Shown here one piece after another: positions 1 to 64,000 of a stretch of DNA of 64,000 nucleotides. Source of the stretch: an uncultured Acidobacteriota bacterium (GTDB lineage Bacteria > Acidobacteriota > Terriglobia > Terriglobales > Acidobacteriaceae); contig CAILAZ010000309.1 of the NCBI GenBank assembly GCA_903832295.1, positions 26,595 to 90,594 on the forward strand, read 5' to 3'. The notes under the pieces were generated by a model, which saw only the letters and a list, made by a program, of their open reading frames with translations, searched no databases and was not told where the DNA came from. Numbering within the stretch: position 1 is the first letter of the stretch; the number at the start of each line of letters is the position of its first letter. A program made the position numbers and the translations under genes.

Positions 1-2462
1 CCGGCGACAACAGAGACGGCCTTGGTGTTCGCATCCACTTTGTGAACCAGCGAGTACTCGGTGTAATAGATATTGTTTGCCGCATCGACCACTAACGCCG
101 TTGGATACGTTGTGGACACCACCGAGTAGATGTATCCCGGAGTGCGTCCGCCGCAGTACGGGCCGCCCCCTGATCCGCAAATTACACGAATCTGGCCGAC
201 ACCCGAGTCGGCGATGAATATGTTCCCAAGCGCATCTACAGCGAGGGAAGACGGCCCAAATACGCCGCCTCCGGAGAAGGAATGCAGACTAATCTGCCTC
301 TGGAATAGCAGGGCACGGGTTGCGGGACAGCCATTTCCGGAAGTATCCGTGGCGCCGGGGCAGACGTCGTAGTTGCCTCCGCCAACCCAGGAGATTTTCT
401 GGGTCACCGCATCCACCTTGTAAAGCGCTGAGGCGGCCCAATCTCCGAGGTATAGATTTCCGGCGCTGTCAATCGCCACATTCATCATTACGCCCAGCGG
501 AGTGCTGGTAGCCGGGCGCACGGTGAAATTGTAGTAGCCGCGATTGCCGTTGCCCGCCACGGTGTAGATGTAGCCAGCGGTTTTGTCGGCGCAGAATGGG
601 CCGCTGTTCACCGTGCAGATTACGCGGATACGGTAATTGTTGGTGTCAGCAATGAAGACGTTGCCATAGCTGTTGACGGCGGCCTGGCCGGGATAGTTGA
701 CTTGCGCCCAAGTTGCGGGGAAGCCATCGCCGTTGTAGCCGGCATTTCCGTTGCCGGCCAGGGTGCTCATGATGCCGGTCTGGGAGTGCTGCCCGGCAAT
801 TACGGTCTGAGTGGCGGTGATGGACAACAGCCCTGCGCTGGATGCCGAGTAGGTGTAGGAGCCAGCGGTGTTCAGGGGCGTGGCAGACAAGTTAAAGCTG
901 GCATAGCCGTTGACGGCGTTGGTTGCGTAGTCCTGCGAATACGCGTTGGGTCCGGTGACAGAGAGCGATACGGAGGCGGATGAACCGGTGACTGCCGAGC
1001 CAGAGGCGTCAAGGATTGCGACGACAACGATGCCGGCGTTTGCGCCTGCCCGGACGGTGGGGTTTGGGGCGGTCGTAAACTTGAGACCGGCAGCGACATT
1101 GGCCGAGCACGATGCCGTGCTGCCACCATTTGCGCCTGAGCAACTCCAGCTCCAAGTCTTAGAGGAGAGGCTTACGGACGAGGGAAATCCGGACGAGCAT
1201 AGAGAATCGGTGGGTGCGGATTGGAACGCGCCTCCGTTGGACGCGCCGCAAATTCCATTTGACTTGAATGAGCTGGCACCACCGAGCTTCACGATTGCGT
1301 TGTTTGTAATGTCGGTGACATAGGCGTTTCCCGCTCCATCGACCGCGATCTTGCGGGGCGACCAGGAAGAGATGCCGGGATCCAGCAGCATCTGGGTTCC
1401 GCCAGAGAGCAACACAACGATGTTCCCGAAGCTGTCCACGATGTAAACCGACCCGGCTCCATCGACTGCGATTCCGGTAGCCGATGACAAGACCGATCCG
1501 CCGCCACTGATACCGGTCCAGACCTTGGTCCGGGCCGCGCCGCGTGTCACCTTCCAGACGTAGCCTGCGGAGATGCATCCGGGGAACGCGTTGCAGGGAT
1601 GATTGTCGCCGACATAGAGACTGCCGGCGGCGTCCATGGCGATTGGGCCGACGTAGGCAAACTGGGAAGCGACGGTGGTCTGGCTACCATCAGGCGCAAC
1701 CTGCAGAATGGTCTCGGTGGTGGAATCTGAGATGTAGAGGTTTCCGGCTCCATCGACGGCCACGGAAACGGGATAGAGGTCAGCCGGGGCATTGACCTTT
1801 GTCATCTGTCCGCCGGCAACTTTCCAGACGCAGTTGGCACCGGGGTCGGCGATGTAGATGGCTCCTGCGCCATCGACGGCCGCGGCGACCGCAGAGGTCA
1901 ATCCGGTGGCGACAGGCACCACTCCGACAAAGTCAGGGGAGATCCTCCAGAGAGCGCCAACATCGGCGACGTAGATGTAGCCCGCGGCATCGACGGCAAT
2001 GCCCATGGGACGAAATGAAATGCCCGCCGAGGTGGCGACGGGTGGAATCGCCGGCAGGGCTCCGCTGCCCGAACCTTGTATATAAGTGGTGGCAAGAGGC
2101 GTTCCACCAAGGTCGCTGAGGACGACAGCGCCCATGCGCAGCCCAGGATAGGCCGGAGTGAAGGAAAGAGTCAGGGTGCAGGTGTCATTGGACGCATAGG
2201 TTCCGGCGACACAGGTCCCGCCGGCCATGGTGAAATCCAACGAGCTATAGCCCTGGGTGAGCACCTGGGGGGTAGCAATGGTGACGGGCGAGGCGAAAAC
2301 ATAAGTGAAGGTAGCAGTTGCGGACTGGCCGACGGTCTGAGTGCCGAAATCCGGTGCCCCGGATTGCAAGGCTACTTGTGCCGAAAGAGGCAGGAGGGCA
2401 AAAAAGACGAAGAGGATGAATCGGCAGGCCTTAGCCGCAAACCGAGAGCTGGAAGAGCTCAT
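1..2462 (-). CDS. Secreted NHL/beta-propeller repeat protein with Ig-like domain (partial; runs off left edge)
   Basis: Reverse-strand frame is open from ATG at 2462 to base 1 (MSSSSSRFAAKACRFILFVFFALLPLSAQ signal peptide; repeated 'GIAVDGAGxVYIVD', 'IAVDGAGNAYVTD' NHL units). Absent from the supplied ORF track because it has no stop inside the window. Confidence 0.85.
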   Translation of the reverse strand, partial: MSSSSSRFAAKACRFILFVFFALLPLSAQVALQSGAPDFGTQTVGQSATATFTYVFASPVTIATPQVLTQGYSSLDFTMAGGTCVAGTYASNDTCTLTLSFTPAYPGLRMGAVVLSDLGGTPLATTYIQGSGSGALPAIPPVATSAGISFRPMGIAVDAAGYIYVADVGALWRISPDFVGVVPVATGLTSAVAAAVDGAGAIYIADPGANCVWKVAGGQMTKVNAPADLYPVSVAVDGAGNLYISDSTTETILQVAPDGSQTTVASQFAYVGPIAMDAAGSLYVGDNHPCNAFPGCISAGYVWKVTRGAARTKVWTGISGGGSVLSSATGIAVDGAGSVYIVDSFGNIVVLLSGGTQMLLDPGISSWSPRKIAVDGAGNAYVTDITNNAIVKLGGASSFKSNGICGASNGGAFQSAPTDSLCSSGFPSSVSLSSKTWSWSCSGANGGSTASCSANVAAGLKFTTAPNPTVRAGANAGIVVVAILDASGSAVTGSSASVSLSVTGPNAYSQDYATNAVNGYASFNLSATPLNTAGSYTYSASSAGLLSITATQTVIAGQHSQTGIMSTLAGNGNAGYNGDGFPATWAQVNYPGQAAVNSYGNVFIADTNNYRIRVICTVNSGPFCADKTAGYIYTVAGNGNRGYYNFTVRPATSTPLGVMMNVAIDSAGNLYLGDWAASALYKVDAVTQKISWVGGGNYDVCPGATDTSGNGCPATRALLFQRQISLHSFSGGGVFGPSSLAVDALGNIFIADSGVGQIRVICGSGGGPYCGGRTPGYIYSVVSTTYPTALVVDAANNIYYTEYSLVHKVDANTKAVSVVA

Positions 2463-3153
2463 GTTTTGTCCGCTTTCTGAGCCCTGGGTGGAAGGGCTAC
2501 GACTCGGTGTTCACACCTAGGCGGAGGCAGTTACGGATCACATGCTCGGCGATAGAGCGCAGTGCCGATACCCACCGGACCAGAGAGCGAATTTATTGAG
2601 AGTCGCTGAACGTTACTAGGCACCGGGGGAGAAGACAAGCAGTTTCCACGATGGCCGATACGTGGGGGTTCCAATACGGGAAATGCTGTAGCTCGCGATG
2701 GATGGCTTTCTGACGGTTACTCGAATTGGGCCTAATGAGATGGCAGATTCTTGCCACTCATTCTGAAAACAGACATTCCTCCCCGCTTGTTTCGAAAAAT
2801 GGTGGTATTGTGAATGCGTTGATTCTGGACTATGCGGGGGGAACTGAGTAGAAACGCGCGGCGCGGGCTGGCAATAAATATCTTTTTATTTATCGATGTA
2901 CGGAAGTAGTCCTTAACGTCTTCATAGCAACTGCCGCATTTCGCTTCCACCACTCTTCCACGTAATGGGGACCGTCTTTCTTTGAGGCGGCCGCCGGTCC
3001 AATCACGGAGGCACTCGTGAGAGTAGTCGGTGGCGACCCATGGCGTTTCTATGCCTGCGCGCTTTGGCAGGCATTCGTGTTTATTCCTGCGGGTTCAACA
3101 TGCCTGGAAAGTAACAGGAGATCTTCAGAGCCTGTGCGCTCGCTGGGGAGGGC

Positions 3154-6100
3154 ATGATGCCTACACCCGGCGCACTTGTCCCCTGGGCTTTGTGGCCTCT
3201 GCTGTGTGGCATGGGTCTGGAATTGATGGGAGCGAAGCTGCTCTCGTCGCGATGGAAAGGCGCGCTCGCATTTCTGTGCTGCCTGGGGAGTCTTGCGGCG
3301 GTGCTCGGAACGTATCCGGGCGTCCGCGACGGATCTGCGATACATCTTCAACTGGGAGCCTGGGATGGTCCACTTGCACTGGTGCTGCATGTGGACGCAC
3401 TGAGCCTGCTGTTTGCCTTTATGGCGACCGGGATCGGCACCCTGGTGCTGCTTTACTCCATTGACTACATGGCCGAAGAGGTTTCCGCGACACGGTTCTA
3501 TTGCATCATCCTGGCGTTTATCGCCGGGCTGGTGGTGCTGGTCTATAGCGCAAACCTGCTGATCTTCTACCTTGGCTGGGAACTGGTTGGCCTGTGTTCG
3601 TTCAGCCTTGTGGGCTTCTGGTACACGAATCCCGAGGCGGTGAAGGGAGCGCGCAAGGTTCTGCTGATGACGCACCTTGCGGGCTACGGGCTGCTGGCGG
3701 CGATTCTCGTTATTTATGCCCGAACGGGCAGCACGCTGTGGACCGATCCGGCGGTTGGAAAGTCGATGGGAAGCGGACTGTTTGTGCTGATGCTGATCGC
3801 GCTGGCCGCGAAATCAGTGCAGTTCCCTCTTCATACATGGATTCCCGAGGCGATGGCGGCTCCCACTCCGGTGAGCGCGCTGCTGCACGCGGCGTGCTAC
3901 GTGAAGGCAGGGGTTTACCTGGCAGCACGCATGCACAGTTTTGCGGCGTGGCCCGCTTCGTGGAGCTTCATCATGCTGTGGGTGGGGACGGTGACGATGC
4001 TGGTGGGCGTGCTGTACGCGCTGGTGCAGACAGACCTGAAACGTCTGCTGGCATTCAGCACGGTGAGCCAGATCGGCTACATGATTACCGGCATTGGCCT
4101 GGGAAGCCCGCTGGGAATTGCCGCCGGACTGCTGCATTGCGTGAACCACGGATTTTTCAAGAGCACGCTGTTCCTGGCAGCCGGATCGGTGCAGCACGCC
4201 GCGGGTACGAGGGACATGAACAAACTGGGCGGACTCGCCTCCAGAATGCCGCGAACGACGCTGGTGTGGATGATCAGCATTGGCAGCATGATGGGAATTC
4301 CGCTGATGAGCGGCTTCGCGAGCAAGTGGCTGGTCTATACGGCGGCGCTCCAGAAGGGGATGGTGATTCCCGCGCTGGCCGCCTGGATTGCGAGCATCGG
4401 CACGGTGTTCATCGGAGTGAAGGCGACGAGCGCCGTGTTCCTGGGCGATACGACAGAGCAGACAAAGAACGCGCACGAATCGCCGGCGACGATGACGACC
4501 GGCATGATGTTGCTGACGGCAGTGACGATCATTCTGGGGATTGCGCCGCAGTTTGCGATCCGGTACCTGATCAACCCGGTTCTGGCTTCGTTTGGAATGC
4601 CTGCTGCGATTGGCGTTTCGTGGTTTGGAATGACGGACGCAATGGGGAGCTGGGCAACTTCGATGGGGCTTGTGATGGCAGTGGTTTCGGCTGTCATCGG
4701 CGGCATTGTGTACCTTGCGGTCGTGCGTCCGGCGCGGCATGTGGTTTCAGGCGGCGTGCTTGCGGGCGCAGGTGGCGGAGCCTTCACAGGCGGCGAGCCG
4801 ATGCGCGGGTCCGCGGAATTGCAGGCAGTCGATTTCTCCGAGGTATTCAAGCGGCAGTGGGCTCCGATTCTGCGAGCATTCGACGTCGATGCGTTCTACA
4901 AAGGATTCTGGCGGCTGGTGCTGAACTTCTCGACACGGATGCAACGCGCACTCTCCTGGCTGGAAACGCACGCGGTGGTGACGCTGGCTGGTTGCGCGGT
5001 TGTCGTCCTGCTGTCGGTGTTCCGGGCAGTTCCGAATGCTTCGCTTGCAGCGAGCGGAGAGGGAATTCCAACGCTGATTGGCGTATGCAGCGCATTCGCC
5101 TTCCTGGCACTGGTGCTTACGGCATTGAGCAGCAAGACGACCCGCAAGCTGGCGGGACTGATGTTCCTCTCCGGAGCCCCGGCGATTCTAGGGCTGATGG
5201 TGGAATCCGGGGTCCTGAGGATGATTCTGCTGGAGGCATCTTCGTTCCTCGCGCTGCTGCTGATCTGGAAGAGCGCAAAGACGAAATCGGCGAAGTGGAC
5301 ATTTCTTGCGGTCGTTGCGGCTTCGGCGGCGACGCTGGTTCCAGGCTTGCTGCTGCTGGAACACGGACATGCGGACCTGGCACGAACACTGCTGATCGTT
5401 GGGTTCTTCCTGAAGCTGGGACTGGTTCCGTTCTTCCTGTGGCTGCCGAAAATTGCGGAGCAGGTTCCGGCACTGGTGCTGGGACTGGTGGTTTGTGTGC
5501 TGGATATTGCCGCCTTCGGAGAACTCTGCGCGGTGGCAAAAGCGGCACCCTGGGTGCTGGAACCGAAGAGCCTGTGGCTGGGCGTAGCGGCGGCCTCAGC
5601 ACTGGCGGCCGCACTGTTGATGCTCTCACAGCGCGACATGAAACGCCTGCTGGCGCTCTCAACGGTGGAAGACATGGGCTTCCTCTGTTTTGGACTGGCG
5701 TCAGCGACGGTAATTGGATTTGAAGGCGCGGTGATTGGGGTGGCAACACACGCAGTTGCGAAGGCGTTGCTATTCCTCTCCATCAGCTCTCCGGAAGCGA
5801 ACGGAGAGTTGCGAGCCAAGTGCCGGGGACTGGCGTCGCGTTACCCGGTGAGCGCCGCAGGCTTCCTGATTGGGATGCTGGCGGTGCTTGGCATTCCTCC
5901 CACGATCGGGTTCGCGGGACGGTGGCGAATTTACGAAACAGCGGCACAGTTGGGAACGCCCTGGCTGGTGATGCTGATAGCGTCCTCGATGCTTGCGCTG
6001 ATTGCATACGTCCGCGCACTGACGGGAACGTGGTGGGGAATGTCATCTGCGGAAGCGGGCGTTGATTGTGCGGAGCCTGTGGAAACAGGGATCGCAAAGA

Positions 6101-6183
6101 CACTCATTGTGGTAATGGCGGCATTGCTGGTAATTGCCGGGACGTGGCCCTCTGGGGTCGATTTTCTGCGGGGGATCCGATGA
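3154..6183 (+). CDS. Group 4 [NiFe]-hydrogenase membrane subunit: fusion of two antiporter-like (NuoL/HyfB-type and NuoM-type) modules
   Basis: 1009 aa. N-half has GWELVGLCSFSLVGFWY, AAKSVQFPLHTWIPEAMAAPTPVSALLHAACYVKAGVYL. C-half has FFLKLGLVPFFLWLPK, MKRLLALSTVEDMGF, GVATHAVAKALLFL. Confidence 0.88.
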   Translation: MMPTPGALVPWALWPLLCGMGLELMGAKLLSSRWKGALAFLCCLGSLAAVLGTYPGVRDGSAIHLQLGAWDGPLALVLHVDALSLLFAFMATGIGTLVLLYSIDYMAEEVSATRFYCIILAFIAGLVVLVYSANLLIFYLGWELVGLCSFSLVGFWYTNPEAVKGARKVLLMTHLAGYGLLAAILVIYARTGSTLWTDPAVGKSMGSGLFVLMLIALAAKSVQFPLHTWIPEAMAAPTPVSALLHAACYVKAGVYLAARMHSFAAWPASWSFIMLWVGTVTMLVGVLYALVQTDLKRLLAFSTVSQIGYMITGIGLGSPLGIAAGLLHCVNHGFFKSTLFLAAGSVQHAAGTRDMNKLGGLASRMPRTTLVWMISIGSMMGIPLMSGFASKWLVYTAALQKGMVIPALAAWIASIGTVFIGVKATSAVFLGDTTEQTKNAHESPATMTTGMMLLTAVTIILGIAPQFAIRYLINPVLASFGMPAAIGVSWFGMTDAMGSWATSMGLVMAVVSAVIGGIVYLAVVRPARHVVSGGVLAGAGGGAFTGGEPMRGSAELQAVDFSEVFKRQWAPILRAFDVDAFYKGFWRLVLNFSTRMQRALSWLETHAVVTLAGCAVVVLLSVFRAVPNASLAASGEGIPTLIGVCSAFAFLALVLTALSSKTTRKLAGLMFLSGAPAILGLMVESGVLRMILLEASSFLALLLIWKSAKTKSAKWTFLAVVAASAATLVPGLLLLEHGHADLARTLLIVGFFLKLGLVPFFLWLPKIAEQVPALVLGLVVCVLDIAAFGELCAVAKAAPWVLEPKSLWLGVAAASALAAALLMLSQRDMKRLLALSTVEDMGFLCFGLASATVIGFEGAVIGVATHAVAKALLFLSISSPEANGELRAKCRGLASRYPVSAAGFLIGMLAVLGIPPTIGFAGRWRIYETAAQLGTPWLVMLIASSMLALIAYVRALTGTWWGMSSAEAGVDCAEPVETGIAKTLIVVMAALLVIAGTWPSGVDFLRGIR

Positions 6184-6710
6184 AATTGCTTGAGGACTTG
6201 CTGAATCACTGCCGCCAGAAAAGCCCCTGGCTGTTTCATATGAACTCCGGCAGCTGCAATGGCTGCGATATCGAACTGGTTGCCAGCATTGCACCGCGCT
6301 ATGACGTAGAACAACTGGGTATCCACCTGGAAGGCAGCCCGCGCCACGCCGATATTCTGTGCATCTCCGGCCCGGTGACGCATAACACTTTGAATGCGGT
6401 GAAGGCGGTCTATGGGCAGGTACCGCATCCGAAAGCGGTGGTCGGACTTGGCTCCTGCGCCGCGTCCTGCAACGTGTTTGCGGGCAGCCGGACGGTGGTA
6501 GGGCCGCTGCACCTCCACGTCCCGGTTGATGTCTATGTGCCGGGTTGCCCGCCGCGTCCTGACGCCATCATTGAAGGCATTGCGAAAGCTGCCGAGTTGC
6601 TCAGCCATCCGGAACGGAAGCAGATTTCGGAGGCGGAGATCAAGGCTGCGTCGGCTGCCGGGTGCCAGTGTGACGGCGCTCCCGCAGAAGGAGAGACGCC
6701 GTGCAAGTAA
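6180..6710 (+). CDS. [NiFe]-hydrogenase small subunit (NuoB/EchC/CooL-like)
   Basis: ATGA overlap with upstream gene; NSGSCNGCDIELVAS, GLGSCAASCNVF, VPGCPPRPDAI cluster ligands. Confidence 0.9.
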   Translation: MKLLEDLLNHCRQKSPWLFHMNSGSCNGCDIELVASIAPRYDVEQLGIHLEGSPRHADILCISGPVTHNTLNAVKAVYGQVPHPKAVVGLGSCAASCNVFAGSRTVVGPLHLHVPVDVYVPGCPPRPDAIIEGIAKAAELLSHPERKQISEAEIKAASAAGCQCDGAPAEGETPCK

Positions 6711-7618
6711 CAACTGCGATTCTTCGGCTGCTGGTATTCCCTGGACTCCTGTTTGCCATCCCGGCGGCCTGGTTCTTCCTGTACGTGGAGCGAAAGACGA
6801 TTGCGCGGATGCAACGGCGCATTGGACCTCCATTGCTTCAGCCGTTTTACGATTTTGTAAAGCTGCTGGGAAAAGAGTCGCCGCGCTATACCGGCATCGA
6901 GAGCCTGATGATGAAGGCATGGCCGGCGCTCTCCGTGGCCGTGCTGCTGGCGGCGCTGGCACTGATTCCGATCTTTCCGGCGAAGGGCGGCTTTTCCGGC
7001 GACCTGATTCTGCTGATTACGCTGCTGGAGCTGCCTTCGATGTTCTACATGCTGGCGGGCTTCACTTCACGTTCGATTTACGGGAAGGTGGGTTCGATGC
7101 GCGAAGCTTCCCTGAGCCTGTCGAGCAATCTCCTTTTTCTGACCGCAGTGATGATGATTGCGGTGACATCGCATACATTCCAGCTCTCAGAGCTGGCGAT
7201 GCCGGCAGCGTCTCCGGCGAGATGGCTGGGGCTGGCTGCAATCATCCTCTGCATCCCAGCAAAGCTGCGGCTGAATCCGTTCTCCACTTCGAGCGCGGAG
7301 CAGGAGATCTATGCCGGACCGCTGACCGAATACAGCGGGAGCGACCTGGCGCTGTGGGAACTTGCCCACGGACTGGAGTGGCTGGCGCTTTCCGGCTTTG
7401 TCGTTTCGATGTCATTTCCACGAACCGGCTTCCGGCTTGTGGACGCGGGAATCTTCGCGTTTCTGTGCATTGCACTGGTGATTCTGCTGGCGACCGTCGC
7501 GGCAGCTACCGCGCGCTTCACCATCGACCGCTCGGTGCGCTTCTACTGGCGCTGGAGTGTGACGCTGGCAGTCGTCTTTCTGGTAACGGCAGTCGTACTC
7601 AGGGGGGTCGCATCATGA
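6701..7618 (+). CDS. [NiFe]-hydrogenase membrane subunit (NuoH/EchB/CooK-like)
   Basis: RKTIARMQRRIGPPLLQPFYDFVKLLGKE; NPFSTSSAEQEIYAGPLTEYSG; multiple TM segments. Confidence 0.9.
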   Translation: MQVTTAILRLLVFPGLLFAIPAAWFFLYVERKTIARMQRRIGPPLLQPFYDFVKLLGKESPRYTGIESLMMKAWPALSVAVLLAALALIPIFPAKGGFSGDLILLITLLELPSMFYMLAGFTSRSIYGKVGSMREASLSLSSNLLFLTAVMMIAVTSHTFQLSELAMPAASPARWLGLAAIILCIPAKLRLNPFSTSSAEQEIYAGPLTEYSGSDLALWELAHGLEWLALSGFVVSMSFPRTGFRLVDAGIFAFLCIALVILLATVAAATARFTIDRSVRFYWRWSVTLAVVFLVTAVVLRGVAS

Positions 7619-8058
7619 AAAGCATCCTTCGTCTTCTTATGCAAAATCTTCGTGACGGCAGCATCACGCTTCCCTACCCGGAAAGGCCGGCGATCCAGAG
7701 CAACTTCCGCGGGATGGTGCAGAACGAACCCGAAGAGTGCACGGGGTGCGGCTTGTGCGCCTATGTGTGCACCTCCAGCGCGATTACTGTGCTGCGCGTT
7801 CTGGACGGATTCCAATGGAACTACGACCCAGGACAATGCACATTCTGCGCGCGCTGCACGCAGCGCTGCCCCAAGCATGCGCTGACAATGGAAGGTACCC
7901 GTCCGCCGGTTTATCAACTGCGCGGCGCATTGCGGCAATCCCACGACGTTAAGAAAAAGAAGAAACCGGCGGGAACTCCCATCGGTCCGCTGCCGATTGA
8001 GGCGGCTGGGTCGAAGGACATGGTTGCAGGCATTGGCGAGCAAGGAGAAGTGAGATGA
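7615..8058 (+). CDS. [NiFe]-hydrogenase 2x[4Fe-4S] ferredoxin subunit (NuoI/EchF/CooX-like)
   Basis: CTGCGLCAYVCTSSAI and CTFCARCTQRCPKHAL; start codon overlaps the upstream stop. Confidence 0.9.
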   Translation: MKSILRLLMQNLRDGSITLPYPERPAIQSNFRGMVQNEPEECTGCGLCAYVCTSSAITVLRVLDGFQWNYDPGQCTFCARCTQRCPKHALTMEGTRPPVYQLRGALRQSHDVKKKKKPAGTPIGPLPIEAAGSKDMVAGIGEQGEVR

Positions 8059-8492
8059 GCGAGAGCGCAACCATGTTCAAGAGAGAGCCGCGGTTTGACG
8101 CGCAGCTGCTGGAGTTACGCGAGGAAGACGGTTGGCAGCAGAAGAACGGCGCGTGGTGGATTGCGCCGCAGATGCTGGATGCGCGCGCCATGGCCCGGCT
8201 GATGGTTCCGGTTGCCCGTCTGATGACGGTGGCTTCCAGAGTGTGCGATGGCGGAGAGACACATCTTGATTATCACTGGGACCTGAATGGCGTGATCCTG
8301 ACTTTTTCCGCGCAAACGAGCGAGAACAAGTTTGCGAGCATCAGCGACCTTTGCCCCGCCGCGGACTGGGTGGAACGCGAAATCCACGAGTACTTTGCTG
8401 TGGATTTCACCGGACGCGACAATACCAAACCGCTGATGTTGAGACCCGGCCTGGAAGCCGGCCTGAACCGCACCCAGGATGGAAAACTATGA
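8055..8492 (+). CDS. [NiFe]-hydrogenase NuoC/EchD/CooU-like subunit
   Basis: WVEREIHEYFAVDFTGRDN motif; overlapping gene arrangement. Confidence 0.85.
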   Translation: MSESATMFKREPRFDAQLLELREEDGWQQKNGAWWIAPQMLDARAMARLMVPVARLMTVASRVCDGGETHLDYHWDLNGVILTFSAQTSENKFASISDLCPAADWVEREIHEYFAVDFTGRDNTKPLMLRPGLEAGLNRTQDGKL

Positions 8493-9574
8493 GCTACCGA
8501 ATTCCGATTGGACCTTTCCATCCGGCACTGGAGGAACCTTACGAACTTGAACTGGTTTGCGAAGGCGAGACCGTGCGCGAGGCCGAGCTGCATGTGGGCT
8601 TCAATTTCCGCAACATCGAGCACCTGGCCGAAAGCCGCAATTACCAGCAGGCGATCTCACTGGTTGAGCGCGTTTGCGGGATCTGCTCGAACGTGCACTC
8701 GATGACGTTTTGCCTTACGGTGGAGCGGTTGCTCGGGCTGCAAGTCCCCGAACGCGCGCAGTACATTCGGGTAGCGATGGGCGAGCTGGAGCGGTTGCAT
8801 TCGCACATTTTGTGGGCGGGAATCGCGGCGAAGCTCATTGGTTTCAAGACGATGTTCATGAGCTGCTTTGCGATGCGCGAGAAGGTGATGGATACGCTGG
8901 AGATGATCTCTGGCAACCGCGTGAACTACGGCATGAACTGCTTCGGCGGCGTGGTGCGCGACATCCATGACAAGGAAACGATCCTGGGCGTAGTAAACGC
9001 GATTGAGAAGGAACTTGTGAGCTCAATCATCCCGGTGTTCACAACCAACTCCACGGTACGGGACCGCTGCGCTGATATTGGCGTGCTGACCAATGAACAG
9101 GCAAAAGCAATGGGCATCGTAGGTCCTCTCGCACGCGCTTCCGGTGTGAACCAGGATCTCCGACGCGATGCGGCTTACCTGGTCTATGACCGGCTGGAGT
9201 TCGAAGTGCCGGTGCAAACAGCTGGAGATGTGCGCGCCAGGCTGGTGGTGCGGGCCCTGGAGTTGATTGAGAGTTGCCGCATCCTGCGGCAGGTAATGCG
9301 GGATATTCCGGAAGGTCCGATTGCGGTGTCGTCCGGCGCGCCCCGGCTGAAGGTGCCTGCGGGGACGGCAGTGGCGCGTATCGAAGCTCCACGCGGAGAG
9401 GTGTTCTACTCGGTTACTTCGAATGGGACAGATAAACCCGAGCGGGTGAAAGTTCGGACGCCGACGTTTGCCAACATGCCTTCCATGCAGTGGGCACTGA
9501 TTGGCGCCCAGCTGGCGGATGCTCCGCTGATTCAGGCCTCGATTGACCCCTGCTACTCGTGCACGGATCGTTGA
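8489..9574 (+). CDS. Group 4 [NiFe]-hydrogenase large (catalytic) subunit (EchE/CooH-like)
   Basis: ERVCGICSNVHS (RxCGxCxxxH) and C-terminal DPCYSCTDR (DPCxxC) Ni-ligand motifs intact; ATG at 8489 overlaps upstream stop. Confidence 0.92.
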   Translation: MSYRIPIGPFHPALEEPYELELVCEGETVREAELHVGFNFRNIEHLAESRNYQQAISLVERVCGICSNVHSMTFCLTVERLLGLQVPERAQYIRVAMGELERLHSHILWAGIAAKLIGFKTMFMSCFAMREKVMDTLEMISGNRVNYGMNCFGGVVRDIHDKETILGVVNAIEKELVSSIIPVFTTNSTVRDRCADIGVLTNEQAKAMGIVGPLARASGVNQDLRRDAAYLVYDRLEFEVPVQTAGDVRARLVVRALELIESCRILRQVMRDIPEGPIAVSSGAPRLKVPAGTAVARIEAPRGEVFYSVTSNGTDKPERVKVRTPTFANMPSMQWALIGAQLADAPLIQASIDPCYSCTDR

Positions 9575-9604
9575 GGCGGGGTTGGAATGAATTGACTGAA
9601 ATAG

Positions 9605-9636
9605 AACAGGGATGGGCTCTTCCGCTCATCCCTGTT
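9605..9636. terminator. Hairpin between convergent genes, probable bidirectional terminator
   Basis: AACAGGGATG-N12-CATCCCTGTT. Confidence 0.6.
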
Positions 9637-10369
9637 TCAGATGCTGGCTCTCAAAGAGAACATTGTAGCCGCGCTGGAAAAGCTGGAGATGAATGCGCAT
9701 GGCCTCGCGGGCCTTTGCGGGGTTGCGCTGCTTTAATGCCTCGAGAATCTTAACGTGACCGCGAAGGGCAATCTCCAAGCCCTCTTCGAGAAGCAGACTC
9801 TTGGTGATGAGTTCCATCGACTGCTCACGGATGCTGGACAAAATCCCATTCAGCACGTCATTTTTGGCGGCGCTGCCGATACAGACGTGAAATGAGAGAT
9901 CGAGCTTTGAGAATTCGATCGCGTCGCGGACAAACTCCTTCATCTGCTCGACCAGGATCTCCATCTGCTGAAGTTCTGCCGCGGAAATCCGCTCGGCGCA
10001 TAGAGCGACAACTTCGGTTTCAAGGAATAGCCGGGCCTCGACGAATTCACGCAGCGCCTTCTCATCGGCCAGCAATCCACCCCTGAGCCAGGAACCGGTG
10101 AGATAGGCGGATGGTTGCTCTGCTACAAAACTTCCGCCGCCGGCGCGGACACGGATGACTCCGATGAATGCCAGCGAGGCCAGCGCCTCACGCAGACTGG
10201 AGCGTCCGACGTTGAATGCCTTGCACAGTTCAGCCTCAGAGGGAAGCTTCTCTCCGGGCTGCCACGCCCCTTCAGCAATGCAAGCAGCAAGTTTTTTCGC
10301 CACTTGTTCGCTTAAGGTGACTCGGGACAGCGTATCCAAGTTCAACAACTTAGAGTTAGTCGCATCCAC
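9626..10369 (-). CDS. GntR-family (FadR/FCD) transcriptional regulator, LldR/LutR-like
   Basis: N-terminal wHTH (GEKLPSEAELCKAFNVGRSSLREALASLAFIGVIRVRAGGGSFV) plus FCD-type C-domain; divergent from lactate permease. Confidence 0.88.
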   Translation of the reverse strand: MDATNSKLLNLDTLSRVTLSEQVAKKLAACIAEGAWQPGEKLPSEAELCKAFNVGRSSLREALASLAFIGVIRVRAGGGSFVAEQPSAYLTGSWLRGGLLADEKALREFVEARLFLETEVVALCAERISAAELQQMEILVEQMKEFVRDAIEFSKLDLSFHVCIGSAAKNDVLNGILSSIREQSMELITKSLLLEEGLEIALRGHVKILEALKQRNPAKAREAMRIHLQLFQRGYNVLFESQHLKQG

Positions 10370-10416
10370 GAACTAAGCATAGGGAAAAAGAAAGTTGCGG
10401 TCAATCGGATTTGCTA

Positions 10417-10429
10417 CTTGTCTGACAAG
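10417..10429. promoter_or_regulatory. Candidate LldR-type operator CTTGTC-T-GACAAG
   Basis: 13-bp palindrome in the divergent intergenic region; matches TNGTNNNACNA (TTGTCTGACAA). Confidence 0.65.
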
Positions 10430-10552
10430 CTGACCTGCTGTATTGTCTTTCCACTCAAAGCCACTGAGTAACGCGCCCGAAACGGAGCGCGAAGGGAAAA
10501 AGGGTCAGAATACTGCCGACCCAATCCTGATGGCCCTCGACGGAGGTTCTAC

Positions 10553-12403
10553 TTGAGCTCCCACACTGTTTCCGCAGCTAGCGCTAACAAGGTTCCAACG
10601 CCTTCACAGCCTAGCCCGAACTACTTGATATCCGCACTGGTTGTTGCCGCGGGAGTAATCGCCGCGGTGATTATCTTGAGACTGCCTTCGCTGGGAGGAG
10701 CCTGGCAGCAGAATTACGATCCAACGGGACACTGGTTTCTGTCCACGTTGATTGCCGCTATTCCGATCGTGGTGTTGCTGGGTACGCTGGCGCTGGGTCA
10801 CATCAAGGCGCACTACGCAGCCCTGGCCGGGCTGGCAGCGGCTCTACTTACGGCAATTTTCGGATTCCACATGCCGACACAACTGGCCGCCGCCACGGCG
10901 GTGTACGGCGCAGGCTACGGCCTGTTTCCAATCGGCTGGATTGTGCTGAACGTGATCTTCATGTACCAACTGACGGTGGAGTCAGGGCGATTCACCGTGC
11001 TGCAACATAGCTTGACGGGGATCACCAAGGACCGCCGGTTGCAGTTGCTGCTGATTGCATTCTGCTTTGGCGCATTCTTCGAGGGTGCAGCCGGGTTTGG
11101 AACGCCTGTGGCAGTAACGGCTGCACTGCTGATTGGACTCGGATTCAAGCCGCTTCAGGCTTCTGGGTTGTCGCTGATCGCAAACACGGCCCCGGTGGCA
11201 TTCGGGGCGCTGGGCACGCCGATCATCGCACTTGCGAAGGTGACTGGGTTTAGCGAGGTGATTCTCTCGGCGATGGCCGGACGTATCCTGACGCCGTTCT
11301 GCATCCTGGTTCCCTTCTGGCTGGTGTGGGCGTTTGCAGGGTTCAAGGGCATGGTTGAAGTGTGGCCGGCGATTCTGGTTGCGGGTGTCACGTTTGCAAT
11401 CCCGCAGTTGCTGGTCTCAAATCTGCATGGCCCGTGGGTGGTGAACGTTGTGGCTTCGGTGGTTTCCATGATGTGCCTGATTGGATTCCTCCTGATCTGG
11501 AAGCCGAAGAGGATATGGAAATTCGAGGGACAAGAGGAAGAGGAGCAGGCTGAACTGGCGCGCGGAGAAATCAAGCAGACGTATTCGCGGAAAGAGATCA
11601 CGCAGGCCTGGGTTCCGTGGGTGATTCTGAGCGTAATCGTATTTGTGTGGGGTACGCAGACCGGCAAGCTGTGGATGAACACGCCGGAGAAGATATTCCC
11701 CTCGACTGCAAGCTGGTCCACAAAGCCCAGTGAAATCACCAATCCTCAATTCAAGGTAGCAGTGCTGCACAACATGGTGGAGCGAGTTCAGCCGGTGGTT
11801 CCGAAGCCGACAAAAGAGCCGGCAGTTTACGGACTGAACTGGGTGAGCGCCACGGGAACGGGAATTCTACTGGCGGCAATTCTCTCCGGGCTCATCATGG
11901 GGCAGGGACCGGGCAAGATTTTCTCAATTTTCCTGAAGACTGTAGTGAAGGTGCGATTCTCACTGCTGACGATTGCGGCCATGCTGGGGATTGGCATGCT
12001 GACGCGCTACTCCGGGCTGGACGCCACACTGGGGCTTGCGTTTGCGCGTACGGGCCATCTGTATCCATTCTTTGGCACGCTGCTGGGTTGGATGGGCGTG
12101 GCGGTTACGGGCTCGGATACATCGTCAAACGTACTGTTTGGCAGCTTGCAGAAGATCACCGCACAGCAGATCGGCGTTTCTCCGGTGCTGATGTCAGCGG
12201 CGAACACGACGGGCGGGGTTATGGGCAAGATGATCGATGCGCAGAGCATCGTGGTGGCCTCGACCGCGACGCAATGGTATGGGCACGAAGGCGACATTCT
12301 GCGTTACGTCTTCCTGCACTCGCTGGCGTTGGCTGCGCTGGTGGGCGCTCTCATTTTCATGATGGCGTATGTGTATCCGTTTACCCAGCTGGTGGTTCAC
12401 TAA
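10553..12403 (+). CDS. lldP: L-lactate permease
   Basis: 616 aa, LldP-family; TTG start preceded by GACGGAGG; followed by lutC and lutBA. Confidence 0.92.
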   Translation: MSSHTVSAASANKVPTPSQPSPNYLISALVVAAGVIAAVIILRLPSLGGAWQQNYDPTGHWFLSTLIAAIPIVVLLGTLALGHIKAHYAALAGLAAALLTAIFGFHMPTQLAAATAVYGAGYGLFPIGWIVLNVIFMYQLTVESGRFTVLQHSLTGITKDRRLQLLLIAFCFGAFFEGAAGFGTPVAVTAALLIGLGFKPLQASGLSLIANTAPVAFGALGTPIIALAKVTGFSEVILSAMAGRILTPFCILVPFWLVWAFAGFKGMVEVWPAILVAGVTFAIPQLLVSNLHGPWVVNVVASVVSMMCLIGFLLIWKPKRIWKFEGQEEEEQAELARGEIKQTYSRKEITQAWVPWVILSVIVFVWGTQTGKLWMNTPEKIFPSTASWSTKPSEITNPQFKVAVLHNMVERVQPVVPKPTKEPAVYGLNWVSATGTGILLAAILSGLIMGQGPGKIFSIFLKTVVKVRFSLLTIAAMLGIGMLTRYSGLDATLGLAFARTGHLYPFFGTLLGWMGVAVTGSDTSSNVLFGSLQKITAQQIGVSPVLMSAANTTGGVMGKMIDAQSIVVASTATQWYGHEGDILRYVFLHSLALAALVGALIFMMAYVYPFTQLVVH

Positions 12404-12421
12404 ACACGCGTTAGAAGTGCA

Positions 12422-12447
12422 TGGCGGACGGCTAAGGCCGTCCGCCA
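12422..12447 (+). other. Intercistronic stem-loop lldP/lutC without T-tract
   Basis: TGGCGGACGGC-TAAG-GCCGTCCGCCA, perfect 11-bp stem. Confidence 0.7.
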
Positions 12448-12460
12448 ATAGAAGGAAATT

Positions 12461-13039
12461 ATGAACGCAATTCTGGAATCGTCACAGGTTTTCGAATCTT
12501 TCAGAACGCGCGCTGAAGCGGTGAGCGCCCAGGTGGAACGCGTTGCAACAAGCGAGCTGGCACTGGAGCTGATTATCAGCAAATTGCATCTCGAGGGTGT
12601 GCGAGACGAGGCCCATTGCTACGCGGTGTGGGCCGAGTGTCCAATGATAGGCACCCCGGAGAAGAAGCGGCTGGAGGCCGCGGTGCCGGGCCTGAAATTT
12701 GATGTGACACGTGAACTGGCGGCGGATGCAAAGGTGGGAGTGAGCCAGATGGACTGGGCGCTGGCCAATACAGGCACGCTTGTGCAGAGGGCGGATGAGG
12801 TGGATCGGCGGCTGGTATCGACCCTGCCCCTGCTGCACATAGCGCTGGTGGCAACGGCGGCCCTTCTTCCCGATCTTCCCTCGGTGCTGGCGAGAATCGA
12901 CCCGGCGAAGTCAAAGTACTTCTCATTTATCACGGGACCGAGCCGCACGGCAGACATCGAACGAGTGTTGACAATTGGAGTGCACGGCCCGGAACGGCTC
13001 CTGATTGTGCTTGTGGACGACCTGGAGGTGACGGCGTGA
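12461..13039 (+). CDS. lutC: Lactate utilization protein C (LUD domain)
   Basis: ADAKVGVSQMDWALANTGTLV..., SFITGPSRTADIERVLTIGVHGPERLLIVLVD. Confidence 0.88.
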   Translation: MNAILESSQVFESFRTRAEAVSAQVERVATSELALELIISKLHLEGVRDEAHCYAVWAECPMIGTPEKKRLEAAVPGLKFDVTRELAADAKVGVSQMDWALANTGTLVQRADEVDRRLVSTLPLLHIALVATAALLPDLPSVLARIDPAKSKYFSFITGPSRTADIERVLTIGVHGPERLLIVLVDDLEVTA

Positions 13040-15168
13040 AACAGGAATTCAAGCAATCCATACTCGATGCGCTGGCAAACCCGAATCTGACTGGAGCGCT
13101 GGGGAATTTCTCGGTGGCGTACCGCGCAGGGCGGGCCAAGGCTTACGAGGGCGTTGATTTTGAGGCGCTCCGCGATCAGATTGCAGAAATCAAGTCTTCC
13201 GCGTCCTCGCAATTCGATGTGCTGGCAGAACGGTTTTCGCAAGCGGCAGAGGCACAGGGGACAAAGGTATTCCGCACGAATGATCCGCAAGCGGTGAAGG
13301 ACTACATTCTCCGGCTGGCGCAGGATCGTGGAGTAAAGAGGATCGCCAAGTCAAAGTCGATGGCGACCGAGGAGATTCATCTTAACAAGCACCTGGAAAA
13401 GGCTGGCATCGATGTGCAGGAAACTGATCTCGGCGAGTGGATTATCCAGCTTGCAGGCCAGACGCCCTCGCACATGGTAATGCCCGCCATTCACATGACC
13501 AAGGAAGAGGTCGCCGACGTTTTCAGCAACAAGGTGGAAGATGGGCAGAAGCCGGATATTCCGAAACTGGTGAAATTCGCGCGAGGCAAGCTCCGCCCGA
13601 TGTTTCTAAGTGCCGAGATGGGAATCAGCGGCGCCAACATTGCGGTAGCGGAAACAGGCAGCATCGTCATCGTGACCAATGAAGGCAACGCCAGACTGGT
13701 GACTACACTGCCGAAGATTCATGTGGCGATTGTGGGACTGGAGAAGCTGGTGGAGCATTTCCAGGACATCGCGCCGATTCTGATTGCACTCCCCAAGAGC
13801 GCTACCGCGCAACTGCTGACCAGCTACGTTTCCATCATCAGCGGGCCGGTACCGAACACGGACGGCTCAGCCAAAGAGTTGCACGTGATCCTGATGGACA
13901 ACCGGCGCAATGAGATGTCGCACGATCCCCGTTTCAAGCAGGCCCTGCAATGCATCCGGTGTGCATCCTGCCTGAACGTCTGCCCGGTGTTCAGGCTGGT
14001 GGGCGGGCATGTGTTCGGCAAGGTGTACACGGGTGGCATTGGCACGATCCTTACGGCGTGGTTCAGTGCGCTCAAGGAATCCGACGAAATCCAGAGCCTT
14101 TGTATCCAATGCGGCAATTGCAAAGACGTGTGCCCCGGCAAGATCGATATCCCGGACCTGATTCTGGAGTTGCGACGCCGACTTGCCGTGGAACAGGGGC
14201 AGCCCTTGATACAGAAGGCGATCTTCTCAGTGGTCAACAACCGGAGGCTGTTCCATACCATGATGCGGGCTGCATCGATTGGGCAGAAGCCGTTTGCAAA
14301 GCAGGGATTCATCCGCCATCTGCCGCTTTTCCTGAGCAACATGACGGAGAACCGTTCACTGCCTGCGATTGCCGATGTTCCATTCCGTGACCGAATCAAG
14401 CAGATCGAGCAGCCCAAGTGCACGGAGAAGGCCGCGTTCTACGGAGGGTGCCTGATCGACTTCGCGTACCCAGGGATGGGCGAGTCCGTGGTAAAGGTGC
14501 TGAACAAGGCGGGCATCGAGGTAATCTTTCCCGAGGGCCAGACCTGCTGCGGCGCTCCGGCGCGATACAGCGGAGCTTACGAAGTTGCCGCGCAGAACGG
14601 AGCCGACAACATCAAGGCGCTGCTGGGAGAGGATGTGGACTATATCGTTTCGGCGTGCCCCACATGCACGGTAGCGCTGAAGCACGACTTCATCGCCAAC
14701 CTGGAATCCGTGGGGCGCACGGAGGAACTCCCGGCGGCACGACGGCTGGCGGAAAAGGTGGTGGATTTTTCCACGCTTGCCAGCCAGTTGGTGGAGCAGG
14801 GCAGGCTGAAGTTCAAGGCGGGCATTGAGCCGATGAAATTTACGTACCACGACTCATGCCACTTCAAGCGCACGCTGCACGCCGACCAGACTCCGCGCAA
14901 GCTGATGAAGCAGGCGGGATACGAAGTGGTTGAGATGGAAGAGGCTGACATGTGCTGCGGAATGGGCGGCTCCTACTCGATCAAGCTCCCCGAGATTTCG
15001 GCCCCGATTCTCGAACGCAAACTGGTGAACATTGAAAAGACGGGAGTGCCGCTGCTGCTGATCGACTGCCCGGGGTGCGTGATGCAGATCGGTGGAGGCC
15101 TGGACAAGCGTGCTTCCAACATCAAGGTGGAGCACACGGCACAGCGACTGGCAGAGTGCCTTGAATAG
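13036..15168 (+). CDS. LutB-LutA fusion: LUD domain, ferredoxin domain, two CCG domains
   Basis: LUD segment (GANIAVAETGSIVIVTNEGNARL), CIRCASCLNVCPVF/CIQCGNCKDVCPGKIDIP, CCG segments (TCCGAPARYSG, MCCGMGGSYSIK). Confidence 0.9.
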   Translation: MKQEFKQSILDALANPNLTGALGNFSVAYRAGRAKAYEGVDFEALRDQIAEIKSSASSQFDVLAERFSQAAEAQGTKVFRTNDPQAVKDYILRLAQDRGVKRIAKSKSMATEEIHLNKHLEKAGIDVQETDLGEWIIQLAGQTPSHMVMPAIHMTKEEVADVFSNKVEDGQKPDIPKLVKFARGKLRPMFLSAEMGISGANIAVAETGSIVIVTNEGNARLVTTLPKIHVAIVGLEKLVEHFQDIAPILIALPKSATAQLLTSYVSIISGPVPNTDGSAKELHVILMDNRRNEMSHDPRFKQALQCIRCASCLNVCPVFRLVGGHVFGKVYTGGIGTILTAWFSALKESDEIQSLCIQCGNCKDVCPGKIDIPDLILELRRRLAVEQGQPLIQKAIFSVVNNRRLFHTMMRAASIGQKPFAKQGFIRHLPLFLSNMTENRSLPAIADVPFRDRIKQIEQPKCTEKAAFYGGCLIDFAYPGMGESVVKVLNKAGIEVIFPEGQTCCGAPARYSGAYEVAAQNGADNIKALLGEDVDYIVSACPTCTVALKHDFIANLESVGRTEELPAARRLAEKVVDFSTLASQLVEQGRLKFKAGIEPMKFTYHDSCHFKRTLHADQTPRKLMKQAGYEVVEMEEADMCCGMGGSYSIKLPEISAPILERKLVNIEKTGVPLLLIDCPGCVMQIGGGLDKRASNIKVEHTAQRLAECLE

Positions 15169-15190
15169 CAGTAACCGGTGAATCACTTCA

Positions 15191-15219
15191 GCCCGCACAG
15201 ATTCTGTGCGGGCCTTTTT
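15191..15219 (+). terminator. Rho-independent terminator of the lut operon
   Basis: GCCCGCACAG-ATT-CTGTGCGGGC followed by CTTTTT. Confidence 0.85.
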
Positions 15220-15231
15220 CGGTTGGCGAGT

Positions 15232-16521
15232 CTATCCGCAAGACTGAAGTTCCTTGCCCCTGGTCTCAGGAAGCATCAGCACCGAGATGATCATGACCGC
15301 ATAAGCCAAGGCAGCGAATACGGCGATTGCCCGGCCGAGGGTGAGGCGAACGCTGAGGTAGCCAACCAGGGTTGGAAACAGCGCTCCGACTCCGCGGCCG
15401 ATGTTGTAGGAGAAACCCTGTCCGGAGCCGCGCACGCGGCTAGGAAACAGCTCGGTGAAATATGCGCCAAAGGGACTGAAGGAGCCGGACGCAAAGAATC
15501 CGAGCGGGAAACCCAGTACCACGACGAAGCCATTGCCAATGGGCATAGAGGTGTAGGCGGTGACGGTGAGGGCGCAGCAGGCGGCAAAGAGAATCAAGGA
15601 CTTCTTTCGTCCAAGCGCGTCGGAAAGATACGCTCCGGTGAGATACCCGCAGAAGGAGCCGCCGATGATGACGATCATATAGGCCCCGGTGTTGAGCACC
15701 GAGAGGTGGCGCACCGTCTTGAGATAGGTGGGCAGCCAGGTGGTGATGGCGTAGTAGCCTCCCTGTGCTCCCACACTCAGGGCCGATGCCATCACGGTGG
15801 TCTTCAGCAGTGACGGAGAGAATATCTCGAGAAAGCGTAAACTGCCGCCCTCGGATGCGAGTTCGCGGCGGGTACGAAGATAGACCTCGGGCTCAGGGAC
15901 ATAACGGCGAATGTAGAACACCAGCAACGCGGGGAGAATTCCGATCCAGAACATCGCGCGCCAGGCAAGGTTCGGCGGGAGCCAGGAGAACATTGCGACA
16001 GAACAGATGGCGGCAATTCCCCACCCTATGGCCCAGCCTCCCTGAACGGTGCCAACGGCTTTGCCGCGGTGTTCAGCGCGAATGGTTTCCCCCATCAACA
16101 CTGAGCCAACGGCCCATTCTCCACCGAAGCCCAATCCCTGGAGGCCTCGAACGATGAGCAACTGCCAGAAGTTGGTGGTGAATCCGCTGAGGAAGGTAAA
16201 CACCGCGAACCAGAGAATCGTCCACTGTAAAACACGGGTACGTCCGAATCGATCTGCGAGCAGTCCCGCGAGCCATCCTCCCACTGCGGAAATGAGCAGA
16301 GCCGCAGTTCCGAGCATTCCAGCTTCCCCCTTGGTGATGTGCCAGGCGGCAATCAAGCTGGGAATGACAAAGCTGTACACCATTACGTCCATACCGTCGA
16401 GCGCCCAACCTCCGAAGGTTGCGACGAAGGTACTCCGCTCGGAACGGGTCAACTCGGTGAACCACGCATTCGGCGCGTGCGCTCTGGTTGAGGCCGGTGT
16501 TGCCTTGGAAGGAGTGCCCAT
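15232..16521 (-). CDS. MFS transporter (carboxylate:H+ symporter-like)
   Basis: 429 aa, about 12 TM; ADRFGRTRVLQW, GLGFGGEWAVGSVLMGE, DALGRKKSL. Confidence 0.85.
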   Translation of the reverse strand: MGTPSKATPASTRAHAPNAWFTELTRSERSTFVATFGGWALDGMDVMVYSFVIPSLIAAWHITKGEAGMLGTAALLISAVGGWLAGLLADRFGRTRVLQWTILWFAVFTFLSGFTTNFWQLLIVRGLQGLGFGGEWAVGSVLMGETIRAEHRGKAVGTVQGGWAIGWGIAAICSVAMFSWLPPNLAWRAMFWIGILPALLVFYIRRYVPEPEVYLRTRRELASEGGSLRFLEIFSPSLLKTTVMASALSVGAQGGYYAITTWLPTYLKTVRHLSVLNTGAYMIVIIGGSFCGYLTGAYLSDALGRKKSLILFAACCALTVTAYTSMPIGNGFVVVLGFPLGFFASGSFSPFGAYFTELFPSRVRGSGQGFSYNIGRGVGALFPTLVGYLSVRLTLGRAIAVFAALAYAVMIISVLMLPETRGKELQSCG

Positions 16522-16556
16522 AAACTTCTCCTGTCTAGGAATGTGATGAAAGCAAA

Positions 16557-17318
16557 TCAGCGCCCAAACGTCTTGAGCGTTACGCCGTCCTTATCGAGCT
16601 TGTGCTTTATGGCCTTGATCATTGCAAGCGCGCCCGCAGTGTCTCCGTGCACACAGATTGTTTCCGCTTGAATCGGTATCCCGGTCCCGTCAATGGCCAG
16701 GACTGTTCGATTGCGCACCATGTTCAAGACTCTTTGCGCGATGAAGTCAACATCCTGAAGGACTGCTCCCGCCTGAGTCCGGGGCACCAACCCGCCACTC
16801 CGGGTGTATGCACGGTCCGCAAACACCTCCTGCACGAAGGGCAGGCCTGCAGCCTGTGCCGCGGCGACCATGGCTGAACCACTGAGGCACACCATGATCA
16901 ACTCCGGGTCCACGGCCTTGATGGCTTGCGCAATTGCAGTTGCAACCGACGGGTTCTCCGCAGCCTTGTTATACAGCGCACCGTGGGCTTTTACATGATG
17001 GAGGCGTACGCCTGCGCGCCTGCAAAACGCCCAGAGTGCACCGACCTGATAAGTGACGTCGGCGGAAACTTCCTCGGCCGACACATTGATCTCCCGGCGA
17101 CCGAAGCCGACCAAGTCAGGATAGGAAGGATGTGCTCCAACGGCTACTCCGCACTGAACAGCGAGTCTGACCGTCTGCCACATTCTTGCCGGGTTGGAAG
17201 CATGAAAGCCACAGGCCACATTTGCGGAGGTGATGAGTGGCATGACCTGCTCGTCGATGCCGCAATCGTAAACCCCGAAACCTTCTCCCATATCGCAGTT
17301 CAGATCAATCGATAACAT
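16557..17318 (-). CDS. pxpA: 5-oxoprolinase subunit A (LamB/YcsF family)
   Basis: MLSIDLNCDMGEGFG...SANVACGFHASNP...VKAHGALYNKA. Confidence 0.92.
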   Translation of the reverse strand: MLSIDLNCDMGEGFGVYDCGIDEQVMPLITSANVACGFHASNPARMWQTVRLAVQCGVAVGAHPSYPDLVGFGRREINVSAEEVSADVTYQVGALWAFCRRAGVRLHHVKAHGALYNKAAENPSVATAIAQAIKAVDPELIMVCLSGSAMVAAAQAAGLPFVQEVFADRAYTRSGGLVPRTQAGAVLQDVDFIAQRVLNMVRNRTVLAIDGTGIPIQAETICVHGDTAGALAMIKAIKHKLDKDGVTLKTFGR

Positions 17319-18255
17319 GGCTGAGTCTCCGGTGAGCATCTTCATAGCAAGCCTGTTCGGCGATAAGGGCAGCAACGGCTTCTCGATCTGTGCAGATGGT
17401 GAACCTCACACGGTCGCCTGCTTTCATCTGCGCTACCTTGGGCAGATCGGGGCCGATGACTGTGGCTATCTTTGCGTATCCTCCAGTGGTCTGGCAATCG
17501 GAGGCCATGATGATAGGCATGCCGCTGCCGGGGACCTGAACCGATCCAGGACACAGCGCGTCGGAGACGATATCCGGGCCGCTGCCGTGGGCGATGGCAG
17601 GTCCCTCCAGTAGATAACCCATGCGGTCATGCCGGGTAGAGACAACATAGGGGCTATTGAGGAAGGTCAGCATCCCCTCGTCGGTAAAATGGTCATTTTG
17701 AGGGCCAAGCATGGCGCGCAATTGAAGATCACTTTCATAGGCTGGAACAAGGGACGATGGAAGTTCTGTGCGAGAGCTGCGGGAACATTCAGACGGAGCG
17801 ATGGAGAGGACATCCCCACTTTTCAGAGCTCTACCTTCATACCCTCCAAGATGAGCACGCAAGAATGTGGAACGGCTTCCCATGATCTCCGGCACGTCGA
17901 TTCCCCCTCGAAAAGCGACGTAGGACCGGCAACCAGTTACCGCGCATCGGAAAGCAAGCTCACTGCCGGGAGCAACGTAAAGAGCCGACCAGTTGGGGAT
18001 GCGGGCTCCATCCAACTGGGCCTGCATTTCTGCGCCGCAAATTGCAACGTAAACCCTGGCGGAGAATCTGAAACGGGCCCCGCGCATTGTCATTTCCACG
18101 ACAGCAGCGTTGCGCGGATTGCCCGCGAGGATATTGGCCATCGTGAATGCATAACGGTCCATGGCACCGGAAAGCGGCATTCCGAAAGCGCGATACCCGG
18201 AACGCCCATGATCCTGCACGGTACTCAAGATTCCGGGATCAATGACTGTGAGCAC
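17305..18255 (-). CDS. pxpC: 5-oxoprolinase subunit C (biotin-dependent carboxyltransferase-like, KipA)
   Basis: VIDPGILSTVQDHGRSGYRAFGMPLSGAMDRYAF..., AFRGGIDVPEIMGSRST. Confidence 0.9.
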   Translation of the reverse strand: MLTVIDPGILSTVQDHGRSGYRAFGMPLSGAMDRYAFTMANILAGNPRNAAVVEMTMRGARFRFSARVYVAICGAEMQAQLDGARIPNWSALYVAPGSELAFRCAVTGCRSYVAFRGGIDVPEIMGSRSTFLRAHLGGYEGRALKSGDVLSIAPSECSRSSRTELPSSLVPAYESDLQLRAMLGPQNDHFTDEGMLTFLNSPYVVSTRHDRMGYLLEGPAIAHGSGPDIVSDALCPGSVQVPGSGMPIIMASDCQTTGGYAKIATVIGPDLPKVAQMKAGDRVRFTICTDREAVAALIAEQACYEDAHRRLSHVID

Positions 18256-18994
18256 GGTTCTCGCCTCGGGCTGAAACGGTCATGAGCGGAGCGTAGGTAC
18301 CTGAATCAACCTGCTCCCTGATGGAGATGTATTCATCTTCAGAAATGGGTGCAAATTGAAGGTAGTCTCCGGCCGCAAAGAGAAATGGGCTTGGGGCGAG
18401 CGGGCGGAAGATGGTCACCGGGGTGCGCCCGATCAGTTGCCATCCGCCGGGGCTCTCCACAGGATAGATTCCGGTCTGCCGAGCGGCAATGCCAACCGAT
18501 CCGGCCGCGATCTTCACCCGGGGCACAGCGAGCCGGGGCGCAGCAATGCGCTCTGGAAGACCGCCGAGATAGGGAAAACCGGGCATGAATCCGAGCATAT
18601 AGACGAGGTATGGCAAAGAGGAATGAAGCGCGATCACCTCCTGCGCTGTTATGCCATTGTGCCGTGCAACAAACTCGAGATCGGGACCGAATTCGCCACC
18701 GTAACACACGGGGATTGTAATGGTTCTCCTGGTTTCGTTTACTCCCGCGGGTTCGGGGCTCTCCAATAACTCCGCAACCCTCTGCTGGAGGGCTTGCCAG
18801 CTGATGACGGCGGGATCGAAGTAGATCATGAGGGAGCGATAGGTGGGAACAACCTCGAGGATACGCGTCGGCATTTGGGCCATCAGAGTGCCGGCAAGGC
18901 GATGGACCCGTGCATTCACCACGGGATCTATCTCGTCGCCGAACTCAACGACCAATCCTTGCTCGCCTGCTTCGAGTATGCGAATCGGCTTCAT
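18239..18994 (-). CDS. pxpB: 5-oxoprolinase subunit B (KipI family)
   Basis: CYGGEFGPDLEFVARHNGIT..., MLGFMPGFPYLGGLPERIAAPRL, VPRVKIAAGSVGIAARQTGIYPVESPGGWQLIGRTP. Start set at MKPIRILEAG. Confidence 0.9.
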   Translation of the reverse strand: MKPIRILEAGEQGLVVEFGDEIDPVVNARVHRLAGTLMAQMPTRILEVVPTYRSLMIYFDPAVISWQALQQRVAELLESPEPAGVNETRRTITIPVCYGGEFGPDLEFVARHNGITAQEVIALHSSLPYLVYMLGFMPGFPYLGGLPERIAAPRLAVPRVKIAAGSVGIAARQTGIYPVESPGGWQLIGRTPVTIFRPLAPSPFLFAAGDYLQFAPISEDEYISIREQVDSGTYAPLMTVSARGENRAHSH

Positions 18995-19125
18995 CGTCTC
19001 CCCGGAGAGACCGTTGCGTGATCCGGCTATTATGCCACCCCGCTTCCGGGACAACCAATCGGCAAGCCAGGTTCGCTAGACGCGAGACCGCTGCTTCCAT
19101 GCATATTGCGCGGAAGCGGAACGGT

Positions 19126-20169
19126 TCAGAGGGAAGAGGAAATTCGGGAGCCGGGTCCGGAACCAACGAAACGCCCGAGGCGTCCGATTCGCATGCGAAG
19201 GCAATGATTACACTGGGTGGCGTTCTCATCGACACAGGCCTTGCCGGGATAGATTTCGTACATCTGGCGATAAGGGGCGGGCGTGAGGATGGGCATGAAA
19301 ACATTCCCGCCGCTTTCCAGTCCATGTTCGCGCCCGTCGGTGGTGTTGATGGTGGCGAGGGCGGTGGTCGCGGGCAAGTTGGCTTGCGGACAGACGATAC
19401 GGGTGAGAGCAACGGTCTTCAGGACCATCAATTCGGTGCTGGGAACCTGATCCTCCGCGGCGCTGGGGGTGGCGGGATCTCCGAGGGGCGTTTGAGGATG
19501 AGCAAGAAATGGACCGATACCGACCATGTCGAGATCGAGTTGCCCAAAGAGGCCGATATCGCAAGCCAGCATCTCGCAGGTCTGCCCGGGGATTCCGACC
19601 ATGACGCCGCTTCCGACTTCGTAGCCAATCTGCCGCATGAAACGCAACTGTCCGATGCGATCACTAGGCGTGGCTCCCCGCAGGGGATGAATGCGGGCGT
19701 AGAGTTCTGGATCCGAGGTCTCAAAGCGGAGCAGGTAACGATCTGCTCCGGCCTGCCGCCACAGACGCAGTTCGTCGGGAAGGCGCTCACCAAGGCTGAG
19801 GGTGACGGCGAGTGGGGTTTCGCTCTTGATGACGCGAACTACTTCGGCAATCCATTCCGGCGCGAGGCCGAAGTCTTCACCGGCCTGCAAGACCACAGTT
19901 CCGAAGCCGAGGAGCACTGCCTGGCGAGCACACTGAAGAATCTCCTCCCGGCTCATGCGATAGCGCGGGATGGCGCGTGCAGCGCGCAATCCACAGTAGA
20001 GACACTGGCGCACGCAGTGGTTGGAGATTTCAATGAGTCCGCGCAGGTGAACCGCGTCGCCCACATGAGTGCGACGAGTTGCATCGGCCCGGGCAAAGAG
20101 CTGCTCCAACGCTGCCGAATCGGGCTGGCGCAGCCACTGAAGAATCTCTGGGTGGGTCAACCCTGGCAC
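19126..20169 (-). CDS. hydE: [FeFe]-hydrogenase maturase HydE (radical SAM)
   Basis: EISNHCVRQCLYCGLRA (CxxxCxxC); AGEDFGL; C-terminal C-x7-C-x2-C (CVDENATQCNHC). Confidence 0.9.
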   Translation of the reverse strand: MPGLTHPEILQWLRQPDSAALEQLFARADATRRTHVGDAVHLRGLIEISNHCVRQCLYCGLRAARAIPRYRMSREEILQCARQAVLLGFGTVVLQAGEDFGLAPEWIAEVVRVIKSETPLAVTLSLGERLPDELRLWRQAGADRYLLRFETSDPELYARIHPLRGATPSDRIGQLRFMRQIGYEVGSGVMVGIPGQTCEMLACDIGLFGQLDLDMVGIGPFLAHPQTPLGDPATPSAAEDQVPSTELMVLKTVALTRIVCPQANLPATTALATINTTDGREHGLESGGNVFMPILTPAPYRQMYEIYPGKACVDENATQCNHCLRMRIGRLGRFVGSGPGSRISSSL

Positions 20170-20190
20170 TGGATGAAGTTCCTCCGCTGG

Positions 20191-21597
20191 CTACACGAAC
20201 ACATCACGCTTGCCTTTGCGCACAGCATCGATCATCGGGGTAGCGATTCGCCTCTGCTTGTCATCCATGGTCGCAACCTGATGGAGGATGTGCAGCTCCC
20301 CTGCCTGACGGGTGGCTGGAGAAGCATAGTCCTCCAGGTATTCGGTGAAAGTGGCGAGCGCGTTGGGCTCGCAGTGATACTTGATCGCTCCGGGCTTGGC
20401 GATGTCCATGAAGTCGGAACCGGTGCGTCCGGTGCGGTAGCAGGCAGTGCAGAAAGAGGGAGTGAAACCCATCTCCGCGATTTCGCGGACGACCTCATCG
20501 ACAGGGCGAATGTCTCCTACGGCAAACTGGCTGCTATGGAAGTCGCCCTGCGAGCGGGCGTAGCCGCCGGGATCGGTTCGGCTGCCGGCGGAAGTTTGTG
20601 AAATGCCGAGTTGGAAGCTCTGGTGGCGGATTGCGGACGACTCGCGGGTGGACATGATCAGGCCTGTGTAAGGAACGGCAAGGCGCAGGATCGCAGTCAA
20701 CTTGAGGAAGTCGGGGTCGCTCACCGTGTACGGGGTTGTGGCAGTAAAGTCGGTTCCCGATGCGGGTTCGAGGCGGGGAACGCTGATGGTGTGCGGCCCA
20801 CACCCAAAACGCTGCTCAAGGTGCTGTGCGTGCTGAAGCATCGCCAGCAACTCAAAGCGCCAATCGTAGATGCCGAGCAGAGCCCCAATGCCGACATCGT
20901 CAATTCCTGCCTCCATGGCACGGTCCATAACGGTGGCTCGCCAGTCGAAATCGCGCTTACGGCCCTGAAGATGGACACGGGCATAGGTTTCACGATGGTA
21001 GGTTTCCTGAAAGCACTGATATGTGCCGATGCCGGTGGCCTTGAGGTCACGAAAATCCGAGACGGAAAGAGGCGCGACGTTGACGTTTACGCGGCGAATT
21101 TCACCATTGCCGGAGCGGGTTGCATACACGGTTTCCACGGCCGAGTGGACGTACTTCAGACTGTTGTGGTCCGGGTAGGACTCTCCGGCGACAACGAGAA
21201 TACGCTTGTGTCCCTGCTCGATGATGACCCTGGTCTCGGCGGCAATTTCTTCCTGGGAGAGAACGCGGCGATGCAACTCACGATTGCTGGCTCGATATGC
21301 GCAATAGGTGCACTCATTGGCGCAAAGATTGCTGATGTAAAGTGGCGCGAACAAAACCAGGCGTGATCCGTAAATCTCCTGCTTGATGGAGCGGGCAGCG
21401 GCAAACAACTCACTCATGAGCTCAGGATCGTCCACGGCTACAAGGGCGGTGGTCTCGTTGAAGCTTAACCCCTGCATGGCTTTTGCTTTGTCCAGAATGG
21501 CCCGAATGCGCGCGGGTTCAGGACGAGCACGTTCCCTGAGACAATCGAAGATGACCTGTTCGTTGATGTAGGTGGCAATTCCCGCAGCTTCAGACAC
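20191..21597 (-). CDS. hydG: [FeFe]-hydrogenase maturase HydG (radical SAM tyrosine lyase)
   Basis: SNLCANECTYCAYRASN (CxxxCxxC); C-terminal FCTACYRTGRTG...C; GTG start at 21597 with AGGAG upstream gives 468 aa. The 642-aa ORF in the track overlaps aspA and is over-extended. Confidence 0.92.
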   Translation of the reverse strand: MSEAAGIATYINEQVIFDCLRERARPEPARIRAILDKAKAMQGLSFNETTALVAVDDPELMSELFAAARSIKQEIYGSRLVLFAPLYISNLCANECTYCAYRASNRELHRRVLSQEEIAAETRVIIEQGHKRILVVAGESYPDHNSLKYVHSAVETVYATRSGNGEIRRVNVNVAPLSVSDFRDLKATGIGTYQCFQETYHRETYARVHLQGRKRDFDWRATVMDRAMEAGIDDVGIGALLGIYDWRFELLAMLQHAQHLEQRFGCGPHTISVPRLEPASGTDFTATTPYTVSDPDFLKLTAILRLAVPYTGLIMSTRESSAIRHQSFQLGISQTSAGSRTDPGGYARSQGDFHSSQFAVGDIRPVDEVVREIAEMGFTPSFCTACYRTGRTGSDFMDIAKPGAIKYHCEPNALATFTEYLEDYASPATRQAGELHILHQVATMDDKQRRIATPMIDAVRKGKRDVFV

Positions 21598-21645
21598 TAA
21601 TAAATCTCCTACCATACGAATAAACCCAATCCGGCGATAGGTGCG

Positions 21646-21659
21646 GTGATTTGGATCAC
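21646..21659. promoter_or_regulatory. CRP/FNR-type palindrome GTGAT-TTGG-ATCAC in the hydG/aspA divergent promoter region
   Basis: Perfect 14-bp inverted repeat; also reads as GGTGA-N6-TCACT. Confidence 0.6.
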
Positions 21660-21715
21660 TCGCGGGCTTACTCCGGACTTGGCGGTTTGGACACAATGGA
21701 TAGACAATTGACTGC

Positions 21716-23203
21716 ATGGAGATGGATCGAGGGCAAAGCATGACCCAGCCGCAACGCATGGAAGCCGACGATCTAGGCCAGCGAGCGCTCCCCATTGAGG
21801 CGCTGTTTGGAATCCACACTGCACGTGCGATCGAGAATTTCACCCTGGCGGGGCGTCCGGTCCATGGAGCGCTGGCCCGCGCCTTTGGCGACGTAAAACT
21901 CAGTTGCGCGCTGACAAATCGCGCATTGGGATCGTGGGCAGATGATGCCGCCAAGGGCGATGCGATTGAGCGCGCCTGCCGCGACCTGGGTGAGGGGCTG
22001 CTCGACGCCCACATTGTGGTGGACGCTTTGCAGGGCGGGGCCGGCACCAGCACAAACATGAACGTGAACGAGGTTGTGGCGAACCGTGCACTGGAGTTGC
22101 TGGGGGAAGCGCACGGCAATTACGACCGGGTTTCACCGCTCAACGATGTCAACCTGCATCAATCCACAAACGATACCTACCCGACGGCGCTGAAACTGGC
22201 GGCGATCCGATTGCTGCACAAACTGGAAGCGCAAGTGATCTCTCTGCAGGAGTCTTTCCAGAGGGCAGAAAAGCGCTTTGCGCACATTGTGAAAGTGGGC
22301 CGGACTCAGTACCAGGACGCTGTGCTGACCACTCTTGGCCGCGAGATGGGCGCGTATGCGGAGGCGATCAATCGGGACCGATGGCGTATTTACAAGTGCG
22401 AGGAACGGTTGCGGGTCGTGAACCTGGGTGGAACTGCGATTGGCACCGGACTGGCTGCGCCGCGTGAGTTTATCTTTGGCGCCGTGGAGCAGTTGCGCTC
22501 ACTGACGGGGATCGGGTTTGCCCGCGCGGAGAACCTGGTGGAGGCAACGCAGAATACAGACGTCTATGTCGAAGTCTCGGGAATCCTGAAGGCACACGCC
22601 GTCAGCCTGCTGAAGATCTGCTCGGACCTGCGACTGCTCTCCTCCGGTCCAGATGCGGGGTTGGGCGAGATTCGTCTGCCTGCAAGGCAGGCGGGCTCGT
22701 CGATTATGCCTGGCAAGGTGAATCCTGTGATTCCCGAAGCCGTCAGCCAAGCGGCCATGTTGGCAATTGGAAATGACGGAGTAATCACCGCTGCCTGCGC
22801 CGCAGGCAGCCTGGAACTCAATGCGTTCCTGCCGTTAATCGCACACTGTCTGCTTGGAAACATAGACCTGTTGACGGGAGCATGTGACATCTTGAGCCGT
22901 CATTGCGTGGAGGGGATTGAGGCAGACGAGGCCAGATGCCGCGCTCACGTGGAGAATTCCACGGCGGCCGCAACGGCGCTGCTTCCTGTGCTGGGATACA
23001 GCCGGGCTGCAGAAGCTGTCCGGATTTCGAGATCAGAGGGCAGAACATTGCGCGCAGTAGTCACGGAGAACGAATGGATGAGCGCGGGAGCTTTCGACGC
23101 ATGCATCAGCCCAGAAGCGGTCTGCCGACTGGGTTCGCCGCGCGCGGCGGTGGAAGTGCCGGTTACTGCTCGCCTGTCTCCTGAGAAGGGCCGGTCGAAA
23201 TGA
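21716..23203 (+). CDS. aspA: Aspartate ammonia-lyase family protein
   Basis: Fumarase/aspartase signature GSSIMPGKVNP; GGAGTSTNMNVNEV; STNDTYPTALK. Stop overlaps the hydF start (ATGA). Confidence 0.9.
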   Translation: MEMDRGQSMTQPQRMEADDLGQRALPIEALFGIHTARAIENFTLAGRPVHGALARAFGDVKLSCALTNRALGSWADDAAKGDAIERACRDLGEGLLDAHIVVDALQGGAGTSTNMNVNEVVANRALELLGEAHGNYDRVSPLNDVNLHQSTNDTYPTALKLAAIRLLHKLEAQVISLQESFQRAEKRFAHIVKVGRTQYQDAVLTTLGREMGAYAEAINRDRWRIYKCEERLRVVNLGGTAIGTGLAAPREFIFGAVEQLRSLTGIGFARAENLVEATQNTDVYVEVSGILKAHAVSLLKICSDLRLLSSGPDAGLGEIRLPARQAGSSIMPGKVNPVIPEAVSQAAMLAIGNDGVITAACAAGSLELNAFLPLIAHCLLGNIDLLTGACDILSRHCVEGIEADEARCRAHVENSTAAATALLPVLGYSRAAEAVRISRSEGRTLRAVVTENEWMSAGAFDACISPEAVCRLGSPRAAVEVPVTARLSPEKGRSK

Positions 23204-24444
23204 GTTCCACAGCAAAGGGCTTGCGGTTGCATATCGGATTGTTCGGACGGCGGAACGTTGGCAAATCGAGTCTATTGAACGCCATCACCCGGCAATCGGT
23301 ATCGATCGTCTCTCCAATTGCCGGGACGACGACGGATCCTGTCGAGAAGCCAATGGAGCTGCTTCCGCTCGGTCCTGTGTTGTTCATCGATACGGCAGGA
23401 ATCGACGAAGAAGGTGCCCTGGGAGCTTTGCGCGTTGGAAAGACACGACAGGTTTTCGAGCGAACCGAGGTGGCAATTCTGGTAGCGGAACCCGGTATCT
23501 GGGGCAGGTTCGAGGAGGAACTTGTCGCTGAGTTTTCTGCGCGGCAGACGCCGGTGATCGTTGTGTTCAATAAAGTCGATCTTGCTGCGGCAGACGACAC
23601 GGTTGTGGAGCGGTTGCGTGCGGCACAATTATGCGTGGTTATGGCCTCAGCAATTACCGGACAGGGTCTCGCGGAACTGAGGCGGGCGCTGCTGGATCTG
23701 GCACCCCCGGATTTCATTGATTCGCCATCCATTGTTGGCGACCTGGTTGGCCCGGGCGAAATGGTTGTGCTGGTGGTTCCCATCGACAAAGAGGCTCCGA
23801 AGGGACGACTGATTTTGCCTCAGGTTCAGACGATCCGCGACCTGCTGGACAGCGATGCCATCTGCATGGTGGTGAAGGAACGTGAGCTTCGCACCGCGCT
23901 TGCACGCCTGAATACACCACCCAGGCTGGTGGTGACCGATTCGCAGGCTTTTCTGAAAGTTGCCGCAGACACGCCAAAGGAGGTCGCGCTGACCAGTTTC
24001 TCCATTCTGATGGCGCGTTTCAAAGGCAATCTGACTGCACAGGTAGAGGGCACGCTTGCCATCGAGAAGCTGCGCTCCGGGGACCGTATTCTGGTAGCGG
24101 AGGCGTGTACGCATCATCCCATTGGCGAAGACATTGGGCGGGTGAAGATTCCCCGCTGGCTGGCGCAGTACACTGGTGCCAAGCTGGATTTCGTTTCCAT
24201 GCAAGGGCTTGATTTTCCTGATGATCTGAGCAGTTACAAGCTGGTGATCCACTGTGGAGCCTGCATGTGGAATCGACGGCAGATGCTTAGCCGCATCCTG
24301 CAGTGCAAACAGGCTGGCGTTCCTATTACCAACTACGGGCTGACGATCGCCTACAGTCTGGGGATTTTCGGACGCGCGCTGGAGCCGTTCCCGGCGGCTT
24401 TGGCGCTTTATCAGGAACTGGAAGGTCCGCCTCCAAGAGCATGA
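23200..24444 (+). CDS. hydF: [FeFe]-hydrogenase maturation GTPase HydF
   Basis: P-loop GLFGRRNVGKSSLLNAI; C-terminal HCGACMWNRRQMLSRI and ...PITNYGLTIAYSLGIFGRAL. Confidence 0.92.
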   Translation: MSSTAKGLRLHIGLFGRRNVGKSSLLNAITRQSVSIVSPIAGTTTDPVEKPMELLPLGPVLFIDTAGIDEEGALGALRVGKTRQVFERTEVAILVAEPGIWGRFEEELVAEFSARQTPVIVVFNKVDLAAADDTVVERLRAAQLCVVMASAITGQGLAELRRALLDLAPPDFIDSPSIVGDLVGPGEMVVLVVPIDKEAPKGRLILPQVQTIRDLLDSDAICMVVKERELRTALARLNTPPRLVVTDSQAFLKVAADTPKEVALTSFSILMARFKGNLTAQVEGTLAIEKLRSGDRILVAEACTHHPIGEDIGRVKIPRWLAQYTGAKLDFVSMQGLDFPDDLSSYKLVIHCGACMWNRRQMLSRILQCKQAGVPITNYGLTIAYSLGIFGRALEPFPAALALYQELEGPPPRA

Positions 24445-24489
24445 ATCTATGTGCTTTACCTTCCTTTTGTAGCATGGTCATAAGCTCTC

Positions 24490-24503
24490 GTGACAGCCAT
24501 CAC
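24490..24503. promoter_or_regulatory. CRP/FNR-type palindrome GTGA-CAGCCA-TCAC upstream of the gltD-like/hydA genes
   Basis: CGTGACAGCCATCACT; same core as the 21646 site. Confidence 0.5.
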
Positions 24504-24677
24504 TGGCCACCGTGTGGGGTTGCCGTAGTATTCAGGCGGGCAGGATGCTCGTGACGCCGCACTCTGGCGGACCCTTGGTGCGGATGCGATTACGGAAGTG
24601 CGCATTTGCCCAACTGATTGCGAGTCGAGATTTTGCAGGGCGAACACTGGGAACCGGCCGGCAACGGCCTGGGGACC

Positions 24678-26687
24678 ATGAAAGAGAACACCATGGCCCG
24701 TCTTTATTATGGAGTCTGGAACGGCTTGGTTCTAGACAATCGCGGCAGAAGCGCTGCGAGCGATCCTTTTTCCGAATTTGAGCGGTTTGGAGACTTCAAC
24801 GAAGGAAACCCTATTCGCGCATTTTTCGGCGATTTGGGCTTTCTTGTTTTTGACCCAAAAGTGAGTCTTGTGGACGCTTTCTGGCGTTACCTGGACGAGG
24901 CGGCCAAACAGTCTTGCGGCAGATGCACGCCATGCCGAATGGGAACTGTGCTGGTGCGTGACTCGCTGGACCGGTTGCGCAAGGGGATGGTGCCGCAACT
25001 TGATTTCGAAGGTATTCGTGCCCTGGCGCAGCAGATGACAGAGACCTCGCTGTGCGGTCTTGGCCAGACCTGCGCCAAGGCGCTGCTGGGGGCGCTCGAT
25101 CATTTCCGCGACCGACTTGAGGCCGAGGTCGCGACCCTCCGGGTTCCCGAGCAGAATGGCATGACGTACATGACGGCGCCATGCATCCAGGCCTGCCCTT
25201 CCAAGATCAACGTGCCTCGCTACATTGACTACATCCGTGATGGAAAGCCAGAGCACTCCCTGGGAGTGATTCTGCAGAAGTACCCGATGGCCGCCACCTG
25301 CGGCCGGGTCTGCGTAAGATTCTGCGAGATGGCATGCAGGCGCAACCTGGTAGATCAGGCGGTGAGCATCAAGACGCTCAAGCGCTATGTCGCCGATCAC
25401 CAGAAGGGAAAGCGGGAACTCCGTTTTAATGAAGACCTGATAGCCCATCCGTTGCCGGAAGATATGCGGGTCGCAGTAGTAGGAGCCGGACCGGCCGGAG
25501 TGTCTTGTGCCTATCACCTTCTACTCCGCGGCTATCACGTGGATATTCTGGAAGCCGGCGGCACAGCCGGTGGCATGGCGGCCATTGGAATTCCCGCCTA
25601 TCGGCTTCCCAAAGATGTATTAAAATCCGAGACCGATATTATTACCGCACTCGGCGGGCGCTTCCTCTTCAAACAGGCTCTTGGACGAGAATATTCCGTG
25701 GATGACCTGTTCCAGCGCGGCTACAAAGCAGTGTTCCTTGCGCTGGGATGCCAGCAGGGCACACGCTTGGGTGTGAAGGATGAGGATCCCACGCTTGCAG
25801 GCTATGAGGCGGGTATCGGATTCCTGCTGAAGGTTCACGACCACATTGCGGGGATCAAGATCACCAGATTGTCAGGCGAGGTTGTGGTGGTTGGCGGCGG
25901 AAACGTAGCAATGGATTGCGTGCGCTCCGCCCTGCGAATGGGTGCGGAAAAAGTGCACCTGGTGTATCGCCGCACCCGCGAGGACATGCCCGCCGACGAG
26001 GAAGAAATCAAAGCAGCCGAAGAGGAAGGAGCAATTTTCCACTTTCTTTCCAATCCCGCAGCGGTGAAGTCCGAGGATGGCCGGGTGATTGGACTGGAAC
26101 TGGTGAAGATGCGCTCGACCGATGCCGACGCGCAAGGAAGGCGCAACGTGCAGGCCATCCCTGGCACCGAACACTTTATGCCCTGCACGACACTGATTGC
26201 TGCCATAGGACAGCAAGTACAAAGCGGTGTGATCCAATCTGGCGACGGAGTGACGATGAACCGCTGGAACTGCGTTGACGCCCAACCGATTAACCTGATG
26301 ACATCACGCCCGGGCGTCTTCGCCGGCGGTGACTGCGCATCCGGCCCCTCGACGTTGATTCATGCAATGGCAAACGGACTCCAGGCAGCGCGCTCGATTG
26401 ACGACTGGATACAACTTGGGCAGGTACGCTTCTCGCCACGAGTGCGAATGCGACGAATCCTGAATGAACACAAGATGCTGAACTCTGATTGCGTTGATAT
26501 TCCGGTGAAGTTGGAGTACCGCGTGCACCACCCGGAGTTGGACCCCGAAGTGCGCAAGTACATGTTCGAAGAAGTGGAACGTACGATCAGCCCTGAGGAG
26601 GCTTATCACGAGGCCAAGCGCTGCATGCGCTGTTACCGGATCTACTCGGTCATCACCGAGCATCCCATTCCGGAAGGGGCGTCATAG
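24678..26687 (+). CDS. NuoF C-terminal [4Fe-4S] domain fused to GltD-like FAD/NAD(P)H oxidoreductase, hydrogenase-associated
   Basis: SCGRCTPCRMG...CGLGQTC (NuoF N3-type ligands); CIQACPSKINVPRYI...CGRVCVRFCEMACRR; VAVVGAGPAGVSCAYHLL (FAD); VVVVGGGNVAMDCVRSALRMGAEKVHLVYRR (NAD(P)H). No NuoF FMN/NADH-binding domain. Confidence 0.9.
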   Translation: MKENTMARLYYGVWNGLVLDNRGRSAASDPFSEFERFGDFNEGNPIRAFFGDLGFLVFDPKVSLVDAFWRYLDEAAKQSCGRCTPCRMGTVLVRDSLDRLRKGMVPQLDFEGIRALAQQMTETSLCGLGQTCAKALLGALDHFRDRLEAEVATLRVPEQNGMTYMTAPCIQACPSKINVPRYIDYIRDGKPEHSLGVILQKYPMAATCGRVCVRFCEMACRRNLVDQAVSIKTLKRYVADHQKGKRELRFNEDLIAHPLPEDMRVAVVGAGPAGVSCAYHLLLRGYHVDILEAGGTAGGMAAIGIPAYRLPKDVLKSETDIITALGGRFLFKQALGREYSVDDLFQRGYKAVFLALGCQQGTRLGVKDEDPTLAGYEAGIGFLLKVHDHIAGIKITRLSGEVVVVGGGNVAMDCVRSALRMGAEKVHLVYRRTREDMPADEEEIKAAEEEGAIFHFLSNPAAVKSEDGRVIGLELVKMRSTDADAQGRRNVQAIPGTEHFMPCTTLIAAIGQQVQSGVIQSGDGVTMNRWNCVDAQPINLMTSRPGVFAGGDCASGPSTLIHAMANGLQAARSIDDWIQLGQVRFSPRVRMRRILNEHKMLNSDCVDIPVKLEYRVHHPELDPEVRKYMFEEVERTISPEEAYHEAKRCMRCYRIYSVITEHPIPEGAS

Positions 26688-26689
26688 CC

Positions 26690-28522
26690 ATGAATTCCTA
26701 TACCGTCGAACCCTCTGCGCTGATAAAGGCCTCCATCAACGGACAAGCGGTTACCGCCGAAGCAAATGAGACGATTCTGAGTTGCGCACGGCGGCATCAG
26801 ATACACATTCCCACGTTATGCGAGATGCAGGATATTGACCATGCGCCCGGTACGTGCAGGGTGTGCCTCGTCGAGATCCATATGCCTGGCCGCGAACAAC
26901 CCCAGACCGTTACCAGTTGCAATACCCCGGTACATGATGGAATGGAGATTCAGACCCGCACGCCTCGGATCCGCGAGATGCAGCGGTTGCAGGTGGAACT
27001 TCTGTTGGCTGACCACAACCAGGACTGCGCCACCTGCGTTCGCCATGGAAACTGTGAATTGCAGGACGTGTGTCAGTTTGTTGGACTCCAGTCAAACCGC
27101 TTCTTTGATCCAGTTCGCGTGGCTTCAAGGAAGGTGGACCGCACCTCGCCCGCGCTGATCCGCGACATGACCAAGTGCATCCGATGCCAACGTTGTGTTG
27201 CACTCTGCCGCGACGGACAGGGAGTGGACGCACTGGTGATTACCGGGACCGGGCAGGACACCGCTGTGGGATTGCATTATGGGCCATCGCAGAAGGATTC
27301 CACTTGTGTCACCTGCGGACAGTGCGTGCTGGTGTGCCCGACCGGAGCGCTGGGCGCGCGCGATGAGACCGACGCAGCTCTCGATATGCTGTATGACCCA
27401 GAGATCATCACGGTGTTTCAGTTTGCGCCCGCTGTGCGTGTTGGCTTCGGCGAAGAATTCGGAATGCCCCCGGGAAGCAACGTTGAAGGAGAGATCATCA
27501 GCGCGTTGCGCCAGATGGGCGCAGACATCGTGCTCGACACGAACTTTGCCGCCGATGTCGTGATCATGGAGGAGAGCACTGAGTTGCTGCGGCATCTCTC
27601 GGCCAACCGGCGTCCGACCTTTACTTCGTGCTGCCCGGCGTGGATTAACTTCGCCGAGCGCCACTATCCCGATATCCTGCCATTGCTGTCGTCAACCAAG
27701 TCTCCGCAGCAGTGCCTAGGGAAGATTGCCAAGACGTATCTACCCGAACGCATGGGCCTTGATCCTGCGCGAATCCGCGTCATCTCAATCATGCCCTGCA
27801 CCGCGAAGAAGGATGAACGGGTGCGCGGACAACTCGCCGAGAACGGCGTGCCCGAGGTGGATCTGGTGTTGACCACCCGCGAATTTGCGCGGCTGTTGAA
27901 ACGCCAGGGGATCAATCTTGCCACGCTCGAAAAATCCACATTCGACAATCCCTACATGACGAACTATTCGGGTGCGGGCGCAATCTTCGGGACCACTGGC
28001 GGCGTGATGGAAGCGGCAGTGCGAACCATGTACAAGACCGTAACCGGCAAGGAACTGGATCAGATGGAGCTGACGCAACTGCGCGGCTTCGAGGGAATCC
28101 GGTCAGCCACGGTGCAGGTTGGCGACCTTGAAGTAAAGGTGGCCATGTGCCACGGGCTGAAGTCGGCGCGCGAAATCGTTGAGGCCGTCCGCGCCGGAAC
28201 TGTTGATTTTGACTTCATCGAGATCATGGCCTGTCCTGGAGGGTGCGTGGACGGAGGCGGCACTCTGCGATCCAAGAAGGCGTATCGTCCGTTCGCAGCG
28301 AAACGACGCGAGACCATGTTCGCCATCGACCGGAATGCAAAAATCCGCCAATCGCATAACAATCCGCAGGTGAAGGCACTCTACGAAAACTTCCTGGAGC
28401 ACCCTTATTCGGAAAAAGCTCACCACTTGCTCCATACGTACTACACAGATCGCCACATCAACATGGTGCGGACGGTGAAGGAAATCTGGAACGAGATTAC
28501 GATGAGCACGATGGTGTACTGA
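26690..28522 (+). CDS. hydA: [FeFe]-hydrogenase, group A, M3-type modular (2Fe2S, HC3C, 2x4Fe4S, H-cluster)
   Basis: H-cluster motifs TSCCPAW, MPCTAKKDE, EIMACPGGCVDGGG; HNQDCATCVRHGNC; CIRCQRCVALC; CVTCGQCVLVCP. Confidence 0.95.
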   Translation: MNSYTVEPSALIKASINGQAVTAEANETILSCARRHQIHIPTLCEMQDIDHAPGTCRVCLVEIHMPGREQPQTVTSCNTPVHDGMEIQTRTPRIREMQRLQVELLLADHNQDCATCVRHGNCELQDVCQFVGLQSNRFFDPVRVASRKVDRTSPALIRDMTKCIRCQRCVALCRDGQGVDALVITGTGQDTAVGLHYGPSQKDSTCVTCGQCVLVCPTGALGARDETDAALDMLYDPEIITVFQFAPAVRVGFGEEFGMPPGSNVEGEIISALRQMGADIVLDTNFAADVVIMEESTELLRHLSANRRPTFTSCCPAWINFAERHYPDILPLLSSTKSPQQCLGKIAKTYLPERMGLDPARIRVISIMPCTAKKDERVRGQLAENGVPEVDLVLTTREFARLLKRQGINLATLEKSTFDNPYMTNYSGAGAIFGTTGGVMEAAVRTMYKTVTGKELDQMELTQLRGFEGIRSATVQVGDLEVKVAMCHGLKSAREIVEAVRAGTVDFDFIEIMACPGGCVDGGGTLRSKKAYRPFAAKRRETMFAIDRNAKIRQSHNNPQVKALYENFLEHPYSEKAHHLLHTYYTDRHINMVRTVKEIWNEITMSTMVY

Positions 28523-28541
28523 CAAAGGGAAGAACTATCTT

Positions 28542-28578
28542 CATAAAAGGAGGCCATGAAAAATGGCTTCCTTTTATG
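28542..28578 (+). terminator. Intrinsic terminator after hydA
   Basis: CATAAAAGGAGGCCA-TGAAAAA-TGGCTTCCTTTTATG, 15-bp stem with one G.T wobble. Confidence 0.75.
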
Positions 28579-28625
28579 TTTGGAACTGGCCAACACAACT
28601 TCTCGCAATTATGCGACATTGAGAT

Positions 28626-29549
28626 ATGGCACAGGTTCCAAGCCGGCGACAATTTGCTGCGGGATATGGCGCCTGCGCGCTCGCAAGTTGCTTGTGGGGA
28701 ACCGGTTTCTACTTCGGAAAGATCGCGCTGACGCAGATGAGCGTGGCGCACATGGTGCTCTACCGATTTCTGTTTGCCTGCGTAGCCTTGCTGCCCCTGG
28801 TGTGGAGACATCCGGCACGGTTCGGCGCGAGTGAGTGGCGGGTGCTGATCCTGGCATCGTTTCTGGGCGTACCCGTGCAGTTTCTGGTTCAGTTCTATGG
28901 GCTTTCGCTGACCACGGTTTCCCATGCCTCCATGATGGTGGGAACGATGCCGGTGCTGCTGGCGGTTGCTGCCTCGCTGTTCGCTCATGAACGGCTGGAC
29001 GTGATGGGATGGATGGCGCTGGGCGCCTCCACGCTCGGAGTTGGCCTGATCGCGCTGGGGGGAACTCCGGCGATTTCGGATGGACGCGGGCCAAGTGTGG
29101 CGGGCGATTTGCTGGTGGTGCTTTCCCTAGTGATTGCGCTTGGCTGGATTCTGCTGAACAAACGTCTGCTGGAGAAGCATCCACCCGTGGTGGTTACCGC
29201 CTATGGGCTGCTGAGCGGAGCGGCGATGCTGGCGGTGGTGGTTCTCACGACGCGCGGGGCACCGCCGGTTTACAGCGTGAGTGGACGAGCATGGATGGCT
29301 CTTGCAGCAAGCGGAGTGCTTTGCACTGCATGCACTACGTTGCTGTGGAATTGGGGAATTCAGCGGGTGCCGGCTTCTCGCGCTGGGGTGTTCCTGAACC
29401 TCGAACCTGCTGTTGGTTCCATCCTTGGCATTCAATTGCTTGGGGACCGGCTAGGACCTTTCGCGTGGATCGGAGGAGGGCTGATCGTGGCTGCTGCGGC
29501 AACGCTGACAACACGCGGCCACACGGAGGTTGCCGCCATTCTGGAATAG
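28626..29549 (+). CDS. EamA/DMT-family transporter
   Basis: 10-TM duplicated pattern; SASKxx-type EamA segments (PASRAGVFLNLEPAVGSILGIQLLGDRLG). Confidence 0.88.
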   Translation: MAQVPSRRQFAAGYGACALASCLWGTGFYFGKIALTQMSVAHMVLYRFLFACVALLPLVWRHPARFGASEWRVLILASFLGVPVQFLVQFYGLSLTTVSHASMMVGTMPVLLAVAASLFAHERLDVMGWMALGASTLGVGLIALGGTPAISDGRGPSVAGDLLVVLSLVIALGWILLNKRLLEKHPPVVVTAYGLLSGAAMLAVVVLTTRGAPPVYSVSGRAWMALAASGVLCTACTTLLWNWGIQRVPASRAGVFLNLEPAVGSILGIQLLGDRLGPFAWIGGGLIVAAAATLTTRGHTEVAAILE

Positions 29550-29664
29550 TCCAAGTCATGCACGACCACCTACTTCATCCAGGGATCTTCCGGTATTCCC
29601 GGGACGCTTCACACCAAGCCCCCCACTCAGCCACAACCTGTCCGATCCAGAGGTCCTTGGAGGA

Positions 29665-30669
29665 TTATTCCTCTTCGCCTGTGGCGTGGGTCTGAACCGC
29701 CATCGCCCGGATAAATTTCCAAGCGCTTCGTACGATTTCATCCAACTCAGGATGTTCTGGGCGCCAGCCGAGTTCAGACCGAATTTTCTCGGAACTTGCA
29801 ACCAGCGTTGCAGGGTCACCTGGGCGTCGCGGCTTCATTACTTCTGGAATAGGATGACCGGTCACCCGCCGCGCGCACTCGATGACTTCCCGTACGCTGA
29901 AGCCTTTGCCGCTGCCGAGGTTATAGATCAGTTGCAAGGGCTCCTGGGCAGAGCGTAGAGCGTCGAGTGCAAGCAGGTGTGCGCTTGCGAGGTCAGACAC
30001 ATGTACATAGTCGCGCACACAGGTTCCGTCAGGCGTATCGTAATCACCGCCAAAGATGTTAATGAAACTCCGTCTTCCGCTCGCTACCTGAAGCACCAGT
30101 GGAATCAGATGTGATTCCGGATCATGCTGCTCACCAAGCGTCCTGGTTGCGCCCGCAGCGTTGAAATAACGCAGGCTCGCATAAGAGAGTCCATGGATGC
30201 GATGGAACCACGCGAGCATCTGTTCCACCATCAGCTTCGATTCGCCGTAAGCATTTGTCGGCAGAAGGGCGTCATTCTCTCGAATGGGAATGCGCCCGGG
30301 ATTTCCGTAAAGCGCAGCCGTAGATGAGAACACAAAACGGCTCACGTGATGAGCGAGCATCGCCTCCAGCAGCGTGAGGGCATTTGCCGTGTTGTTGCGA
30401 AAAAACTTCGCCGGATCGTGCATGGATTCGCCAGCCTCGATCCACGCAGCAAAATGCATTACTGCCGCAGGTTGATGCTCTCGAAAGGCATCGTCAAGCA
30501 CGGCGCGGTCACCCACGTCTCCGATTACGAACTTGGCCGCCGGGGGGATCGCATCGCGATGCCCTTTACTCAGGTTGTCATAAACTACAACCTCGTGCCC
30601 CGCAGCCACAAGTTGCGCCGCGACGATGCCGCCGATGTACCCCGCACCGCCTGTGACAAGAACCTTCAT
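29665..30669 (-). CDS. galE: UDP-glucose 4-epimerase
   Basis: MKVLVTGGAGYIGGIVAAQL; SSTAALYGNP; RYFNAAGA; GDYDTPDGTCVRDYVHVSDLA. Confidence 0.92.
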   Translation of the reverse strand: MKVLVTGGAGYIGGIVAAQLVAAGHEVVVYDNLSKGHRDAIPPAAKFVIGDVGDRAVLDDAFREHQPAAVMHFAAWIEAGESMHDPAKFFRNNTANALTLLEAMLAHHVSRFVFSSTAALYGNPGRIPIRENDALLPTNAYGESKLMVEQMLAWFHRIHGLSYASLRYFNAAGATRTLGEQHDPESHLIPLVLQVASGRRSFINIFGGDYDTPDGTCVRDYVHVSDLASAHLLALDALRSAQEPLQLIYNLGSGKGFSVREVIECARRVTGHPIPEVMKPRRPGDPATLVASSEKIRSELGWRPEHPELDEIVRSAWKFIRAMAVQTHATGEEE

Positions 30670-30676
30670 ATGCGTG

Positions 30677-32422
30677 CTAATACCGCCAACTGGTCAGGTC
30701 CGCACCCGCGGGAGCCGTCTTCGCAATTCGATCTAATATCTTATCCAGGTACATGGTGTTGTAATGCAGCCGAGTGAGATAGTTGGGACGCGACGGATCT
30801 CCATTCCAGCAGTGCTCCGCGCGGTCTCCATACTTCACCTCCCCGTCATAGGGCGGGTTGGTGGTGCTCTTCAGAAAATCCTCCATCTTATAGACAGCAT
30901 CGTTCAAGAAATAGGTGTCGGCACTTCCGCAGTAAAGATGCAATTTCCCGCGCAGCTTCGGACCAAGCACCGACCAGTTCTTCTCGAGAATTGCCCGCAG
31001 ATCGTAATGTTCTCTCCAATAATCAGCAACCTCGTGGTTGATCGCACCCGTGCGCTTGTCGAAGATGGGCTTGGGATAACCGTCTTCTCCCACGGGTGAA
31101 TAGACCGCCTGCCAGATGTCAAACTGTTCGCCAGAACGCCCGTGGCTGCCCAATGCAAGCTCGTATGCGTTGTTCTCCTCAAGGGTCAGTGTCGTGTGTC
31201 CCAGGTAGTCGCGCATGGCCGGTTGTGCCACCCGCTTGTGCGCACCCTCAATGAAGAATGCGTTCTTGTCGTGGTACAGATCAATCACCTCGTAGGAACT
31301 GAAGTCCACCGGGTCAGGACAAGCGCCAAAAGCCCCGTTGTAGTGATCGGGATAAAATATCTGTACCGCGAGAGCTTCCCAGCCCCCGGTGGATCCACCG
31401 TACATGAATCGCGCCCAGCCTGCTCCGATCGCCCGGAATTGCTTCTCGACCGCAGGCATCAACTCAGTTTCAATTGCGTCGCCGTAGGGACCGAGATTGG
31501 CCGAATTCACTGCGTAAGAATCGTCGTAGTAGGGATTTGCATGCTGCACCTTAACGACCAGGAAGCGGGGAAACCCCGGTGATATCCACTGCTGGTAGTT
31601 CTTGTAGGACTCCTCCTGCTGAATCCTGTTGTAGCCCGAGATATGGAAACGCTCGCTATAATCCGGCTTCAGATTCGGATCAGGCGGTTCCGTACGGAAG
31701 TCGCTGAACTCACTCACAAAGTGGTCATGCGAGAGCAGTAAAGGAAAGTGCGCCTCGGGATGCGTGTCAAATCCTTCGGGCACCAGCACCAGCGCGGAGA
31801 GATACATCGGCCGTCCCCAGAACTTGGTAAGCAACTGGCTCTGGATGCGGATGCGGCGAACGTACTTCGTGTCTTTCGGCTCGGGGATGGGCGGGATCAC
31901 ACGATCCAGCGCTACTTTGAAGGATGTGCTGCCTTTACCGATCACGACCTTCTCAGGCTTGCTGTAAAGGTTCCCTGGTGCGAGATTCCAGTGCTGGCCT
32001 TCACCCCGGTCCATCGGAAGCCTGACGGTCTTGCCGTCAGAACGGTGAAAGGTCTCATACACATGAAGTACCGCCTGCATGTAGTACTCGCCCGGAGGCA
32101 GATCGCGCAAACTGCGAACCGGGTATCCATCCGCTCGCTCATCGACAACTACCGGCTGCCCCGGCTGGAGTCCTTCGACATCCACACCAAAGATGAGCTG
32201 TGAGGCTGGAGTGTCGTCGATCTGATTGCGAGGTTCATCTCCGGGATCGGTCGAGAGCAGCAGATACATGCGGCCATCGAGCGCGCGGGCACTGCTGCTG
32301 ACGGGAAAGCTGATCGAGAATTTTGCGAAGTTGTCCGGTTCCGACTGTGCGAAAGCCAAAGCGGACACCGTCAGAGCAGAAGCAAACAGCATGCGAAGGA
32401 AGAACCGTGCGCCTGAGGCCAT
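30677..32422 (-). CDS. Secreted alpha/beta-hydrolase-fold esterase-like protein
   Basis: Signal peptide; RFMYGGSTGGWEALAVQIFYPDHYNGAFGACPDP (GxSxG-like). Confidence 0.7.
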   Translation of the reverse strand: MASGARFFLRMLFASALTVSALAFAQSEPDNFAKFSISFPVSSSARALDGRMYLLLSTDPGDEPRNQIDDTPASQLIFGVDVEGLQPGQPVVVDERADGYPVRSLRDLPPGEYYMQAVLHVYETFHRSDGKTVRLPMDRGEGQHWNLAPGNLYSKPEKVVIGKGSTSFKVALDRVIPPIPEPKDTKYVRRIRIQSQLLTKFWGRPMYLSALVLVPEGFDTHPEAHFPLLLSHDHFVSEFSDFRTEPPDPNLKPDYSERFHISGYNRIQQEESYKNYQQWISPGFPRFLVVKVQHANPYYDDSYAVNSANLGPYGDAIETELMPAVEKQFRAIGAGWARFMYGGSTGGWEALAVQIFYPDHYNGAFGACPDPVDFSSYEVIDLYHDKNAFFIEGAHKRVAQPAMRDYLGHTTLTLEENNAYELALGSHGRSGEQFDIWQAVYSPVGEDGYPKPIFDKRTGAINHEVADYWREHYDLRAILEKNWSVLGPKLRGKLHLYCGSADTYFLNDAVYKMEDFLKSTTNPPYDGEVKYGDRAEHCWNGDPSRPNYLTRLHYNTMYLDKILDRIAKTAPAGADLTSWRY

Positions 32423-32618
32423 GCGATAGTCTAACTCTCCTGAGCGGAAGTTTGTTCACCACTTTTCAGCGGTGCACGCCGTCGTACCCAGCTCCAAAAT
32501 TTCCTGGGACAGCCCTGCTCATCTGGCACCTCCCAGCCTCTCTCCGGGCATCCCAACCAATCTCCACGGACATTTCGAGCAGTCAATCCAATCAACCAGC
32601 AGTATGAGGAGATTCTCA

Positions 32619-33479
32619 ATGCCTTACATCAGCGTTGGCGAGGAAAATTCAGGCAAGATCGATTTGTATTATGAGGACCACGGCAAAGGAAACCCAGTAG
32701 TCTTAATCCACGGGTGGCCGTTGAGCGGCGCCTCCTGGGAAAGGCAGTTGCCGGCTCTGCTGGAGGCTGGCCATCGGGTCATCACCTATGATCGGAGGGG
32801 TTTTGGCCGATCCAGTCAGCCCTCCCGCGGCTACGACTATGACACGCTTGCCACAGATCTGAATGCGCTCATGTCACGGCTCGAGTTGAGAGATGCCACT
32901 CTGATTGGCTTTTCCATGGGCGGAGGCGAGGTGGCCCGTTACCTTGGAACTCACGGCAAGCAGCGTGTGCACTCAGCGGTATTCATTTCCGCAATCCCAC
33001 CTTTTCTACTGAAAACCAGCGACAACCCGGAAGGAGTGGACAAGTCAGTTTTTGAGGGAATCAGAAAGGGACTCTCCGCCGACCGTCCGGCATTCCTCGC
33101 GCAGTTCCTGGCGGATTTCTACAATGTGGACACATTGGGTGGGAAGCAAATATCGCAGCAGGCGGTGCAGGCAAGCTGGAACATCGCTGCCATGGCCTCA
33201 CCAATCGGCACTCTCGAGTGTGTCCAATCCTGGCTCACTGATTTCCGGAAGGACCTCCAGAGCATTCAAGTTCCCACTCTCGTACTTCATGGAGATGCCG
33301 ACCGCATACTTCCCATTGCCTCCACAGGAAAACGAACGCCAGAGTTCGTTAAAGGAAGCAAATTGGTTGTTATCCAGGGAGGACCCCACGGGCTCACCTG
33401 GACACATGCCAACCAGGTGAATCAGGCTTTACTCGATTTCCTTCAGCAGAACAAGGCCGCACGGAAGGACGCCGCCTGA
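32619..33479 (+). CDS. Alpha/beta hydrolase, non-heme haloperoxidase/arylesterase-like
   Basis: VVLIHGWPLSGASWERQ, YDRRGFGRSSQP, LIGFSMGGGEVARYLG; RBS AGGAG before MPYIS. Confidence 0.85.
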   Translation: MPYISVGEENSGKIDLYYEDHGKGNPVVLIHGWPLSGASWERQLPALLEAGHRVITYDRRGFGRSSQPSRGYDYDTLATDLNALMSRLELRDATLIGFSMGGGEVARYLGTHGKQRVHSAVFISAIPPFLLKTSDNPEGVDKSVFEGIRKGLSADRPAFLAQFLADFYNVDTLGGKQISQQAVQASWNIAAMASPIGTLECVQSWLTDFRKDLQSIQVPTLVLHGDADRILPIASTGKRTPEFVKGSKLVVIQGGPHGLTWTHANQVNQALLDFLQQNKAARKDAA

Positions 33480-33727
33480 CGCTGGCTCTAAGGTGGTGTG
33501 GCGTCGGTTCACCTTTTCCACCTAAGGTATTCCTCGGGAAAGACCTTAGTCCTAAGACACTGCGAAGGTCCAGCGCACTCCCCTGCTTGCGGTATTTTTC
33601 GCTACACAGGCAACCGAGTGCGCTTATTTGCGTCAATCGCCGCCTTGCTCTGTGATATAACCGTCGGACTTTATCTCACCGCAGCGGCAGTTGAAGCGGA
33701 GAGTTTCGATTGGTTTCAGGAGGATAT

Positions 33728-35557
33728 GTGGCCACACCGAGCGGCGCTAACGAAAGACCGTCCAAGCCCAACTTACCTGCGAAATCCGAAAGCTGGGTCA
33801 CCGTCATCGTCCTCACGGTTGTTGCTGCGGGAGCAGCAGCCTGGTTGCTGAATACGAACCACGTCACCTCACCATGGCAGCAGAATTACGATCCCGTCGG
33901 ACACTGGTTGCTCTCCGCGCTCGTTGCGGCGCTCCCTGTCATCGTGCTCCTTGGAAGCCTTGCTCTCGGACACGTCAAGGCGCACTATGCTGCCCTTGCG
34001 GGTCTGGCCACCGCGCTTTTGACCGCAATCCTGGGCTTCCACATGCCCGCGAGGCTGGCCCTTACCACTGCCGTTTACGGTGCAGGCTACGGGTTATTTC
34101 CCATTGGCTGGATCGTGCTCAACGTGATCTTCATGTATCAACTCACGGTTGAGTCCGGACGATTCAAGGTGCTCCAGCACAGCCTGACTGGCATCACCCA
34201 GGACCGCCGCCTCCAGTTGTTGTTGATCGCGTTCTGCTTCGGAGCCTTCTTCGAGGGCGCGGCAGGTTTTGGAACACCGGTCGCTGTCACCGCTGCCCTG
34301 CTCATCGGACTCGGCTTCAAACCGCTTCAAGCCTCCGGTCTTTCTCTCATCGCCAACACTGCCCCCGTTGCTTTCGGAGCTCTGGGCACCCCGATCATCG
34401 CACTTGCCAAAGTGACCGGATTCAGCGAAGTAGTACTCGCCGCCATGACCGGGCGCATCCTCGCTCCCTTCTGCATCATCGTTCCCTTCTGGCTGATCTG
34501 GGCATTCGTCGGATTCAAGGGGATGGTCGAGGTTTGGCCCGCAATCCTGGTGGCTGGAGTCTCATTCGCCGTGCCGCAGTTGCTGGTTTCCAATATGCAC
34601 GGCCCATGGTTGGTGAACGTGATCTCCGCCGTCATTTCTATGATCTGCCTTATCGGATTCCTGCTGGTCTGGCATCCAAAGAAAATCTGGACATTCGCGG
34701 ATGAGACCAGCAAGAGCGCCAGGGCGGACCACGGCTACAGCCGCGCCGATATCTCTCGTGCCTGGGTGCCATGGATCATTCTCAGCGTGATTGTATTCAC
34801 CTGGGGAACACAGACCGGCAAGCTCTGGATGAATACACCAGAGAAAGTCATTCCTTCCACCTCAACATGGAATCCAAAGCCGAGCCAGATTACCAACCCG
34901 CAGTTTCCGGTCGCCGGACTTCACAACAATGTCGAGCGCGTCCCTCCCGTGGTGCTGAAGCCAACCAAAGAGCCTGCCGTATTCCAGCTCAACTGGGTGA
35001 GCGCAACCGGAACGGGCATTCTGCTTTCGGCTGTTCTGTCAGGACTTGTGATGGGGGTATCCTTCAGCGGGATCTTCCGGATCTACCTGAACACAATCCA
35101 CAAAGTGCGCTTCTCTCTCCTGACCATTGCTGCAATGCTTGCCGTCGGCATGCTGACCCGCTACAGCGGGCTGGATGCCACCATGGGGCTGGCGTTCGCC
35201 AAGACCGGGCAGTTCTATCCCTTCTTTGGCACCATGCTGGGCTGGCTTGGAGTGGCACTCACCGGCTCTGACACCTCTTCCAATGTGCTGTTCGGCAGTC
35301 TGCAGAAGATCTCCGCGCAGCAGGTGGGCGTCTCACCCATTCTGATGTCTGCCGCCAACAGCACCGGCGGAGTGATGGGCAAGATGATCGACGCCCAGAG
35401 TATCGTCGTGGCATCCACTGCAACCCAGTGGTACGGCCACGAGGGCGATATTCTGCGTTATGTATTTCTGCACAGCCTTGTACTGGCCGCGCTGGTCGGC
35501 GTTTACGTCTATCTACTCGCCTACATTCCCCCTTTCACGCAGCTCGTAGTGCATTAA
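33728..35557 (+). CDS. lldP: L-lactate permease, second paralog
   Basis: Near-identical in protein to 10553..12403; likely GTG start after AGGAGG. Confidence 0.9.
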   Translation: MATPSGANERPSKPNLPAKSESWVTVIVLTVVAAGAAAWLLNTNHVTSPWQQNYDPVGHWLLSALVAALPVIVLLGSLALGHVKAHYAALAGLATALLTAILGFHMPARLALTTAVYGAGYGLFPIGWIVLNVIFMYQLTVESGRFKVLQHSLTGITQDRRLQLLLIAFCFGAFFEGAAGFGTPVAVTAALLIGLGFKPLQASGLSLIANTAPVAFGALGTPIIALAKVTGFSEVVLAAMTGRILAPFCIIVPFWLIWAFVGFKGMVEVWPAILVAGVSFAVPQLLVSNMHGPWLVNVISAVISMICLIGFLLVWHPKKIWTFADETSKSARADHGYSRADISRAWVPWIILSVIVFTWGTQTGKLWMNTPEKVIPSTSTWNPKPSQITNPQFPVAGLHNNVERVPPVVLKPTKEPAVFQLNWVSATGTGILLSAVLSGLVMGVSFSGIFRIYLNTIHKVRFSLLTIAAMLAVGMLTRYSGLDATMGLAFAKTGQFYPFFGTMLGWLGVALTGSDTSSNVLFGSLQKISAQQVGVSPILMSAANSTGGVMGKMIDAQSIVVASTATQWYGHEGDILRYVFLHSLVLAALVGVYVYLLAYIPPFTQLVVH

Positions 35558-35569
35558 CCTGTTACACGG

Positions 35570-35595
35570 GGCGGCCATGATTCTTCCTGGCCGCC
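35570..35595 (+). other. Intercistronic stem-loop between second lldP and the D-lactate dehydrogenase
   Basis: GGCGGCCA-N10-TGGCCGCC; no T-tract. Confidence 0.6.
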
Positions 35596-35617
35596 TCATC
35601 TTTCCAGGAGCAATCAT

Positions 35618-38485
35618 ATGGCGGTAACTGCTGTGGCACGCCCTTCCTACTCACCTGAACAACTGAACACCATGCTGGCCCAGATTCTGGATGAGCGCCG
35701 CATCCTGATGCGCCCCATCGATCTCATCGCCTACGCTTCCGACGCCGGCTTCTACAGGCTCATCCCTAAAGCGGTAGTGCAGGCAGCCAGCGAGCAGGAA
35801 GTGGAGCGCCTCTTTCGTTTCAGCCATACTCATTCCATTCCCATCACTTTTCGGGCTGCGGGCACCAGCCTTTCCGGTCAGTCCATCTCCGATGGTTTGC
35901 TCGTCGAGGTCACGCGCAATTTCCGCGACCTCCAGGTGCTCGAGAACGGCCGTCGCATTCGCGTTCAACCAGGGGCGATTGGCACCAGCGCCAACCGCGC
36001 ACTTCTCCCTTATGGAGTGAAGATCGGTCCGGACCCTGCGTCCATTGCGACCTGCACTCTCGGAGGAATTCTCTCCAACAATTCCAGCGGAATGTGTTGC
36101 GGCGTGGAGCAGAATGCCTACCACACCCTGGCTTCGCTCCGCTTCCTGCTGCCGTCGGGCACCTCCATTGACACCGCCGCCCCCGATGCCGACCAGCAAT
36201 TCTTCGCGAAAGAACCCGCCCTCGCCCGCGGCGTTCTCGAGCTGAAGGCAAGAATTGAGCGCGACCCGGTTCTGGCCGAACGCGTGCGCCGCAAGTATCG
36301 AACCAAGAACACCACCGGGTATGGCATCAACGCCTTCCTGGATTTCGAGCGTGCTGTGGACATCTTTGCCCACCTGCTCATTGGTTCGGAAGGCACCCTG
36401 GCCTTCATCTCCGAGGCGGTGCTCAATACCGTGCCGGAGCTTCCGGTAAAATACACCGGGCTGCTGCTCTTCCCTGATCTCTACGCCGCGTCCGAATCGA
36501 TCGTTCCCCTGCGCCAGGCCGGAGCCAAGGCGCTGGAAATCATGGATCGGGCTTCCCTGCGTTCCGTTGAAAATCAAGCCGGTACTCCTCCAATCATCAA
36601 GACCTTGGCGGACGGCGCTGCCGGATTGCTCGTCGAGTTCCAGTCCGCATCAGAGTCTGGTCGCGCGGAGCTTGAGGCCCTCGCTGCTGAATCCACTTCG
36701 AGCCTTATGCTGCTTGAACCCGCACAATTCACTCACTCGGCCGCCGCCCAGGCTGCGCTCTGGAAGATCCGTGCCGGCATGTTCCCTTCCGTTGGCTCGG
36801 TTCGCAAGAGCGGAACCACGGTCATCATCGAAGATGTTGCCTTCCCGATCGAGCACCTCGCCCCCGCGGCACAGGAGTTGAATGGACTCTTCCAACGCCA
36901 CGAGTATGACAACGCCATCATTTTCGGCCACGCTAAGGACGGGAATCTCCACTTTGTCATCACCCAGTCCTTCAACGATCAGCGTGCCATCGACCAGTAC
37001 TCGCACTTCATTGATGACGTCGTCGAACTGGTCGTCCATAGATTTGATGGTGCCCTCAAGGCCGAACACGGCACCGGGCGCAACATGGCTCCTTTCGTCG
37101 AGACCGAGTGGGGCGCGGAAGCCTACGAGATCATGCGTCAGGTCAAGTCGCTGGCCGATCCCACTGGTCTGCTCAATCCCGGCGTCATCATCAACTCCGA
37201 CCCGCTGGCTCACCTGCACAACCTCAAGCAGTTGCCTACCGTCGAACCCGAAATCGACAAGTGCATCGAGTGTGGTTACTGCGAGCCGCGCTGTCCCAGC
37301 CGCGATCTCACTCTCACTCCGCGCCAGCGCATCGTCGTGCGTCGCGAGATGACGCGCCAGCAACAACTCGGCGGCAGCGCAATGCTCACGCAGCTCGAGA
37401 GCGACTTCCCCTACATGGCGCTCGACACCTGCGCGGTTGATGGCCTTTGCGCTACCACCTGCCCCGTCAGCATCGACACCGGAAAGGTCGTCAAGCGCTT
37501 CCGCGCGCTGAGGAATTCTGACTTCGCCAAGGGCGTGGCCAGGTTCACTGTGGACAATTTCAGCTTGGTAGAGACTCTCATCCGCATTGGTCTCAGCGCC
37601 GCACATCTTGCCCAGCGCATGGTCGGAGTCAAGGGCATGCAGGTAATCACCGGAGCCATGCGCAGGGTGATCGGCCCTAATATGCCCATATGGACGGCAG
37701 AGATGCCGCACGCAACCAGGGGCGGCATTCCGCCCACCAGCCGAGCCAAAGCTCAAGCCGTGTATTTCCCTGCTTGCATCTCCCGCGTCATGGGGCGCCT
37801 TCCCGGTGAACCCAGCGAGATGAACCTGATGCAGGCCACCGTCACAGTGGCAGATCGAGCCGGGGTTCCCGTCTGGATTCCGGAAGACGTTGCCGGAAAT
37901 TGCTGCGGCACACCTTACTCATCCAAGGGCTTTGAGGAATCGCGCGACGCAATGTTGAATCGGGTGATCGCCAACTTCTGGAGCTGGTCCAGTGAAGGCA
38001 AACTGCCCATCATGGTTGACACAAGTCCCTGCACCTATGGACTGACACATGCCCGCGAGTTTCTCACGCCGGAAAACCAGCAACGCTTTGATCGCCTCCG
38101 CATCGTGGACAGCATTGAATTCGTCCACGACCAGTTGCTTACCAGGCTCACGGTACGTCAGCCTGACAATTCCGTTGCGCTGCATCCAGTCTGCTCCGCC
38201 GTGAAGATGGGGCTCAATGGAAAGCTGGACGCCATCGCCCGAAAGTGCAGTGGCGAGGTCTTCATTCCTCCCAGCCTCGGCTGCTGCGCCTTCGCCGGAG
38301 ACCGCGGCTTCATGTACCCGGAGCTCACCGCCTCGGCCACCGCCAGCGAAGCGGCGGAGATCAAGGCGCATAAGCACGACGCTTGCTACTCCAGCAGCCG
38401 CACTTGCGAGATCGGGATGACCCGCTCTACCGGCGAGGTTTACCGCTCTTATATGTATCTGCTGGAGAAAGTGACGCGAGGATGA
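35618..38485 (+). CDS. FAD-binding/(Fe-S) oxidoreductase with C-terminal CCG domains, probable D-lactate dehydrogenase
   Basis: RAAGTSLSGQSISDGLLVEV (FAD_binding_4), KAEHGTGRNMAPFVETEWG, CIECGYCEPRCPSRDLTLTPRQR, CAVDGLCATTCPVSIDTG, NCCGTPYSSKGF, CCAFAGDRGFMYPEL. Confidence 0.88.
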   Translation: MAVTAVARPSYSPEQLNTMLAQILDERRILMRPIDLIAYASDAGFYRLIPKAVVQAASEQEVERLFRFSHTHSIPITFRAAGTSLSGQSISDGLLVEVTRNFRDLQVLENGRRIRVQPGAIGTSANRALLPYGVKIGPDPASIATCTLGGILSNNSSGMCCGVEQNAYHTLASLRFLLPSGTSIDTAAPDADQQFFAKEPALARGVLELKARIERDPVLAERVRRKYRTKNTTGYGINAFLDFERAVDIFAHLLIGSEGTLAFISEAVLNTVPELPVKYTGLLLFPDLYAASESIVPLRQAGAKALEIMDRASLRSVENQAGTPPIIKTLADGAAGLLVEFQSASESGRAELEALAAESTSSLMLLEPAQFTHSAAAQAALWKIRAGMFPSVGSVRKSGTTVIIEDVAFPIEHLAPAAQELNGLFQRHEYDNAIIFGHAKDGNLHFVITQSFNDQRAIDQYSHFIDDVVELVVHRFDGALKAEHGTGRNMAPFVETEWGAEAYEIMRQVKSLADPTGLLNPGVIINSDPLAHLHNLKQLPTVEPEIDKCIECGYCEPRCPSRDLTLTPRQRIVVRREMTRQQQLGGSAMLTQLESDFPYMALDTCAVDGLCATTCPVSIDTGKVVKRFRALRNSDFAKGVARFTVDNFSLVETLIRIGLSAAHLAQRMVGVKGMQVITGAMRRVIGPNMPIWTAEMPHATRGGIPPTSRAKAQAVYFPACISRVMGRLPGEPSEMNLMQATVTVADRAGVPVWIPEDVAGNCCGTPYSSKGFEESRDAMLNRVIANFWSWSSEGKLPIMVDTSPCTYGLTHAREFLTPENQQRFDRLRIVDSIEFVHDQLLTRLTVRQPDNSVALHPVCSAVKMGLNGKLDAIARKCSGEVFIPPSLGCCAFAGDRGFMYPELTASATASEAAEIKAHKHDACYSSSRTCEIGMTRSTGEVYRSYMYLLEKVTRG

Positions 38486-38544
38486 GAAATTGCAGGATGA
38501 AGCGTTCTAGATCGCATCAGCTGTCTCGAGCATCCGAGTAACTG

Positions 38545-39366
38545 ATGCGCTCTCGAAACTTCATCCTCCTCTGCCTGTGTGTGGCTCTCTGTGGCGCTTC
38601 TGCACTCGCCGGTCCTCCATTCTTCACGGATGACCCCGAGCCTGTCCCATTCGGGCGCTATGAGTTCTACACATTCTCCACCCTGGACCGCTCCGTCGGG
38701 AGCTATGCTGCGGCATTCCCAGCCTTCGAATTCAACGTTGGGGCTGCACCCAACCTTCAGTTGCACGTCCTTGCTCCAATGGCAATCTCAGCGCTCGAAC
38801 CCGGGCCGATCACCTACGGTGTGGGCGATATCGAACTTGGCGCGAAATTCCGCTTTGTACAGGAAAAGGGTCGGCGTCCGCAGGTGGGCATTTTTCCGAT
38901 GATCGAGACGCCCACTGGAGACCGCCATCGCAATCTCGGCAACGGACAGACTTGGGCCCGACTCCCTCTCTGGGTTCAGAAAAGCTGGGGGCCATGGACA
39001 AGTTACGGCGGCGCGGGCTACATCCTCAATCGTGCTCCCGGAATGCGCGACCACACATTTGCGGGATGGCAGGCGCAACGCGAGTTAAACAAAAAGCTGA
39101 CGCTCGGCGCCGAGTGGTTCAATCCCGGCCGCGAAAGCATGTCCGCACGCAATACTCACCTTCTCAATGCGGGAGGCATTTACAACTTCAACGAGAATTT
39201 CAGCTTCCTCTTCACCGCAGGTCACAGCATTCGGGGCGACACCCATACAGTGGCCTACTTTGGCCTGTACTGGACATGGGGAAAGAGAGCTCCAGGAGAC
39301 GAACCGAAGCTTGCCAGCTCCCTGCACTCTGCCTTCGGCCGGGCAACACCGTTCCGCATCCGGTAA
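38545..39366 (+). CDS. Secreted/outer-membrane transporter-like hypothetical protein
   Basis: Signal peptide and beta-rich repeats typical of MetA/transporter OM families. Confidence 0.55.
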   Translation: MRSRNFILLCLCVALCGASALAGPPFFTDDPEPVPFGRYEFYTFSTLDRSVGSYAAAFPAFEFNVGAAPNLQLHVLAPMAISALEPGPITYGVGDIELGAKFRFVQEKGRRPQVGIFPMIETPTGDRHRNLGNGQTWARLPLWVQKSWGPWTSYGGAGYILNRAPGMRDHTFAGWQAQRELNKKLTLGAEWFNPGRESMSARNTHLLNAGGIYNFNENFSFLFTAGHSIRGDTHTVAYFGLYWTWGKRAPGDEPKLASSLHSAFGRATPFRIR

Positions 39367-39374
39367 CTGCCCGC

Positions 39375-41015
39375 TTAGTTTGCGCGCTTTCCGTAACGCA
39401 GAATCAGGGCAGTGCAGTCATCAGAGAGCGGAGTTTCTCCGCGGTATGCATCGAGAGATGCAAAGAGCATTCCTAGAGAAAACTCGGAACCAAGCGCTGC
39501 CTCCAGTCTCTCGTTTCCAAAGAACTCTCCGTCGCGGTCTTCCGCCTCCACCACGCCGTCGGTGAAAAGCAGCAGCCGGTCGCCATCACGCAGTTGAACG
39601 CGGGCACTCGTAAACGTCACCGGGGAGAGCAGTCCCACTGGAAAATTCTCGTTGTCCAGACAACGAATCACTCCGTCCGAATACAGCAGCGGCTTCACGT
39701 GGCCGCAGTTGATGTATTCCAGCTCTCCATTGTCATAGAGCTTCATCATCAGCAGCGTCGCATACTTGCGCCCGACAATCTTGTTATAGACGTATAGGTT
39801 CATCCCTTCCACAATCTGATGGAGAGGTAAGCCCTGACGCAACTGGGGGTCAATCGCGCCTTGCAGAACGGAGGCCAGCAGCGCTGCGGAAACTCCCTTT
39901 CCGGACACGTCCGCCACAACCACCGCCACGCAATCCTCCAACCGCGTCACGTCATAAAAGTCGCCGCCAACTTCCTTGCATGAAATATTGCGAGCCTCCA
40001 CTTCGGCAAATGCAAGCGATGGAATTTTCACCTCCATCATGCTCTGCTGAATCGTCGAGGCAATCGCCAGTTCGCGCTGGTAGGCCAGCGCCTCTTGCTC
40101 GGCCTTCACCAGGTAGGCGTTCTCTACCAGTGCCGCAGCCTCGCGCGCAATCGCTCGGATCAATTCCTGGCTTACATCCGGGAGTTTTCCTTTTTCAATG
40201 CGGCTGTCAAGGTACAACACGCCGATCGCCCCATGCCCGCCACAGCCGCTCTCGCGAAATTGCGACCTGCGCAAGGGAATACAGACCACGCTCCTCAACT
40301 GCTGTTCAACAATGCTCTCTCGTCCGGTCATACCCGGATCGCCCATGCTCATAACGAACTCAGAGGAGGAGTCAATCACATCCTGAAGCACAGACTGTGA
40401 AATTCCCTTTGCCTCAACCAGGTCTTCTCCCCGCTCGCTGCGCCCCGCCCCCAGTTCCAGTCGCCCATTCTCCTTGCACAGAAACACAAAACCTCTCTCC
40501 GCCTTGGTCAGCCGGAGGGAGACTTCGACCAGGTTGGCCAGCACTTCGCTAAGTACTGTGGAGGTATTCAGCGCCCGGGCGCCCTCGATGAACAAGCTCA
40601 GCAGGTTCAGCGCACCCGGCCTGTCTGACGAAGTCCCCTGCGACATGATCTTCGACAGCATGTCGTGGGAATCTGACCCGCCCCCCGGCACGCTCGGATC
40701 GTGGAACACCAGGTAGCTGCCTCCGATCGTCCCCAACTCAATGCGATCTCCACTGCGAAGGCTGCGGTGCTGCGTGGCCTGCCCATTGACGAACGTCCCA
40801 TGGCTGCTGCCCATGTCCACGATGAAATACTCTGCACCCCGCCGCTCAATCTGGGCATGGTTGCGTGAGACGTGCGGCTCCGCAATTACTACGTCGCGAT
40901 CCGGCCTCCTGCCTATGGTGACAACCGGTCTGGTCAGCGCATAGTAGGTTTGCGTGTCGCCAATCACAATCAGGAGTTCCGCTTCCACGGGTTTCTCGAC
41001 CGGTGCCCCTGCCAT
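39375..41015 (-). CDS. FHA-GAF-SpoIIE (PP2C) serine phosphatase
   Basis: GRRPDRDVVIAEPHVSRNHAQIE...SSHGTFVNGQ (FHA); CKEVGGDFYDV...VADVSGKGVSAALLASVLQ (SpoIIE); start after GAGGGGGG. Confidence 0.88.
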   Translation of the reverse strand: MAGAPVEKPVEAELLIVIGDTQTYYALTRPVVTIGRRPDRDVVIAEPHVSRNHAQIERRGAEYFIVDMGSSHGTFVNGQATQHRSLRSGDRIELGTIGGSYLVFHDPSVPGGGSDSHDMLSKIMSQGTSSDRPGALNLLSLFIEGARALNTSTVLSEVLANLVEVSLRLTKAERGFVFLCKENGRLELGAGRSERGEDLVEAKGISQSVLQDVIDSSSEFVMSMGDPGMTGRESIVEQQLRSVVCIPLRRSQFRESGCGGHGAIGVLYLDSRIEKGKLPDVSQELIRAIAREAAALVENAYLVKAEQEALAYQRELAIASTIQQSMMEVKIPSLAFAEVEARNISCKEVGGDFYDVTRLEDCVAVVVADVSGKGVSAALLASVLQGAIDPQLRQGLPLHQIVEGMNLYVYNKIVGRKYATLLMMKLYDNGELEYINCGHVKPLLYSDGVIRCLDNENFPVGLLSPVTFTSARVQLRDGDRLLLFTDGVVEAEDRDGEFFGNERLEAALGSEFSLGMLFASLDAYRGETPLSDDCTALILRYGKRAN

Positions 41016-41204
41016 TGCAACCCCCCTCACACCGCGATACTTGCAAGCAATTCAATGTTGAACCTGATGTGGTTTGGATGCCGCGCGTCCTGTCATGGTT
41101 CCCGATCATTTTTCACGCTCGCAAACACATTCTCACCAACTCACACCCATCGCTGGCGGCTCTGCTTTAAAATAGCGGGTAGTATAGGCCGATCAAGGAC
41201 GATC

Positions 41205-41936
41205 ATGGAACACACCCTGCTCACCGCCCGGCTCACCCGCTCCGTGCTGATTTCGGAGAAAACCAAACACCTCGAATTCGATATCGAGGAGGTCTCTTCT
41301 TTCGACTTCGTGGCCGGACAGTTCATCTCCGTTCGCGAGCCCCGGGGCGACAAGTTCGTCACTCGCGCTTATTCCATCGCTTCTCCTCCACGCGGCAACA
41401 ACACCTTTGACCTCTGCCTTAACCGCGTTGATGAAGGCTTCATGTCCAACTTCCTCTGCGACCGTGAAATTGGCGAGACCGCTCGCTTCCACGGTCCCCA
41501 CGGGCTCTTTGTGCTCAAGCCTGAGGTCGAGGACCTGATCCTTGTTGCGACGGGAACCGGTGTCGCCCCTTTCCGCAGCATGGTTCAAGACATTTTCGGG
41601 AAGGATAGCAGCGGCCAATCGCGCCACGGAGGCCGCCATGTATGGCTGGTTTACGGTACGCGCTTTGCCGAGGATGTCTATTACCTGGACGAGTTTGAGA
41701 CGCTCGCCGCCGAACAACCCAACTTCCATTACACGGCCACTCTCAGCCGCCCACCCGAGGACTGGAGCCGGGGGCGTGGGTACGTTCAGGAACACATCCG
41801 GAAGATCGTAGGCGAGCGAAAAGACATGCACGTGTACATATGCGGCTTGAATGAGATGGTCTCGTCGGTCCGCAGCATGTTAATTGAAGAGTGCGGATGG
41901 GAGAAGAAGCGCGTCATCTATGAGCGTTACGACTAA
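41205..41936 (+). CDS. Ferredoxin-NADP+ reductase family protein
   Basis: TRAYSIASPP (FAD), GPHGLFVL, LVATGTGVAPFRSMV, VYICGLNEMV. Confidence 0.88.
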   Translation: MEHTLLTARLTRSVLISEKTKHLEFDIEEVSSFDFVAGQFISVREPRGDKFVTRAYSIASPPRGNNTFDLCLNRVDEGFMSNFLCDREIGETARFHGPHGLFVLKPEVEDLILVATGTGVAPFRSMVQDIFGKDSSGQSRHGGRHVWLVYGTRFAEDVYYLDEFETLAAEQPNFHYTATLSRPPEDWSRGRGYVQEHIRKIVGERKDMHVYICGLNEMVSSVRSMLIEECGWEKKRVIYERYD

Positions 41937-42004
41937 GCGGAGATAGCAACTTGCGGCGGTCCTCAGCACGGGAGCAGGGCCGCCGCTCACTTACACTTGA
42001 AAGC

Positions 42005-42430
42005 CTATGCGCGAAACCGTAGGGCGTTTCCCGCCCCTTCCCGCTTGGCAATCCCCGGTGACTTGCCCTCGTCGTACATGTGATCGCGAATCCACTCTTT
42101 GCACAAACTCCGCAGATAGAGCGCGGAAGATAACTCCTGGCGTTTCAGGCCCGAATCAATTTCATTGATGCCACTAAGGAATTTCACCTCGGCCTTGTAG
42201 CGCTCCGGTAACGTGTCCGACGCGCACTTTTCCAGCAACTGCGCCTTATGGATGAAGTGCAACAGCATTAATTGGATCAGGTTTTCAGCCGCCAGCAGGA
42301 TGGTGGGACCGTGCCCCCATACCAGGGCCTCGTCCAGTTCAACAAAGCTCCGCTGAATTTCCAGATGCTCACGTTTTAAAAGTCCACGTCCGACACCCAG
42401 TGCCTTACGATCTTTCTGCCTAGTCATCAT
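42005..42430 (-). CDS. Conserved hypothetical protein
   Basis: 141-aa ORF from ATG at 42430 with GAGGAAG upstream; no recognised motif. Confidence 0.5.
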   Translation of the reverse strand: MMTRQKDRKALGVGRGLLKREHLEIQRSFVELDEALVWGHGPTILLAAENLIQLMLLHFIHKAQLLEKCASDTLPERYKAEVKFLSGINEIDSGLKRQELSSALYLRSLCKEWIRDHMYDEGKSPGIAKREGAGNALRFRA

Positions 42431-42721
42431 CACGCTTCCTCGCTGGAGGACTGAGCATTTCAGCTTCCCTTTCTCCAAGTCAGGCCTCTGCAAAACGCAA
42501 TGCGGATCGATGCGTACGTAAGCTATTGAACTGTATGTACTTATGTTTGATCCCAAGTGCTTAATCTCCACCCTCGCCAAATCCTCCCAGGAAACGCCTT
42601 AGGAATATCTAATAAACAAGCACTTAGACGAAACTGCGGACGGGCTCTATCTCAACGAATCGTCCCTCGCCAAGACACACTCTTTCTGTGCATCTTAGGC
42701 GCAAGTCCTCTCATCTATTAA

Positions 42722-42751
42722 GTTGACAGTAACTCACTCAGGTTCTATCAT
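42722..42751 (+). promoter_or_regulatory. dnaK promoter TTGACA-N17-TATCAT overlapped by a degenerate HAIR-like element
   Basis: TTGACA 42723-42728, TATCAT 42746-42751; GTTGACA-N7-ACTCAGG vs HAIR CTTGAGT-N7-ACTCAAG. Confidence 0.6.
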
Positions 42752-42868
42752 CGCAATCATGTTAGGTCTGAGTAGGGCAGCTTACATGTGTCCCATCAGA
42801 GTTTTAGCGGCCCTCACAAGCCGTGCATAGGCAAGATTCTCAGCTTTACCGCAGGAGGCGAGAGGCAA

Positions 42869-44779
<1,911 letters not shown>

Positions 44780-44814
44780 CCGGCGGCTCGCCGGAAGCTT
44801 GGCGGGCTTATTTC

Positions 44815-44842
44815 GCGGCCGGAGCATAACTGCTCTGGCCGC
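44815..44842 (+). terminator. Hairpin downstream of dnaK
   Basis: GCGGCCGGAGCA-TAAC-TGCTCTGGCCGC then TTCTC. Confidence 0.5.
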
Positions 44843-44892
44843 TTCTCACACCAGCGGGCACACACCGTCCGGCTGGGGAACAAGGGGAATCT

Positions 44893-45075
44893 ATGAATTT
44901 TGAAGTCAACGGCATCCCGTACTTTCTCACTTTCGATACCAGCGAGGCGCAGTGGTTTCTGCTCACACCATCCCGCAACGGCGTCGAGTCGGTGGAGATT
45001 CACGATGACGGCACGCTGCTGACCACGTCCTCTGCACTGCCGCCACGCAGCGGCAATGCCCGGGGCGTTAACTAG
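44893..45075 (+). CDS. Small conserved hypothetical protein (60 aa)
   Basis: Good coding character; GGGGAA upstream of ATG. Confidence 0.5.
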   Translation: MNFEVNGIPYFLTFDTSEAQWFLLTPSRNGVESVEIHDDGTLLTTSSALPPRSGNARGVN

Positions 45076-45176
45076 CGACTCCCCGCCCGTGCATCAAGCG
45101 TGATACAGTCTGCCCCGTCGGTCGTTGCCCGAAGGCGAACCGCTGACGGGGCAGCAGATTTTAGCGGAGAACTTCC

Positions 45177-45701
45177 ATGCGTAAGATTTTTCAGTGGGCT
45201 GCATTGTTCTTGGTAACGAGCGGCTTGACCACCGCCGCCATGGCGCAGACATCCGTGCGTTCGCACTCCGGCTCGCATATCGCGCATCCTCACACTCTTC
45301 GTGACGACGCCACCCAGCTCACCTCGCTGCTTAAGGAGTTTCTCGACAACGTCAACGACCCCGTGATGCACATGCGATTCTGGGCCGACGACCTCATCTA
45401 TGTAAGTTCCGCTGGCACAGTGCGGACAAAAGCTGCGATCGTGAACGCGGTCCGCGTGGAGGCGGTGCAGGCAGCTTCGGGCAAAGCTCTGCCCCCAGAG
45501 AAATATTCCGCCGAGGAGATTACCGTCCGCAGTTATGGCCCTCTGGCCGTGATCAACTTCACGCTTGTGGCGCACGAACCTGAAGCCGCCACGGAGAAGT
45601 TGCGGCGCTACCGCAACTCGGGCGTCTTCCAGCTCAACGCCGATGGATGGCAGGCCATTAGCTGGCAGTCCACCGCCATTCCTGAAACGGCAAAGAGGTA
45701 G
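45177..45701 (+). CDS. SnoaL/NTF2-like (DUF4440-type) secreted protein
   Basis: Signal peptide; LKEFLDNVNDPVMHMRFWADDLIYVSSAGTVRTKAAI...FQLNADGWQAISWQSTAI. Confidence 0.7.
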   Translation: MRKIFQWAALFLVTSGLTTAAMAQTSVRSHSGSHIAHPHTLRDDATQLTSLLKEFLDNVNDPVMHMRFWADDLIYVSSAGTVRTKAAIVNAVRVEAVQAASGKALPPEKYSAEEITVRSYGPLAVINFTLVAHEPEAATEKLRRYRNSGVFQLNADGWQAISWQSTAIPETAKR

Positions 45702-45798
45702 TCGCACGATAACACTTGGCAGAGCTGCAATCACGCAAGTATGCTGAGGCGCAGGGTATTCTGGTTTACCGGAATGAGCGGGAAGAAGAATAACAATC

Positions 45799-46845
45799 AT
45801 GGCCGCAACCGATAAGAAGGACTATTACGGCATCCTTGGCGTCAAGAAGACCGCCACTGCTGACGACGTGCGCAAGGCCTTTCGCAAACTCGCCCGCAAG
45901 TATCATCCCGACGTCAATCCGGGCGATAAGAAGTCGGAGGAGAAGTTCAAGGAACTCTCCGAAGCCAACGAGGTCCTCAGCGATCCCAAGAAGCGCAAAA
46001 TTTACGACCAGCTCGGCTTCTACTCTGACAACATCGATCCCAAGACGGCGGAGGCTTACGCCAATAGCGGTGGAGGCGGCGGCAATCCGTTTGGAGGCGC
46101 TGCCGGAAACCCATTCGGCGGCTACACCCAGCAGGGCGGCGGACAGCGGGTCGATTTCGACTTCCGCGACTTTGACTTCGGCGCGGCCCAGCAACCGGGT
46201 GCCCGTGGCGGCAGCTTTCGAGACATCTTCTCCGGCATGTTCGGCGGCAGCGCGGCACAGGAACCGGCCAACGCCGCCGGCACTGACGCCGAGTACACCG
46301 TGCAGGTTCCCTTCTGGGATTCGATTCGCGGAGCGGAGATGAAGCTCAATATTCAGCGTCCATCCGCCATGGGCCGCATGACGCCTGAGCCTGTCTCTTT
46401 CCGCATCAAACCCGGCACTCGCGATGGCCAGCGCATCCGCCTCGCAGGCAAGGGCAACCCCGGCACCCGCGGAGGACCTCCGGGAGACCTTTACATCATC
46501 GTTCACATCGCCGAACATCCCGTCTTCCACCGCGACGCCGACGACATCAGCATCACTCTGCCCATCCTTCCCTGGGAGGCAGCACTGGGGGCCAAGGTTG
46601 AGGTGCCGACCATCGACGGGCGCACTGTCTTGCGCGTGCCTCCTGGAACCCAGACCGGCCAGAAGCTGCGCATGAGAGAAAAAGGTGTTCCCTCGGCCAC
46701 CCGTCCCGGAGTCATCGGAGACCAGATCGTGGAAATTCGCATCGTCGTTCCGGAGATTCCCAATGTGGAAGCCAAGGAGCTATGGCAGAAGCTGGAGAAG
46801 ATGCACCCGGAGGATCCCCGCAGGGAGCTGTGGAGCAAGATTTAA
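45799..46845 (+). CDS. DnaJ-family co-chaperone (CbpA-type, no zinc finger)
   Basis: [40 protein letters not shown]-terminal DnaJ domain, no CxxCxGxG repeats. Confidence 0.92.
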
Positions 46846-46861
46846 GAGATGAGGCGCAATC

Positions 46862-47245
46862 ATGACGAAACGTAAAGGCAAAGGCGCTTACATGATCTCG
46901 GTGGTGGCTGAGATGTATGAAATCCACCCGCAGACTCTGCGATTGTACGAGCGCGAAGGCTTGCTCAAACCTTCGCGCAGTGACGGCAATACCCGCCTCT
47001 ACACGGAGGACGATCTCAAACGGCTGGAGTTCATTCTCTCCCTCGCCCGCGATCTCGGCGTCAACATTGCAGGCATCGGTATCATCCTCAATATGCGTGA
47101 GCGCATGGAACAGATGCAGACGCAGATGCAGGAGTTCGTGAAGTACGTACAGCAGGAAGTGATGACCCGCGCCAACCAGGCTATGCCGAGGGAAGGGCTG
47201 ATCCCGGTGCGTAGGCCAGTGGTCATCCCCCCTAAGAAGAAATGA
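46862..47245 (+). CDS. hspR: MerR-family heat shock regulator HspR
   Basis: ISVVAEMYEIHPQTLRLYEREGLLKPSRSDGNTRLYTEDDLKRLEFI. Confidence 0.9.
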   Translation: MTKRKGKGAYMISVVAEMYEIHPQTLRLYEREGLLKPSRSDGNTRLYTEDDLKRLEFILSLARDLGVNIAGIGIILNMRERMEQMQTQMQEFVKYVQQEVMTRANQAMPREGLIPVRRPVVIPPKKK

Positions 47246-47265
47246 CGCTCCGCTCGATACCAGAT

Positions 47266-47295
47266 ACAAAGGCCAGCGTCGAAGCTGGCCTTTGT
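47266..47295 (+). terminator. Terminator after hspR
   Basis: ACAAAGGCCAGC-GTCGAA-GCTGGCCTTTGT, 12-bp stem. Confidence 0.7.
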
Positions 47296-47317
47296 CATGA
47301 TTGCACTGGAACTTCAG

Positions 47318-47722
47318 CTATTTCGGCCACCCCACCCACACGGGCTTGCCCTTATCGTCGCGCATTACCATGATGTCGCCATTACGGGTGACTTCCCGGG
47401 CCAGCATCACCGCGGTGCCGTCAATGGAAACTTGCGAGCCAAGTATCTCGAGATTGTCTCCCTTGGCGAATGTGATTTCCATATCCTGCAGGAACTTCTC
47501 CGGTGCCACTACCACATCCAGCGGACCTTTGTCCGTATTCAGCGTGAGATGGACGATTTTGTCGGCGGCGGTCTTTACTTCATCCACTACGCCTTTCACT
47601 TTGGCTTCGGTACTTTTGTCGTACTTCAACTGCGGCGCTGTCTGTGCAAATGCCGGAATGAATGCGAGCACTACGATCAGGGCAACTGCGGATACCAACT
47701 TGCAACAAGCCGATCGTGCCAT
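47318..47722 (-). CDS. Secreted hypothetical protein (small beta-rich)
   Basis: Signal peptide LVSAVALIVVLAFIPAFAQ; 134 aa. Confidence 0.65.
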   Translation of the reverse strand: MARSACCKLVSAVALIVVLAFIPAFAQTAPQLKYDKSTEAKVKGVVDEVKTAADKIVHLTLNTDKGPLDVVVAPEKFLQDMEITFAKGDNLEILGSQVSIDGTAVMLAREVTRNGDIMVMRDDKGKPVWVGWPK

Positions 47723-47990
47723 GGTTCAGTTCTCCTTTCGAATCCAGGGGGACGGAGTCTCTCGCAATCTGGCGTGCTACCGGTAAAGGCAGCGCCTCCG
47801 AAGGTCTCCTGTTTCCTCAACCACCAGGCGCACCACTCCCCGGCACTGATGACTGACGGCGGTGGGCGCACTAAAGGTCGCATTCAACGTAGTCTCCGCC
47901 CGCGCTTTGCACAGTGAGGCGAGTCACAGCAGCCCGTGATGGCGGGACTCCATTGCCCTGCAACGGATTATTCCACTTATATTTACAGAG

Positions 47991-49820
47991 TTGCTCGCCA
48001 GGTCATTTCGGAGAATAATCAGATCGGCAGTTTTCAGTCGCCATAGGAAACAAAACGTGCGCTGGCCCGCTTCGTACCGCTACCTAAAACGCCTCAACGT
48101 GCCAACTACTGAGGCCGAGCGCAGCCGCGTGGAGACGATCCTGGGCGCGCTTCGCGTACTGCTCGCAATATTGGCCGTGGTCGCGTTCTGGACCGACGTT
48201 CCAGAACCAGCCCGATTTGCCCATCTGGTTTACATTCTCTTGTCTGTTTGGGTGCTGCACAGCATCCTGATATTCGCATGGGTCTCGCGCCGCCCGGTCT
48301 CGCCCGTTGTGCTCAGATATCTCCACGCTGGAGACATTCTATGGCCCACGCTCATCACCTCGTTCTCGCACGGTGCAAGTTCCCCATTCATTAACCTCTA
48401 CTCATTCTCCCTTCTCTCCGCAGGCTTCCGCTGGGGATTTCCTGAAGCGCTGTCCACCTCCATTGCTGGCGGTCTGGTGCTGGAGGTCGAAGCGTTCTTC
48501 CTCCGCGGCACCGCCCTCGGGCAATTTGAGAGCAACCGCCTGCTCGTGCGCTGCGCCTATCTGCTGGCGCTCGGATACCTGATCGGCACTCTAGGCGAGA
48601 ACGAAAAGGAACGCCGAGCGGAGTCTGCTGTCGTGACCCGCCTTCTCCATTCCGCGCGCACGGAACAGAGCATGAGCGCGGTGCTGCAGGCAGTATTTTC
48701 AGAGTTCATCGCCCTGTTCGACTGTGCCCGGATCTTTCTGGTCGCACACGACCTTAGCACTGACCGCGTTTATCTGTGGCAGATGGCCTCGCGCCCGCAG
48801 CGGGATGCGCGTCCTTACTCGCGTGAAATTCTCACCGACGACCGCCTCGCCTACCTGCTGCCCGACTACTCCGCAGCGTTCTTCTGCGAGCAGACTTCAC
48901 CGAACACGATGAAGATGCTTGCACTTGGTTCGAAGACACAGACGCGCACCACCACAGGGCAAATACCTGCACTGCCCTTCCTGCCAGGAAACACCAGGTC
49001 ATTGCTTGCGGTGGCCGCGCCGCTCGGCCATGAGTGGAGGCTGCGGCTGCTGCTGGCTGGCGCCAGGGTGGGCAAGAACGCTTCGCAGGAGCTTGCCTTT
49101 GCGGACTCGCTGCTGGGCCAGGCCGCCACTGCCATCTATGGCGTGTACCTGGTGCGCAGGCTGCGCGCCCGCGCAAGCGCGATAGAACGAGCGCGCGTAG
49201 CCCGAGAACTCCATGACGGAGCAATCCAGTCCCTGATCTCAGCCGAGATGCGCACCGACATCCTTCGCCGCCGCGCGATCAAGGAATATGCGCCGATCGC
49301 ACCCGAAATCGAGTCGCTGGAGAACCTGCTTCGCGACCAGGTGATTGAATTGCGCGAACTTATGCACCAACTGAAGCCCGTGGAGGTAGCGCCCGACCAG
49401 TTGCTGGACCACATGGCCGAACAGGTGGATCGCTTCCGCCGTAATTCCGGAATCGCGGCGCGTTTTGTTTCCGCATCCGACGAAATTCACCTCTCCGCAC
49501 ACACTTGCCGCGAGATCCTCCTGATTGTGCAGGAGGCGCTTGTCAATATACGCAAGCATGCGCGCGCTGAGGATGTGCTGGTGACGTTCGGCCGCCACGA
49601 TGGGTACTGGCGATTGAGCATCACCGACAATGGCGTTGGCTTCGGTTTTGAGGGTACACTTGCTGGAGTTGAACTGATGAGGTCGGCAAAGGGGCCGGCC
49701 ATCATCAAGGAGCGCGTAGCTAATCTCGGAGGCGAACTCTTCATCGACTCCACATCGTCAGGCGGTACGCAACTGCTAATCAAGCTGCCACAGAAAGGCT
49801 ATTTTTCTCATGGACGGTAA
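47991..49820 (+). CDS. Membrane sensor histidine kinase, NarL/DegS-type (HisKA_3), GAF-like sensor
   Basis: RVARELHDGAIQSLISAEMRTDIL (H-box), LLIVQEALVNIRKHARAEDVLV, ITDNGVGFGFEG. Confidence 0.92.
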   Translation: MLARSFRRIIRSAVFSRHRKQNVRWPASYRYLKRLNVPTTEAERSRVETILGALRVLLAILAVVAFWTDVPEPARFAHLVYILLSVWVLHSILIFAWVSRRPVSPVVLRYLHAGDILWPTLITSFSHGASSPFINLYSFSLLSAGFRWGFPEALSTSIAGGLVLEVEAFFLRGTALGQFESNRLLVRCAYLLALGYLIGTLGENEKERRAESAVVTRLLHSARTEQSMSAVLQAVFSEFIALFDCARIFLVAHDLSTDRVYLWQMASRPQRDARPYSREILTDDRLAYLLPDYSAAFFCEQTSPNTMKMLALGSKTQTRTTTGQIPALPFLPGNTRSLLAVAAPLGHEWRLRLLLAGARVGKNASQELAFADSLLGQAATAIYGVYLVRRLRARASAIERARVARELHDGAIQSLISAEMRTDILRRRAIKEYAPIAPEIESLENLLRDQVIELRELMHQLKPVEVAPDQLLDHMAEQVDRFRRNSGIAARFVSASDEIHLSAHTCREILLIVQEALVNIRKHARAEDVLVTFGRHDGYWRLSITDNGVGFGFEGTLAGVELMRSAKGPAIIKERVANLGGELFIDSTSSGGTQLLIKLPQKGYFSHGR

Positions 49821-50475
49821 GAAGATCAGGCTTGTCATTGCCGACGACCATACAATTTTTCGCGACGGCCTGCGCCGCCTTCTGGATCTGGAAGATGATT
49901 TTGAAGTAGTGGGCGAGGCCGCCGACGGCGCGGAAGCCGTGGCAATGGTGCGCCAGCATCAGCCGGCCATCCTGCTGCTCGATCTCGCGATGCCGAAGAT
50001 GCCCGGACTGGAGGCGCTGCGTGAACTCTCACAGCAGAATAGCAACACGCGTTGCATCCTCCTCACCGCCGCCATCGAGCGGCGCCAGATCATAGAGGCG
50101 TTGCACGTTGGGGCGCGCGGCATTGTGATGAAGGAGTCCGCCACCCAGTTGCTGCTCAAGGCAATCCGCACGGTGGTGGCGGGGCTTTACTGGGTTGGGC
50201 GTGAGCCGGTCACAGACATGATGATGTACCTGCGCGAGCAGAGCACGCTCCAGGTTCCATCCAAGGCGCGCAGCAGCTTCGGGCTCACCCGCCGTGAAAC
50301 CGAGATTCTCGCAACCATCGTGGCCGGATTGAGCAACAAGGAAATCGCCCAGAAATTCACGCTCAGCGAAGACACGGTGAAGCATCACCTGACCAACATC
50401 TTTGACAAGGTCGGAGTTTCCAGCCGCCTGGAGTTGGCGCTGTTCGCCATCAACAACCGGCTGATAGAAAATTAG
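49810..50475 (+). CDS. NarL/FixJ-family response regulator
   Basis: IRLVIADDHTIFRDGLRRLL; LTRRETEILATIVAGLSNKEIAQKFTLSEDTVKHHLTNIFDKVGVSSRLELALFA. Confidence 0.93.
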   Translation: MDGKKIRLVIADDHTIFRDGLRRLLDLEDDFEVVGEAADGAEAVAMVRQHQPAILLLDLAMPKMPGLEALRELSQQNSNTRCILLTAAIERRQIIEALHVGARGIVMKESATQLLLKAIRTVVAGLYWVGREPVTDMMMYLREQSTLQVPSKARSSFGLTRRETEILATIVAGLSNKEIAQKFTLSEDTVKHHLTNIFDKVGVSSRLELALFAINNRLIEN

Positions 50476-50599
50476 CGCGAGCTGTAGAAGAGCGCAGTTG
50501 GGCTCGTCCGGCGCTGTCACGGGGAGAGGTGAGTTCAGTCACTGCCCCGGCGGGATGTTTGGGCCAGACTTTACGCGGTTGGCGCACGTGGAGAATCAT

Positions 50600-50971
50600 A
50601 TGCCCCAGGATTTGCGCGACGTGTTGCAGATACTCCGCTTCGAGTTGAACTACCTGGAGCAAGGTGGATTCGAGCGCGACCGGGCACTGCTCGGAACAGA
50701 GTCTCCATTTCAGGGAACGATTGCATGCATCAACTTTGGAGATCCGCTGCGGACGCATGCCTGCCACGAATGTTCGCTGCACGCGTTTGTGCCGGAAGAC
50801 AAGAAGACGGAAGAATTTCCCTGTCATCATATTCCGCTCAGCCACTCCGGCGAGACCATTGCGGAATTGCTGGAGAAGAACGACTCGCAACGCATGGTTG
50901 AGGTGCTTAAACACTGGCTGCGCGGCACAATCGCAAGGCTGGAGTCAAACCTGCATCGCGATCCCGACTAG
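50600..50971 (+). CDS. Conserved hypothetical protein with CxxC/CHH potential metal site
   Basis: MPQDLRDVLQILRFELNYLEQGG...HACHECSLHAFVP...PCHHIPLSHSG. Confidence 0.65.
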   Translation: MPQDLRDVLQILRFELNYLEQGGFERDRALLGTESPFQGTIACINFGDPLRTHACHECSLHAFVPEDKKTEEFPCHHIPLSHSGETIAELLEKNDSQRMVEVLKHWLRGTIARLESNLHRDPD

Positions 50972-50995
50972 TGCGATGCGCCCACAGGTGAGGTA

Positions 50996-51523
50996 ATGAA
51001 ACGAAGCTTTCAGGCCCTGTCACCACAGGAAGCACTGCACGTCGCAGTGTTCATCGAAGAGCGCAACGCGGAACTGTACCACCACTTTGCCGAGATGTTT
51101 GCGTCGTTCCAGGATTTTGCATCGCTGGAGATTGCAGGCGTGTTGTGGGATATGGCATTGGAGGAGCGGCATCACAGTTCGATGCTGCAGGCGCGCTACA
51201 CCGCTCAATACGGGCACTCCGCGTGTGCTCTTACAGAGGCGGATGTGCTGGAGATGATTGAGTTGCCGCAGTTGAAAGGGAGCGAGATCTTCGATTCGAC
51301 GGCGGTGACGGCACGGCAGAACGCGCTGCGACTGGCGCTGGGAGCGGAGACGCAGGCGCGGGAATTTTATGCGGAGCTGGCGCGATGCGTTGCAGAGCCT
51401 GATTTTCAGCGGGTCTGCGAGGAGTTGGCTTCTTTTGAAGCCGATCACGTGGAGGCTTTGACGCGCAGACTGGAAGAATGCGGAGCCTGCGGCGAGCCGG
51501 GCAAGGATTTACTTTCAGAGTAA
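50996..51523 (+). CDS. Ferritin-like/rubrerythrin-family diiron protein
   Basis: EERNAELYHHFAEMF, MALEERHHSSML, GAETQAREFYAELA, FEADHVEAL (ExxH pattern). Confidence 0.8.
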   Translation: MKRSFQALSPQEALHVAVFIEERNAELYHHFAEMFASFQDFASLEIAGVLWDMALEERHHSSMLQARYTAQYGHSACALTEADVLEMIELPQLKGSEIFDSTAVTARQNALRLALGAETQAREFYAELARCVAEPDFQRVCEELASFEADHVEALTRRLEECGACGEPGKDLLSE

Positions 51524-51638
51524 TCGTTGGAAAGGATGTGTTGCGGCCGGGTGCAATGGTTCAGAAAATTTGAAAGGATTGCACGAACCGGTTATCCGCA
51601 AACGAGTTACTGATGGCAGAAGAGTGAATGGTTGAGCC

Positions 51639-51660
51639 GGGGAGCCTCAGGAGGCTCCCC
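51639..51660 (+). terminator. Hairpin between convergent genes
   Basis: GGGGAGCCTC-AG-GAGGCTCCCC then GACGTTTT. Confidence 0.65.
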
Positions 51661-51688
51661 GACGTTTTGCGCAGTCCTGCATTCCGGC

Positions 51689-52381
51689 TTACTGCGGTTG
51701 CGGAGAACTCATGGCTCCGGCGGTCTTCTTTGCGGTGTCGGCTCCGACCTGAGAGGCGACCTGCTTTGCAGCGGAGAGGTGCTGCTCAAGGGTGGGCAGA
51801 GTTTTCTGCGCCCAGGCTTTTACCTCGGGGTCTTTTCCGCTCTCGGCTTCTCTCTTGAACTCGGCGATATCGGCCTGATGGTCGCGCACCATGTCACGAG
51901 TGTAGGCCTTGTCGAATTCCGATCCTTGTTTGGCCTGGAGAGTTTTTCCGAGGCGCTTGTCTTTTCCGCTGACGTCGCTGGGGAGAGTGATTCCCTTCTG
52001 CTGGGCGAGTTGACGGAGTTCGTCGTTGGCCTTGGAGTGGTCGGTGACCATCTTGTCGCCGAACTGCTTGACCGCGTCACTGCCGCCATTCTGCTTGGCG
52101 AGGTTTCCAAGATTGACCTCGGCCATTCCGCCCTGTGCGGCTTTCATGATGAAGTCCTGATCTGGACTCTTCATCGTGGTTGCGTCCCGTCCCATGGTGG
52201 CGGAGGGAGAGTTGGGGTCATTGGCGCCGGGCATTCCAGGGCGGCTTGGTTGGGTGGCTCCGGGCAGCCCGGTCCCGGATTGTCCCATGCCGCCTTGCTG
52301 GCCCATATTGCCCTGAGCCATGCATACTGCGCCGAGGGCGGCGACCGCCAGGGCGTGGAGGACCATTCGTTGTGCTTTCAT
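51689..52381 (-). CDS. DUF4142-type secreted protein
   Basis: Signal peptide; DFIMKAAQGGMAEVNLGNLAKQNGGSDAVKQFGDKMVTDHSKANDELRQLAQQKGITLP. Confidence 0.85.
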   Translation of the reverse strand: MKAQRMVLHALAVAALGAVCMAQGNMGQQGGMGQSGTGLPGATQPSRPGMPGANDPNSPSATMGRDATTMKSPDQDFIMKAAQGGMAEVNLGNLAKQNGGSDAVKQFGDKMVTDHSKANDELRQLAQQKGITLPSDVSGKDKRLGKTLQAKQGSEFDKAYTRDMVRDHQADIAEFKREAESGKDPEVKAWAQKTLPTLEQHLSAAKQVASQVGADTAKKTAGAMSSPQPQ

Positions 52382-52561
52382 TGCGTATCTCCTTGAATGT
52401 TCGACGGGTGGCACTCCATTAGAGAGGCGCTCGGCAGTGGGGCGTTGCCACCGCGAGAGCACCTAAGATAGCTGGCAACTCGGGGGCAACGGCAGCACTC
52501 AAATTCTGGAAAGGACTTGCCCCCTCCTTACAAAGCACGCTTCGTCTGAAGTGGAGGCGCG

Positions 52562-53170
52562 ATGTCACGAAATCTATTTCTTGGCGGCGTAGTTACAGGC
52601 GCTGCCGGAACCGTTGCCGGACTGTGGGCGTGCGGACTTCTGCTGCCCGTGGGCAGAACCGTGTCCTTAGAACGCAGCATCCAGGTCCGGCGTCCGGCGG
52701 CGGAGGTGTTTGCGGCCTGCGCGAGGCTGGACAAGATCCCGGAGTTCATCCGCTCAGTTGTGAGCATTGAGGCGTGCGAGGACGTTTCCGAGTGGATTGC
52801 CGACCTCAACGGTCGGCGCTTTGCGTGGGACGTTGAAATTCTTCAAGTGATTCCCGGACAGGTGATTGGGTGGAAGTCGCATCGCGGACCGCGTCACTCG
52901 GGGCGAATCAGTTTCTTTTCGCTGGGCGACGAAACGCTGGTGCACCTGGGAATGAACTACGTTCCGGAAGTTGCGCTGTCGAACCTATTGCAGGCTCCCG
53001 TGTGGTGGAACATTGGAGGCGCGATCGAGGGGGCGTTACGGGATCTAAAGAGATCCGTAGAGGCAGAGAGTTCCCCTCGAACGGTGACCCAGGCGACGGG
53101 GACGTATGGGCCTTCGGTGGTGGAATACTCAACTGACTTTGAACGGCCTGCGCGAAATGAATATCCGTAA
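52562..53170 (+). CDS. SRPBCC/polyketide cyclase-like protein
   Basis: SIQVRRPAAEVFAACARLDKIPEFIRSVVSIE...FAWDVEILQVIPGQVIGWKS. Confidence 0.8.
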   Translation: MSRNLFLGGVVTGAAGTVAGLWACGLLLPVGRTVSLERSIQVRRPAAEVFAACARLDKIPEFIRSVVSIEACEDVSEWIADLNGRRFAWDVEILQVIPGQVIGWKSHRGPRHSGRISFFSLGDETLVHLGMNYVPEVALSNLLQAPVWWNIGGAIEGALRDLKRSVEAESSPRTVTQATGTYGPSVVEYSTDFERPARNEYP

Positions 53171-53179
53171 ACTGTCTGC

Positions 53180-53683
53180 CTAACGCTGCTCCCTGGTGTC
53201 GTGAGCGGCGGGATTCGGCTCGGCGTCCTGAGGGAAGGACTTCAGGGTGAGCTCGTGGCGCTTCTCGCTGACTTTTCCGTCGGGGGTGGAATGGCGCTCG
53301 AGGAGGGTTCCGCGGATGTTCCAGTAGCCCTCATCGCTAGGAGTTTTGGCGGGGCCGCGCTCCACGGTTCCGGTGAATTCAAAGACGACGCCCTCAAAGG
53401 CCTTGGTGCGGAAGGTGAGGTTTGCGCCTTCGAGCTTCGCCTGATCGAAATACTGGTCCACAAAATCTGACTTCTCAAGATCCTCTCCCTTGAAACGGGA
53501 GACGAGTCCGGTGACTCTGCCGTCGGCAACCTCGATCTGCACGAACTCGCCTTCATGAACGAAGGAGTAGAGTCCGGTGATGTCTGCCGTGACCTGAGCC
53601 TGGGGCGGCGGGGCGGGCGACTGGGCGAAGGCGGAGGAGAAAAGCAGGAGCGACAAAGCCGAGATTGCTAATACGTTCTTCAT
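53180..53683 (-). CDS. Secreted hypothetical protein
   Basis: MKNVLAISALSLLLFSSAFAQ signal peptide. Confidence 0.65.
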   Translation of the reverse strand: MKNVLAISALSLLLFSSAFAQSPAPPPQAQVTADITGLYSFVHEGEFVQIEVADGRVTGLVSRFKGEDLEKSDFVDQYFDQAKLEGANLTFRTKAFEGVVFEFTGTVERGPAKTPSDEGYWNIRGTLLERHSTPDGKVSEKRHELTLKSFPQDAEPNPAAHDTREQR

Positions 53684-53715
53684 ATTGTTGGAATCGAGTA
53701 TAGCCGAGGGCAGGG

Positions 53716-55422
53716 GTGGCAGTGCTGCTCCCGGCTCGCGATATAATCGCGCCACTGGCGACGTTGCGAGTCATTGTCAAAATCCGAAGCAAGAACAACC
53801 CCGCGATCGATGAAGGGCCGCGTCTGCTGGTGGCGTGGACGGACCCGCTGACAGAGCTTGGCGAGAACCTGCGCGCCCGGCTGGCGGGGCGGGTGGTTCC
53901 GGAGATGGATTTGAGCTGGGCTCCCGATGAGGAGTTCTGGCGGGATGTGAATGTGCCGTCGCCGTTTCCGGGGCGGGGCGTGGTGGATTCGATATTTGCA
54001 CACGCGGCGCTGCTGGGACTGCTGTATGCGGTCTCGATATGGCCGAGCCAGGGCGCGCACCTGCTGGATCCGCTGGCGCACCGCGCCATGGATGGCTACA
54101 CGCTGAGCCAGTATCTGCCGGAGCTGCGCGGGGCTCCGACGCGGAAAAAGGCGCAGGGCAAGCACGACCCGGTATTGGCGAAGCAGGAGATTGTGTCGCT
54201 GCCGGAGACTCCGGACAATTTGCGGCAGACGATTGTGACTCCGCCGAAGCTGAAGCTGCAACGAGATGTGGCGCTGCCCAATATAGTGGCGTATGACAAG
54301 GCGCTGCCGGTGCAGCCGCTGGAGGCAAGCGAGCGCGATTCGGTGAAACTGCGGTTGCCAGACTTTATGCCGGAGGTGGTTGGCCCGACGGTGGAGACCG
54401 GGGCGCTGCGGTCACAGACAAAGCTGCCCGCATTTGAACCACGCATCGTGGAACCGGCTCCGGATGTTGCGGTGGAGAGTCCGCGGCTGGCGCTGCCGAC
54501 GTTTGCGCCGCGCGTGGTGGAGCCCGCGCCGGAGCTGGGACATGTGAGCCGGGGATCGAGCACAAATCTTGCACACCTTGCACCGCAGGTGCGCGGCCCG
54601 GTCCCAGAAGCTCCGGGAGTGGGCGATGCGCTGCGCGGGACGCCAGCGCAGGTGATTGCGCTGAACCTGCATCCGGTGGAGGTACACGCCCCGGTGGTGC
54701 TGCCAGAGGGCAACCGGAGCGGCGCATTCGCGGCGTCTCCGAAGGGAAAGCCTGATGCGGCGGGAACCCCGGGCGCAGATGCGGCGACGGGAAGCGTCGC
54801 GAGGGAGATGGCCGGAAAGCCGAATGCTCCGGCAGGGATTCATGTGAGCGGGGCGGCTCCGGCGACGGCGGTGACTTCTCCGAATGCGCCAGTGCCGAAC
54901 GTGCAGGCGGACCCGACGGTAAAGGCGAAATTGATGGCGGCGATGCGGGCTCCGATGATGACGGCTCCGCCGAGGCAACCGGCGGCGCGGGAGAGCACGG
55001 GGGCGAGGAGCGAGTTGGAAAACCGCATCTTCGCGGGAAGGCGCTCCTACACGCTGGCGGTGAACATGCCGAATCTGAACACGGCGACAGGAAGCTGGAT
55101 TATCCACTTTGTGGAGCGCGAGCCGGGGGCGGTACAGTCTCCGATCGCAGCACCGGAGGTGGTGAGCAAGTCCGATCCGGCATACCCGGGAGAGCTGATT
55201 CAAGACGGGGTGCAGGGGACGGTGGTGCTGACGGCGATTATCAAGAGCGATGGCAGCGTGGCGGAAATTGCAGTGGCCAAGAGCCTGGACCCGAAGCTGG
55301 ACCAGAACGCGGCGGAGGCACTGGGGAGATGGCTGTTTCGTCCGGCGCTGAAAGATGGGAAGGCCATTGACCTGGAGGCGGTGATCACGGTGCCGTTCCG
55401 TCCAAAGCCGGCGGGGTTTTAG
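53716..55422 (+). CDS. TonB-family protein with Pro-rich linker
   Basis: C-terminal TonB domain: DPAYPGELIQDGVQGTVVLTAIIKSDGSVAEIAVAKSLDPKLDQNAAEALGRWLFRPALKDGKAI. Start uncertain. Confidence 0.85.
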   Translation: MAVLLPARDIIAPLATLRVIVKIRSKNNPAIDEGPRLLVAWTDPLTELGENLRARLAGRVVPEMDLSWAPDEEFWRDVNVPSPFPGRGVVDSIFAHAALLGLLYAVSIWPSQGAHLLDPLAHRAMDGYTLSQYLPELRGAPTRKKAQGKHDPVLAKQEIVSLPETPDNLRQTIVTPPKLKLQRDVALPNIVAYDKALPVQPLEASERDSVKLRLPDFMPEVVGPTVETGALRSQTKLPAFEPRIVEPAPDVAVESPRLALPTFAPRVVEPAPELGHVSRGSSTNLAHLAPQVRGPVPEAPGVGDALRGTPAQVIALNLHPVEVHAPVVLPEGNRSGAFAASPKGKPDAAGTPGADAATGSVAREMAGKPNAPAGIHVSGAAPATAVTSPNAPVPNVQADPTVKAKLMAAMRAPMMTAPPRQPAARESTGARSELENRIFAGRRSYTLAVNMPNLNTATGSWIIHFVEREPGAVQSPIAAPEVVSKSDPAYPGELIQDGVQGTVVLTAIIKSDGSVAEIAVAKSLDPKLDQNAAEALGRWLFRPALKDGKAIDLEAVITVPFRPKPAGF

Positions 55423-57650
55423 GAAGTAGAAGGACCGAAGCGCTGGCTCTCGACAGTTTCGATGAGTTCGGCGTTGGTGCAGACTTCATAGTAGAGATGG
55501 TCAGCCCAGCGGACGAACTGGAAGTCGCGAAGCTGAACCTGTGCGGCGCGCCCTTCGCGGACGAGCACAGGGTGGAAGACTCCGGGGCTGACCGGAACAA
55601 GGCCGCGGAAGAGACGCACGGTGTCATTTCCCCAGGGCATGGGGAGATCCATCTCAAACTCGGCGAGCGAGATTTCATCACGGAGTTTGTCAAAGGCAGC
55701 GCGGGGGAGGTGGATTCCGCCGACGTTGTAGGTGAGCATGAAATCTTCCAGCGCCCCGGCGACGGCTTCCTCGTCGGCGGTTTGAAAAATAAAAACGTTG
55801 AAGATGGGATTGGTGCCCTTCAGGTGGGCGCGGGCGCGCTTGTGGCAGGCGCTGAGACGATCACTGAGATTGAGCGCGTCGGAGATCATGACGCGGTGCG
55901 AGCCGTCCATGAGATAGAGGGGCGCGGAGTTCTGGTAGGAGATTCCGGTACCGATCTCAAGCGGGGGCAGGCCATTCTCGGTGGAAGCCACATTGTATGC
56001 CTGGACAATGTTGAGCATCTCGCGCGCGAGAGCACAGGTGCGGGCGACACCGAAACCGTGTTCGCCTTCCTTCTCAAGCAGGGTGAGGATGACGGCGTCA
56101 CCCTCGATGAATACTTTCTCCGCGCCATAGCGGGGGAGGAGTTTGTTGACGGGTTCGAAGAAGTTGAGGCTGAAGAATGATGCGGGATTGAGTCCGCGCT
56201 CGAGCATGGAGCGGGTGAGAAAGGTGGAGCCGCGAATGTCTGCCTTGAGGACGACGTGATCCTTGACGCGCTCCTCGGCGGGTCTTTCTTCCTCGGGCAG
56301 GAGGTACTCGTAGAGAGTTCCATTGATCTCGGAAAGCTCGCGGAGACGAGCGTTGCTGAGGAGGTTGACGGACTCAAGCGCGCGCTCCAGCACATCCATT
56401 TTGCGAACGTCACGATGGAAGCGCAGGAGGTCAATGAAGTAGCGCGCGGCATAGCGCAGGCGCTCGCTGGCTCCGGCGGCGCGCAGGCGCTGGGCGGCAG
56501 TGTTGAGGCGAGCAGAGGGGAGATGATTGTGGGTCTCCAGAACCTCGGCGACGCGGAGCAATTCACTTTTTGAGATGAGCGCGGTCTTCAACTGCTGCGA
56601 AGCGACGACGGCACCGTAGTCGCCAAGAATGGGTGCGGCTTCATAGGCGGCGCCGGCGTAGTCCATGGTGCCAGCTTCCTCGAGCATGGACATCCAGGCA
56701 GTGGTGAGCGCGCGCTGCGCCTTGCCCCGGGGAGATTCGTCAGAAAGGCCGCTGAACATGAGGAGCTTGGCGTTTTCGGGAACGTTGAGCAGCGCCTCGG
56801 CTTCGGCTTCGTCCGCGGCAAGGCCGATGTTGCGGAGGAACGACTGGGCGAGGCCGACAACCCGCTCAAAGTAGTCCGGATCGCGCTCTGAGGTTCCGAA
56901 GAGTGCGTAATGTTCGGCGCGGAAGACGGGGTCCTGGGCGGAATCCTGAAAGAGGAGGCGGTTGGCAATGACTTCGTAAGCTGCCTGATTGCGGTCTCCG
57001 AAGAGGGAGTGGCGGGTGCTCTCGACGGTCTCACGCTCGACCTGCTTGAGGGTGGAGAGGACGTCGGCTGCGACGCCGCGGAGAATCTGGCGCTTGTTGG
57101 CCTTGAAGCGGGCAAAGCGGTCCTGAAGCAGAATCTGCTGATCGCGAAGCCCGGTGCCCTCACGGAGGCGAAGATTCTTCTGGCAGCGGTCCTGCACCTG
57201 GGTGAACTGGGAGAGAAGTTCGGCTCGAAGAAACTTTACGAGGCCGACCCGGCAGAGGAGATCGAGCTGCATGTCATCGGCTTCGCGGGCGCGGCGGAGC
57301 GAGGCAATCTGGAGTCCGGCGAGACAGCGCTTGAACTCGGCAGGATAGTCGATGTCCTGCTCGGGCAAGGCGTCATACTTGATGTGAGCACGACCGTAGC
57401 GGGAGTCCCCATAAGGATTGGACTTGGGGGCTTCCTTCAGCTGCTTGACGCCGCCATGCTGCTCGATGAGGCGGGAGAGGTGAGCACGAGCGATCTCGGT
57501 GAACCTGGGACTGAGGAATACGTCGGTGCGCAGATTGTCCACGCCGGGCATGAGCCCCTGAAGAGTAAGCACAGGGACATAGGAGGTGAGCGTGAACTGG
57601 CTGGCCAGTTCCGCGAGATTCACGCGCCCAAAGAAAGGCAACGGTGACAT
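55419..57650 (-). CDS. Class III nucleotidyl cyclase-like protein with large uncharacterised N-terminal region
   Basis: KADIRGSTFLTRSML, GAEKVFIEGDAVILTL, IGTGISYQNSAPLY, SDALNLSDRLSACHKRA. Confidence 0.65.
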   Translation of the reverse strand: MSPLPFFGRVNLAELASQFTLTSYVPVLTLQGLMPGVDNLRTDVFLSPRFTEIARAHLSRLIEQHGGVKQLKEAPKSNPYGDSRYGRAHIKYDALPEQDIDYPAEFKRCLAGLQIASLRRAREADDMQLDLLCRVGLVKFLRAELLSQFTQVQDRCQKNLRLREGTGLRDQQILLQDRFARFKANKRQILRGVAADVLSTLKQVERETVESTRHSLFGDRNQAAYEVIANRLLFQDSAQDPVFRAEHYALFGTSERDPDYFERVVGLAQSFLRNIGLAADEAEAEALLNVPENAKLLMFSGLSDESPRGKAQRALTTAWMSMLEEAGTMDYAGAAYEAAPILGDYGAVVASQQLKTALISKSELLRVAEVLETHNHLPSARLNTAAQRLRAAGASERLRYAARYFIDLLRFHRDVRKMDVLERALESVNLLSNARLRELSEINGTLYEYLLPEEERPAEERVKDHVVLKADIRGSTFLTRSMLERGLNPASFFSLNFFEPVNKLLPRYGAEKVFIEGDAVILTLLEKEGEHGFGVARTCALAREMLNIVQAYNVASTENGLPPLEIGTGISYQNSAPLYLMDGSHRVMISDALNLSDRLSACHKRARAHLKGTNPIFNVFIFQTADEEAVAGALEDFMLTYNVGGIHLPRAAFDKLRDEISLAEFEMDLPMPWGNDTVRLFRGLVPVSPGVFHPVLVREGRAAQVQLRDFQFVRWADHLYYEVCTNAELIETVESQRFGPSTS

Positions 57651-57768
57651 GCACCCCTTCCAATTACCCAGACGACCTGCCGACTAACTGGACTTTACCA
57701 CACGAACTAAGCTGTGCTGGAGAGGTGGCGGGGCTCTCCAGCATCACGTTTTCACTGGCTGCAAAAAC

Positions 57769-59451
57769 TTAGCGGGCCGAAGCTTTGCGCGCCTTCTCGA
57801 ATTCGTCGCCGGGCTTCCACTGGACGAGGGCGGATTGCTGGGCGGCGCGGAATCCGAGAGCAATGCCGAAACGGGCGAGGACGGCGTTGGAGCGGTAGTC
57901 GTAGTCCTCGTGGAATTCGTCGGATGGCTGATGGTAGCTCTTGTCCATGGCTTCGGAGTTGGTTTTGATCCAGGCTTCGGGGTGTCCGGTGAAGGTGCTG
58001 CCGGGACCGATGGAGAAGGCGGGAACTCCGACACGGGCGAAGCTGAAATGGTCAGAGCGGTAATAGCCGCCGCTCTCGGGATGTTCGGGAGCAAGGATGG
58101 TGAGTTTGAAGTCGGCGGCGGTCTTCTCAAAGACCGGGGCGAAGGTGGTGCGCTGGTAGCCCTCGGCCTGAACTTCATGCGGAATTCCGAGGGGCTTGAT
58201 GGAATCGTAGTTGAGATTGAGGGCGATGTCGGCGACGGGGACGGGAGGATGCTGTCCGAGATAGGCCGAACCCCAGAGACCCTGCTCCTCAGCGGTGACG
58301 GTGGCGAAGTACATGGTGCGGCGGGGCTTGATGGGGGAGGCAGCAACGGCACGGGCCATTTCAATGACCATGGCGGTGCCGCTGGCGTTGTCAAGAGCGC
58401 CGTTGTAGATGTTGTCGCCGGGCTGGTTGGGACGGATGCCGAGGTGGTCATAATGGCCGGTATAAATGACGGCCTGCTTGCTGAGTACGGGATCGGACCC
58501 GGTGACCTTGCCTATGACATTGGCGGATTCGAAGGGACGGATGTTGGAGACGATGTGGGCGCTTACCTTGAGGGGCAAGGGGATTGCGCGAAAGCCCTTG
58601 ACCTGGGAAGCAGCGATGAGGGAGTCGAGATCTTGGCCGGCATCGGCGAGGATGGCGCGAGCTTTTTCAAGCTGGAGCCAGGAGGCGAGAGGGAGTTTTG
58701 GATCGCGGTCTTCGGCGAGGCCGGAGCGCTCTCCGGACCAGGAAGAGCGGACGACCTGCCAGCCGTAGCTGGCCATCTCGGTTTTGTGGATGAGGATGAC
58801 TCCGGCGGCGCCCATGCGGGCAGCCTGCTCGTACTTGTATGTCCAGCGGCCGTAGTAGGTGAGGGCCTTGCCGGCGAAGTAGGCGGGATCGGTGGAGGGG
58901 GGCTCATTGACGAGCATGAGGAGGACTTTGCCCTTGACGTCGATGCCGGCGTAGTCGTCCCAGGAGAATTCCGGGGCGGTGATGCCGTAGCCGATGAAAA
59001 CGACGTCTGCGTTGAGGTCACAGGTGGGGCGCTGGTCGAGATTCATGATGACGACGTCATCAAGGAGCTTGAGGTCGAAGGCCTGCTTGGGGGTCTTCAC
59101 CTGCATGGTGGTTTCGGGCAGGGTGGTCATGCCGACCATGGGGACCTTCTGGAAGTAGGTTCCGTTGTCTCCGGCGGGCTCGACGCCCGCGGCCTTGAAC
59201 TGCTGGGCGATGTACTGGGCGGCGAGTTCGCCGCCACGGCTGCCGGTGCCGCGGCCTTCGAGAGCATCACTGGAGAGGTATTTGACGTCGGCACGGATGC
59301 GCTCGGCCTGGACATTGTGGAGGGCCTCCATCATTCCGGCGGGCTGCTGTCCGGTGAGGGCAGGCTTGCGGGTGTTGTGATGGGGGGTGCGAGCAACGGC
59401 GGCGGAGGCGAGTGCGAGACAAAGAGCGAGGACTACCAAAACCCTGCGCAT
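57769..59451 (-). CDS. M28-family zinc peptidase with PA domain
   Basis: YTGHYDHLGIRP, YNGALDNASGTAMVIEMARA, TAEEQGLWGSAYL; signal peptide MRRVLVVLALCLALASAAVA. Confidence 0.9.
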   Translation of the reverse strand: MRRVLVVLALCLALASAAVARTPHHNTRKPALTGQQPAGMMEALHNVQAERIRADVKYLSSDALEGRGTGSRGGELAAQYIAQQFKAAGVEPAGDNGTYFQKVPMVGMTTLPETTMQVKTPKQAFDLKLLDDVVIMNLDQRPTCDLNADVVFIGYGITAPEFSWDDYAGIDVKGKVLLMLVNEPPSTDPAYFAGKALTYYGRWTYKYEQAARMGAAGVILIHKTEMASYGWQVVRSSWSGERSGLAEDRDPKLPLASWLQLEKARAILADAGQDLDSLIAASQVKGFRAIPLPLKVSAHIVSNIRPFESANVIGKVTGSDPVLSKQAVIYTGHYDHLGIRPNQPGDNIYNGALDNASGTAMVIEMARAVAASPIKPRRTMYFATVTAEEQGLWGSAYLGQHPPVPVADIALNLNYDSIKPLGIPHEVQAEGYQRTTFAPVFEKTAADFKLTILAPEHPESGGYYRSDHFSFARVGVPAFSIGPGSTFTGHPEAWIKTNSEAMDKSYHQPSDEFHEDYDYRSNAVLARFGIALGFRAAQQSALVQWKPGDEFEKARKASAR

Positions 59452-59544
59452 AGTGGAAACTCCCAATGTGACGGATGCAGAACTCTGCGGTGAGAACATA
59501 TTGTACGCTGCCCGGCAGGTGGGCAACAGTGCACTTAGGGGCCG

Positions 59545-60546
59545 TCAGTGTATGGCCAATTTGCGCAAGATCTTGCGGGTAACGCCGGTGAGGGGGAGCG
59601 ACCAGAGTTCCCATGAGGAAAAACAGAGCCAGGCGGGTTGAGGGCCGAGCAAGGTGAGCGCTTTGATGGGGACGGAGACGACATGAACTTCGTAATTGGT
59701 GTCGGTTATGGAGTGGCGGACGAGGCAGATGGGCGTCTGGCGGTCGGATGGAACGACCTCAGGCAGCTCCCACATGCCGGGCATCTGGGCGGCGTCGGGG
59801 GGACGCTTGACGAGACAGAAGCCCCGGCGACGCTTGATGAGGGCGCAGGTGAGCTGAAGACGCTTGCGGGCGGGCTGAGGACGTCGGGTTTCCGCCCCGG
59901 GAGCGCGGCACCAGCCGTGAACAGGACAGACGAGGCACTGGGGATTCTGCGGGGTGCAGACGGTTGCACCCAGCTCCATCATGGCCTGATTCCAATCGCC
60001 GGGATGCAGGGGGTCAAGGAGTTCGGCGGCACGCCGCCAGACGGCGGCATCGGGACGGGAGAGACCGTCCAGGCGGCTGAGGACACGCTCGACATTGCCA
60101 TCCACGACGGCGGCGCGGAGGCCGTAGGCGATGCTGGCGATGGCTGCGGCGGTGTAGCGTCCAACGCCGGGAAGCGCGCGGATAGAGTCGAGATCGGTGG
60201 GAATGCGACCCAGGAACTGGGCGACGACGAGCTTTGCGGCCTGATGCAGCATCCGGGCGCGGCGGTAGTAGCCCAGACCGCTCCAGAGGGCGAGGACATG
60301 CTGCTCGGGGGCGGCGGCCAGGGCAGCGACGGTGGGAAAAGCCTCCAGAAAGAGGCGGTAGTGCTCAAGTACGGCGGCGACGCGGGTCTGCTGAAGCATG
60401 ATTTCGGAGACCCAGACGCGGTAGGGATCGCGGTCCTGCCGCCAGGGGAGCTGGCGCTGGTGGGCGGCGTACCAGCCGAGAAGAGCAGAGCGGAGGGAGA
60501 GGACGTCTGGCGTTGCGGAGGCGGAGGTGGAAGAGCGGGCGGGCAT
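59545..60546 (-). CDS. mutY: A/G-specific adenine glycosylase
   Basis: RQLPWRQDRDPYRVWVSEIMLQQTRVAAV; ALPGVGRYTAAAIASIAYG; MELGATVCTPQNPQCLVCPVHGWC. Confidence 0.93.
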   Translation of the reverse strand: MPARSSTSASATPDVLSLRSALLGWYAAHQRQLPWRQDRDPYRVWVSEIMLQQTRVAAVLEHYRLFLEAFPTVAALAAAPEQHVLALWSGLGYYRRARMLHQAAKLVVAQFLGRIPTDLDSIRALPGVGRYTAAAIASIAYGLRAAVVDGNVERVLSRLDGLSRPDAAVWRRAAELLDPLHPGDWNQAMMELGATVCTPQNPQCLVCPVHGWCRAPGAETRRPQPARKRLQLTCALIKRRRGFCLVKRPPDAAQMPGMWELPEVVPSDRQTPICLVRHSITDTNYEVHVVSVPIKALTLLGPQPAWLCFSSWELWSLPLTGVTRKILRKLAIH

Positions 60547-60713
60547 GCGTGTGGCGATTGTAACAAGGCGGGAGTGGAAGTCGGGAGCCGGTGGAAGGAA
60601 GCAGGCAGGAGGATGAGGCAGTACATTCCTGGCAGAAAGCTCAAAGCAGGTCACGACGGGGAGCTGCAAATTGGCTTTGCCGAGATCGACGGTTTTGTGT
60701 TCTGATTCTGAGT

Positions 60714-61583
60714 ATGAAAACAATGCTTAAGACAGCCGTAACTCTCCTGGCAGCCGGCACCATGCTGGCTGGCAGCGTCCTGGCCCAGCAGACCCCTGCG
60801 GCAAAGCCCGCCACTGCGAAGGCCGCAACCACTACTACAGCGACAAAGGCGCCCGCAAAAGCGGCTCCGGCGGAGTTGAAGCTTGAGACAAGCAAGCAAA
60901 AAGGCAGCTATGCCATTGGCGCGAGCGTGGGCAAGAGCCTTGTGCGCGACAGCGTGGATGTTGATACGGCCATCCTGCTGCGCGGCCTGAAGGACGCTCT
61001 CGCGGGCGGGAAGATGCTGCTGAACGAGGATGACATCCGGGCGGCGCTTGCCGACCTGCAGAAAGAGTCGCGCGCCAAGAACGAGGAAAAGATGAAGGCG
61101 CTGGGCGAGGAGAACAAGAAAGCCGGCGAGGCCTTCCTGGCGGCGAACAAGACGAAAGAGGGAGTGGTCACGCTTCCGAGCGGATTGCAGTACAAGGTTC
61201 TGAAGCAGGGCGATGGCCCGAAGCCGACATCGACGGACACGGTGGAGTGCAACTATCGTGGCACGCTGATCGACGGCAAGGAGTTCGACAGCTCCTACTC
61301 CCGCAAACAGACCGCGACCTTTGCGGTGACGAGGGTGATCAAGGGCTGGACCGAGATTCTACAGATGATGCCGGTGGGATCGAAGTACCAGATCTTCGTT
61401 CCATCCGAGCTGGCATATGGTCCCCAGGCGCGGAGCGCCGAGATCACGCCGAACTCGACGCTGATTTTCGAGATTGAGCTGGTGTCGATCAAGCCGAATA
61501 CTCCGGCTCCCGCAGCGGCTCCGAAGCCCGCAGATGCGCCGAAGCCGGAAGCGGCCCCGAAGGCAGCCGAGCCGGCAAAGTAA
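60714..61583 (+). CDS. FKBP-type peptidyl-prolyl cis-trans isomerase
   Basis: KNEEKMKALGEENKKAGEAFLAANKTKEGVVTLPSGLQYKVLKQGDGPKPTSTDTVECNYRGTLIDGKEFDSSY. Confidence 0.93.
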   Translation: MKTMLKTAVTLLAAGTMLAGSVLAQQTPAAKPATAKAATTTTATKAPAKAAPAELKLETSKQKGSYAIGASVGKSLVRDSVDVDTAILLRGLKDALAGGKMLLNEDDIRAALADLQKESRAKNEEKMKALGEENKKAGEAFLAANKTKEGVVTLPSGLQYKVLKQGDGPKPTSTDTVECNYRGTLIDGKEFDSSYSRKQTATFAVTRVIKGWTEILQMMPVGSKYQIFVPSELAYGPQARSAEITPNSTLIFEIELVSIKPNTPAPAAAPKPADAPKPEAAPKAAEPAK

Positions 61584-61603
61584 GAAATCACGTATGCAGA
61601 CTT

Positions 61604-61629
61604 AGAGCCCGCCAGTGATGGCAGGCTCT
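61604..61629 (+). repeat. Terminator-like hairpin, copy 1
   Basis: AGAGCCCGCCAGTGATGGCAGGCTCT. Confidence 0.6.
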
Positions 61630-61651
61630 GATGCTGGCAAAGTGACTCCGG

Positions 61652-61679
61652 AAGCTCTCGCGTCAGCGGGAGCTTTTTT
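61652..61679 (+). terminator. Intrinsic terminator after FKBP gene
   Basis: AAGCTCTCGC-GTCA-GCGGGAGCTTTTTT. Confidence 0.85.
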
Positions 61680-61721
61680 ATGTGCGCTGGCTCTGGCCGA
61701 CCTCTGGCCAACCGGATCTAT

Positions 61722-62501
61722 TTACTGCACTGGCCAGCACTGGATGGGGCCGTCGAGGACTTTCGTGACGGGCGGCGAAGTGAGGGTGGTCTGCACGGGA
61801 TAGGCGATGACGGATTCAAGACTTTCCTTGACGCCTTTGTAGCCCTTGCAGACCGGCGGGGTTGCGGGCTTGAGGGCATACTGGGTGCGGATGCGATTCC
61901 AGCAATGCAGCGCCTCGCGATGAAGGTCGCAATCCGTCACCACGACGCGCATGTAATTCAATACGAGGGTGCCGGAGGCGTCGGTTGTGAGGCGGAGGTT
62001 ACGGAACGGCATAGGCTCGCCCGGCTTGCGAGTTTCATTGCTGCTGGACTCGATCACGTCGTCTTGGAATAACAGTTTGCCGGTGCGCGCGCCATAGGCG
62101 CTGAATCCGATGCCGCCATTGGCTCCGTCGGCGGTTCCAAGAAATACCAGCGCGCCCTTCACGCCAAGGAAGTAGCCCCAATCCTTCAACTCGATTTCGC
62201 CAGGGAGCAAGTTCTTGCTACAAGCGGGCAAAGACTGGCCCTTGCGGCGCACAATCGCGATCAGGTCGGCACCAATCTCTCCGGAATTCAGCTCTTTGAC
62301 CATGAAGGACGGGTAGTAGTGACAGGCCAGCACGATGGGGCAGGCAGGATCACAGTTAGGCGACAGGCCCAGGTTCACCAATTGCCTGCTGACAGGCGGA
62401 TCGAATCCGTCGGAGGCTGCGGCTGCGGCGCAGACCAGCGCGGCGACGGTGAGGAGGAGAAAGAGCAGGCGCATCAGGCATGATTTTATGGAGGTTGGCA
62501 T
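61722..62501 (-). CDS. Secreted hypothetical protein
   Basis: Signal peptide MRLLFLLLTVAALVCAAAAAS; several Cys. Confidence 0.65.
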   Translation of the reverse strand: MPTSIKSCLMRLLFLLLTVAALVCAAAAASDGFDPPVSRQLVNLGLSPNCDPACPIVLACHYYPSFMVKELNSGEIGADLIAIVRRKGQSLPACSKNLLPGEIELKDWGYFLGVKGALVFLGTADGANGGIGFSAYGARTGKLLFQDDVIESSSNETRKPGEPMPFRNLRLTTDASGTLVLNYMRVVVTDCDLHREALHCWNRIRTQYALKPATPPVCKGYKGVKESLESVIAYPVQTTLTSPPVTKVLDGPIQCWPVQ

Positions 62502-62580
62502 GATCGCAGAATTGTAACGGGTGAGCGGTGTGCCTTGCACCCTGCCATTTTTCCGATCCGTGCGGCTCGTCAACAACAAA

Positions 62581-62604
62581 GAGCCCGCCAGCGATGGCGG
62601 GCTC
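62581..62604 (-). repeat. Terminator-like hairpin, copy 2
   Basis: GAGCCCGCCA-GCGA-TGGCGGGCTC; near-identical to 61604 copy; T-rich on the minus-strand exit (CTCTTTGTTG). Confidence 0.65.
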
Positions 62605-62626
62605 AAACGTTTGCGGTGGCGCGAGA

Positions 62627-64000
62627 CTACTTGCCGATTTCGACGAAGTCGAAGCGCTCCAACTGCTGCTCGAAGGGGATGGAGAACTGCTTCTCGATCT
62701 TCTCGCGGTAGGTGGGGCCGGAGTTGTAGGTGCAGAAGGGGTAGAGCTTGCCATCGGGCGCGGCGTAGTGAATGACGCAGCGCTTGACGCGCTCGATGTC
62801 GTAGTTGTAGCTGTCCTGGAAGTGCATTCCGGCGACGAGCAGGGTGCGGTAGGTGAAGGTTCCGTCCATGCCATCGCGGCCAAGCTTTTTGTTGGTCATG
62901 CCCTGAATGGTGTTGAGGAAGCGCTCGAAGGTGAGGCCCTCGGGAGCGAGTTCAGCCTTGAAGTGCTTTTTGAGTTCGAGCCAGCCCTTGGCGCCGTTGT
63001 AGTACTTCATGAGTCCGCCGAAGGATTTGCGGGAGAGCATCTCGATATCCTGCAGCATGGCGGGAATGTCCACAAACTGGGTGACGGGAACGGCCTTGCG
63101 GGACTTCTCATCGACAAACATATAGGTGCCGAGCGAGCAGTGCGGGTGGCTGGAGATGGTGGGGACGCCCCGGTGCTCGACGGCAGCGATGAGCTTGCTG
63201 AACGGAGTGATGGCCGAGAGCGGGAACCAGTCATTGTACTTATCGAACATTCCGGTTTGATCGCTGAGGGCGAAGGCGAGATCGGTGAGGGTGAAGCGCT
63301 TGGCTTCGAGCTCTTTCTTGGAGATGCGTCCGGTGAAGGCGACGGGCTGGAAGCTGATTCCGCTGACGGTGTCCACGTTGTCAATGGCGCACTTGAGGAT
63401 GTCGCCGAGCTGATGATCGTTGATGCCCTTGACGATGGTGGGGACGAAGACGATCTTCATGCCCGCCTGGCGGCAGTTCTCGATGACCTGCATCTTCTTG
63501 GCGACAAGAGCTTCGCCGCGGGTCTTCATATAAACGTCGTCGGTGACGCCATCAAACTGAAGGTAGAGAGTGGCGAGCCCGGCGGCCTTGCACTGCTTGG
63601 CGAATTCGAGGCTGTTGCCGATCATGAGGCCGTTGGTGGCAGCCTGGAGATGGGTGAAACCCATGTCGCTGGCCATCTTGAGAATCTCGAGGAACCTGGG
63701 GTGGATGGTGGGCTCGCCGCCGGAGAACTGGACGACGCGGCCATCGACCGGACGCTCATTGCGCAGGGCCATGAGCATGGTGCGGACCTGCTCCATGTCT
63801 GGCTCATAAAGGTAGCCGGCAGCATTGGCGTTGGCGAAGCAGACCGGGCAGGTGAGGTTGCAACGGTTGGTGAGATCGACGTTGGCAAGCGCACTGTGCG
63901 AGGTGTGGAGCGAGCAGAGGCCGCAATCTTCAGGGCAGGAGGTTTCCGCGCCCTTGTTGCTGGAGGGATTGCTGAGGCCGGCATTGTCGCCGAACTCCCA
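62627..64000 (-). CDS. Radical SAM protein, tetraether lipid synthase (Tes/GDGT-MAS)-like (5' end off right edge)
   Basis: Frame open to the window edge: ...ETSCPEDCGLCSLHTSHSALANVDLTNRCNLTCPVCFANANAAGYLYEPDMEQVRTML...VVQFSGGEPTIHPRF...QAATNGLMI...LYLQFDGV; C-terminal CVIHYAAPDGKLYPFCTYNSGPTYREKIEK. Confidence 0.8.
   Translation of the reverse strand, partial: WEFGDNAGLSNPSSNKGAETSCPEDCGLCSLHTSHSALANVDLTNRCNLTCPVCFANANAAGYLYEPDMEQVRTMLMALRNERPVDGRVVQFSGGEPTIHPRFLEILKMASDMGFTHLQAATNGLMIGNSLEFAKQCKAAGLATLYLQFDGVTDDVYMKTRGEALVAKKMQVIENCRQAGMKIVFVPTIVKGINDHQLGDILKCAIDNVDTVSGISFQPVAFTGRISKKELEAKRFTLTDLAFALSDQTGMFDKYNDWFPLSAITPFSKLIAAVEHRGVPTISSHPHCSLGTYMFVDEKSRKAVPVTQFVDIPAMLQDIEMLSRKSFGGLMKYYNGAKGWLELKKHFKAELAPEGLTFERFLNTIQGMTNKKLGRDGMDGTFTYRTLLVAGMHFQDSYNYDIERVKRCVIHYAAPDGKLYPFCTYNSGPTYREKIEKQFSIPFEQQLERFDFVEIGK

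Follow-up and report, generated by a model that had tools for sequence, protein, structure and literature searches.

A [FeFe]-hydrogenase locus in an acidobacterial genome that pairs HydA with a StnC-like flavoprotein carrying a NuoF-type [4Fe-4S] domain

The stretch of DNA analysed here (the window, 64,000 nucleotides from an uncultured member of the Acidobacteriaceae) contains, at 19126-28522, a [FeFe]-hydrogenase locus in which hydE and hydG diverge from aspA, hydF, a gene encoding a fusion protein (FUS) and hydA (Table 1). In its genes, their arrangement, strands and coordinates, the locus agrees with a first, sequence-only reading of this DNA, which took it to be complete, with intact H-cluster and maturase Fe-S motifs; both points were confirmed, all maturases and HydA scoring above model cut-offs and the motifs and ligands being in place on inspection. 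The open frame of hydG extends up to 22119, with a refined start near 21615, while the start of FUS was set from relatives of ~665 aa near 24693, and not at 24618. The start of hydF lies on the stop of aspA (4-nt overlap), and 2 nt separate FUS from hydA. Since the hydF-FUS gap amounts to 248 nt, a single transcript for aspA-hydF-FUS-hydA is not assured. Promoter and terminator scans of the locus yielded matches at chance level only, and no sigma-70-like match was found in the hydG-aspA intergenic region. An EamA transporter gene lies directly downstream of hydA in the window.

Table 1. Features of the locus (window positions; FUS residues are numbered in the 689-aa frame from 24618)
Feature	Position	Strand	Basis
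hydE, radical-SAM H-cluster maturase, 347 aa	19126..20169	-	TIGR03956; CVRQCLYC
hydG, radical-SAM maturase, start MVGDLL	20191..21615	-	TIGR03955; CANECTYC and C-terminal CTAC...C
hydG-aspA divergent intergenic region, presumed regulatory	21616..21715	.	Position only
aspA, aspartate ammonia-lyase family, 495 aa	21716..23203	+	PRK12273; GSSIMPGKVN, STNDTYPT
hydF, H-cluster scaffold GTPase, 414 aa	23200..24444	+	TIGR03918
FUS, NuoF-type C-terminal [4Fe-4S] and GltD/NfnL-like FAD-NAD(P)H domain, 664 aa	24693..26687	+	PF10589, PF14691, PF07992
FUS domain 1, NuoF/HydB 'B1'-type [4Fe-4S] site	24876..25124	+	C100, C103, C106, C146
FUS domain 2, DPD_II-type two-[4Fe-4S] domain with Lys255	25173..25409	+	Ligands and K255 invariant
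FUS domain 3, FAD- and NADP(H)-binding Rossmann domains	25464..26378	+	PF07992; R329, GGGNVAMD, YRR450-452 invariant
hydA, [FeFe]-hydrogenase group A catalytic subunit, 610 aa	26690..28522	+	TIGR02512; Pfam domains; ligand table
H-cluster motif L1 TSCCPAW	27623..27643	+	
H-cluster motif L2 MPCTAKKDE	27791..27817	+	
H-cluster motif L3 MACPGGCVDGGG	28226..28261	+	

With regard to maturation, HydE, HydG and HydF reach 301, 518 and 559 bits against their TIGR models (cut-offs 255, 312 and 326, respectively). The motifs of HydE and HydG given in Table 1 are intact, as are GRRNVGKS, C303 and HC352xxC355 of HydF. AspA, in which both family motifs are present, exceeds the PRK12273 subfamily cut-off (603 vs 510 bits) and stays under that of the aspA equivalog (681). 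The association of aspA with hydF is already known, and in vitro the nitrogen of the dithiomethylamine (DTMA) ligand comes from AspA and aspartate (PMC11736057). AspA is thus likely the ammonium supplier here, and would free ammonium (and fumarate) for the dithiomethylamine bridge of an H-cluster built by HydEFG. The locus had also been read as self-contained, which is true in the window though uncommon among relatives; in 36 of the 50 fully flanked FUS-hydA relatives, maturase genes are absent within ~9 kb, and the maturases of the window locus look to have a history other than that of the FUS-hydA pair.

HydA belongs to group A by its TIGR02512 score (506 bits, cut-off 406) and the presence of L1, L2 and L3. 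It is composed of a [2Fe-2S] domain, a His-[4Fe-4S] domain, two further [4Fe-4S] sites, the H-domain and the small-subunit domain, and all its Fe-S ligands are invariant across 79 relatives. Among HydA models, that of the NADH-dependent A6 enzymes (NF040763) scores best and corresponds to a similar domain layout, but its 730 bits remain under the cut-off of 765, and the FMN/NADH HydB and HydC partners of A6 are missing here. In the phylogenetic tree, HydA and its FUS-linked relatives form one clade (SH-aLRT 100), separate from the references for A1 (CpI) and for A3 (A. woodii, T. kivui); the placement among A1 or A3 enzymes that would have contradicted the earlier A2-like assignment was not seen.

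The three domains of FUS were examined in more depth. The N-terminal one matches PF10589, its four cysteines being invariant in 77/77 homologues, whereas the whole protein gives only 62 bits with nuoF_fam (cut-off 559), and a domain search of FUS retrieved neither PF01512 (FMN) nor a thioredoxin-like [2Fe-2S] domain. It is through B1 that non-bifurcating homologues of HydB pass electrons to the BfuA/HydA subunit (PMC9304861). The DPD_II-type domain finds two more ligands, C669 and C672, at the C-terminus of the protein (26622-26633). By homology with DPD, we presume how its ligands are shared out between the individual clusters. Lys255, invariant in 77/77 homologues, corresponds to Lys170 of StnC, and is replaced by Glu in NfnL and in the host genome's own GltD. 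An AlphaFold2 single-chain model of FUS (pLDDT 86.5) has Nfn-ABC and StnC as best PDB folds, ahead of NfnL, DPD and GltD. The invariant Arg451-Arg452 pair occurs likewise in the NADPH enzymes NfnL and StnC, while two other StnC-like paralogues of the host genome carry Leu-Glu at these positions. From the comparison of this pair, we infer that FUS prefers NADP(H).

Judged by sequence and fold, the flavin domain of FUS is of the StnC type. It shares with StnC and the A subunit of NfnABC (8oh5, 9bov, 9n5u), its best matches, the FAD-NADPH domain, the C-terminal Cys pair and the conserved Lys at cluster C7, although Val occupies the position of StnC Cys114. The FAD of StnC oxidises NADPH without bifurcation (PMC10482914). 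In StnC, however, a NuoG-like domain is fused to the module, which supplies an FMN bifurcating core; in FUS, where neither this fusion nor such a partner is found, the module is joined to B1 and predicted to feed HydA.

A second kinship is with BfuB/HydB sub-type I, in which HydB bears a DPD_II-FAD tail, as described for the group A3 BfuABC of Hydrogenedentota (PMC11406978). The order of B1, DPD_II and FAD/NAD(P) domains is the same, as is the location next to HydA. Directly upstream of hydA, other members of the phylum encode long HydB-GltD proteins of 1019-1112 aa that contain an FMN domain, and all 16 diagnostic sites are common to these proteins and FUS. The latter aligns with their C-terminal part and lacks the N-terminal 376-457 residues, that is, the thioredoxin-like [2Fe-2S] domain, the FMN/NADH head and most of SLBB. 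Of the bifurcating BfuBC core, which consists of FMN and clusters B1-B5 and C1 (PMC9304861), B1 alone is present, and the locus contains no hydC.

The pairing of FUS with HydA was assessed in 80 relative loci picked by HydA similarity alone. FUS lies directly upstream of hydA on the same strand in every one of them (80/80), far beyond chance, and the spacing is mostly -10 to +30 nt. HydA and FUS distances correlate at 0.92-0.96, vs 0.72-0.90 for HydA with the maturases or AspA, which points to co-inheritance of the pair. The tight linkage to a GltD-like partner, as initially proposed, is borne out. The recurring neighbours identified beside FUS-hydA are maturases, AspA and ABC-transporter parts, with no third redox gene. 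The ABC importer adjoins the pair in 24 of the 80 relatives, an association that the two-subunit NADPH enzyme proposed below leaves unexplained.

Assignment to group A2 is only partial. HydDB places in A2 those enzymes whose catalytic subunit has, as its immediate downstream neighbour, a GltD-type protein without NuoF (PMC5037454). A group A HydA in a clade of its own with an adjacent flavoprotein of this kind (PF07992 and PF14691, the GltD-family models being below cut-off) upholds the A2-like reading; on the other hand, FUS is located upstream, in the window as in the 80 relatives, and still has the C-terminal [4Fe-4S] domain of NuoF, because of which the written rule would not give A2 cleanly. 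The A2 enzyme of Collinsella aerofaciens displays the same order, fusion protein then HydA, and its partner has all 16 diagnostic sites. As the Collinsella HydA falls outside the clade of the window HydA, A2 may not be a single lineage.

We consider it fairly probable, from sequence comparison, that FUS and HydA form a cytoplasmic, two-subunit and non-bifurcating NADPH:H+ oxidoreductase with its own maturation set. The StnC-like domain of FUS would bind NADP(H) and FAD and release single electrons through the two [4Fe-4S] clusters of DPD_II to the B1 cluster, which, docked on HydA, would hand them to the Fe-S wire and the H-cluster. The net reaction would be NADPH + H+ <-> NADP+ + H2, involving neither ferredoxin nor bifurcation. 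FUS can be described as a HydB-GltD devoid of its thioredoxin-like [2Fe-2S] domain and FMN/NADH head, but with the B1 docking adaptor kept. In vivo, the enzyme would most likely vent excess NADPH as H2 under anoxia and low H2 pressure, the reverse direction being possible.

Other electron routes can be envisaged. The same linear enzyme could be NAD(H)-specific and couple H2 oxidation to NAD reduction, and the tentative HydDB entry for A2 ('may couple H2 oxidation to NAD reduction'; PMC5037454) indeed names NAD, not NADP, while non-bifurcating NADH-dependent [FeFe]-hydrogenases are known, as in Syntrophomonas wolfei. We nevertheless regard this as unlikely, since FUS has no FMN/NADH domain and harbours the Arg-Arg pair discussed above. 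Bifurcation or confurcation at the GltD-like FAD, with one share of the electrons going to HydA and the other to a further acceptor (ferredoxin or NAD, for instance), appears very unlikely. The domain is homologous to that of bifurcating NfnL, and Arg329 is conserved as the equivalent of NfnL R201, which protects the FAD N5; this Arg gives no decision, however, because non-bifurcating StnC has it too. Against FAD-based bifurcation stand the Lys in place of Glu at the NfnL proximal cluster, the absence from the locus of an NfnS-like gene, the absence of a ferredoxin-type B3/B4 domain and the lack of a third redox gene among the neighbours. There is a similarly small chance that FUS is a ferredoxin:NADP+ reductase merely co-operonic with a ferredoxin-dependent, A1-like HydA, with free ferredoxin shuttling between them. 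Operon linkage by itself is no proof of a complex, and the Fe-S wire of HydA is complete and A1/M3-like; yet the B1 domain, known for contacting subunits of the HydA/NuoG type, is invariant, the two proteins show the correlated distances given above, and the nearest solved relatives of HydA are A3 HydA1 subunits, which act within complexes.

The sequence-only reading had called the system GltD-linked, which holds for the presence of a GltD-like domain protein beside hydA, but not for any tie to glutamate synthase. A role of FUS as a genuine small subunit of glutamate synthase, carrying electrons from H2 to GltB, has next to no chance of being correct and was rejected. In its favour is the domain naming, the GltD-like NCBIfam models matching well below their cut-offs (TIGR01318, 278 vs 483 bits; that of TIGR01317 is also missed). 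The gltB-gltD genes of the host lie on a different contig, gltB was found neither in the window nor at any of 82 related loci, and the partner domain is closer to the NADPH modules of StnC/NfnABC than to GltD. The label 'glutamate synthase-linked' is therefore misleading for FUS-HydA.

Returning to the NADPH-linked reading, group A2 is still termed functionally unresolved (PMC6776011, 2019; PMC12578642, 2025), in agreement with the earlier remark that its role is poorly defined, and a search of open-licence papers retrieved no characterised FUS-HydA enzyme. The pair itself is common in public genomes, and the value of the present locus lies in a sharp hypothesis for A2, namely, that NADPH alone drives H2 formation, or forms from H2, via one two-subunit enzyme that needs neither ferredoxin nor a second acceptor. 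More tentatively, and with slightly less than even confidence, we can propose that FUS-HydA represents a widespread and dedicated [FeFe]-hydrogenase that is specific for NADPH and does not bifurcate. Its B1 adaptor, shared with HydB, would carry a StnC-type NADPH/FAD head, either in exchange for the NADH/FMN head of HydB or as what was left once the latter had been trimmed. On this view, a single gene slot beside hydA would accept a series of interchangeable electron-entry heads (HydB, HydB-GltD, FUS), and A2 would have to be redefined as NADPH-linked. If the prediction that NADPH alone suffices is true, cofactor regeneration would gain a simple H2/NADPH couple, a misleading class name would be corrected, and there would be a warning that neighbour-based classifiers using the downstream gene only would mislabel such enzymes; the window HydA would default to A1 because its downstream gene codes for EamA.

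An acidobacterial origin of the DNA is plausible from the analysis itself, in which the assembly yielded no 16S gene, the acidobacterial ADOP marker gave 13 hits, all of them under the cut-off and with controls responding too, RpoB had no match in the named acidobacterial genome compared, and a flank gene retrieved only distant hits among plasmid records. The locus adds a [FeFe]-hydrogenase to a lineage in which every family member sampled is without one, and the FUS-hydA pair looks to have been acquired horizontally. Contamination of the metagenome-assembled genome was rejected as the main cause of the odd phylogeny because genes on both sides of the locus match same-genus genomes, mostly at 64-78% DNA identity; the hyd genes themselves have no comparable same-genus match. 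A compositional island was also rejected: the hyd genes do not differ from the flanks in GC or GC3, and hence there is no recent foreign signature. An exact empty site was sought in same-genus genomes, none being found. To the right of the locus, synteny is kept in two same-genus genomes, and to the left of galE the genes differ.

The hyd locus comprises six genes, each supported by profile searches (see table), with hydE and hydG divergent from aspA-hydF-FUS-hydA, FUS being the NuoF C-terminal [4Fe-4S]/GltD-like fusion protein. The complete set described in a sequence-only reading was thus recovered, with HydE, HydG, HydF and HydA exceeding their cut-offs, while AspA reached the PRK12273 subfamily cut-off and missed the stricter aspA equivalog cut-off. 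The aspA and hydF genes overlap by 4 nt, and a 2-nt spacer separates FUS from hydA. Since many homologues have about 665 residues, FUS most likely starts at 24693 (664 aa); residue numbers used here follow the 689-aa frame from 24618. The H-cluster motifs, also described as intact in that reading, were found with all ligands; those of the [2Fe-2S], the His-[4Fe-4S], the two [4Fe-4S] and the H-cluster are invariant in 79 relatives, and Cys315, at the CpI-type proton-relay position, is a Cys in 78 of them. A complete 5-oxoprolinase set, also present in one same-genus genome, directly adjoins hydE. Two lactate-use clusters flank the hyd locus, and electrons vented as H2 may come from lactate oxidation.

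Features of the hyd locus, its surroundings and related loci (L-numbers denote individual loci; G000 is the genome of the window)
Feature	Location	Strand	Remarks
hydE, hydG	window, within 19126-28522	minus	profile searches, above curated cut-offs; hydG start near 21615
aspA, hydF, FUS, hydA	window, within 19126-28522	plus	profile searches; hydF and hydA above curated cut-offs
pxpA-pxpC-pxpB	window 16557-19054		5-oxoprolinase set
Left lactate-use cluster	window 10553-15168		L-lactate permease, LUD/Fe-S protein (LutB/LldF-like)
Right lactate-use cluster	window 33710-38485		second L-lactate permease, FAD/Fe-S D-lactate or glycolate dehydrogenase-like protein
hybA-hybB-hybC-like uptake [NiFe]-hydrogenase	L160 (G000:C163) 1155-5070		same genome
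NuoG-GltD and NuoF-like pair	L099 (G000:C103) 2254-8763		702 aa and 535 aa
Short hydA	L061 2791-4212		467-nt gap behind FUS
A6-like HydA of bog_316	L118 6188-11362		beside hydF and hydE
Importer of Collinsella	L123 11500-13938		directly downstream
Importer adjoining FUS-hydA	L007-L011, L014, L015, L034, L035, L037, L038, L040-L042, L044, L045, L047, L049, L050, L066, L068, L069, L071, L079		24 loci

Relatives gathered by HydA alone, with one genome per species, gave 80 loci, in all of which FUS lies directly upstream of hydA on the same strand, mostly with a spacing of -10 to +30 nt. The pair occurs in Alphaproteobacteria (Rhodopseudomonas, Rhodoplanes, Magnetospirillum, Pleomorphomonas), Rhodocyclales, Chromatiaceae, Desulfobacterota, Eisenbacteria, Krumholzibacteria, Verrucomicrobia and one Acidobacteriaceae MAG. 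Between pairs of loci, HydA distances track those of FUS (correlation 0.92 for all loci, 0.96 for loci with all six genes) more closely than those of the maturases or AspA (0.72-0.90), and a maturase is found nearby in just 14 of 50 fully flanked loci. Together, these observations argue that FUS-HydA is the functional unit and the maturase block a separate module. Within this block, the AspA-HydF correlation (0.97) agrees with the reported aspA-hydF association, AspA supplying the nitrogen of the dithiomethylamine ligand in vitro (PMC11736057). In one relative (L061), the hydA open frame is short at its 5' end, possibly reflecting a frameshift or a pseudogene.

By domain search, FUS combines a C-terminal [4Fe-4S] domain of the NuoF type with a two-cluster DPD_II domain and an FAD/NAD(P) domain. 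C100, C103, C106, C146, C193, C232, C236, C240, C669, C672 and Lys255 are invariant across 77 homologues, and C189 is found in 76, the remaining row being gapped. By homology to DPD, we take the DPD_II clusters to be bound by C189/C240/C669/C672 and C193/C232/C236/Lys255. The AlphaFold2 model is confident (pLDDT 86.5), and its closest folds are NfnABC and StnC, followed by NfnL, DPD and GltD. The Cys pair is C-terminal as in StnC, whereas it is N-terminal in NfnL. In StnC, the strictly conserved Lys170 ligates the flavin-proximal cluster, a Glu taking its place in bifurcating NfnB, and the FAD is reported as non-bifurcating and NADPH-oxidising (PMC10482914). FUS carries the StnC-type Lys (Lys255), whereas the real GltD of the same genome has a Glu there. 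FUS has its Arg-Arg pair (451-452) in common with NfnL and StnC, with Leu-Glu at this position in two other StnC-like proteins of the genome. A second StnC-type flavoprotein, the NuoG-GltD protein of L099, has Leu-Glu and not Arg-Arg at its NADP site, and is encoded with its NuoF-like partner near acetate/butyrate kinase-like and phosphate acetyltransferase-like genes.

Electrons would flow from NADPH to FAD, then via two [4Fe-4S] clusters and B1, the NuoF/HydB-type cluster of the first domain, to the HydA wire and the H-cluster. Because FUS lacks both the six-cluster FMN core required by HydB-type bifurcation and the NfnL Glu signature, its sequence is best read as that of a linear, non-bifurcating enzyme. 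With cellular NADPH/NADP at about -370 to -380 mV and H2 at 250 Pa equivalent to -340 mV (PMC9304861, PMC6288185), NADPH could, by our own arithmetic, push H2 to as much as a few kPa; NADPH-driven H2 formation is energetically reasonable, and its direction in vivo is one that we infer. As a HybC-like uptake [NiFe]-hydrogenase and POR-family proteins are encoded elsewhere in the genome, internal H2 cycling is possible. Another contig (L100, L159; G000:C196) encodes divergent large and small [NiFe]-hydrogenase subunits as well as cytochrome b, multihaem c and a StnC-like flavoprotein that has additional 4Fe-4S domains; as all models score far under cut-offs, these may form an unusual complex of hydrogenase or reductase type.

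Among 30 hydA loci of other phylum members, the sequence directly upstream encodes a HydB-like C-terminal domain in 24 and a GltD-like end in five. Four of these five, legible in full, encode proteins of 1019-1112 aa directly upstream of hydA, while the fifth leaves its contig. Pfam analysis of three of the four revealed FMN (PF01512), B1, DPD_II and FAD domains, plus a thioredoxin-like [2Fe-2S] domain in one, an architecture matching sub-type I BfuB of Hydrogenedentota (PMC11406978). Having FMN/NADH and FAD/NADPH heads, these proteins (L167, L168, L169, L171) are candidate enzymes with two nucleotide sites. Since FUS aligns with their C-terminal part, shares 16 of 16 diagnostic sites and lacks their first 376-457 residues, corresponding to the FMN/NADH head, it looks like a HydB-GltD protein without this head but with the B1 adaptor kept; the head may have been either lost or gained. 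In non-bifurcating relatives, the B1 adaptor hands electrons to HydA (PMC9304861).

With regard to classification, the FUS-linked HydAs, including that of the window, form one clade (SH-aLRT 100) separate from the A3 enzymes of A. woodii and T. kivui and from CpI (A1), in a quick tree with reference sequences on long branches. The written HydDB rule for A2 places a GltD-type protein immediately downstream of HydA, without NuoF, and HydDB itself states that sequence alone cannot divide group A. Here, FUS lies directly upstream, at odds with the rule, and of NuoF it carries the C-terminal [4Fe-4S] domain and not the FMN domain, so the enzyme is best labelled A2-like; the group A2-like type proposed earlier is supported by the separate clade and the adjoining GltD-like partner. 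In Collinsella aerofaciens, the two genes follow the same order and the partner is 34% identical to FUS, but the HydA falls outside the clade, so A2 may be polyphyletic. The Acidobacteriaceae MAG bog_316 has, besides its FUS-HydA pair (L043), a second, group A6-like HydA (768 bits; cut-off 765).

Within the phylum, a close FUS (E < 1e-150) was found only in the window's genome among 396 sampled, and [FeFe]-hydrogenases are absent from all 20 same-family genomes that this sample lists. Such enzymes occur in 61 of the 396, those examined being 39-44% identical to the window HydA, compared with 66-80% for FUS-linked HydAs of Alphaproteobacteria. Both flanks of the hyd locus match same-genus genomes, which retain the right-hand neighbours of galE and have different genes to its left. 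This rarity, the closer alphaproteobacterial HydAs and the same-genus flanks suggest that the FUS-hydA pair was probably acquired horizontally. No anomalous base composition was found in the hyd genes. The maturases probably have a different history: among the 80 loci, hydE and hydF are nearest to those of a Desulfobacteraceae MAG, or else they are nearest to those of bog_316 (63% and 59%).

An NMT1/taurine-sulfonate-type ABC importer, for which the NADPH-FUS-HydA model does not account, adjoins FUS-hydA in many relatives and may hint at the physiological context of this class; none is present in the window. It consists of an NMT1/SsuA-like binding protein, a permease and an ATPase. The binding protein is encoded in 27 of the 80 loci, belonging to Alphaproteobacteria and Desulfobacterota, and is directly adjacent in 24, either downstream or divergent upstream. 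A homologous importer also follows the distant HydA of Collinsella.
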